Virus record (IMG/VR): IMGVR_UViG_3300023184_003457
Location: 1 to 25,143 of that record
Direction: 5' to 3' (one strand)
Source of the DNA: a virus
DNA: 25,143 nucleotides
In this document: positions 1-25,143 of the stretch, piece after piece
Layout: each line of letters starts with the position of its first letter
Numbering within the stretch: position 1 is the first letter of the stretch
Notes under the pieces: model-generated
Databases searched by the model: none
What the model was told of the DNA's origin: nothing
Seen by the model: the letters and a program-made list of their open reading frames with translations, nothing else
Made by a program: the position numbers and the translations under genes

Positions 1-12
1 TGAGGGTTAATA

Positions 13-2607
13 TTAAAACTTATATCTAACCGATAATGATACCGTTTGACCAAAAGTAATCTCTTGCCACCTATTATCTTCTGTGTCATATTTATGATTA
101 CCATTTAGATCTTGAAAGTATATAAGTTTTTGTGCGATTATATCTTTTATATTTAATTTTAAATCTAACTTGCCTATTGTTTTTGATATTTGAAAATCAA
201 TCACATTCCTTCCGTTTTCCCATACACTAGGTTCTTGTTGGTTACCTACAATATAAATTCTTGGACCAATAACATTATATGATAATGTAAGATTGAAATC
301 TTCTTTTTTATTTGTGTAAAATATACCTGAGTTAATAATGTATGGTGATTGTCCTTGAAGTGGTCTGTCTCCTCCCGATCCAATAAACTGATCCAAATTA
401 ACGGTTGATTTTATCAATGATAAATTACTGTAAAGAGTAATGTGATCCCATATTTTATGATCCTCAACTTTAGATAAAAATCCTAAATTAAATCTAAATT
501 CAAATTCACCACCAAAACTTTGTGCTCTTTGTGTGTTTGAAAAGTATAGTTCGGGAGCTCCTGATGTTCCGGTTCTGTTTATAGTCTCAATAGGATTATT
601 AAAGTTTTTATAAAATCCTGATAAAGTTATAATTTGTCCAACACCAGGATAAAACTCATATCTTAAATCACAATTTGTGATTTTGGTTCTTTTTAGATAT
701 GGATTACCCGATGTGATATTATCTAAAATAAAGTTGTAAAAGTTAAATGGTGCCAATTCTCTAAACTCAGGTCGTGATACCGTTTGACTAACACCACCCC
801 TTATTTTCATTTTATTATTTAAGTTATAGATGACATTAACTGAAGGTAATAAATCAACTACAGTCGTGTCTATTTTCTTGTCAAGGTTACTACCAAACTC
901 AATGTAGTTAAAGTTCTGTGTATAAGATTCGAGTCTTGCTCCCCCAGCAAATCTCCAATCACCAACTTTATAATCAACCATTGTATAGAAAGCATTTAAG
1001 AATGAATTAGCATTATAACTATCATCCACTTTTGTTGACTCATCTATTTTAAATCCACCTTGACCATTACTTAATAGACCCATATTGTCTACTGAAAATA
1101 TTTCATCAGCCGGCAATAAAAGTAAACTACTATTAAAAGTACTTCCGTTTGGTTTATATTGTGAGAACCCTAAATTTCTAGATGAAAAATCTTTTGATCT
1201 ATATTGATTCCATCCACCTATCTTAATTGAGTTCTTTTCTTTGACCGGTATTATTAAATCATATTTAGCACTTATAATCTTCTCATTTGACTTTGACCAA
1301 AACATATTACCAGCGGCAGTTGGTATTGTACCATTTTGTTGTATTACCGCAACATATTGTTCATTAGGGTCATCCTCATATAAAGAATACTTTCTATAAA
1401 CAATTCTTCTTAAATTTGGTATGTCTCTTTTAACATTACTATAACCTAAGTTCCAATTAAACTTATTTTGTTTTATAGTATGTGTACCAATAATTTGGTT
1501 AGTTAAAAAGTTATTTTGGGTATACCAAAAATTTGTTGACTTCTCCCATTGACGTGGATCACTATCTAATTCCCTAACACCATTTCTAATATTAACCTTA
1601 TCTTCTGAATTAACCGAGTATATGTTTTTAAATTTAATTACATTATCACCATTAAATTTATACGTTACATTAAACATACCACTATTCAACACACTTTGGG
1701 TGAATACTGAATCATTTAGTTCCATCTTCTTAACAACTCCATTTACCTGTTCCTCAAACTCTCTTCTTATAACATTATTATAACTTAAATTATTTTGATA
1801 ATTGTAAGTTAAAATATAACTTAAACTTTGTTTCTTTTTTAGTTTAATATTTCGACTTAAGGTATATTGAATTGATGAATTAGGTAATGATAATTTATTT
1901 TTAGTAGACCAAGAATAATCCATTGATTTTGCAAGTTCAGATCTATCTTGTTTAGTTAAACTTGTAAAATATATTGTTGTAGGTATATTAGGTAGATCTC
2001 TTGCTCCAACACCAAAACCTAAAAAATCAGTATTACTACCATCATAAGTTTTAAAGTTTTTGAATGTTGTAATTGTATTATATGACCCACCAATCTGTAT
2101 TGTTTGTAGATTATCACTTTTAGGTTCTGACGTATTAATATCAATTACTCCACCGGCAAACTCACCAGGTAAATCAGGACTTGCCGTTTTAATAACAGTT
2201 AAGTTATCAATCATGTTTGATGGAAATATATCAAATGAAAATGATCTCTTATCAGACTCAGAACTTGGTAGTGGTAAACCATTAAGTAATGCGAAGTTGT
2301 ACCTATCATTAAGTCCTCTTACAACAACGAACTTATTATCTACAACACTTATACCACTAACCCTCTTAAAAATATCAGAGACCTTAGAGTCTGGTGTTCT
2401 CTTAAAGGTCTCTGCGTTTATTCCGTCAACTGATGTAACACTATTTCTTTGTAGTCTTAAAAGTTCTGTTGTTGATTCTTTATTTGTTTTAAAGGTAACC
2501 GTAACCCCCTCAACATTTTTAATAGTATCTTTTTTAAAAGACGCATTAGATGGTTGAGATAATAATTGTATTGGTAATACCAATAAAAGTGTAAGAAATA
2601 ATTTCAT
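13..2607 (-). CDS. TonB-dependent outer-membrane receptor, lacking the usual N-terminal accessory domain
   Basis: A TonB-dependent receptor imports a ligand across the outer membrane using TonB energy. The 864-residue product has a signal peptide (about residues 1-18, ending LLSQ). A possible TonB-box-like stretch VEGVTVT lies near 32-38. The plug domain spans about 45-160, including VVVRGLNDRYN at 94-104, the segment PLPSSES and the GEFAGGVIDI strand near 148-157. A long barrel follows, rich in alternating aromatic and polar strands, and it ends in a terminal Phe (VRYKF), the usual outer-membrane insertion signal. Bacteroidetes members of this plug family usually carry a carboxypeptidase-regulatory-like domain before the plug; here the plug follows the signal peptide almost directly. 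It lies 5 bases after a T9SS cargo gene and is very likely co-transcribed with it. The ligand cannot be told from sequence. The family call is firm; its role in a phage is not known. Confidence 0.93.
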   Translation of the reverse strand: MKLFLTLLLVLPIQLLSQPSNASFKKDTIKNVEGVTVTFKTNKESTTELLRLQRNSVTSVDGINAETFKRTPDSKVSDIFKRVSGISVVDNKFVVVRGLNDRYNFALLNGLPLPSSESDKRSFSFDIFPSNMIDNLTVIKTASPDLPGEFAGGVIDINTSEPKSDNLQTIQIGGSYNTITTFKNFKTYDGSNTDFLGFGVGARDLPNIPTTIYFTSLTKQDRSELAKSMDYSWSTKNKLSLPNSSIQYTLSRNIKLKKKQSLSYILTYNYQNNLSYNNVIRREFEEQVNGVVKKMELNDSVFTQSVLNSGMFNVTYKFNGDNVIKFKNIYSVNSEDKVNIRNGVRELDSDPRQWEKSTNFWYTQNNFLTNQIIGTHTIKQNKFNWNLGYSNVKRDIPNLRRIVYRKYSLYEDDPNEQYVAVIQQNGTIPTAAGNMFWSKSNEKIISAKYDLIIPVKEKNSIKIGGWNQYRSKDFSSRNLGFSQYKPNGSTFNSSLLLLPADEIFSVDNMGLLSNGQGGFKIDESTKVDDSYNANSFLNAFYTMVDYKVGDWRFAGGARLESYTQNFNYIEFGSNLDKKIDTTVVDLLPSVNVIYNLNNKMKIRGGVSQTVSRPEFRELAPFNFYNFILDNITSGNPYLKRTKITNCDLRYEFYPGVGQIITLSGFYKNFNNPIETINRTGTSGAPELYFSNTQRAQSFGGEFEFRFNLGFLSKVEDHKIWDHITLYSNLSLIKSTVNLDQFIGSGGDRPLQGQSPYIINSGIFYTNKKEDFNLTLSYNVIGPRIYIVGNQQEPSVWENGRNVIDFQISKTIGKLDLKLNIKDIIAQKLIYFQDLNGNHKYDTEDNRWQEITFGQTVSLSVRYKF

Positions 2608-2612
2608 TTATA

Positions 2613-4175
2613 TTAGTTTTTAACTACTACTCTTTCTGTATGACCATTAACTTTAATGATATAAACACCATTTTCTAAATTTGATAAGTCAGTATTATTA
2701 TTTAAAACCATTTGACCTAAAGAATTGTATATTGTAAAATCTAAAGTTTGTTTTTCACTTATAATAGTTATAACACCATTTGTTGGATTAGGGTAAACTT
2801 TAAATGAAGTTCTATTAGTTTCACTAACACCATTAAATAAATCACCAAACTTAGGATTTGTAAAATCAGCACCTGTTGCAACAACTGATGTACTATCCAA
2901 TCTACAATCAGGTGCAACTCCACTTGGTACAAATATGTTTACCCAATTGATTTGGTTGATTGTAGTTAATGAATCGTTATTATGATTTGAAAAATATGTT
3001 GATAAAAACCCTGGTGTTGTTGTTAAACAATTTGTTGGGATTTCACAAAGAACATTGTGATCAAAAACTAACGTATCACCTAACACGTTATCTTCAACTG
3101 ATGTACCTTCCAAAGATAATCCTTTTTCCCAACCAACAACAAGGGTATTAAATACAGATTCTGCAGAGTTTCTTCTAATTCTAAAAGCTTTCTCAAACTT
3201 CTCACCAATAGGTAAAGTGACATTACCATCACCTTTAGCACCAACAATAGTGAAGTTAGAGAATACTGCTGCGGTTTGTGGTAAAGATGCACTACCTTGT
3301 GCGTCATTATCCGATTCAAAACAATTTGAGTCACCTGCGGCGTCTGACAAATTTTCATTTCTAATCGCTAACCCAAACTGCAAGTTACCTCTGTATCCAA
3401 AGTCTGTATCAAAGTCATCATCTGTTGATGAGTATGATATTAAATGTTTACAATTTACTGTTCCACCAAACCATTCAAATGAATCATCACCTGAATAACT
3501 TACCTGAATGTAATCAACTTGTGTTCCTGAACCAACTGAACCAAAAGTAATTCCATTAATTTCTTTATTAGGTGCTAATGGAATACCAGCAAATTCAATT
3601 CTTACATATTTTAATGAACCTGAATTATCCATATCATCAGTACCACCATGTTCAGTGTCTGATGAAGGAACAATACCTTCAATGTTAACAACACCACCAG
3701 GTTGGTTATTTAATGCTTTACCTAAAAGAATAACTCCACCCCAATCACCTTCAGAACGATTACCAACAGAATTGTTTGATGTGAAAACAATTGGTAATTG
3801 TTGTGTTCCTTCTGCAATTAATTTACAACCTTTTGTGATTGTTAAAGTTCCTTGTGTTCCGTAGTCACCTCTGATGATTGTACCTGGTTGGATTGTTAGT
3901 GTTGCTCCGTTTTTAACATAAATTTTGTTTTCTAACAAGATAACACCTGACCAAGTTGTGTTTGTTGTGATGTCCGTATTAACGGTTGTTTGTGTTGCCG
4001 GGTAATTTGTATTTTCTGGATCAAAATTAGACCACCCATAAGTCCAATCTGTTTGTGGAGTATAATCCGTTACAGGAAATGCCCCTTTATAATCAGTTAC
4101 AGTCCAAAACTGACTTTGTGCGTTTGTTAAAAAAACAAACATTAACATTACGATACTTGCGTAAATCTTTTTCAT
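2613..4175 (-). CDS. Secreted beta-helix-like protein with T9SS type A C-terminal sorting domain
   Basis: This 520-residue protein has a signal peptide (about 1-20, cleaved near TNAQ/S). Its middle region (about 75-440) is rich in short G/N/T-turned beta strands such as YVKNGATLTIQPGTII (86-101), which suggests a right-handed parallel beta-helix. It also has an acidic stretch (STDDDFDTDFGYRG) that could bind metal. The C-terminus (458-520) is a clear T9SS type A sorting domain: KVYPNPTNG, then FTIYNSLGQMV, then LENGVYIIKV. Such domains direct export and surface attachment or release by the Bacteroidetes type IX system. The gene is first in a two-gene unit with the TonB receptor downstream, so the product may capture or bind the ligand that the receptor imports. 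Bacteroidetes homologues are generally left as sorting-domain proteins without a defined activity. No catalytic motif is recognised. Confidence 0.9.
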   Translation of the reverse strand: MKKIYASIVMLMFVFLTNAQSQFWTVTDYKGAFPVTDYTPQTDWTYGWSNFDPENTNYPATQTTVNTDITTNTTWSGVILLENKIYVKNGATLTIQPGTIIRGDYGTQGTLTITKGCKLIAEGTQQLPIVFTSNNSVGNRSEGDWGGVILLGKALNNQPGGVVNIEGIVPSSDTEHGGTDDMDNSGSLKYVRIEFAGIPLAPNKEINGITFGSVGSGTQVDYIQVSYSGDDSFEWFGGTVNCKHLISYSSTDDDFDTDFGYRGNLQFGLAIRNENLSDAAGDSNCFESDNDAQGSASLPQTAAVFSNFTIVGAKGDGNVTLPIGEKFEKAFRIRRNSAESVFNTLVVGWEKGLSLEGTSVEDNVLGDTLVFDHNVLCEIPTNCLTTTPGFLSTYFSNHNNDSLTTINQINWVNIFVPSGVAPDCRLDSTSVVATGADFTNPKFGDLFNGVSETNRTSFKVYPNPTNGVITIISEKQTLDFTIYNSLGQMVLNNNTDLSNLENGVYIIKVNGHTERVVVKN

Positions 4176-4205
4176 ACTTCTTTTATTTTTATAATTTTAT
4201 TACAA

Positions 4206-4238
4206 CAATAGATAGTATGACTAATAGGTTAAATCAAA
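4206..4238 (-). promoter_or_regulatory. Candidate promoter for the T9SS cargo/TonB receptor unit
   Basis: On the minus strand TTTG (4235-4238) is followed after 20 bases by TATCTATTG (4206-4214). This resembles the Bacteroidetes -33 TTTG / -7 TAnnTTTG arrangement with an imperfect -7 box. It lies between a terminator and the gene start and would give a leader of about 25 bases. Position and spacing support it; the sequence match is only partial. Confidence 0.4.
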
Positions 4239-4290
4239 TCAACTATAACAATTTAGCGCAATCCTAATAGCCTTAACTTTTGGTTAACAT

Positions 4291-4316
4291 AAAAACCCCC
4301 ACATTTCTGTGAGGGT
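4291..4316 (-). terminator. Rho-independent terminator
   Basis: Read on the minus strand, ACCCTCAC pairs with GTGGGGGT across a 6-base loop (stem arms at 4309-4316 and 4295-4302, one G-T pair), followed by a run of T (4291-4295). It ends the transcription unit whose last gene stops at 4342 and insulates the receptor unit downstream. Confidence 0.85.
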
Positions 4317-4341
4317 TCCATATAATTTGTCAAGTTTGTTT

Positions 4342-4626
4342 TTACCATTTGTCAACATCAGTTAGATCTAATTCAATGTCAGCCAATTCACTATAGACCG
4401 TAACAATTTTACCAATTCCATTACTTGAGAATCTATACTCATAATCACCATATTGACCATATATCGCTTTTATGTGTGATTGCCACTCCTCCAATTTTTT
4501 AACCTGATCCTCATCAAGAGTAAAAGTCTTAACTTTTTTTGGTGGGGGAGGTGGCATTTCATGGTCAGTTATTTCACCATTTATTCTCAAATACATTTTT
4601 TTAATGTTTTTACTTAAATCATCCAT
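4342..4626 (-). CDS. Hypothetical phage protein with a polyproline segment
   Basis: This 94-residue, soluble, mixed-charge protein is not recognised. Visible features are a short N-terminal helix, a run of five prolines at about residues 25-29 (EMPPPPPKK), a helical stretch KVKTFTLDEDQVKKLEEWQSHIKAIYG, and a C-terminal part with an aromatic and acidic pattern (DYEYRF, then ELDLTDVDKW). It is the last gene before a strong terminator and follows the upstream gene by 17 bases, so it belongs to the same unit as the genes up to about 6047. There is no signal peptide or membrane segment. The polyproline stretch may be a linker or a protein-binding site. No function is offered. Confidence 0.7.
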   Translation of the reverse strand: MDDLSKNIKKMYLRINGEITDHEMPPPPPKKVKTFTLDEDQVKKLEEWQSHIKAIYGQYGDYEYRFSSNGIGKIVTVYSELADIELDLTDVDKW

Positions 4627-4643
4627 ATTATAATTTTTTAAAA

Positions 4644-5612
4644 TTATGGTAAATCATCACCAATCTCAAGTGGATTTGTAGGTCTTAATCTGCGAACTCT
4701 TTCTTGTAAATTATTTAACATTTCCGACACACTTTGCTCCATTATTTCATTTTCATAACCTATTGGTTCTTCCTCCATTAACATTTCATCCATTGGAACT
4801 GGTTCCACAATAGCATCATTATCTCTATATTTTTTCATGTTTTCCAATTCACTTTCACCAAATAACTTATAATTAAAATTTTTATCTTTAGCTTCAGATT
4901 TCATTTCACCAATCAACTTATGTAATAATTCTACCGGAATACCTGTCTCCATTGAATCTACTCTATCGTCTTTTTGATTGTATATTTGAATTTGATAACC
5001 ATTATGGTAAAACCCAAATTTCACATTATTAATTTTATCAATTAAATATACGAGTACCCCTTCTTTTGAGTGATTGTAGAAATAACTAGGTTCCTGAACT
5101 GAAGCAGTACACCATCTAGTTTGATAACCATATGAAACAGATGCCGCATAAGTTAATGGTTTAATACACATATATTGATCATCCTCGTAAACAACTTTAA
5201 CTTCTTTTTTAGCCATTTTAAATAAATTACGATTTTTAGCTTGGAATACCTCACTTGTAACCATTTCCCAACTATCGTATTTACTAATGTCTTTTTCATT
5301 AGTTAATCCTCTTTCCATAAATCCACAAAAATCAATAAATGAATCAACTTCATCCCAACCATATAAATTAGTAAGTATTTTTTTTGTAATCCAACCATCA
5401 AACGTACTGTCATTTAAAACTTGATCAATCTTTCTTTCCCTATGTGAAGAATCTCTTACCAAGAAATCCTGTTGATTATCAAAGTTTTTTTTGAGTATTT
5501 TAACTAAAAATTGCGTGTACTTTTTAGTCTCACTACTATCTAATTTACCCATTAAATCAACTAAACTAATGTTAATTGAATTGTTTTCTTTTTTAATTTT
5601 TTTTATACCCAT
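4644..5612 (-). CDS. Phage protein with TRWCTA motif, function unknown
   Basis: This 322-residue protein has a basic N-terminus (KKIKKEN) and a predicted helical region to about residue 130. A compact domain at about 138-215 follows, with the motif TRWCTA (165-170), then YFYNHSKEGVLVYLIDK, then NVKFGFYHNGYQIQIYN. Domains with a T-x-W-C-T/I motif followed by a Y/F-rich strand pattern recur in proteins of large phages from my general knowledge, and I know of no established function. The tail (about 262-322) is acidic and low in complexity (EEEPIGYENEIMEQ) and then basic near VRRLRP. Its start overlaps the end of the upstream membrane-protein gene by 20 bases. The strict conservation pattern around W-C suggests a structural or catalytic centre, but that is an inference. 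Confidence 0.75.
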   Translation of the reverse strand: MGIKKIKKENNSINISLVDLMGKLDSSETKKYTQFLVKILKKNFDNQQDFLVRDSSHRERKIDQVLNDSTFDGWITKKILTNLYGWDEVDSFIDFCGFMERGLTNEKDISKYDSWEMVTSEVFQAKNRNLFKMAKKEVKVVYEDDQYMCIKPLTYAASVSYGYQTRWCTASVQEPSYFYNHSKEGVLVYLIDKINNVKFGFYHNGYQIQIYNQKDDRVDSMETGIPVELLHKLIGEMKSEAKDKNFNYKLFGESELENMKKYRDNDAIVEPVPMDEMLMEEEPIGYENEIMEQSVSEMLNNLQERVRRLRPTNPLEIGDDLP

Positions 5613-5802
5613 TTTCTATATTTTTTTCTTCTAATGATGTTCCAAGTATATATAACTCAAAAACTATTGTTATTACAATCTGAAAGAACCCACTTAATAT
5701 CCACCAATTAAGTGGATTGTAATCATTCTCTATCAATAAAATAATTGCATAGATTAAAAGATTCTTTGATAGGAATGAAAATACATTTAATTTTTGTTCC
5801 AT
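5593..5802 (-). CDS. Small membrane protein
   Basis: This 69-residue product has two hydrophobic segments, about residues 14-25 (LLIYAIILLIEN) and 32-53 (NWWILSGFFQIVITIVFELYIL). They are separated by a short polar turn, and the tail is charged (EEKNIENGYKKN). It is probably a two-pass inner-membrane protein. Its start codon overlaps the stop codon of the preceding gene by one base (TAATG) and its end overlaps the next gene by 20 bases, so its translation is probably coupled to both. Small two-pass membrane proteins in phage operons can be holin-like or exclusion factors, but nothing in the sequence decides this. Confidence 0.7.
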   Translation of the reverse strand: MEQKLNVFSFLSKNLLIYAIILLIENDYNPLNWWILSGFFQIVITIVFELYILGTSLEEKNIENGYKKN

Positions 5803-6047
5803 TACAGTTTGTTTGCAATTTTTCTAATTATATCTTCATCCTCATTGGATAGTTGGATCCTACCATTAGCTAATTTTTTAATAGTTTCATTCCACTCCAT
5901 ATCCAATATATTCATATTATCCACTTTCGTCTCTTCCCAAAGATCACCTTGTTTAAGGATCCCAATTAGTTCTTGTAATTCTCGTTTTGAACATTCCTCC
6001 ACATAATCATATGGATCAATATCAATGTATGTACTAAAATCTGGCAT
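5802..6047 (-). CDS. Hypothetical small acidic phage protein
   Basis: This 81-residue acidic, largely helical protein has no signal peptide or membrane segment. It begins MPDFSTYIDIDPYDYVEECS, which resembles the acidic starts of short phage proteins of the type 'D-x-D-x-Y-D-Y-V-E-E', and continues with KRELQELIGILKQG. The C-terminal part (RIQLSNEDEDIIRKIANKL) could be a short helical-bundle element. It is the first gene after the homing endonuclease, with a 31-base gap containing no clear promoter. The function is unknown; coding status is supported by tight packing and by overlap with the next gene. Confidence 0.65.
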   Translation of the reverse strand: MPDFSTYIDIDPYDYVEECSKRELQELIGILKQGDLWEETKVDNMNILDMEWNETIKKLANGRIQLSNEDEDIIRKIANKL

Positions 6048-6078
6048 AATTTATTCTTTTTTCTAATAATAAGTAAAA

Positions 6079-6801
6079 CTATTCATACTTCCAAATAAAT
6101 CCACCCGCACTTTTCGTTCTATTTGATAAATTAGATTTAATATCTCCCTTTATATTATTATTCCTCAACCAATTATAAGCATCGGTCATACAATTATATT
6201 TTTTTAAAAAATTACCACCTAAATCAAATTGTAAAATGCATTTTCCATTTCTTTTTTTTGCTTCCGCTCGTTTTTTTATTAACTCATCACTTTGTTTTAC
6301 ACCCTTTAAAGGACTCACATATCCTTCAGGGATATTTTTAGGTATTCCCTTTCTTAATCTATTTCTTTCCGATAAATCAGGTCTTGGTATGCCTATTTTA
6401 GATAATGCGGTTTTTGGGTTTGGTTTTCCTTTATTATGGGCAGGACGACCTTTGTATTTTTTTGAGATTAACTTTGAGAACTCATTTCGGATCCTTTGGT
6501 ATTGTCTTGAGTTTATTTTGTATCTCAAACCATTTCTATCTTGATTACACATACCCCATAACGCAAATTTCAATTTGTGTTTATCAGGATGTATTTCACA
6601 AAGTAATAAATGAGAGATAAAATGTTCTTTTGCAGTTAATAATACGATGTTTGGGTGTGTTTTCCACTCCACAGTTTTTCCCTCGCCACCCAAACATTTT
6701 GGAATTATGTGGTGTGATTCGTAATATATCTCACAATTCTTTATTCTATTTTCACTCTTCGCCCTCAGAATTATCTGGTTGTATATTTTTTTGTAGTCCA
6801 T
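6079..6801 (-). CDS. Free-standing HNH homing endonuclease with NUMOD3 and NUMOD1 modules
   Basis: This 240-residue protein has an HNH nuclease domain at about 28-66 (ESHHIIPKCLGG, then NIVLLTAKEHFISH), where the two His of SHH and the later N and H form the metal site. It is followed by two NUMOD3-type DNA-binding repeats, near 118-131 (GRPAHNKGKPNPK) and 158-172 (PEGYVSPLKGVKQSD). A NUMOD1-type helix-turn-helix module lies at about 187-238 (ILQFDLGGNFLKKYNC, then the SAGGFIWKY end). This layout is typical of mobile homing endonucleases in phage genomes, which cut a related genome lacking the gene and are copied in during repair. The start overlaps a small basic ORF (6752-6922) by 50 bases. 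The protein looks complete, with all domains intact. Confidence 0.92.
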   Translation of the reverse strand: MDYKKIYNQIILRAKSENRIKNCEIYYESHHIIPKCLGGEGKTVEWKTHPNIVLLTAKEHFISHLLLCEIHPDKHKLKFALWGMCNQDRNGLRYKINSRQYQRIRNEFSKLISKKYKGRPAHNKGKPNPKTALSKIGIPRPDLSERNRLRKGIPKNIPEGYVSPLKGVKQSDELIKKRAEAKKRNGKCILQFDLGGNFLKKYNCMTDAYNWLRNNNIKGDIKSNLSNRTKSAGGFIWKYE

Positions 6802-6922
6802 AATATTTATACATAGCCCTTTTATTTATTTGTTCTTTGTTACGATAGTAATACTGATTAGCCCATTTTTTTTGAGCCTCTTTTTTTTCCTCTTCGGTTT
6901 TGTATTTTTTTGATCGTCCCAT
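6752..6922 (-). CDS. Small basic protein overlapping the homing endonuclease gene
   Basis: Reading the minus strand from an ATG at 6922 gives 56 codons and a TGA at 6752-6754. The product begins MGRSKKYKTEEEKKEAQKKW and continues ANQYYYRNKEQINKRAMYKY. It is very basic, with a GRxKKY start and a W-x-x-x-YYYRNKE pattern. I associate this pattern with short DNA-binding proteins and N-terminal extensions that sit next to homing endonucleases in large phages and viruses. Its last 50 bases overlap the HNH gene in a different frame, so the two are probably coupled in translation. A TATATTTA box lies 7 bases upstream of the ATG. The coding call rests on composition, on the family-like pattern and on the upstream signal. 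Confidence 0.72.
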   Translation of the reverse strand: MGRSKKYKTEEEKKEAQKKWANQYYYRNKEQINKRAMYKYYGLQKNIQPDNSEGEE

Positions 6923-6928
6923 ATATAA

Positions 6929-6960
6929 TAAATATATAACTAATATAAAAAAACTAATAT
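6929..6960 (-). promoter_or_regulatory. Promoter-like box and direct repeats upstream of the homing endonuclease module
   Basis: On the minus strand a TATATTTA box (6929-6936) ends 7 bases before the ATG at 6922. Just upstream are two identical 9-base direct repeats, ATATTAGTT (forward copies AACTAATAT at 6939-6947 and 6952-6960), spaced 13 bases start to start. The box matches TAnnTTTG in all but the last base. The repeats could be an operator, but the stretch is so A+T rich that chance cannot be excluded. Confidence 0.35.
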
Positions 6961-6973
6961 AAATTAAAATTTT

Positions 6974-8092
6974 TTAATGTGAATCGCCGTAATTATTTTT
7001 CTCACTTGCTATCAAATAATCAGGGTTAATGATTTTACCAATTTTGTGTCTACTACCATCTAAAGATTTTACTACTACACCTTCGTGAGGAACTTTGGTT
7101 CCTTTTATGTAATTATTAAACACGTATTTGTCTTGTTCTTCTTTTGACCAAGTCCCTGAGTACAATATTTCAACCTCATCTAACTCTAAACATTGGAAGT
7201 GTGTTGTTTGACTTAAATTATCCTCATAATGTCCATCAACCTCAACATCAAAACCAGCAAAAAGAATATCCGTTAAACCATAATCATAATTCTTTTGGAT
7301 TCCATGTCCGAAGATCTCACCATAGATAATAAAACCAGAACCTATTCCATCAGGTGAATAAATATCTTTAACGTGTCTCCACATTTTTTCTCTTATGTTG
7401 TATTTTACTGCAACGTCTTCCCACACATTTCTATCATAAAATCCTTGTGAATCAGAACCTTTTTCTACATTATGACTACCCACAACATATTCATATCCTA
7501 CCCATTGATTACCAAACCATCCACGAATCTTATCTAAGAATGAAAGTTTTTTCTTTCTTACAATTCCGTAACGAGCATTAGTCCCGTGTAATTTACGAGT
7601 AATACATACCTCATCGTTCTCGTTAAACATTTCAGGTGCGTTCTTCAAGTTAGGAAACTTGTAGTAAACATGGAAGTTAGGGTTTTGGTGGTATTTAAAT
7701 TTTCTACCTCCACTTAACTGAACCATCTTAACTGGTGGTTCGTATTTAAACACTTCAAGTAACTCCATGCAGTCAGAACCATCATATCTATATTTTTCCG
7801 GAACAAACCCTATTGGTATTATTAAACATTCAGAATAAACCTTACGAAGTTTTATAGTTCTTACTCTCTGACCTTTACGAAGATAACTTGTAACACCTAA
7901 TCCATCAGAAAGTTTTTGTGGTATAACCGCATCAGTAGTTGCAACAACAACCATATCACCAACTTGGTATTCGCCTTTCTTGGTGATGGCTTGCCAACCA
8001 CCAACCAATGCAAGTTCAATGTTATCCGCACCTTCTATTGGTATAATCTCACCGATCAAACCAACATAACATACACTATTATTATTTTCCAT
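6974..8092 (-). CDS. RNA ligase, DRB0094 type
   Basis: This 372-residue ATP-dependent RNA ligase joins 3'-OH and 5'-phosphate RNA ends through a covalent lysyl-AMP. The N-terminal part (about 1-120) looks like an OB-fold-type accessory domain (GDMVVVATTDAVIP, then GQRVRTIKLRKVYSECL), as in the Deinococcus DRB0094 family. The nucleotidyltransferase domain holds motif I KLHGTN (167-172, Lys167 the AMP acceptor), motif III FIIYGEIFG (254-262), motif IV HEGVVVKS (336-343) and motif V KIINPDYL (353-360), all intact. Length agrees with the family. It follows the upstream gene by 14 bases. Together with the nearby phosphoesterase (9426-10079) and P-loop kinase (10079-10468), it could complete an RNA end-healing and sealing set. 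T4-type phages use comparable enzymes to repair cleaved tRNA. Confidence 0.93.
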   Translation of the reverse strand: MENNNSVCYVGLIGEIIPIEGADNIELALVGGWQAITKKGEYQVGDMVVVATTDAVIPQKLSDGLGVTSYLRKGQRVRTIKLRKVYSECLIIPIGFVPEKYRYDGSDCMELLEVFKYEPPVKMVQLSGGRKFKYHQNPNFHVYYKFPNLKNAPEMFNENDEVCITRKLHGTNARYGIVRKKKLSFLDKIRGWFGNQWVGYEYVVGSHNVEKGSDSQGFYDRNVWEDVAVKYNIREKMWRHVKDIYSPDGIGSGFIIYGEIFGHGIQKNYDYGLTDILFAGFDVEVDGHYEDNLSQTTHFQCLELDEVEILYSGTWSKEEQDKYVFNNYIKGTKVPHEGVVVKSLDGSRHKIGKIINPDYLIASEKNNYGDSH

Positions 8093-8106
8093 TTTTTATA
8101 AATTTT

Positions 8107-8466
8107 TTAAATGTCATATAAACCAAGTTCTTGATCATCCTTCATCATTTTTATCAAAAGAGCCTCTCTACTATACTTTCGTATTAGTTTGAATATCTCC
8201 CCAATATCTGTAAAATCAGATGGTGGACTATCGTTTCTACCTGGTAAAAATATTAAAGTAAACCCGTGATTACCCTCAAATTTCTCTTTCACTCTGATAC
8301 CACAGATTTCATCAATATAAACCCATGGGTAGTTACCCACAAGTTTAACCTCAATACCAATTTTTTTCAATCTTTCCACAAATACCTTGATCTTATCACC
8401 AGTCAATTTTGTAGGATCATTTTCTCTTTCCATATAGGTCCCAAATTTTGTTTCTATTTTTCTCAT
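8107..8466 (-). CDS. Hypothetical phage protein
   Basis: This 119-residue soluble protein is not recognised. It has a helix near 22-42 (LTGDKIKVFVERLKKIGIEV), a beta-rich core (LVGNYPWVYIDEICGIRV, then GNHGFTLIFLPGR), and a C-terminal helix (IFKLIRKYSREALLIKMM). The NYPWVY and NHGFTL segments look like conserved core positions, and I have a general impression of similar sequences in phages of Bacteroidetes without any assigned function. The start overlaps the end of the upstream gene by 4 bases (ATGA). The product is probably cytoplasmic, as no signal peptide or membrane segment is seen. Confidence 0.7.
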   Translation of the reverse strand: MRKIETKFGTYMERENDPTKLTGDKIKVFVERLKKIGIEVKLVGNYPWVYIDEICGIRVKEKFEGNHGFTLIFLPGRNDSPPSDFTDIGEIFKLIRKYSREALLIKMMKDDQELGLYDI

Positions 8467-8684
8467 CTTAATACGTATCTATGAATTACTATTACTAATT
8501 TATTATTGAATAATGCTCGGTCTGTTTGAATGTCAATATCCATCATACCCAAGTCTTCCTTAAGTCTGTTGGATTGGATTTCAACTTCGTGTTCCGCATC
8601 TTTCTCATTTTTGAAGAACCCAAAATAGGAATCACATTTCCCTGTCTTATCACATACTCCGTAAATCATCTCTCTTTGATCCAT
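8463..8684 (-). CDS. Hypothetical small protein
   Basis: This 73-residue protein has no recognised family. The N-terminal part has two cysteines (VCDKTGKCDSYFGFF), and the rest is a helix (KNEKDAEHEVEIQSNRLKED) and a beta-like end (NKLVIVIHRYVLR). The pattern 'FGFFKNEKDAEHEVE' resembles short proteins that process an environment or index value, but that is only an impression. The listed start overlaps the upstream gene by 35 bases; starting at Met6 (8669) would cut the overlap to 20 bases and is equally possible. The end overlaps the next gene by 4 bases, which supports a real translated gene. Confidence 0.6.
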   Translation of the reverse strand: MDQREMIYGVCDKTGKCDSYFGFFKNEKDAEHEVEIQSNRLKEDLGMMDIDIQTDRALFNNKLVIVIHRYVLR

Positions 8685-8841
8685 AACATTCTAATTTTTC
8701 GTTTTTAATATTCCACAAATCTTTCACCCCTTCGGTCATATGACAATTATGTTTCTTTCCTGTTCTTTTACCGAACTCCACAATCATATCATTATGACGA
8801 TTTTTAATAACGTGAGGACATTCCTTACATGGGGTTTTCAT
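8650..8841 (-). CDS. Small Cys-rich putative zinc-binding protein
   Basis: This 63-residue protein has CxxC at C5/C8 (PCKECPH), then NCHM (C33, H34) and ECYG (C52). The spacing PC-x-x-CP ... CHM ... CxG resembles the small DUF6283-like cysteine proteins found in phages (CPWR/CPFR ... CHMT ... CAG). The ligands fit a single zinc or iron site. It is the first gene of a new transcription unit: a good Bacteroidetes-type promoter lies directly upstream, with its -7 box ending 8 bases before the ATG. The downstream genes through the RNA ligase overlap or follow closely. The DUF6283 likeness is tentative; the metal-binding inference is moderately firm. Confidence 0.65.
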   Translation of the reverse strand: MKTPCKECPHVIKNRHNDMIVEFGKRTGKKHNCHMTEGVKDLWNIKNEKLECYGSKRDDLRSM

Positions 8842-8848
8842 ATAAGAA

Positions 8849-8880
8849 CAAAGATAGTAAATTATTTTAGATTTTACAAA
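8849..8880 (-). promoter_or_regulatory. Bacteroidetes-type promoter, near-leaderless
   Basis: On the minus strand TTTG (8877-8880) is followed after 20 bases by TATCTTTG (8849-8856), an exact fit to the TTTG / TAnnTTTG consensus of the Bacteroidetes primary sigma factor. The expected start site, about 5 bases beyond the box, falls within a few bases of the ATG at 8841. It drives the small Cys-rich gene and probably the RNA ligase unit. It sits in the 39-base gap after the metallopeptidase stop. Confidence 0.7.
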
Positions 8881-9399
8881 CTATTTTTTGAATTTAAATT
8901 CGGTTTCTATTTTTCTTTTACCGTATTTTTTTTCCATCAGTTGTTGATGTAAATCCCAATTGATTATACTATTCTCTTTCAATGTATGTGGAAATTTATC
9001 TCCAATCTTATTTATAAGATCTTCAGAGAATTCTATTCCGTGTCTATATTCAAACTCGTCAATAAGACGATCAGTTGATAAATTTTTATTCTTTAAAAGA
9101 ATATATGCACCTAGATCCGCCTCTAATTCATCATTTTCAGATCTTGGACCACCATGTTTTAATATTAAATGTGATATTTCGTGTGCCTCTATAAAACGTA
9201 AATCATCCATAGTTAATCCATCTTCCCCTAAAAAAACCTCACCATCTATAAAAATTGTTTTAAATTCAGGAACATAAAATCCATAACCATAATCATTAAA
9301 AAATTCATTTAATTGACCATAATTTGGATTTTCCTTAAATACAACAGTAATTTGTGTTCCAGGTAAAAATTGCGAGTCATAGGCAAACGTATCATTCAT
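8881..9399 (-). CDS. HExxH zinc metallopeptidase-like protein (ImmA/IrrE or M78-like)
   Basis: This 172-residue protein carries HEISH at 73-77, preceded by DLRFIEA, and DELEADLGAYIL at about 90-101, where a Glu can serve as the third zinc ligand. This is the core of ImmA/IrrE-like gluzincins. The N-terminal part has beta strands (TQITVVF, FKTIFIDGEVFL) as expected for the fold. The C-terminus is basic (KKYGKRKIETEFKFKK). ImmA-type peptidases cleave repressors of mobile elements. Here no cognate repressor is adjacent, so the target is unknown. A TATATTTA box lies 6 bases before the ATG, suggesting its own promoter. The metal site is clear; the biological role is inferred. Confidence 0.8.
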   Translation of the reverse strand: MNDTFAYDSQFLPGTQITVVFKENPNYGQLNEFFNDYGYGFYVPEFKTIFIDGEVFLGEDGLTMDDLRFIEAHEISHLILKHGGPRSENDELEADLGAYILLKNKNLSTDRLIDEFEYRHGIEFSEDLINKIGDKFPHTLKENSIINWDLHQQLMEKKYGKRKIETEFKFKK

Positions 9400-9404
9400 A
9401 GTAA

Positions 9405-9437
9405 TAAATATATTGGAGTTATGATTTAACCCACAAC
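9405..9437 (-). promoter_or_regulatory. Candidate promoter before the metallopeptidase gene
   Basis: On the minus strand GTTG (9434-9437) is followed after 21 bases by TATATTTA (9405-9412), which matches the Bacteroidetes -7 box except for the final base. The box ends 6 bases before the ATG at 9399, the same close arrangement as at 8849, 10473 and 13102. It is weaker than those at 8849 and 13102. Confidence 0.4.
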
Positions 9438-10079
9438 CCCAACTATATCATCTAGATGGTGATCATTATCCATTTCAGAAACAATGTCTCGTTTATCCAT
9501 CATGTGTACAATCTCTGTTATACTATATGGGTGTAGGTTGTTACCATCCATACCAACATCCAATCTTTTACCTTTACCCCATTTTTTACTTGCGGGTAAA
9601 TGAACGTGTCCGTGAAGGTGAACAACACCTTTGTTAAGTCCATTCCAACTTGCAAATGGATAGTGAGTCATTACAAAATTCTCACCATCAATATTAACCT
9701 GTAAGTAATCACTAACAGATAAGAACATATCTTTAATGTTATCTCTATTGTTTCTAATGTGATGATCGTGGTTTCCAAGAACCAAGTGAATGTTTTTACA
9801 TACCAATCTATCCAAGAAAATTTTAATAAATTCAAACCCACCAAAAGCAATATCACCTAACATAATTAATGTGTCGTTTTGACCAACCTTTGAATTGATA
9901 TTATCAACCAAGTTATTATTCATTACATCTAACGTTTGGAAATCTCTTGTATTATACTCCGGTACTTTTCCATCAAGCGTTCTCCAACCGGTAACTCCTC
10001 TACAAATGTTTTTATGGTTGTAGTGCGGATCTGATGTGACCCACACTCTACCTGTTGTTAATATTTTATCAAATTTCAT
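9426..10079 (-). CDS. Calcineurin-like metallophosphoesterase
   Basis: This 217-residue protein has all five metallophosphoesterase signature blocks: DPH (17-19), LGD (74-76), GNHDH (102-106), THY with His139, and LHGHVH (155-160). These residues coordinate a two-metal centre that hydrolyses phosphomono- or diesters. Length and motif spacing fit the compact phage and bacterial form. Its start overlaps the stop of the P-loop kinase by one base, so the two are coupled. With that kinase and the RNA ligase (6974-8092), the set mirrors the three domains of bacterial Pnkp (kinase, calcineurin-like 3'-phosphatase, ligase). A role in 3'-end healing of RNA is therefore plausible, though a nucleotide phosphatase role is equally allowed by sequence. 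Confidence 0.92.
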   Translation of the reverse strand: MKFDKILTTGRVWVTSDPHYNHKNICRGVTGWRTLDGKVPEYNTRDFQTLDVMNNNLVDNINSKVGQNDTLIMLGDIAFGGFEFIKIFLDRLVCKNIHLVLGNHDHHIRNNRDNIKDMFLSVSDYLQVNIDGENFVMTHYPFASWNGLNKGVVHLHGHVHLPASKKWGKGKRLDVGMDGNNLHPYSITEIVHMMDKRDIVSEMDNDHHLDDIVGVVG

Positions 10080-10468
10080 TATAATTTTATTTCAAAACGA
10101 TTACGCATTAATTCTATTTTATCTTCAGGAACACCGTGTTCATTTACACTACCATGTCTATTTTCAACAATCACAGAAAATACTTTATATCCGTGTTTTT
10201 CCGCTAATTCAAAGTAAGGTTTCATCTCCCATTCTTGTGTGAATGTGTTTGAGACTGCAATTTTTGGTATACCTGATTCCATTTCATATCCAACAAATTG
10301 TTGGCACTTTTTGTGTGCCTCTTTTATTTCAGATGGAATAAAATTGTAATTACCATCATTATCATAAAAATAATGATCTGCTTCAAAAATATTTAACGTT
10401 AATAATTTGGCAAATGTAGTTTTACCCGAACCAGGTACGCCTCTAACAATATAAAGTATTTTTTCCAT
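10079..10468 (-). CDS. P-loop kinase, polynucleotide-kinase-like (N4BP2L/AAA_33 type)
   Basis: The 129-residue protein from ATG 10468 begins MEKILYIVRGVPGSGKTTFA, with the Walker A GVPGSGKTT at residues 9-17. An acidic segment EADHYFYDNDGNY follows. Near the C-terminus is an HGVPEDKIELMRNRFE pattern typical of N4BP2L-like and phage polynucleotide-kinase-like proteins. It is predicted to transfer the gamma phosphate of ATP to a nucleotide or RNA 5'-OH. A longer reading from 10495 adds MPFFLYICT but would place a promoter-like TATATTTG box inside the coding region, so 10468 is preferred. It overlaps the phosphoesterase start by one base. The kinase fold is firm and the substrate is inferred from context. 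Confidence 0.85.
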   Translation of the reverse strand: MEKILYIVRGVPGSGKTTFAKLLTLNIFEADHYFYDNDGNYNFIPSEIKEAHKKCQQFVGYEMESGIPKIAVSNTFTQEWEMKPYFELAEKHGYKVFSVIVENRHGSVNEHGVPEDKIELMRNRFEIKL

Positions 10469-10472
10469 AGTA

Positions 10473-10480
10473 CAAATATA
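10473..10480 (-). promoter_or_regulatory. TAnnTTTG promoter box, near-leaderless
   Basis: TATATTTG on the minus strand ends 5 bases before the ATG at 10468, where transcription would be expected to begin. No convincing TTTG is seen at -33. It sits just after the terminator hairpin of the preceding unit (10501-10520), which fits a new transcription start. Confidence 0.45.
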
Positions 10481-10494
10481 CAAAAAAAACGGCA

Positions 10495-10520
10495 TAAAAA
10501 AAGGGAGATTGATCTCCCTT
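10495..10520 (-). terminator. Rho-independent terminator
   Basis: A perfect 9-base-pair inverted repeat, AAGGGAGAT (10501-10509) and ATCTCCCTT (10512-10520), is followed on the minus strand by a T run (10495-10500). It ends the unit of the two peptidoglycan-binding proteins, 20 bases after the stop at 10541. Confidence 0.9.
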
Positions 10521-10540
10521 AATAAATTTATTTTTTTTTA

Positions 10541-12457
10541 TTAATAAACCGTTACACTTCCACCACCTGATGTTTGATTGTTTGTATCAACTGGAGTTAC
10601 TGGGGTTCCACCTGTAAGTGATAACATAACTTGATTACGTATTTCTTGATTCCACTTACAATTAACCGTCATACTTAATCCTTTGGTATTGTTTAAATAT
10701 TGTTTAATTTCTCTTAAAGTATTACAAGTTTCTTGGTTACGTATTTTTCTTTGTTTTTGTTTTTCAGGATCTATATTACCATTATATGATTTTGTACTTG
10801 ATTTTGTACCTGAATTATTTCTTCTACTTTTATTATCATTATCATTATTATTTCTATCTTTTTTAATAACCTCTTGAGTACCTTCTTTTGCATCTTCACC
10901 AAATAAAACTCTTTGTGTTGATCCTCCTGTAGTTCCACTAGCTAAAAGGGTTGCTTCAATAACCACAGTATAATCAGTTACTGAAATTATTTTAAAATAT
11001 CCATCATTACCAGTTAATTGGGAATCTTGAGTTTCAGGAGTAACTTTAATCCAATCACCAGCAACATAATTATGTTTTTGACCTGAATAAACTTTCTTTG
11101 CATTAGTATCCTTTAATATTTTAATTAAATCAAAAGTTGCTTGGTCCACAACACCTGGCGTTGAGTTAGGTAATTTATCTTTATATTTTTCTTGGAATTC
11201 TTTTACCGCAATTTCAGTATCAGTACCAAATCCTCCATCAACTTTTATTCCTAATTTTTGTTGTATTAATTTAACATCAGCTCCTTTAGATTTTTTTGCT
11301 ACCGATAATTCAAAAACCGTATTTCCAGTTGTTGTTCCAGTTGGTGCTTCGGTTAATAAATTATATCTAAAACCTTTATGTTTATAACTTTCATTTGTAA
11401 ATTCGTTTTCAAGAGCAGGATCTGTGGTTAGACCAATTTTTCCTTTATTATCTATAACCGCATCATAATCCCAAGCAGTAGTTGATAGTGAGTATTGTAA
11501 AAATTTATTTGGACAATTAAAATCTAAAACAATACCTGAATCAGGTCTTATTATTACACCTTGATCAGTAGGATCTTCAACACCTCTTTTTTGGACCCCA
11601 AAAATAAGATTTTTAATAGTTTGATTGTTAACGTCTAATTTATAACCTACACCTTTATCTATTTTTATTGGAGTTTTTATTAATGCGGGATGTTCACTTA
11701 TACATCCATATCCAGCAAATGATACTTGATTAGCGGAATTACCTCCACCACCAGGAGTGTATGCGGGCCCATCACATTTAAATCCTGATTTTTTATATTC
11801 ATCAACAGTATTATAACCACATTTTTTTGCGGTTACTAATAACTCCTCTTGTTTTTTTAATTTATTTGAGGCGTTAATTTTTTCTTCTTTACTATTTATA
11901 ATCTTTTGGTTTTTTGTTATATTAAGTGATTTATTAATTATATCAACCAACGGAGATAAAACATATGTCAGAGTATCCTCATTTTGATCATCAGATTCTC
12001 TCCCAAAAGGATAACTATTAACTGATCTTAACCCACCTGGATAATCAGTTGTTAGTTCAACACCAGTATGCTCTTTAAATATTTTTTTTATCTCACAAAA
12101 ATTAGGGAAATTATTCATTTGAGTTATCTGTCTTTTAATCTTGTCTTCATCAACACTCACATAACCTTTATTACTACCCAACAATTCAAAAAGTTTATCA
12201 GCAGTTGTACTTATTAAACTATCGTTAAATGTCGATTTACCCATTTTTGCTACATTACATAAGTTACCAATATTTTTTAATTTTTCAACATAAGAACCAC
12301 CACCATTTTTAATACTTTTAACGTATTCAATATTTTTATCCCCAACACAAAAACCACCATCAGGGCAATTTTTTATTTCTTCATTTAATATACCATAACT
12401 TTCATTTAGACTTTGTCTAACAATTCTACTTAATAAACTATCTGTAATTTTTTTCAT
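10541..12457 (-). CDS. Large peptidoglycan-binding-domain protein with N-terminal tag, putative virion or lysis protein
   Basis: This 638-residue protein has a PG_binding_1 domain at about 386-447 (KGADVKLIQQKLGIKVDGGFG, split here as VKLIQQKLG and VDGGFGTDTEIAVKEF). This fold is used by cell-wall enzymes and phage virion proteins to bind murein. A beta-rich section follows (about 455-520), then a low-complexity N/S/K linker (533-560) and a helical end. The N-terminal stretch MKKITDSLLSRIVRQSLNES resembles the tags of the 12461 and 14416 genes and contains L-N-E sites (residues 17-19 and 24-26). The region 30-230 has several cysteines and coiled-coil potential. There is no visible catalytic domain or signal peptide. 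It follows the small PG-binding gene by 3 bases. A virion-associated cell-wall-binding role is inferred. Confidence 0.75.
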   Translation of the reverse strand: MKKITDSLLSRIVRQSLNESYGILNEEIKNCPDGGFCVGDKNIEYVKSIKNGGGSYVEKLKNIGNLCNVAKMGKSTFNDSLISTTADKLFELLGSNKGYVSVDEDKIKRQITQMNNFPNFCEIKKIFKEHTGVELTTDYPGGLRSVNSYPFGRESDDQNEDTLTYVLSPLVDIINKSLNITKNQKIINSKEEKINASNKLKKQEELLVTAKKCGYNTVDEYKKSGFKCDGPAYTPGGGGNSANQVSFAGYGCISEHPALIKTPIKIDKGVGYKLDVNNQTIKNLIFGVQKRGVEDPTDQGVIIRPDSGIVLDFNCPNKFLQYSLSTTAWDYDAVIDNKGKIGLTTDPALENEFTNESYKHKGFRYNLLTEAPTGTTTGNTVFELSVAKKSKGADVKLIQQKLGIKVDGGFGTDTEIAVKEFQEKYKDKLPNSTPGVVDQATFDLIKILKDTNAKKVYSGQKHNYVAGDWIKVTPETQDSQLTGNDGYFKIISVTDYTVVIEATLLASGTTGGSTQRVLFGEDAKEGTQEVIKKDRNNNDNDNKSRRNNSGTKSSTKSYNGNIDPEKQKQRKIRNQETCNTLREIKQYLNNTKGLSMTVNCKWNQEIRNQVMLSLTGGTPVTPVDTNNQTSGGGSVTVY

Positions 12458-12460
12458 ATC

Positions 12461-12673
12461 TTATCCTATTAAAGCGTTTTTTATGGCCTTAAGGGTTAAA
12501 GGTCCTATTTTACCGTCAGGATTTAATCCTGAATTTTTGTTTGAATTTAACCAATTTTGTATATCCACAGTGGAGTAATCTTGAGTTTGTTCAACCAAAA
12601 CATTAGTTTTTACACCATGTTTGGTTAATATGTCTCTGATCTCACTTTCCGTTAATTTTATTTTAGGTAACAT
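12461..12673 (-). CDS. Small peptidoglycan-binding protein with N-terminal tag
   Basis: This 70-residue protein consists of a short N-terminal segment, MLPKIKLTESEIRDILTKHG with VLVEQ after it, and a compact PG_binding_1-type half domain (VDIQNWLNSNKNSGLNPDGK, then IGPLTLKAIKNAL). The G-x-I-G-P-L-T-x-x-A-I-K pattern is characteristic of the family. The tag contains L-T-E and L-V-E sequences of the (L/I)-x-E type cut by T4-like prohead proteases. It lies 3 bases before the larger PG-binding gene, so both products are probably made together. A TATATTTA box at 12705-12712 could be its promoter, with a leader of about 27 bases. A role in cell-wall contact is inferred. Confidence 0.75.
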   Translation of the reverse strand: MLPKIKLTESEIRDILTKHGVKTNVLVEQTQDYSTVDIQNWLNSNKNSGLNPDGKIGPLTLKAIKNALIG

Positions 12674-12733
12674 AAATATTGCTTATTAAATTTATTTTAT
12701 TATATAAATATAACCAAACAATAAAAAATAAAT

Positions 12734-12756
12734 AAAAAAAGGGAACCGAAGTTCCC
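12734..12756 (-). terminator. Rho-independent terminator with UUCG loop
   Basis: On the minus strand GGGAAC-TTCG-GTTCCC (12741-12756) is a perfect 6-base-pair stem closed by the very stable C(UUCG)G tetraloop, followed by seven T (12734-12740). It ends the unit of the 12822-13097 gene, about 65 bases after its stop. Confidence 0.92.
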
Positions 12757-12821
12757 ATTTTAGGCCCGACATTGAATACATATCTGACTCCACCACCTTA
12801 TTTTTATAAACAAGGAAACAA
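12757..12821 (-). other. Structured 3' untranslated stretch, unexplained
   Basis: Between the stop of the 12822 gene and its terminator lies a stretch unlike the surrounding A+T-rich spacers. It starts with a possible 8-base-pair hairpin (CCTTGTTTATAAAAATAAGG on the minus strand, one G-T pair) and continues with a more G+C-rich block ending TGTCGGGCCT. No convincing ORF is seen. It may be a structured 3' end or a small RNA; nothing else is recognised. Confidence 0.3.
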
Positions 12822-13097
12822 TTATTTTGTCACTAACGCTTCAATCTTACTTTTAACTTGTTCAGTAAATGAAACTTCTTTAACGTTTGTAAAGATAACA
12901 GAGTCTTTCAACACCTTACTTGGAATATGTACCAAGAACGTATCTCCGTTGAAGAAACTTAGGTCTTCTTCTAATACCAATGCTCCGTGTACCATCTTCA
13001 AAAAGATTTTGAATTGTGTCTGATCCATGAATGTCTCGTTGATTAAATCACCGAACTTATCACTAACTACTTTTATGTTGAAACCCATTTTATTCAT
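12822..13097 (-). CDS. Hypothetical small protein under its own promoter
   Basis: This protein of 91 residues (or 88 from Met4 at 13088) is not recognised. It has a helix near 13-36, a segment VHGALVLEEDLSFFNGDTFLVHIP with beta character, and a second helical end (FTEQVKSKIEALVTK). A strong Bacteroidetes-type promoter (13102-13132) places the transcription start about at the first ATG. The second ATG, with A-rich AATAAA before it, may therefore be the true start. The gene forms a single-gene unit ended by the UUCG terminator at 12734-12756. Its independent promoter and strong terminator suggest a distinct expression time from the neighbouring genes. Confidence 0.65.
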   Translation of the reverse strand: MNKMGFNIKVVSDKFGDLINETFMDQTQFKIFLKMVHGALVLEEDLSFFNGDTFLVHIPSKVLKDSVIFTNVKEVSFTEQVKSKIEALVTK

Positions 13098-13101
13098 ATA
13101 A

Positions 13102-13132
13102 CAAAGATACTAAATTATTTTTCAATTACAAA
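13102..13132 (-). promoter_or_regulatory. Bacteroidetes-type promoter
   Basis: On the minus strand TTTG (13129-13132) is followed after 19 bases by TATCTTTG (13102-13109), an exact fit to the TTTG / TAnnTTTG consensus. The predicted start is at about 13097, at or just before the first ATG of the 12822-13097 gene. The box overlaps nothing coding except the last codons of the upstream gene at the -33 side. Confidence 0.7.
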
Positions 13133-13447
13133 TTTTCTACCAACTTTTTTTAATGTCCCAACAAAATCATTTTTGTGGTCAATACCACCCCAAAAACCAG
13201 ATCCGTCTGACCATACACCTTTTTTATTATTTTTATAAACCATCTCACCATCAAATGTAATGTATTCAGGTTGTTCATTTTTATTCAAAGCATAAGCTCT
13301 TGTCATTTCTCTATTTTCAGATGGTGAGTAATTACCTGACCAATCTTGCCTACATAGAAATGTTGCTTGACCAACAATTATTTCTTGTTCATCAAGTGTT
13401 GCTTTCTTGTTAAATTTTTTCTTAAATGTGTTAATGTAAGTCCCCAT
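13115..13447 (-). CDS. Hypothetical small protein
   Basis: The 110-residue reading from ATG 13447 (MGTYINTFKKKFNKKATLDE) is preferred. A longer reading starts at a TTG codon (13474) and would run through the promoter box at 13464-13471. The protein is basic at its N-terminus. Its core has aromatic residues and short strands (ATFLCRQDWSGNY, then EYITFDGEMVYKN, then GVWSDGSGFWGGIDH) and may be a small beta-rich fold. No family is recognised. The Gly/Trp-rich segment could be a binding loop. The gene begins 18 bases after a TATATTTG box and its end overlaps the -33 element of the next promoter. Function unknown. Confidence 0.6.
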   Translation of the reverse strand: MGTYINTFKKKFNKKATLDEQEIIVGQATFLCRQDWSGNYSPSENREMTRAYALNKNEQPEYITFDGEMVYKNNKKGVWSDGSGFWGGIDHKNDFVGTLKKVGRKFVIEK

Positions 13448-13463
13448 ATGTTTTTTATTTCTA

Positions 13464-13471
13464 CAAATATA
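13464..13471 (-). promoter_or_regulatory. TAnnTTTG promoter box
   Basis: TATATTTG on the minus strand ends 17 bases before the ATG at 13447, giving a predicted leader of about 12 bases, A-rich as is usual before Bacteroidetes start codons. No clear TTTG at -33. It lies directly after the terminator at 13493-13530, which supports a new transcription start here. Confidence 0.5.
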
Positions 13472-13490
13472 CAAATAAAATTAACACCGC

Positions 13491-13585
13491 ATAAAAAATC
13501 CCATACTTTTTTCTCAAAAATTATGGGATTAATATTGATAAACCAATTAATTCGTAGAAAGGAAGGGTATTGGTTGTTTTTGTGT
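13491..13585 (-). ncRNA. Candidate small RNA of about 95 bases
   Basis: A promoter-like pair (13590-13618) and a strong terminator (13493-13530) bracket a stretch with no ORF. The predicted transcript has a 5' hairpin with a 7-base-pair stem (AACCAAT / ATTGGTT; arms 13569-13575 and 13541-13547). Its 21-base loop is pyrimidine rich (ACCCTTCCTTTCTACG). The terminator hairpin follows. This promoter, hairpin, terminator layout is that of a bacterial small RNA. The alternative is simply the 3' end of the NUDIX transcript. Confidence 0.4.
13493..13530 (-). terminator. Rho-independent terminator
   Basis: A perfect 9-base-pair inverted repeat, AATCCCATA (13497-13505) and TATGGGATT (13522-13530), encloses a loop whose T and A runs could extend the stem. 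A T run follows on the minus strand (13493-13498). It can end either the NUDIX transcript or the candidate small RNA. Confidence 0.88.
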
Positions 13586-13589
13586 AATA

Positions 13590-13618
13590 TAAATATACAA
13601 TACTTTAGTAAAAGTCAA
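13590..13618 (-). promoter_or_regulatory. Candidate promoter of the small RNA
   Basis: On the minus strand TTG (13616-13618) is followed after 18 bases by TATATTTA (13590-13597), one base from the TAnnTTTG consensus. It lies 14 bases past the stop of the NUDIX gene and has no ORF downstream before the terminator. Confidence 0.4.
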
Positions 13619-13631
13619 TGAATTTTTACTT

Positions 13632-14042
13632 TTAAGATAAAATTTTTGTTAAAATCTTATATAACTCCTCATTTTTTTCTACAGGAAGGTCTTCTAACGT
13701 AAAAAACCCACAATCTGAATGTTCGTGACCATCTTCCGCTTTATCCAAATTTGGCATCTTTTTTTCATCAGATTCATATATATATACATAAATTAAACCC
13801 TTTGGTTCTCCTTTTTTATTTTTCTTTGTTATGAATCCAACCAAACTTATATCCTTCTCAATCTTAATATTTGTTTCCTCATAAAATTCACGATAAGCAC
13901 AATCTTTTGGTGTTTCATTTGCCTCCAAATGTCCTGTTGGAATAAACCATTCTCCGGCATAAGTTTCGTGGTCAGCTCGTTTACATAACAAAACTTTATT
14001 CCCAAATTTTAATATTACACCTGAACTTCTATTTGATTTCAT
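13632..14042 (-). CDS. NUDIX hydrolase
   Basis: This 136-residue protein has a Nudix box at about 37-59: G37, E43, R51-E52 and E55-E56 in the order G-x5-E-x7-RE-x2-EE (GHLEANETPKDCAYREFYEE). The last Gly of the consensus is replaced by Asn. The box binds Mg and cleaves nucleoside diphosphates linked to another group. The flanking strands (GVILKFGNKVLLCKRADH and ISLVGFITKKNKKG) fit the fold. It could clean oxidised nucleotides, hydrolyse a nucleotide sugar or act on capped RNA; sequence does not decide. It is divergent from the DUF192 gene across only 23 bases. Confidence 0.9.
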   Translation of the reverse strand: MKSNRSSGVILKFGNKVLLCKRADHETYAGEWFIPTGHLEANETPKDCAYREFYEETNIKIEKDISLVGFITKKNKKGEPKGLIYVYIYESDEKKMPNLDKAEDGHEHSDCGFFTLEDLPVEKNEELYKILTKILS

Positions 14043-14065
14043 AATAAGAATATATTTATAACTAT
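14043..14065. promoter_or_regulatory. Very short divergent intergenic region
   Basis: Only 23 bases separate the two divergent start codons. They contain TATATTTATA (14051-14060). On the plus strand this gives TATATTTA ending 8 bases before the DUF192 ATG; on the minus strand it reads TATAAATA, which equals the T4 late-promoter consensus, about 9 bases before the NUDIX ATG. Which reading matters cannot be decided here. Confidence 0.35.
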
Positions 14066-14413
14066 ATGGAGTTAATAGTAAATAATAATTTATTCAATGT
14101 CAAATGTGTGATGACCACTAAAGACATACAAAAAGGTATGATGGGTAAAAAATTTGACAAAAGTTTTGATGGTATGTTATTCATAATGAAGGACAGTAAT
14201 CATTCTTTTTGGATGAAGGACTGTATCATCTCTTTAGATATAATTTTTATAAAAAATAATAAAATCAACAAAATACATAATAATTGTAAACCATGTAATA
14301 CACCTGAGTGTGATCGTTATACTGGTAATGGTGATATGATATTAGAACTCAAAGGTGGTACTTGTATAAAATATGATATTGCCGAAGGTGATACCATATT
14401 ATTACAAGATTAA
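14066..14413 (+). CDS. DUF192 family protein, the only plus-strand gene
   Basis: This 115-residue protein matches the DUF192 core: T-x-x-x-x-x-GMMGKK (about 18-29), FDGMLFIM (34-41), HSFWMKDCIISLDIIFI (46-62) and a C-terminal ILELKGGTCIKYDIAEGD (92-109). Bacterial DUF192 proteins are often exported and their role is poorly defined. This one has no signal peptide and so is probably cytoplasmic. It has extra cysteines (C75-x-x-C-ending pattern NNCKPCNTPEC) that could bind metal. It is the only gene on the plus strand in the window and converges with the DHH gene 2 bases past its stop, with no terminator hairpin visible between them. Confidence 0.88.
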   Translation: MELIVNNNLFNVKCVMTTKDIQKGMMGKKFDKSFDGMLFIMKDSNHSFWMKDCIISLDIIFIKNNKINKIHNNCKPCNTPECDRYTGNGDMILELKGGTCIKYDIAEGDTILLQD

Positions 14414-14415
14414 TA

Positions 14416-15972
14416 TTATCTATTATTTGGTCTAAATCTCATTTGATTTGATTTTACCGCATTCTTTGAGAATCTTAACCCTTGTCCTTGTTTTCTAGTG
14501 TTTCCTAATGACCTTGCGTGTTCCGTCATTTCAACCTCAAAATTTGGTTCATATCTATTACCACCATCTTCATTAATTTTTTCTTTCAAAACTCTAACAA
14601 ATTCATTCTGTACCATCTTAGTAAATTTAATATAAGGAGAATCATCTGACTCTTCATTATATTTGTATTTACCTACAGGTGGTCTTTTAGATCTACCTAA
14701 ATATGATAACCCAGAAATATTTGTAATACATTTGTGTCCACCACTATTAGATTGAATTAAATCCCAAGCGTTTACACTAATAGAATCTAACATTCTCATT
14801 TCTTTATCTGTTAAACTACTAAATGGTTTTCTCATTGCCGTTTCAACATCATCAAGAATATCTTCCCCATCGGCCATTTGTTTAAATTCTTTACCATATA
14901 AGGCATTAAAATCTCTGAATGTAAAACCAACTGATTGTTCACCAAAACCTTTTCCTGATTCTGATATCCATTTTATTGTAGATAAAGGAATATCCTTATC
15001 TTGTAATTGTGATTTCCACTTGTTTAAGACATCATCTTTGATCTCACCTAAGTTTACACCTTTAAGTGCTCTTTCTTTCTTAAATGGATTACAAGACGCT
15101 TGTACCAACCCTAACGGCCAAGCAATTACCAAGAAGTCAGCATCAGGATTATTTCTGAATGGTGTGTATCTATCATATGATCCTGGTTTCATCATACTAC
15201 CTCCACCATACTGAACTATAATTTTATCATCAACTTTAACATTCTTGTGAGTTTTCATTGTTTGAACATAACTCTCTTTGTTTTTTTCTAAATCTCCAAC
15301 ATCAGCATAACTTTTTTCTTTGATCTGAGATCTGATGTTTAACAATATACTTAATAACGATGGATTTGCATTCATTACAATATTTTCCAAGAACCCTGGT
15401 TTGTTTTTGAATGCCAATAATAATTTATTAGCAACCATACCCATTATCATTTTGTTTTTTTGTAGTGATTGATCTTTATCTACCTTAAACAAATAGTTCA
15501 TTACTTGTTCAGGACTAATATCATGTTGAGCATAATTTGCTGAGTCCACCGTAGATATCAAAGTGATATCGTCAGATGGGAAAATATCTCTTGGAGATAC
15601 GGTTTGGGATATTGTCTCAACGTTAGATCTTGAAGATTTAAAATTAGTTGAGGTACCTTGTTCAACCCCCGCTTGTGTGTCGTGGTGGTCAGTATGTATA
15701 ATGAACATTGGTTTACCGTGAGCAAAGTCAACTAACACCGGCATAACATCACCCTCAGCATCCAACTTTTTAATTGCGAATTCTTTATCACCATATTGAA
15801 TGATCTCGGCATCTACTACCTTTATTCCGTTTTGTTCTAAGTAACTTTTCATACCTAAAGCAGTGGTTACACCATCTAAATCTTGGTGAAAATATATCTT
15901 AGCCTCAGGGTATCTTCTAGATAATTCCCTGATGTTTCTTATTCCCGATTCCGTTATTAACTTTTTCTTCAT
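14416..15972 (-). CDS. DHH/DHHA1-type phosphoesterase (RecJ/NrnA-like) with N-terminal tag
   Basis: This 518-residue protein has the DHH catalytic motifs in order: FHQDLDG (28-34), LVDFAHG (80-86), HTDHHD (93-98) and TVDSANY (141-147). Near residue 411 is GGHK, the usual DHHA1 GGH element. The family includes RecJ exonuclease, nano-RNases and cyclic dinucleotide phosphodiesterases, which use two Mn ions to hydrolyse phosphodiester bonds. It is longer than NrnA-type enzymes, with extra regions between 150 and 400. The N-terminus MKKKLITESGIRNIRELSRR resembles the tags on the 10541 and 12461 proteins. The C-terminal tail is basic (KQGQGLRFSKN, then RFRPNNR), consistent with nucleic acid binding. 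Substrate unknown; a RecJ-like or oligonucleotide role is inferred. Confidence 0.85.
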   Translation of the reverse strand: MKKKLITESGIRNIRELSRRYPEAKIYFHQDLDGVTTALGMKSYLEQNGIKVVDAEIIQYGDKEFAIKKLDAEGDVMPVLVDFAHGKPMFIIHTDHHDTQAGVEQGTSTNFKSSRSNVETISQTVSPRDIFPSDDITLISTVDSANYAQHDISPEQVMNYLFKVDKDQSLQKNKMIMGMVANKLLLAFKNKPGFLENIVMNANPSLLSILLNIRSQIKEKSYADVGDLEKNKESYVQTMKTHKNVKVDDKIIVQYGGGSMMKPGSYDRYTPFRNNPDADFLVIAWPLGLVQASCNPFKKERALKGVNLGEIKDDVLNKWKSQLQDKDIPLSTIKWISESGKGFGEQSVGFTFRDFNALYGKEFKQMADGEDILDDVETAMRKPFSSLTDKEMRMLDSISVNAWDLIQSNSGGHKCITNISGLSYLGRSKRPPVGKYKYNEESDDSPYIKFTKMVQNEFVRVLKEKINEDGGNRYEPNFEVEMTEHARSLGNTRKQGQGLRFSKNAVKSNQMRFRPNNR

Positions 15973-16016
15973 AGTTATAAATAGTTTTCAACAAAAAAAA
16001 GTTTGCAGATAATAAA

Positions 16017-16064
16017 TTAAAACTCAGAAATGGTGTGATCTCCCCATTCATAATCATCTTCCAT
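16017..16064 (-). CDS. Possible 15-residue micropeptide
   Basis: An ATG at 16064 opens a 15-codon ORF (MEDDYEWGDHTISEF) ending at TAA 16017-16019. It lies in the 138-base gap between the methyltransferase terminator and the DHH gene. The context AATTATTTATTATGG is similar to that before other starts here. The rest of this gap holds the terminator at 16105-16124 and an A+T-rich leader. It may be a real small peptide, a leader peptide, or chance; evidence is weak. Confidence 0.2.
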   Translation of the reverse strand: MEDDYEWGDHTISEF

Positions 16065-16104
16065 AATAAATAATTTGTTATAAATACTACGTAAAAATAA
16101 AAAA

Positions 16105-16124
16105 TCCCATTTAATTAAATGGGA
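16105..16124 (-). terminator. Rho-independent terminator overlapping a stop codon
   Basis: TCCCATTTAATTAAATGGGA is a perfect palindrome (8-base-pair stem around AATT) followed on the minus strand by a T run. It includes the stop codon of the DNA methyltransferase gene, and it ends the endonuclease/methyltransferase unit. Confidence 0.85.
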
Positions 16125-16962
16125 GTTCTTTTATTTGTTCTAAAGCTTTGAAATAATTAATTCTTGTTTCGGCAATTTGTTTGTAATTTTCACTTAACTC
16201 AATACCTAACCATCTGCGACCCAAAATTTCCGCGGCGACTAAAGTAGTTCCGCTACCAGCGAACGGATCCAAAATCACATCGTTCTTGTAGGATAGTATC
16301 TTAATAGCCTTGGTCGGTATGTCCATTGAGAAAGTTGCCTTGGTGAGTGATTTAGTATCTGCAAAGTAATTCCACTGACCAAATACAAGTTCCATAAACT
16401 CTTTCTTATCTTTTTCTTCATATACAATTTTTTTCTTTAATGTCCCGTCTTCCTGTTCAATTTCAGTAGGTGTTCCTTTCCACTGGGGTTCTCCTTTAAC
16501 CTTTTTAATGTGGTGTTTTTTGTATGCCAATATTACACACTCCTTTGGATTATAAATATACGGACTTGATGGACTCATCCAAGAACCCCATGCCGTTGTC
16601 TTAGATCTATGTGGTGATTGTTCTTCAAGATCAACGATACCAAAGAATTTAAATCCAACCTGTTTCATTACCTGATAAAATTCTGAAACAAAAAATACTC
16701 GTCCACCCCTACTTTGTACATTTACTTCTAATGGAATATTAATAGCAACTCTTCCATCATCTTTAAGTAATCGGTAGGTTTCCATTAACCACTCTTTTGT
16801 CCAACCCCAATAATCATCCATAGATAAAGTATCAATGTGTATGTCGTAACTAATCCCAACATTATATGGTGGTGACGTTACAATTAAATCTACCGAACTT
16901 TCAGATAACGTTTTCATTACCTCAATACAATCTCCGTTTATTATTTTTCCTGTTTCTATCAT
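16111..16962 (-). CDS. DNA methyltransferase, N4-cytosine/N6-adenine type (beta class order)
   Basis: This 283-residue enzyme has catalytic motif IV TSPPYN at 29-34 and the SAM-binding motif I DPFAGSGT at 232-239. Motif IV precedes motif I, which is the beta-class arrangement. The GRRWLGIELS segment (248-257) is the usual strand-2 acidic position. It would methylate adenine N6 or cytosine N4 at a specific site, and the TSPPY form is common in cytosine-N4 enzymes. No restriction endonuclease is next to it, so it probably acts as a solitary methyltransferase protecting phage DNA or mimicking host marks. Its start overlaps the stop of the homing endonuclease by 4 bases (ATGA). Confidence 0.93.
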   Translation of the reverse strand: MIETGKIINGDCIEVMKTLSESSVDLIVTSPPYNVGISYDIHIDTLSMDDYWGWTKEWLMETYRLLKDDGRVAINIPLEVNVQSRGGRVFFVSEFYQVMKQVGFKFFGIVDLEEQSPHRSKTTAWGSWMSPSSPYIYNPKECVILAYKKHHIKKVKGEPQWKGTPTEIEQEDGTLKKKIVYEEKDKKEFMELVFGQWNYFADTKSLTKATFSMDIPTKAIKILSYKNDVILDPFAGSGTTLVAAEILGRRWLGIELSENYKQIAETRINYFKALEQIKELPFN

Positions 16963-17771
16963 ATTTTATCAAATTTTATTTTTTTTCTGTCTAAACAGAA
17001 ATTGTTACCCAAATAAAAATAGTTTTTAATTTTGATTAAATCAATTTTATTTGATATTTGTAATCTGTGAAATGTTTTATAATTGTATTTACTCACTGAA
17101 TTTAAACCAAAATTTAATAGTTCATTTTTAATTCTATTTATAAAATTATCAGATCCTGAGGTAAAAGTTACAGAATAATACGTACCGCTTTTAACTTTTT
17201 TCTGAGTAATACATCCATCCCCATCAAAATAACCTAATATAAATGAAGGTATTAATTCATTTTTTATTTTTGGAAATTCAATATTATTTGTTTTATTCTG
17301 CACGCACCCCAATTTAATCAAATCTTTAACCATTTTTTTTGAGTTTACTAACAACACTTTACCTGTGGATTGGTATTCTTTACCATTACTACCTTTAAAT
17401 TTTGATGTCTCAGTTCTTAATTCTTTTTGATTACTTTCTATGTGACTAATAAAGGACATTAAATGATTTTCATCTAGCCCTGATAGTTTGATTTTTAACA
17501 CATACCCACTCTTTATATCCCTCACACACCCGTCAGCAAATAAAAAACCTAACCAATATGCTTTTAGTTTAGAGTCTATTTTTTCAAAAAAATTTTCATT
17601 ATAAAAAAACTTTCTACGACCTTTAATTTCAATTCCATTATCTTTTAATGTGTTAGAAATCTTTCTGGTGTTTATATTATACTTATTTGATAATTTAGGT
17701 ATTGACTCACCATTTTGGTAATCAGAAATTAAATTATTTATTACACAATGATCTAAAATTATTTTATTCAT
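16959..17771 (-). CDS. LAGLIDADG homing endonuclease
   Basis: This 270-residue protein has two LAGLIDADG-type motifs, AYWLGFLFADGCV at 71-83 and FILGYFDGDGCI at 177-188, whose acidic residues form the two catalytic sites. A helix-turn-helix-like N-terminal part (DYQNGESIPKLSNKYNINTR, 17-36) probably aids DNA recognition. Two-motif proteins act as monomers on a long asymmetric site. The gene is free-standing, directly upstream of and translationally coupled to a DNA methyltransferase, so its target may lie in or near that gene in related phages. A 6-base-pair hairpin lies 4 bases before the ATG. The protein appears intact. There is no sign of an intron or intein boundary in the methyltransferase. 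Confidence 0.9.
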   Translation of the reverse strand: MNKIILDHCVINNLISDYQNGESIPKLSNKYNINTRKISNTLKDNGIEIKGRRKFFYNENFFEKIDSKLKAYWLGFLFADGCVRDIKSGYVLKIKLSGLDENHLMSFISHIESNQKELRTETSKFKGSNGKEYQSTGKVLLVNSKKMVKDLIKLGCVQNKTNNIEFPKIKNELIPSFILGYFDGDGCITQKKVKSGTYYSVTFTSGSDNFINRIKNELLNFGLNSVSKYNYKTFHRLQISNKIDLIKIKNYFYLGNNFCLDRKKIKFDKI

Positions 17772-17774
17772 AGA

Positions 17775-17793
17775 ATACTTTATATATAAGTAT
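17775..17793 (-). promoter_or_regulatory. Hairpin just upstream of the homing endonuclease start
   Basis: An inverted repeat, ATACTT (17775-17780) and AAGTAT (17788-17793) with a 7-base loop, ends 4 bases before the start codon at 17771. A hairpin at this place can restrict translation of homing endonuclease genes, as known for T4 intron endonucleases, or may be an operator. It is A+T rich and modest in strength. Confidence 0.35.
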
Positions 17794-17816
17794 CTTAAAG
17801 TGTATGTTTGTTGCAG

Positions 17817-18023
17817 TTATTTAATACTTTCTAAATAATCCCATACTTTATTTGAAAACTCTTCGTAAAGGTCTCCATCCTCATCATCTGATAAGTCAAC
17901 AATGTATTCATCCACACAAAAATCCACAATTATTTCGTGTACTTCACCAAGTGTTTGTTCATCGTTTTTTAATCCTTCATATTGATTAAGGATATGATTT
18001 TTTTGTTCCTCTGTTAGTTTCAT
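17817..18023 (-). CDS. Hypothetical small acidic protein
   Basis: This 68-residue, strongly acidic protein is not recognised. It starts MKLTEEQKNHILNQYEGLKN, a helix, and continues with acidic stretches (DFCVDEYIVDLSDDEDGD) before a final helix (EFSNKVWDYLESIK). The KLTE-x(5)-IL spacing equals that of the tag in the 12461 protein (KLTESEIRDIL), though here the whole protein seems a cytoplasmic acidic protein, so the likeness may be chance. It follows the membrane-protein gene by 6 bases. Small acidic phage proteins often mimic DNA or bind host proteins; nothing shows that here. Confidence 0.65.
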   Translation of the reverse strand: MKLTEEQKNHILNQYEGLKNDEQTLGEVHEIIVDFCVDEYIVDLSDDEDGDLYEEFSNKVWDYLESIK

Positions 18024-18029
18024 TTTTAT

Positions 18030-18350
18030 TTAAATTACACTTGTTATTGCTTGAGCTAGTTTATATCCTGTGAAGGCACCTATTGCGGCCGAACCCGGTA
18101 AAACAATAAACTTACCCAACATAGTTTCATATTTCTTCCTATTAACAATATAAGAAATTAATATGTAATAGGCAATGTAGTTGATTAAAACCAAAAAGTC
18201 CAACTCTTTTGTAACAAAAACCACAATTGAATTTCCAAGAAATCCCCACATAAAATTAATAAGTGTTTCACGGATTAACTCACCGGGAGTTGTGATTGCA
18301 TCTAATATCCCAATCTCTTTATTTAGTCCCTTTTTATTTTTAATTTCCAT
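18030..18350 (-). CDS. Small membrane protein
   Basis: This 106-residue protein has hydrophobic segments at about residues 33-47 (NFMWGFLGNSIVVFV), 52-67 (FLVLINYIAYYILISYI) and 81-104 (FIVLPGSAAIGAFTGYKLAQAITSVI), the last rich in small residues (GSAAIGAFTG). This suggests two or three membrane passes with a charged N-terminus in the cytoplasm. Its start overlaps the end of the dTDP-glucose dehydratase gene by 11 bases. The 'P-G-S-A-A-I-G-A-F-T-G' element suggests tight helix packing. Possible roles include glycan transfer, exclusion of other phages or lysis; the sequence does not choose between them. Confidence 0.7.
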   Translation of the reverse strand: MEIKNKKGLNKEIGILDAITTPGELIRETLINFMWGFLGNSIVVFVTKELDFLVLINYIAYYILISYIVNRKKYETMLGKFIVLPGSAAIGAFTGYKLAQAITSVI

Positions 18351-19269
18351 ATTGTCTATCTAAGTAATCAAATAAATTTAAAAACTTAGGAATCTCACCA
18401 TTTTTAGTTATATAATATTCTCTTAGTTTTGTACAATTAAGTCCATATTTCCTATCATGACCTAATCTGTCTTCAACGTGTTTAATATCAACCTCTTTGT
18501 TTAAAATATAAGAAATATTTTTAATAATGTCCAAATTTGTCACTCTGAAAGTTGTTCCAATATTATAAGTGGTATTTACAATCTCATCGTCAAACATTAA
18601 ATCACAAATAACTTTTACATTATCATAAACATACATCCATTCTCTAACTTGTTCCCCATCACCATAAACTGGAATTGGTTTACCTTCATTGATTGATCTA
18701 GCAATTGTAGGTAAAAACTTTTCCTCAAATTGGTGTTCACCAAAATTATTACAAGTTCTTGTGATAATATATGGTAACCCATAAGTTCTATTGGCAGATA
18801 AAACTAACATATCAGATGCCGCTTTAGTTGCGGAATAATATGAGCTAGACTTTAAACTATCATCTTCAGTTGCCGTATGATTAATTGAAAAATGTTCATC
18901 CATATCCCCATAAACCTCATCGGTTGAAATGTGTATGAATTTTTTAATATTTTTATTATTTCTTGATATCTCTAATAAATTAAATGTTCCTTCAACATTA
19001 GTTCTAACAAATGGTAGCCCATTCTTAATTGAATTGTCGACGTGAGACTCAGCTGCAAAGTGAACCATGTAATCAAAATCACCAAGTTCATCTGCCGTTA
19101 CATCACAAATGTCTTTTTGTAATAAAGAAACATTGTGTTTAATATTCATTATACGACCAGCGTATGTTAGTTTATCAACACAAAGAACATCACATTCAAA
19201 GTTATCTAATAGGTGATTTATAAATGCGGATCCTATAAACCCCGCTCCTCCTGTTACTACTATTTTCAT
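18340..19269 (-). CDS. rmlB: dTDP-glucose 4,6-dehydratase-like nucleotide-sugar dehydratase
   Basis: This 309-residue SDR enzyme has the NAD-binding GGAGFIG at 7-13, the catalytic TDEVYGD at 116-122 (Asp-Glu pair typical of RmlB-type dehydratases) and YSATK at 145-149 (Tyr and Lys of the SDR active site). It should turn dTDP-glucose, or a related sugar, into the 4-keto-6-deoxy sugar, the branch point for deoxy and amino sugars. It is somewhat shorter than usual bacterial RmlB (about 350 residues), mostly at the C-terminal side. In the same block are an aminotransferase-like, an acetyltransferase, a methyltransferase and a dioxygenase gene, consistent with a modified-sugar pathway. No RmlA-type pyrophosphorylase is in the window, so the substrate probably comes from the host. 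Confidence 0.93.
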   Translation of the reverse strand: MKIVVTGGAGFIGSAFINHLLDNFECDVLCVDKLTYAGRIMNIKHNVSLLQKDICDVTADELGDFDYMVHFAAESHVDNSIKNGLPFVRTNVEGTFNLLEISRNNKNIKKFIHISTDEVYGDMDEHFSINHTATEDDSLKSSSYYSATKAASDMLVLSANRTYGLPYIITRTCNNFGEHQFEEKFLPTIARSINEGKPIPVYGDGEQVREWMYVYDNVKVICDLMFDDEIVNTTYNIGTTFRVTNLDIIKNISYILNKEVDIKHVEDRLGHDRKYGLNCTKLREYYITKNGEIPKFLNLFDYLDRQYGN

Positions 19270-19280
19270 TTTATTTTGTT

Positions 19281-19637
19281 TTAAAGTTTAATTATTTCTC
19301 TTACAAGGAACTGGATCAGATAAGCATACACCTCTTCTGTCTCAAACCCTGGTTGTACTCCTATTTTATTAAGAACAGCATATGCTGCATGATATGCTTC
19401 ATGAGCTACCAAACCAAGTGTATCAGGTTCCTTTTTAATTTTACCTCTAAACCTAACTATTATAAAACCATCACTATGTGTCACAGTTCTAGCATCTGAC
19501 TTCCAATCATCAAATGCTAGATCAAATTGTTCTCTTGTGAACCTGTGACAAAGACAATCATATAGTTGGTCATCAGATTGATTAATAGATACTACTACAT
19601 CAGTAGAAAACACATCAACAGGTATTATTTTAAACAT
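19281..19637 (-). CDS. HExxH motif protein of a small Bacteroidetes phage family
   Basis: The start at ATG 19637, one base after the upstream stop, is preferred; a longer reading from 19673 lies in the upstream gene. The 118-residue protein has VAHEAYHAAYAVL (HEAYH at 79-83) and TEEVYAYLIQFLV (Glu101/Glu102 possible third ligand). This gives the zinc-binding pattern of a minimal metallopeptidase. Similar short HEAYH proteins are common in Bacteroidetes phages and prophages, from general knowledge, and their substrate is unknown. It is the last of four small genes joined by overlaps (20314-19281), which move together as a typical phage set. Confidence 0.75.
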   Translation of the reverse strand: MFKIIPVDVFSTDVVVSINQSDDQLYDCLCHRFTREQFDLAFDDWKSDARTVTHSDGFIIVRFRGKIKKEPDTLGLVAHEAYHAAYAVLNKIGVQPGFETEEVYAYLIQFLVREIIKL

Positions 19638-19638
19638 T

Positions 19639-19845
19639 TTATTCTGATTTAAAGGTTTCATTGTAGTATTCATCTGCTGTGCAATATGTAGTTATTTTAC
19701 CACGTGCATCTCCAAAGTTTACTGCCTCAATTATTTGATCCTTCTCCATTTCTTTGGCTTGTTCAACAATTTCTTTTGGTATATAATTTGGAGCTATGTT
19801 TGATTGAACTACATATACTAACCATTCTACTGCTGTTTGTTTCAT
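19639..19845 (-). CDS. Small phage protein, paralogue of the next gene upstream
   Basis: This 68-residue protein begins MKQTAVEWLVYVVQ, has the helix EIVEQAKEMEKDQIIEAVNF, and ends with an EYYNETFKSE motif. It shares the start (TAVEWLV), the AKEMEK helix and the YYxETFKSE end with the gene at 19842-20051, so the two are tandem duplicates. Proteins with TAVEWL near the start and EQAKxMEKxQI in the middle are frequent in Bacteroidetes phages and prophages, and their function is unknown. The start overlaps the upstream stop (ATGA), which is typical of coupled translation. The two copies differ clearly in the central loop, so they may have different partners. Confidence 0.75.
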   Translation of the reverse strand: MKQTAVEWLVYVVQSNIAPNYIPKEIVEQAKEMEKDQIIEAVNFGDARGKITTYCTADEYYNETFKSE

Positions 19846-20051
19846 TGTTCTGATTTAAAGGTTTCTTTATAGTATTGTTCACCTGTCTTAAAATCATCGC
19901 ATTGTGTGCATATTTTTGATGAAACAAAATCATAACAATATGTTATCTGCTCTTTCTCCATTTCTTTGGCTTTTTCAATATGATAATATTGTTCTGCTGT
20001 TAATACTTTTGGCATTAGTTGTTCAACTAACCATTCTACTGCTGTTTTCAT
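19842..20051 (-). CDS. Small phage protein, paralogue of the next gene downstream
   Basis: The 69-residue protein is read from ATG 20051 (MKTAVEWLVEQLMPKVLTAE), which forms an ATGA overlap with the end of the DUF3310 gene; a longer reading from 20090 would overlap it by 43 bases and is less likely. It has the same plan as its paralogue: TAVEWLV start, KAKEMEKEQI helix and YYKETFKSEQ end. Its central part carries a C-x-x-C motif (KICTQCDDF) that could bind metal and is absent from the paralogue. The family is common in Bacteroidetes phages and of unknown role. Confidence 0.75.
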   Translation of the reverse strand: MKTAVEWLVEQLMPKVLTAEQYYHIEKAKEMEKEQITYCYDFVSSKICTQCDDFKTGEQYYKETFKSEQ

Positions 20052-20314
20052 TTTTTCTCTAGTGTTTCTATATGATGTTGCAAGTACCATAATGCTTTCT
20101 TAAGGTCCTGTAACTCTTTATCTTTTTTTCCAGCTCTTGAAATATACTTTACCGTATTTCCTAAACTAAATCCTAAATCCCAAGCATCAATAACTTTTAT
20201 TGCCTCATAAGGATTATCCTCTCCTCCGTAATGGTTAGGATGATTAACTTGTTCTACTTTTATTGGAGGACACTCACAAAATACGTTAGCTCCACATACA
20301 CATTCTTTTTCCAT
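20048..20314 (-). CDS. DUF3310 protein (phage nucleotide-kinase-like)
   Basis: This 88-residue protein has the DUF3310 pattern VNHPNHYGG, then YEAIKVIDAW, then LGNTVKYISRAGKK, then LKKALWYLQHHIE. In phages the family is often labelled a nucleotide-kinase-like protein (after T7 1.7), although the catalytic evidence is thin across the family. A short N-terminal segment with CVCGANVFCECPP has four cysteines and may bind zinc. It follows the methyltransferase gene by 4 bases and is coupled (ATGA) to the next gene. This is one of the clearest phage markers in the window. Confidence 0.9.
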   Translation of the reverse strand: MEKECVCGANVFCECPPIKVEQVNHPNHYGGEDNPYEAIKVIDAWDLGFSLGNTVKYISRAGKKDKELQDLKKALWYLQHHIETLEKK

Positions 20315-20318
20315 TTTT

Positions 20319-20936
20319 TTATTTTTTTCTAATTATAAAACAATTACCATCTAAAAAAGATTCTGGTCTAGCCTTAAAGGAATTGGGTAATGTCCCTATT
20401 ATTTCATAACCATCAAGTGTAGATATAATATGATCCACCATAGGTCTTACTTCAGGACTAAATTCATAATCATTATAATCGTCAAAAACAATATAACCAC
20501 CATTTTTAACCATTGGTGAGTATAACTCAAAATCATTCTTCACTCCATTTGATGAGTGATCACCATCTATAAATAAAACATCAATATCATCAATAAATGT
20601 TTTAAGTTTTTCTAACGTTTCTATTTTTTGAGAATCTCCTTGAATATATTCGTAATTATTATTAAAAATATTAAATTTTTCTATATTTTTAATTGGGACT
20701 TCAGGTGATATAGGGGTTCCTAAATCTATACTAAAAACATTAGTATTTTTTCTTTGACATATTAACGATGCCGATCCACCAGCATAACACCCAATCTCAA
20801 CATAATTAAGATGGTAATCATCAGGATACGTTTTAATTATGTCATATAAAATATGATAATGATGGTGAAACGTTTTTCCATACATTTCATTTGATATCCT
20901 TCTTGTAATTTCTAAAGATTCTTCCGTGTGAGTCAT
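20319..20936 (-). CDS. Class I SAM-dependent methyltransferase (Methyltransf_24/TylF-like)
   Basis: This 205-residue enzyme has the SAM motif EIGCYAGGS at 47-55 and an acidic residue at D71 (FSIDLG). The segment LFIDGDHSSNGVKNDF (121-136) matches the Asp/His metal-binding block of O-methyltransferases of the TylF and cephalosporin-hydroxylase-like group, and FDDY (151-154) closes strand 5. The conserved D-x-D-H points to a divalent-metal site. Its place next to PhyH, acetyltransferase and aminotransferase genes points to methylation of a sugar in glycan modification. The preceding gap (20937-20973) holds no clear terminator, so it is probably in the same unit. The acceptor is unknown. Confidence 0.9.
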   Translation of the reverse strand: MTHTEESLEITRRISNEMYGKTFHHHYHILYDIIKTYPDDYHLNYVEIGCYAGGSASLICQRKNTNVFSIDLGTPISPEVPIKNIEKFNIFNNNYEYIQGDSQKIETLEKLKTFIDDIDVLFIDGDHSSNGVKNDFELYSPMVKNGGYIVFDDYNDYEFSPEVRPMVDHIISTLDGYEIIGTLPNSFKARPESFLDGNCFIIRKK

Positions 20937-20973
20937 ATTAATTTATTTTTTTTTAATTCAAAGTTGTTTATTT

Positions 20974-21759
20974 TTAATCTTGGTTTTTTTTATAAAATCT
21001 TTTATTTTCAGGTTGATACCATTCATCCAAAGATGCGGGTACCCTTGAGTGATATCCTAATAATTGTTGTAATTCAAAACTAAACTCATCAATCCTGTCG
21101 TAACCAATTGCTCTTGGGTAATCTAATAATTGTTTCATAAACGATTTACTTACGGTTATTGGGATTGCTCTTCTATGGTCTTGTGTTATATTTGGTGCCG
21201 ATGAATGCCAAACATTAGCATTAAAAACTATCATGTCACCCTTTTTACCAACGGCTTGTATAGCGTTTTGAAAAAATTCTTCATCACTTGGTTTTTGTTC
21301 ATCTAAATGAGAATAAGGTAATAGATATGTTGCCCCATTTTCAATTGTAAAATCATCCACCATTAATAAACAATTTAACATAATTGGGAAATCACCAGAA
21401 TAAAATCTTAAATCTCTGTGAACAATTGCCGAGAAATTTGGTTGATTTGGTAGATTATCTAATCCACTAAATGAATTAATAATACACTTACCATTAAAAA
21501 AAGATTCCGAAAGGAACTCAAAGAATTTTTTATTTTGGATATCTTCCAAAAAATTAATGAATATTGGATTACTTAATAACGCATGAAGCGCAACTCCATT
21601 AGTTTGAATATCATTATGGTTATTTAATTGAGTTTTTCTATGCTCAATAAATGCTTTGTCCAAAGCATCCCTTAACAAATCTAACCAATTTTCATCAACT
21701 AAATTTCGGATAATTGTATACCCTTGTTCTTTTAACTCTATAATATTTTCTTTTTTCAT
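20974..21759 (-). CDS. PhyH-family Fe(II)/2-oxoglutarate dioxygenase
   Basis: This 261-residue oxygenase has the iron ligands H114-x-D116 (VHRDLRFY) and H185 (NVWHSSAPN). R196/R197 (DHRRAI), about 10 residues further on, would bind 2-oxoglutarate. The double-stranded beta-helix core around 110-200 is typical (NCLLMVDDFTIENGATYLLP, GDMIVFNA). PhyH enzymes hydroxylate lipids, sugars or small molecules, and in viral glycan clusters they are thought to act on sugar or amino groups. Its stop and start codons overlap those of the next and previous genes, fixing it in the decoration operon. The substrate cannot be read from the sequence. Confidence 0.9.
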   Translation of the reverse strand: MKKENIIELKEQGYTIIRNLVDENWLDLLRDALDKAFIEHRKTQLNNHNDIQTNGVALHALLSNPIFINFLEDIQNKKFFEFLSESFFNGKCIINSFSGLDNLPNQPNFSAIVHRDLRFYSGDFPIMLNCLLMVDDFTIENGATYLLPYSHLDEQKPSDEEFFQNAIQAVGKKGDMIVFNANVWHSSAPNITQDHRRAIPITVSKSFMKQLLDYPRAIGYDRIDEFSFELQQLLGYHSRVPASLDEWYQPENKRFYKKNQD

Positions 21760-22421
21760 TTTAAAAATTTTTCACCTGTAATTCTATTTCTAATTATTTT
21801 TGCAGGATTACCATAAACCAAAACATTATCAGGTAATGATTTAATAACTAAACTTCCCGCACCAACTACCGTATTTTCACCTATTTCTATTCTATCTAAT
21901 ACTGTCACACCTAAAGTTAATGCCGAATATTTACCTAACTTAACATAACCTCCAGTAATGGAACCTGCGGATATACTGGCAAAATCAGAAATAACACAAT
22001 CATGTTCTACTTGAGCTCCTGTTGCAAAAAATGTAAAATCTCCTATTACTGATTTGGGGTTGAATATACACCCCGCCATTGCTACTATACCACTCCCTAA
22101 TGTTACATTATTACCTATTACAACTGATGGATGAATAGCGTTTACAAACTTAAAATCAGGTACTAAAGACGATATTTGAAGAGAGACATTAGATCTTCCC
22201 CAATTGTCACCTATAGAAATAACTCCTCCATATATTTCATATTCTTTAACTAATTCAGATAAATTTTCTTGTCTACCAATTACTTTATATCCAAATCTAT
22301 CAGAACCAATGTCATGTAAAGAATCAATAATACCTACAATATTGTATTTACCTTCTTTTTCAATAATATCAATAGTATAATGTGCTTGGTTTCCTCCACC
22401 AATTAAAACTATATTTTTCAT
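21756..22421 (-). CDS. NeuD/PglD-type sugar O- or N-acetyltransferase
   Basis: This 221-residue protein has an N-terminal Rossmann-like PglD domain (IVLIGGGNQAHYTIDII, 4-20) and a left-handed beta-helix built of hexapeptide repeats from about 98 to 212 (IGNNVTLGSGIV, then IGDFTFFATGAQ, then IGENTVVGAGS). VEHDCVI (138-144) carries the His140 that serves as general base in PglD and NeuD. The end VYGNPAKIIRNR is typical. Such enzymes acetylate amino sugars on nucleotide carriers, which fits with the aminotransferase-like gene just upstream (4-base overlap) and the RmlB-type dehydratase further on. Confidence 0.92.
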   Translation of the reverse strand: MKNIVLIGGGNQAHYTIDIIEKEGKYNIVGIIDSLHDIGSDRFGYKVIGRQENLSELVKEYEIYGGVISIGDNWGRSNVSLQISSLVPDFKFVNAIHPSVVIGNNVTLGSGIVAMAGCIFNPKSVIGDFTFFATGAQVEHDCVISDFASISAGSITGGYVKLGKYSALTLGVTVLDRIEIGENTVVGAGSLVIKSLPDNVLVYGNPAKIIRNRITGEKFLK

Positions 22422-23062
22422 TGTGTGTAAATTTTAAATTTTGATAGATCAGGGTATGGTAACTCTAAATCTTGATTATGTTTTTTATTTCCCTTTAAAT
22501 CATAGAATTGGGACATCATCAACAATCCTCTTGCGGATAATTCTGGCATCATATAAAAATTCCAACCTATCATATCAAAATTATCATCATGATATGAACA
22601 TTCTCTTCTTCCACTAAATCTTGCTCGTTTAAACCATAACATAGCTTTATGGTCATCAGTTAAAATTGCGCCTCCCTTACTAAGTTTTAATGTTTTATAT
22701 GGTCCTGTAAACGAAAGACACATATGTGTTTTTGGAATATACATATCGGTAGTAAATCTCAAAGCCGAATCCCAAACATTACTAGGCGATAGTTGGTACG
22801 CCCCTTTAATTGTTTCACCATCAACAGGTGTAAAATTAACTTTTAATCCTGAATGAATAATTTCACACGGAACTGATGGGTATGTCTTTGAAGGACAGTC
22901 TATCTTATCTGTGGTTAAACTTTTCTTTATATTTTTTTCGTAATATAACGCTAAAAATATTGCGTTACTCATGTTGTCTAATGCAATTGCATATGGGGCT
23001 CCTGTGTAATCACATAGTGATTTCTCAAAGTCTTCAGTTATTTTATGTACTCCGTTAGCCAT
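22418..23062 (-). CDS. DegT/DnrJ/EryC1 sugar aminotransferase, large-domain only
   Basis: This 214-residue protein has features of the PLP-binding domain: YTGAPYAIALDNMSNAIFLA (19-38), VWDSA (96-100; D98 at the pyridine-N position), SFTGPYKTLKLSKGGAIL (117-134, with K123 the likely PLP lysine) and YMMPELSARGLLMMSQ (170-185). Usual family members have about 370 residues; here the C-terminal small domain is missing after about residue 190. It may be a reduced but active form, a scaffold, or a decayed gene. It overlaps the acetyltransferase gene by 4 bases and follows glutamine synthetase by 5. No frameshift remnant of the missing part is seen downstream, as the next gene is intact and unrelated. 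Confidence 0.85.
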   Translation of the reverse strand: MANGVHKITEDFEKSLCDYTGAPYAIALDNMSNAIFLALYYEKNIKKSLTTDKIDCPSKTYPSVPCEIIHSGLKVNFTPVDGETIKGAYQLSPSNVWDSALRFTTDMYIPKTHMCLSFTGPYKTLKLSKGGAILTDDHKAMLWFKRARFSGRRECSYHDDNFDMIGWNFYMMPELSARGLLMMSQFYDLKGNKKHNQDLELPYPDLSKFKIYTQ

Positions 23063-23067
23063 AATAA

Positions 23068-24186
23068 TTATTCTTCTCTATATTCTTTTAATAATTCATC
23101 ATTTGAAATTGTTCCGTATTTCTCATTAAGACCTTCCATATTAACATCCTTATTCATCATTATTTTAACATCGTAGATTTGATCGGTAGTATTTAAAGAT
23201 ATGTCAATTTCTTTAATAATTTTGTATGGGTCAGCATTTGAACCAGGTCTTCTATCCTCAACATAACCTTTCCAATTTTTTGCGGTATCTCTTGGAATTC
23301 TAATTGATGCCCCACGATCTGAAACCCCCCAACTAAATTTATCAATTGATTGTGTTTCAAATTTACCAGTTAAACGAAGATTGTTATCTGACCCGTAAGC
23401 TTTAATATGGGCTTCATGTCTTACCTCAAACGCATTAAACAATGATATAAAATATTTTTCGTTACCATCATTTCTCATTTTATCTGTTGAGAAATTTGTA
23501 TGAAGTCCTGACCCGTTCCACTCCCCTTTTTGAATTGGTTTTGGATGTAGATCAATCCCATAATTATATTTTTCAGAGATTTTATATAAAAAGTATCTGG
23601 TCATCCACAAATCATCACCTGCCTTTAATTTACCTTTTGAAAATACTTGGTATTCCCATTGACCTAATGCAACCTCAGCGTTGATCCCTGTAATGTCAAT
23701 TCCGTATTTTAAACACATATCCATATGTTCCTCAACAAAATCTCTTCCTGCAACATATTCACCAACACCACAATAATATTTACCTTGTGGTTCCAAGTTG
23801 TTTTCATTGTGTCCTAAAATACATTTGTTATTTCTATCGTAGATAAAATATTCTTGTTCAAACCCAAACCACAAATCTTCTTGATCTCCAATTAGTTTTG
23901 ATCTTGTGTTAGTTTTGTGTGGTGTACCATCAGAATTCATTACTTCACACAACACGTAAATTGTGTTTGTATTATCACAAAAATAATGTCTAACAGGTAT
24001 TAAAATACAATCAGAACTATTACCTTCCGCTTGTAATGTTGATGATCCATCAAAGTTCCATTCAGGGAAATTATTTAGAACTAAACAATTTTTAATTTGT
24101 TCATAGTCCACAATTTTAATCTTACTTCTAAGGTTTGGCTCAGGTGTATACCCATCAATCCATACATATTCTAACCGAACTTTCAT
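23068..24186 (-). CDS. glnII: Type II glutamine synthetase
   Basis: This 372-residue enzyme makes glutamine from glutamate, ammonia and ATP. It has the beta-grasp N-domain (EYVWIDG at 6-12, WNFDGSST at 43-50, EGNSSDCIL at 54-62), and the catalytic barrel has FEQEY (109-113; E110 and E112), NAEVALGQWEYQ (169-180; E171 and E178), GSGLHTNFS (225-233; H229), LTGKFETQ (272-279; E277), SDRGASIRIPR (289-299; R291, R296) and EDRRPGSNADP (310-320). The usual His of GKHET is Phe here. This is the GSII (eukaryote and flavobacterial-like) form, complete by motif order. Its start overlaps a small upstream gene by 4 bases. A phage-encoded glutamine synthetase is unusual. Confidence 0.95.
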   Translation of the reverse strand: MKVRLEYVWIDGYTPEPNLRSKIKIVDYEQIKNCLVLNNFPEWNFDGSSTLQAEGNSSDCILIPVRHYFCDNTNTIYVLCEVMNSDGTPHKTNTRSKLIGDQEDLWFGFEQEYFIYDRNNKCILGHNENNLEPQGKYYCGVGEYVAGRDFVEEHMDMCLKYGIDITGINAEVALGQWEYQVFSKGKLKAGDDLWMTRYFLYKISEKYNYGIDLHPKPIQKGEWNGSGLHTNFSTDKMRNDGNEKYFISLFNAFEVRHEAHIKAYGSDNNLRLTGKFETQSIDKFSWGVSDRGASIRIPRDTAKNWKGYVEDRRPGSNADPYKIIKEIDISLNTTDQIYDVKIMMNKDVNMEGLNEKYGTISNDELLKEYREE

Positions 24187-24365
24187 TTGTTTTTATTTAT
24201 ATAATTTATTATTTCTTCCTTGTTTTTTCCCTCATTAAACATTCTGTAGACATTGCGTGAAAATTCATCCGTACACAACACTGCGTCGGCATCTAAATAA
24301 TTCATAATATCTGTAAGGTGATTAAGGATGTTTTCTTTCTTTAAAAATCTTTTGTTAAAACCCAT
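24183..24365 (-). CDS. Hypothetical small protein coupled to glutamine synthetase
   Basis: This 60-residue helical protein (MGFNKRFLKKENILNHLTDI, then MNYLDADAVLCTDEFSRNVY, then a basic end YINKNK) is not recognised. A basic N-terminal segment is followed by an acidic middle, and the FSRNVYRMFNEGKNKEEI part looks like a binding helix. It is coupled to the glutamine synthetase gene by a 4-base overlap and follows the 252-residue gene by 2 bases. Placement next to the synthetase could mean regulation of that enzyme, but no known regulator family is seen. Confidence 0.65.
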   Translation of the reverse strand: MGFNKRFLKKENILNHLTDIMNYLDADAVLCTDEFSRNVYRMFNEGKNKEEIINYINKNK

Positions 24366-24367
24366 TT

Positions 24368-25126
24368 TTAATCTTCTAAAAATTCTTTTTCTTTTTTCTT
24401 GTCCTCTTGTTCAATATTGTAATTTCTCGTTTGATTAATTAACATTATTATTTTTCTTTTAAATAATGGTAATAATGTTTCTTCAATTGGGAAATCACCT
24501 TTACTAATCATTTCTAACACCGGTAACTTTGTTTTGTTTTCGGTCTCAGAAAATGTAGTTATTATCTTTGGTATTGTCAATTTGTTTTTATCATCACAAT
24601 AAATTAATTTAACATTTGTCTTATTTTCTGGTGATTTTTTTGCTGCCGGAGATACTTCATACTCCCAAACATAATACTTGTTGTCTCTCTTATCCAAATG
24701 GAAAAAGAAACCTTTGTTAGATAAAATTTCTTTTTTGTTCTTCCTGTATTTTGCCTCAATACTATCATAAACTAATGTCCATACAGATTTTGCAATATTG
24801 AAATATTCCGTCATCCTTGGTGCAGTGTATTGTAAAATTTTTGTGAATTCTTCATATTCATCAGTTGACATTTCAGGAACACTTTTAATTTTAAGATCTT
24901 TCACTAAAAGTTCGTCATCAACTGAATTAAATTTTTTGTTTGTATATATGATTTTCTTATCCCTGATAAGTGTTTGTATGTTTGCTAAATGTAATGATAA
25001 TTCTATAAACCCAGGATAAAGTTCCATGTTATCTAACTTTTCACCCATACGTTGGAAATATGATAGTAACTTATATTCCTTATGTTCCCTATCAATTGGT
25101 TTTTCAAACATCCAATCGGTGTCCAT
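24368..25126 (-). CDS. Hypothetical phage protein
   Basis: This 252-residue protein has no family I can name with confidence. The N-terminal region (DREHKEYKLLSYFQRMGEKL, then YPGFIELSLHLANIQTLI) is helical and looks like a family I associate with large phages, where it is unassigned. The middle has APRMTEYFNIAKSVWTLVYD and the end is strongly charged and low in complexity (NIEQEDKKKEKEFLED), suggesting a disordered tail. It is the most upstream gene in view. Its start at 25126 has 17 bases before the window edge, so its promoter or coupled neighbour lies outside. Confidence 0.7.
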   Translation of the reverse strand: MDTDWMFEKPIDREHKEYKLLSYFQRMGEKLDNMELYPGFIELSLHLANIQTLIRDKKIIYTNKKFNSVDDELLVKDLKIKSVPEMSTDEYEEFTKILQYTAPRMTEYFNIAKSVWTLVYDSIEAKYRKNKKEILSNKGFFFHLDKRDNKYYVWEYEVSPAAKKSPENKTNVKLIYCDDKNKLTIPKIITTFSETENKTKLPVLEMISKGDFPIEETLLPLFKRKIIMLINQTRNYNIEQEDKKKEKEFLED

Positions 25127-25143
25127 TACAAATTCTATTTTTT

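Follow-up and report, generated by a model that had tools for sequence, protein, structure and literature searches.

A gene pair for a T9SS-type beta-helix protein and a TonB-dependent receptor in large, probably T4-like phages: a candidate phosphorus-acquisition module

The stretch of DNA analysed here (the window), exactly 25143 bases long, makes up a whole IMG/VR virus record. As originally predicted, its minus strand carries two open reading frames separated by 5 bp. The gene for a helix protein (2613..4175; 520 aa, with a signal-peptide-like start, a beta-helix and a T9SS type A sorting domain) comes first and is followed by the gene for a TonB-dependent receptor (TBDR; 13..2607; 864 aa, with a signal-peptide-like start, a plug and a beta-barrel). 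Neither protein matched a family in PHROGs. The record stops 12 bases beyond the TBDR stop codon, so that the window by itself cannot reveal sequence beyond position 1. An intrinsic-terminator-like hairpin with a T tail (4291..4319, minus strand) separates the pair from the upstream phage gene. A simple terminator scan of 4100-4500 listed none; the hairpin within 4288-4322 reaches -17.1 kcal/mol (z -5.0), a value attained by none of 200 shuffles, in agreement with the predicted terminator insulating the pair from phage genes.

A promoter-like element had also been proposed for the pair. Sigma-70-like matches in the upstream region occurred at chance level (2 found vs 2.5 expected); what stands is a putative Pho-box array (4252..4287, minus strand) of TTAAC-like half-sites at offsets 0, 11, 20 and 31 (TTAAC 4287-4283, TTAAG 4276-4272, TTAGG 4267-4263, CTAAA 4256-4252), which recurs in phage and bacterial relatives. 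A TATCTATTG element (4206..4214, minus strand), possibly a -7 promoter element, lies closer to the helix gene; this sequence or a close variant precedes the helix gene in 15 phage promoters compared.

The C-terminal sorting domain of the helix protein scored above the curated cut-offs of both Pfam (Por_Secre_tail, PF18962, residues 460-518; 45.1 bits, cut-off 27) and NCBIfam (TIGR04183; 39.8 bits, cut-off 23), which marks the protein as predicted T9SS type A cargo and bears out the domain assignment made from the translation. The signal-peptide-like N-terminus was read by eye from the translation, and the structural model has a helix at residues 2-18. While an earlier AF2 model built on 17 sequences from phage contigs scored low (pLDDT 53.8), a model from 74 sequences (phage-contig sequences plus bacterial relatives) reached a mean pLDDT of 90.3. 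In this model the predicted beta-helix-like middle takes the form of a right-handed parallel beta-helix (about residues 57-410), with Z about 22 against several beta-helix structures (VIA-align); since many beta-helix rows were tied near this value, the enzyme family is not nameable from the fold. The modelled sorting domain aligned with those of RgpB (7pq4) and NucA (8glk). A Foldseek search with the model found nothing in the PDB and a single viral match (E 0.001), and a PDB sequence search gave two T9SS-domain matches and two weak ones (E 0.36 and 0.61). Fourteen acidic residues are invariant across the 74 aligned sequences. Judged from its domains, the helix protein is probably exported by the host T9SS, as had been proposed for this phage-coded protein.

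The receptor was called complete, and both its plug (PF07715) and its barrel (PF00593) were indeed above the Pfam cut-offs. It has no CarboxypepD_reg N-terminal domain, which was present in all three bacterial relatives tested, and a PDB sequence search returned no chain at E 0.1. Membership of a SusCD pair was rejected: the partner is a beta-helix whose only domain over cut-off in Pfam and NCBIfam is the T9SS domain, with no SusD.

Homology searches of both proteins against phage and host genomes recovered related pairs on viral contigs as well as in bacterial loci. The helix protein is encoded on 43 viral contigs, 21 with an adjacent TBDR gene, 16 with the helix gene alone and 6 cut. The TBDR was absent from all 13 helix-only contigs that were searched whole, these contigs being incomplete. 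In INPHARED the window has no near DNA relative, and the pair was found only in LR745206 and in small faecal contigs. The predicted phage setting is borne out by a 290-kb phage contig, which is matched by 22 of the 33 window genes and itself has matches to Gp23 (T4-type) capsid, sheath and PhoH; scans of window proteins with models other than Gp23 showed no such gene on the window itself. An alternative raised at the outset was that the pair is a piece of host DNA bordering a prophage, or a product of chimeric assembly, and the end of the record 12 bases after the TBDR stop codon would fit this. It is ruled out by related contigs that run on past the TBDR and on which the pair is flanked by phage-family genes at either end. 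Moreover, the phage copies make their own clades in trees, and the phage gene order (helix then TBDR) is opposite to that of 68 of 80 bacterial loci, in which the TBDR lies upstream of the helix gene. We give this alternative practically no weight.

Phylogenetic analysis placed the phage sequences in one clade in both the helix tree (SH-aLRT 98; 21 rows, namely 20 IMG/VR contigs and the window) and the TBDR tree (SH-aLRT 99; 10 rows, namely 9 IMG/VR contigs and the window); the faecal contigs from INPHARED were left out of both. The phage clade stands beside Flavobacteriales, and one megaphage (LR745206) lies apart on a long separate branch. The trees thus point to a single origin of the phage rows tested, this megaphage apart. 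Comparison of the window with its relatives gave dN/dS of 0.12-0.23 for the helix gene (6 pairs) and 0.08-0.19 for the TBDR gene (4 pairs), values that are rough because dS exceeds 1 in several pairs; by this measure both genes are under purifying selection. One could suppose that the pair is passenger cargo, picked up from a host and of no use to the phage, given that the TBDR is missing from related contigs and that on the 290-kb contig the helix gene has another location. This is contradicted by the purifying selection, rough as the values are, and by the promoter array, which is kept although the spacers diverge (half-site columns 6.8/8 vs 5.05 between them), and we regard it as very improbable.

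Bacterial relatives of the helix protein are numerous, with at least 537 confirmed loci for the family in one genome collection. A TBDR lies within five genes of the helix gene in 72 of 80 bacterial loci. A PhoB-like cluster occurs within five genes in 43 of the 80, joined by a PhoR-like one in 25, and is not found within that distance in 37; a PstS cluster occurs in 3. Locus L102 reads PhoB-like, PhoR-like, TBDR, helix, Porin_O_P, two PstS, PstC, PstA, PstB and PhoU, with Porin_O_P and those Pst/PhoU genes tested over cut-off. Two regulators tested matched the PhoB model best; for two kinases tested the best match was PnpS, followed by PhoR. None of these scores reached its equivalog cut-off. 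Among 20 regions from the genus of L102's genome, the TBDR was detected in 8 and PhoB with PhoR in 3; in L177, L178 and L182, from the same genus, phoR-phoB adjoins a TBDR-helix pair that includes a helix homologue. In the ten regions L163-L172, whose helix homologues are more distant, neither a TBDR nor PhoB with PhoR was detected. PstS was over cut-off in 1 of 80 genomes from the order of L061's genome and in 10 of 60 from the family of L102's genome; plant-associated Bacteroidota are reported to be without PstSABC (PMC8115612, available to us in part).

The same source describes in Flavobacterium johnsoniae the locus PUSIV, which by locus tag comprises phoR, phoB, a Tbdt (Fjoh_0545) and a pectin-lyase-fold lipoprotein FII (Fjoh_0546). 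Its Tbdt and lipoprotein were strongly induced, by Pi depletion only, and limitation for N and Fe is described as repressing the P-responsive loci of this bacterium (PMC8115612). PUSIV is like the phage pair in that a TBDR adjoins a secreted pectin-lyase-fold or beta-helix protein, and like the bacterial relatives of the pair in its phoB/phoR-type genes. It differs in its lipoprotein anchor, where the phage protein has a T9SS sorting domain, and from the phage order of helix then TBDR. Furthermore, PUSIV has phoBR in the locus, whereas a search at E 1e-4 through 73 records, made up of the window, phage loci and pieces of the 290-kb contig, turned up no PhoB, PhoR, Pst, PhoU or porin, the window contig being a fragment. 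The kinship proposed here between the phage helix protein and Fjoh_0546 is read from locus anatomy and fold.

TTAA pairs 11 bp apart numbered 13 in 14 phage helix promoters (1.1 in shuffled sequence) and 78 in 54 bacterial TBDR promoters (5.2 shuffled), counts reached by 0 of 200 shuffles in either set, and such pairs were likewise found between bacterial TBDR and helix genes. Upstream of pstS (12 regions) there were 6, where other spacings averaged 0.9, and boxes were seen there in 4 of 12 regions. A strict box is missing from 4 of 17 phage promoters; even by the loose definition, 12 of the 54 bacterial TBDR promoters lack a box, as do 42 of 63 gaps between TBDR and helix genes. Direct repeats with the 11-bp period of a Pho box are therefore found before Pho-type genes, with exceptions, and their role as PhoB operator is putative. 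In sequence, the phage array resembles that of the bacterial counterparts, which often lie beside phoB/phoR-like and sometimes beside pst genes. A cyanobacterial Pho consensus, PyTTAAPyPyT/A, is quoted in PMC10976474 (also available in part), which gives a precedent for phage genes controlled by host PhoBR and cautions that Pho-box predictions made on phage genomes are not reliable. The half-sites themselves are short, A+T-rich sequences. On the window, a pattern of three half-sites with up to 1 mismatch had the array as its sole match, and 41 of 100 shuffles also matched. In a promoter matrix scan the window array ranked second, and that of the 290-kb contig (offsets 0, 11, 19 and 30, read by eye) was outside the top six. 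Genome-wide the triple-repeat pattern was unspecific, with 21 matches in six genomes vs 22 for the reversed control. Two of the 21 are promoters of the pair's TBDR family, in G021 and G025, and two listings are the porin-pst promoter of L102's genome.

We favour, at a probability of about two in three, the reading that the pair is a phosphorus-acquisition auxiliary module taken by a large T4-like phage lineage from Flavobacteriales-type bacteria. Under low phosphate during infection, host PhoB would activate the phage operon. The helix protein would cross the inner membrane via Sec and the outer membrane via the host T9SS and be held on the surface; the receptor would insert into the outer membrane, where host TonB would drive import of a phosphorus-bearing ligand that the acidic face of the helix protein may bind or process. 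The phage would benefit from continued phosphorus inflow at a time when host genes are silenced and hundreds of kilobases of phage genome have to be replicated. Helix-only phages may lend the helix protein to the host's own receptor, as some cyanophages with pstS rely on host Pst parts. A more specific scheme, against which we would put the odds somewhat, is that the lineage hijacks T9SS for surface display and PhoBR for timing of a phosphorus importer driven by TonB. A T9SS-exported acidic beta-helix, not SusD, would serve this importer as lid or substrate-capturing partner, and helix-only phages would plug it into a host receptor. Among the roles proposed at first, phosphate uptake comes forward, and iron uptake, surface change against competing phages and a receptor for progeny are less supported.

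TBDRs are used as receptors by many phages, and the helix fold is akin to phage tailspikes as well as to polysaccharide-acting enzymes. Both points would suit a surface-remodelling role, in which the pair masks or replaces surface structures, blocks superinfection by other phages or absorbs tail spikes. Against such a role stand the closest bacterial relatives, which often lie in phoBR-type loci and have the promoter array in common, and the 76% mean column identity of the helix protein (17 phage sequences), unlike that of an arms-race protein. The TBDR-free helix-only contigs, incomplete as they are, also speak against it, and we consider it unlikely.

TBDR cargo consists mostly of iron chelates, vitamins or glycans, and glycan-acting enzymes have the fold of the helix protein, so that the pair might import another nutrient, such as an iron chelate or a glycan, instead of phosphorus. 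F. johnsoniae relatives of the helix protein were modelled on polygalacturonase (PMC8115612), and the TBDRs of the megaphages LR745206 and Mar_Mega_1 were annotated as SusC with carbohydrate uptake suggested (PMC9723777), both in favour of such cargo. Yet neither Pfam nor NCBIfam makes the partner a SusD, the published relative responds to Pi depletion by induction (PMC8115612), and the neighbours are Pho-type and the promoters carry the arrays; we rate the chances of another nutrient as low. LR745206 has the helix-TBDR pair in the same order as the window, and differs in that its helix protein is a 431-aa lipoprotein-like form without T9SS domain. The main text of PMC9723777 mentions neither a helix partner nor phosphate for the TBDR.

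As a phosphorus-acquisition module, the pair would be a Bacteroidota counterpart of cyanophage pstS, which T4-like phages likewise took from their hosts for phosphorus uptake and which also has a putative Pho box (PMC10976474), and the helix-only phages resemble phages with pstS. Unlike pstS, the pair would combine outer-membrane TonB-dependent import with a T9SS-type surface protein, and it belongs to Bacteroidota phages. If this reading is true, phage phosphorus genes extend from cyanophage pstS to the Bacteroidota outer membrane, and large Bacteroidota phages are able to adjust nutrient uptake at the host surface to the phosphorus available. The analysis also suggests what a Bacteroidota surface protein that is widespread and so far uncharacterised may do.

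Earlier publications describe T9SS cargo of phages and TBDRs of phages separately, and the literature searched held no account of a helix-TBDR phage pair or of its phosphate link. Cryophage genes for T9SS type A domain proteins, which would use the host system as the helix protein would, code for different cargo, namely an endoglucanase, a GH39 and a PA14 protein; in the main text of that report, TonB is not mentioned (PMC7468147). ElpS of Caulobacter crescentus is described as a phosphate-starvation surface protein, as the helix protein would be, and differs from it as a released lipoprotein (PMC2996285, in the part available). ElpS is 31-36% identical to F. johnsoniae FI-FIII over 50-54% (PMC8115612).

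The window corresponds to one complete IMG/VR virus record (25143 bases). Its helix gene (window 2613-4175, minus strand) encodes a protein of 520 aa whose T9SS type A sorting domain scores above the cut-offs of both Pfam and NCBIfam, and the ORF of the TonB-dependent receptor (TBDR; 13-2607, minus strand; 864 aa), with plug and barrel domains, lies a mere 5 bases beyond it. A hairpin with a T tail stands between the upstream gene and the pair. With both ORFs, their domains and the separating hairpin confirmed, the original prediction of a T9SS cargo gene coupled to a TBDR gene behind a terminator was right. The CarboxypepD_reg domain is absent from the TBDRs of the window and of viral loci L002 and L020, and present in those of viral loci L030, L034, L040 and L058 and in three bacterial TBDRs. 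A structural model of the helix protein (mean pLDDT 90.3, from 74 sequences) predicts a right-handed beta-helix over residues about 57-410. As the top structural rows, namely a tailspike, a Geobacillus-virus protein, alginate epimerases and NosD, tie within one Z unit, the fold names no substrate. Fourteen acidic residues are invariant across the 74 sequences, and the triplet D230, D231, E234 has a counterpart in D252, D253 and D256; this spacing of 22 residues fits one helix rung and suggests a stacked acidic face, perhaps metal-binding.

A scan of viral contigs revealed relatives of the helix protein on 43 contigs, many of them near-copies, and relatives of the TBDR on 13. A TBDR gene adjoins the helix gene on 21 of the 43; 16 continue for more than 1 kb after the helix gene without a TBDR, and six (L017, L032, L037, L041, L042 and L044) are cut at or shortly past it. 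One contig (L011) shares the left flank of the window and carries the helix gene followed by other genes, without a TBDR, and a search over the full length of 13 helix-only contigs, three of them 274-291 kb long, found no TBDR. Three contigs (L002, L004, L007) share several genes with the window on the left side of the pair and carry on with other viral-contig genes on the right. That the pair sits in a phage context, as had been proposed, is borne out by the flank proteins scanned from L045 (the L002 contig) and L049, where seven of ten have PHROG matches, all seven in the right flank (unmatched: one left, two right), by a capsid gene that is the fourth ORF past the TBDR of L030, and by a related 290-kb contig with a Gp23 capsid gene, which matches 22 of 33 compared window genes (E 1e-4; a few weak or short). 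Seventeen of the 22 form one collinear stretch, and the helix gene of that contig lies at another place, near 166 kb. Gp23 was matched in 5 of 19 contigs searched, PhoH in 7 of 20 records, and a tail-sheath domain in 4 of 22 (two above cut-off); none of these three hallmarks was matched in L040 (176 kb), whose neighbouring genes are of phage families (exonuclease, ATPase, methyltransferase). The most fitting reading of the window is that it is part of the genome of a large T4-like phage. Homing-endonuclease-like genes lie at window 6079-6801 (phrog_655) and 16959-17771 (phrog_4645), both without a match on the 290-kb contig at E 1e-4. The seventh ORF past the TBDR of L049 (9612-10250) matches a PHROG ferredoxin (phrog_3704, auxiliary category). 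In several phage lineages, a gene of YceI-family look by eye (cluster c12; L020 13758-14309, L026 9776-10318) lies downstream of either the helix gene or the whole pair.

Members of the helix family are widespread among Bacteroidota (at least 537 confirmed loci, of which the best 80 were analysed). The order found in the window is reversed there: the TBDR precedes the helix gene in 68 of these 80 loci and follows it in two. A PhoB-like cluster lies at most five genes away in 43 of the 80, accompanied by a PhoR-like kinase in 25; for bacterial loci L059-L079 the values are 17 and 15 of 21. 'PhoB-like' is the apt term, because for two regulators tested the PhoB models were the best match, and for two kinases PnpS was best and PhoR second, all below equivalog cut-offs. 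In bacterial locus L102 the run reads PhoB-like, PhoR-like, TBDR, helix, PF07396 porin (the phosphate-selective porin family), PstS, PstS, PstC, PstA, PstB, PhoU. Helix homologues (E 1e-40) occur in 59 of 101 genomes of the genus to which that genome belongs; among 20 regions fetched there, eight contain a TBDR and three have PhoR-PhoB adjoining TBDR-helix, while in ten, with more distant helix homologues, both were unseen at the threshold used. The bacterial gene neighbourhood thus points to phosphate. Loci L177, L178 and L182, whose helix proteins are lipoprotein-like by eye, share their PhoR-PhoB/TBDR-helix arrangement, by locus-tag order, with PUSIV of Flavobacterium johnsoniae. There, Fjoh_0545 (Tbdt) and the pectin-lyase-fold lipoprotein FII (Fjoh_0546) respond to phosphate depletion with strong induction; for loci of this kind the paper describes repression when N or Fe is limiting, and it suggests that organic phosphorus is their target (PMC8115612). 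F. johnsoniae lacking the surface protein Fjoh_0546 spreads normally, according to PMC7807042. No homologue of PhoB, PhoR, Pst, PhoU or the porin was found in 73 phage records, so the host would have to regulate the phage pair.

PhoB operators have the geometry of an 11-bp direct repeat. TTAAC/TTAAG half-sites precede the phage helix gene (window 4252-4287, minus strand), four of them, some imperfect, standing at offsets 0, 11, 20 and 31 in 13 of 15 phage promoters set out; the L030-L035 lineage and L040 have a single half-site pair only. TTAA pairs 11 bp apart numbered 78 versus 5.2 after shuffling in 54 non-redundant bacterial TBDR promoters, and 13 versus 1.1 in 14 non-redundant of 42 phage helix promoters, which are related by descent; none of 200 shuffles reached either count of these short, A+T-rich half-sites. 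The array is thus common to both groups. Of 17 phage contigs, some of them closely related to each other, 13 have the strict pattern upstream of the helix gene; it is listed 13 times elsewhere in 527 kb of strands, eight listings being the same site on the opposite strand, which leaves five. The loose pattern is present in 14 of the same 17 phage contigs and, on the bacterial side, in 42 of 54 TBDR promoters and 21 of 63 TBDR-helix gaps. Before pstS, the 11-bp spacing was seen 6 times versus a mean of 0.9 at other spacings (12 regions, including two pairs from the same genomes), and boxes lie upstream of pstS in four of the 12. In the window alone the pattern is within chance (41 of 100 shuffles match at ≤1 mismatch), and the array has other occurrences genome-wide and hence is not unique. 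PMC10976474 gives PyTTAAPyPyT/A as the cyanobacterial Pho consensus and warns that Pho boxes predicted in phages are unreliable.

In quick trees, calculated without bootstrap, the phage rows tested share a common origin. The helix tree (84 rows) places 21 phage rows (20 from IMG/VR contigs plus the window itself) in a single clade (SH-aLRT 98); with a support of 82 this clade joins 14 bacterial rows, of which 12 bear a Flavobacteriales label. In the TBDR tree (73 rows) the 10 phage rows likewise make up a single clade (SH-aLRT 99), inside a group that also contains 17 bacterial rows. Some MAG titles clash with tree position (Chitinophaga, Glaciecola), so sequences rather than names serve as the evidence; titles such as lake or pond, borne by some of them, suggest that the bacterial relatives are aquatic. 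The 635-kb megaphage LR745206 stands on a separate long branch in the helix tree and, in agreement, apart in the TBDR tree; its pair (L058 8407-12244) has the same order as the window, and its helix protein lacks a T9SS domain and, by eye, resembles a lipoprotein. Both proteins are under constraint: dN/dS between window and relative was 0.12-0.23 for the helix protein (six pairs) and 0.08-0.19 for the TBDR (four pairs), with dS >1 in several pairs, and 0.06 and 0.05 in the close pair L002-L006.

We propose that during infection PhoB would control the phage pair, the host T9SS would export the helix protein, and TonB would drive import through the receptor of a presumably phosphorus-bearing ligand, from which phage yield may gain. 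In function, cyanophage pstS comes closest to this. Phage-encoded T9SS cargo (PMC7468147) and a megaphage TBDR (PMC9723777) are already published; in the open-licence literature searched, we found no account of a helix-TBDR pair in phages or of its link to phosphate.

Further genes of these phages deserve mention. A glutamine-synthetase-like protein by eye (window 23068-24186, 372 aa; 72% identical to its match on the 290-kb contig) is possibly the nitrogen counterpart of the phosphorus pair. A sugar-modification-like cluster (window 18340-23062) contains a nucleotide-sugar epimerase (phrog_540), a PhyH dioxygenase (PF05721) and, by eye, acyltransferase- and aminotransferase-like genes. Finally, otherwise unrelated-looking proteins encoded at window 10541-12457, 12461-12673 and 14416-15972 and by several L020 and L026 ORFs have a common N-terminal leader, like MKxLIRxILxEE or MNLQENIQRIKEMMGI, which we take to resemble the capsid-targeting leaders of T4 internal proteins and which may mark packaged proteins.

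Follow-up and report, generated by a model that had tools for sequence, protein, structure and literature searches.

Three proteins encoded in a fragment of an uncultured, huge T4-like freshwater phage begin with short stretches that, as judged from sequence comparison, are very probably removable capsid-targeting propeptides like the capsid-targeting sequence (CTS) of the T4 internal proteins. They would belong to a greatly expanded system by which cargo is packaged into the head and ejected. The window, i.e. the whole stretch of DNA that was analysed, is one entire IMG/VR record of 25,143 bases; it is AT-rich, and its genes are almost all encoded on the minus strand. It also encodes a glutamine synthetase, a DNA methylase, an RNA ligase and nucleotide-sugar genes. 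A chimeric assembly of its TonB/T9SS end looks unlikely; related phage contigs contain homologues.

Tagged proteins of the window

The relevant features are as follows (in sequences, a slash marks the predicted cut).

10541..12457, minus strand: tagged protein of 638 aa, a cargo candidate, whose residues 392-443 form a PG_binding_1-like domain (PF01471, PHROG)
12380..12457, minus strand: tag at the start of the 638-aa protein (aa 1-26, MKKITDSLLSRIVRQSLNE/SYGILNE/), which would serve as a capsid-targeting propeptide and contains two (L/I)-x-E sites
11348..11359, minus strand: internal LLTE of the 638-aa protein, aa 367-370, upstream of the peptidoglycan-binding part, invariant in 12/12 sequences
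12461..12673, minus strand: 70-aa tagged protein with a partial peptidoglycan-binding domain (PF01471 E=0.0035, PF09374 E=0.0022, both below cut-off)
12590..12673, minus strand: tag at the start of the 70-aa protein (aa 1-28, MLPKIKLTESEIRDILTKHGVKTNVLVE/Q), E28 kept in relatives
14416..15972, minus strand: DHH/DHHA1-type phosphoesterase of 518 aa, tagged cargo candidate (PF01368 E=0.0012, below the Pfam cut-off; motifs intact)
15949..15972, minus strand: tag at the start of the DHH protein (aa 1-8, MKKKLITE, then SG), E8 invariant in the alignment
17817..18023, minus strand: 68-aa ORF starting MKLTEEQKNHILNQYEG, with L-T-E5, resembling the MKKxLITEEEKSRILGMHK tags of two related contigs, G043 and G044

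The sequence-only reading had proposed a common tag with (L/I)-x-E sites on three proteins of different folds. The three peptides lie where it had placed them, all on the minus strand, and each carries such sites: SLNE19 and ILNE26 in the 638-aa protein (full start MKKITDSLLSRIVRQSLNESYGILNEE), LTE9 and LVE28 in the 70-aa protein (full start MLPKIKLTESEIRDILTKHGVKTNVLVEQTQ), and ITE8 in the DHH protein (full start MKKKLITESGIRNIREL). The difference in fold holds for the DHH protein, but the other two both have a weak peptidoglycan-binding domain, with PF01471 scores of 22 bits (E=1.9e-4) and 17.9 bits in the 638-aa and 70-aa proteins, respectively, both below the cut-off of 23. A tagged G043 protein with the same PG_binding_1 domain scores 48.9, and PHROG endolysin matches cover the same region of the 638-aa protein as the peptidoglycan-binding domain.

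In each of the three families the end of the tag is conserved. The first 26 residues of the 638-aa family are near-invariant across 12 variants that are overall only 36-51% identical to the window copy, and hypervariability begins exactly after LLNE26. The internal LLTE of this protein is possibly a second processing site. Relatives of the 70-aa protein keep E28, with L or I at P3 and varying residues (V, L, S) at P2. In a 14-sequence DHH alignment reaching down to 45% identity, E8 is invariant and P3 is always I or L, while P2 is free (T, S, K, L, V, F, N among orthologues); the N-termini of the relatives always read (K)K-[LI]-[LI]-x-E-SG, x being T, S, K, L, V or F. The same alignment contains the DHH/DHHA1 motifs DxD, DHH and GGH as HQDLDG, TDHHD and SGGHK, with D31, D33, D95, H96, H97, S410, G411, G412 and H413 invariant. 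No PDB relative of the DHH protein was found by sequence, and its structure model is poor (pLDDT 58), with residues 1-11 of low confidence. The start of the 68-aa ORF weakly hints at a possible fourth tagged protein.

A T4-type head module and prohead protease in the clade

Neither a prohead protease (PF03420) nor a head module is encoded within the 25-kb window, and a PF03420 search of 17 IMG/VR fragments bearing the DHH gene gave no match, because these fragments end before the head genes, which lie elsewhere. IMG/VR contains 328 confirmed relatives of the DHH gene, which is also matched over its full length in two complete phage records, LR745206 and LR756502 (635 and 642 kb). A near relative of the window is a 96-kb contig (G001) whose DHH protein is 98% identical. 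Its tail sheath served as the query that led to G043 (296 kb) and G044 (257 kb), the sheaths of which are about 75% identical to it, and to a further contig (G045) with 93% identity; major capsid protein (MCP) and protease queries from the LR745206/LR756502 clade did not reach the window's clade, whereas the tail sheath did. G044 has a DHH gene 60% identical to that of the window, and G043 only a fragment match.

G043 and G044 both encode terminase, portal, S77 protease, acidic scaffold and MCP in T4 order, with the scaffold and gp23 genes adjoining that of the S77/gp21-type protease. The sequence-only reading had hinged on a gp21-like protease, and one is thus present in the window's clade. 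It matches PF03420 (4.3e-22 in G043, 2e-22 in G044), the PHROG head maturation protease (6.9e-43) and the T4 gp21 structure 5JBL (4.5e-13), and it retains the catalytic His (ELNHP) and Ser (SSRG.GSL) motifs, matching T4's gene. The portal is of the gp20 type (PF07230, 4.4e-68) and the MCP of the gp23 type (PF07068, 2.5e-74). Read from sequence, the MCP propeptide ends in LINE/(A/S) in all 38 distinct MCP N-termini; the clade's SFLINE/A compares with GSFLTE/A in T4 gp23. G045 ends in the gp23 gene, with 91-93% DNA identity to loci that also carry the protease, and in several cases, e.g. 3300034060_000856 and 3300042455_001086, tag and protease are on the same contig. It is through such related contigs that the protease would be linked to the window.

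Tag excess over chance

The window's three peptides belong, as variants, to different tag classes and look less canonical than class A (defined below) or the T4-like class; their mutual similarity alone would not be significant. Their significance derives from a clade-wide comparison. A tag scan over about 2 Mb of related genomes extended to dozens of unrelated proteins what had been claimed for three. With classes defined after inspecting these same genomes, the class patterns occurred at real starts 43 times in G043, 34 in G044, 28 in LR745206 and 25 in LR756502, against 2.6, 1.3, 2.4 and 3.0 expected from internal methionines; phiKZ had 1 against 0.4. Behind the tags are 34, 34, 25 and 23 unrelated body families, respectively. 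The pattern [FYLIV][LI]xE was observed in 69 proteins of G043 and 64 of G044, versus 35 (z=6.6) and 32 (z=6.1) expected after shuffling of residues 2-30, and internal segments gave 35 and 29. The T4-like pattern occurred 28 and 24 times in LR745206 and LR756502, versus about 5 expected by shuffling (z=10 and 9). phiKZ showed no N-terminal (L/I)-x-E excess and no S77 match. For many of the short tagged ORFs a function is not known, and chance may account for some of the in-phase E residues.

Independent scans keyed to the first tag residues

Since the class patterns were post hoc, we scanned IMG/VR with DNA patterns spanning only the first part of a tag and then read the unselected later residues. 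The class A pattern, MKK[IV][IV][RK]LTESDLTRI (aa 1-15), retrieved 58 unrelated families, 57 of which have Glu at residue 22. Residue 20 is I in 46, L in 7, V in 3 and M in 2 families (I/L in 53/58), residue 21 is variable, and conservation is absent from residue 23 onward, as would be expected at a cleavage junction. Two other scans behaved alike: Glu stood at residue 11 in 23 of 28 families starting MIKKYxxFI and at residue 13 in 15 of 16 starting MNLQESIRRI. The class A pattern had zero matches among bacterial and archaeal genomes totalling 257 Gb, and the 22-aa class A tag found no match by tblastn against the INPHARED phages. Our first regular expression did not match the tag of LR745206, because the LR clade uses another tag class.

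Tag swapping and candidate cargo

The class of the tag can be swapped between orthologues while the site is kept. The DHH orthologues of LR745206 and LR756502 carry the T4-like tags MISKYNQFINE/EVG and MLRKYGQFINE/EVG, and the 'YYAFDWDDN' protein is a second case; further swaps concern LR756502 280913 versus G043 157237 and G043 72370 versus G044 88973. Other tagged proteins include a T4-type RNA ligase, a GH108 lysozyme, a PPK2 kinase, a methyltransferase and peptidoglycan-binding proteins, as well as a 2H phosphoesterase/exonuclease that weakly matches Acb1. The functions of the recognisable ones would suit proteins that act early after entry into a new host.

Comparison with known systems

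The N-terminal ten residues of T4 IPIII are enough for its packaging; positions 4 and 7 do the targeting, and processing depends on positions 8 and 10 (PMC9026906). When run on T4, our strict T4-like pattern returned two ORFs, both starting with the known CTS MKTYQEFIAEA. In LR745206 and LR756502 the tag M..[KR]Y..F[IL].E is found on about 25 proteins, and its Y..F[I/L].E has the spacing of the T4 CTS MKTYQEFIAE at the experimentally mapped positions. In the subclade of these two phages, protease and scaffold are fused into one protein, whose scaffold part holds 9-12 copies of Y.[EQ]Y[IL]AE (about 11 in the two phages themselves); this suggests that the tag of the subclade may imitate the scaffold and be cut at the same motif. 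A PDB search with the LR protease alignment returned only an unrelated endopeptidase (E about 0.09), which we disregarded.

As in T4, where IPI-IPIII and Alt are cut by gp21, the clade combines an S77 protease with a gp20/gp23 head module, and an N-terminal stretch of 8-28 aa ending in (L/I)-x-E, the putative propeptide, is common to unrelated proteins. Comparison of the sequences thus gives good support to a T4-type CTS system that agrees in every testable feature except one: the tags of the window's clade appear to form an aliphatic/basic helix instead of the Y4..F7 aromatic layout of the IPIII CTS. The number of tagged proteins sets the clade apart from T4, which has a handful: strict cases number 25-43 per 257-642 kb. 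They fall into several classes, which can be swapped between orthologues, and one subclade has the protease-scaffold fusion with the tag motif in its repeats; P1' is mixed (Q, S, E, N), compared with Ala in T4.

Many head-packaged proteins, some with propeptides cut by the prohead protease, are also known from SPN3US/phiKZ (PMC5694885). There, however, the cut follows A/S/G-x-E, the propeptides are mostly longer than 100 aa, few proteins are processed and no T4-like short tag exists, while the sites of our clade are (I/L)-x-E after 8-28 aa. Moraphages, large T4-related phages of aquatic Bacteroidota, encode glutamine synthetase and are listed with a prohead core protease (PMC12619734). The phage of the window is like them in being aquatic, T4-related and equipped with glutamine synthetase. 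A text search of the Moraphage paper for N-terminal or targeting found nothing on tags (PMC12619734), and a search of open-access journal papers yielded no earlier report of a CTS in huge phages or of such a tag expansion.

Discussion

The conserved (I/L)-x-E end, the sharp loss of conservation behind it and the protease of the clade all support the reading of the tags as capsid-targeting propeptides. We infer docking, cleavage, packaging and ejection in the following manner. The amphipathic helix of the tag would dock the newly made protein onto the prohead scaffold core. The S77 prohead protease would then cut after (I/L)-x-E, destroy the scaffold and free the cargo within the shell; after DNA packaging, the virion would carry this cargo and eject it together with the DNA. 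Several interchangeable tag classes would serve dozens of unrelated proteins, including the DHH phosphoesterase and the two peptidoglycan-binding proteins of the window.

The tags could be propeptides for the prohead protease on proteins that are structural head or core components rather than ejected cargo. T4 gp67 and gp68 likewise belong to the core, and gp67 is cut (PMC9026906); the invariant internal LLTE of the 638-aa protein also looks as if this protein were cut up. Against this, most of the tagged genes are accessory, with homologues in the other clade for only 1-4 of 24-40 per genome, and enzymes such as the RNA ligase, PPK2, the DHH protein and the methyltransferase are unlike scaffold parts, and we regard such a structural role as unlikely. 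Amphipathic basic helices can serve many targeting roles, and the tag might direct proteins elsewhere (to a phage-made compartment, the membrane or the tail), (I/L)-x-E then being part of a helix that is never cut. It is still less likely, however, given that Glu and Ile/Leu are fixed, P2 is free and conservation ends at P1 in three independent tag classes, and that both the MCP propeptide and the scaffold repeats finish with this triplet.

The three peptides of the window might also resemble one another by chance, or simply be the helices with which their domains begin; the weak similarity among them would agree with this, as would the DHH tag running directly into the first helix of its fold. 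We consider this improbable in view of the site conserved with a free P2 in the DHH and peptidoglycan-binding families, the tag swap in the DHH orthologue and the exact end of the conserved block of the 638-aa protein. Least credible of all, and largely refuted, is mobile or duplicated DNA at gene starts, such as a shared promoter/start cassette without function at the protein level. Tags do occur on many neighbouring genes and their class can differ between orthologues, but identity is only 0.56 at the third positions of invariant codons and 0.45 in the 30 bases upstream, compared with 0.82 for the amino acids. Since synonymous sites vary while the peptide is kept, selection acts on the peptide, and we rejected DNA-level duplication as the cause of the tags on this synonymous and upstream divergence. 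Moreover, T4-like and class A tags differ in sequence yet have a common site.

Capsid targeting by cleavable propeptides thus remains our preferred explanation. Only tentatively do we extend it to a general protein-import code of huge T4-like aquatic phages, in which dozens, perhaps about 100, effectors might be loaded per head via several interchangeable cleavable tags. The classes might mark docking sites, loading amounts or the order of ejection, and in one subclade the presumed docking scaffold is fused to the protease and built of repeats of the tag motif.

If the propeptide reading is true, virion proteomes should contain peptides whose termini follow (I/L)-x-E. The T4 CTS, known until now from a handful of proteins and as a packaging tool, would be extended to natural delivery on a large scale, with additional, new classes of tag. 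The likely virion contents of a huge phage, i.e. its first-strike proteins against the host, would be readable from sequence by a short pattern, and dozens of unknown phage proteins per genome would gain a predicted place, inside the head, and a predicted time, the first minutes of infection.

Head genes and tagged families

The prohead protease of two complete related phage records (LR745206 and LR756502) is fused to a scaffold-like region, and the portal gene of G043, a 296-kb contig of the window's clade, is interrupted:

LR745206 198546-200669 and LR756502 225272-227371, protease-scaffold fusion whose scaffold-like part repeats a NYSEYLAENLDK-type unit in tandem about 11 times
G043 162873-165968 (locus L439), T4-like portal gene split by an intein with HNH endonuclease

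The fusion architecture also recurs in more than 100 IMG/VR loci. Genes starting with a tag, i.e. a short N-terminal stretch ending in (I/L)-x-E, form amplified families in two contigs, and one tagged protein combines two enzymatic domains:

G004 93461-96547 and G043 238754-242671, tandemly arrayed paralogues (5-8) that begin MKYLITESQ or MKIIITESQY
LR745206 448257-449573, minus strand, 2′-5′ RNA ligase/2H phosphoesterase domain plus DnaQ-type exonuclease

The 2H phosphoesterase domain weakly matches anti-CBASS Acb1, and the protein is a candidate virion-carried counter-defence protein. Throughout LR745206 and LR756502 many more ORFs begin MKHIKRFNE, MKHLKRYNE or MIKKWNQFNE, which may represent a shortened or decayed tag with F-N-E replacing I-x-E; the tagged-ORF counts for both records leave these starts out.

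Further genes of the window

11348-11359, LLTE, residues 367-370 of the tagged 638-aa protein
23068-24186, minus strand, divergent glutamine synthetase
13-4175, minus strand, TonB-dependent-receptor-like gene (by reading) and adjoining protein that carries a Por_Secre_tail (1.2e-11), the C-terminal sorting domain of type IX secretion

LLTE, a possible internal processing site, is invariant in its family and precedes PG-binding repeats of variable number. Glutamine synthetase, also highlighted for the moraphage lineage (PMC12619734), hints at where the window belongs. Since the type IX protein has homologues in related phage contigs (80% in L008, 37% in LR745206), as does the TonB-like gene (27% in LR745206), surface genes of the Bacteroidota type seem to be part of the gene content of these huge phages.
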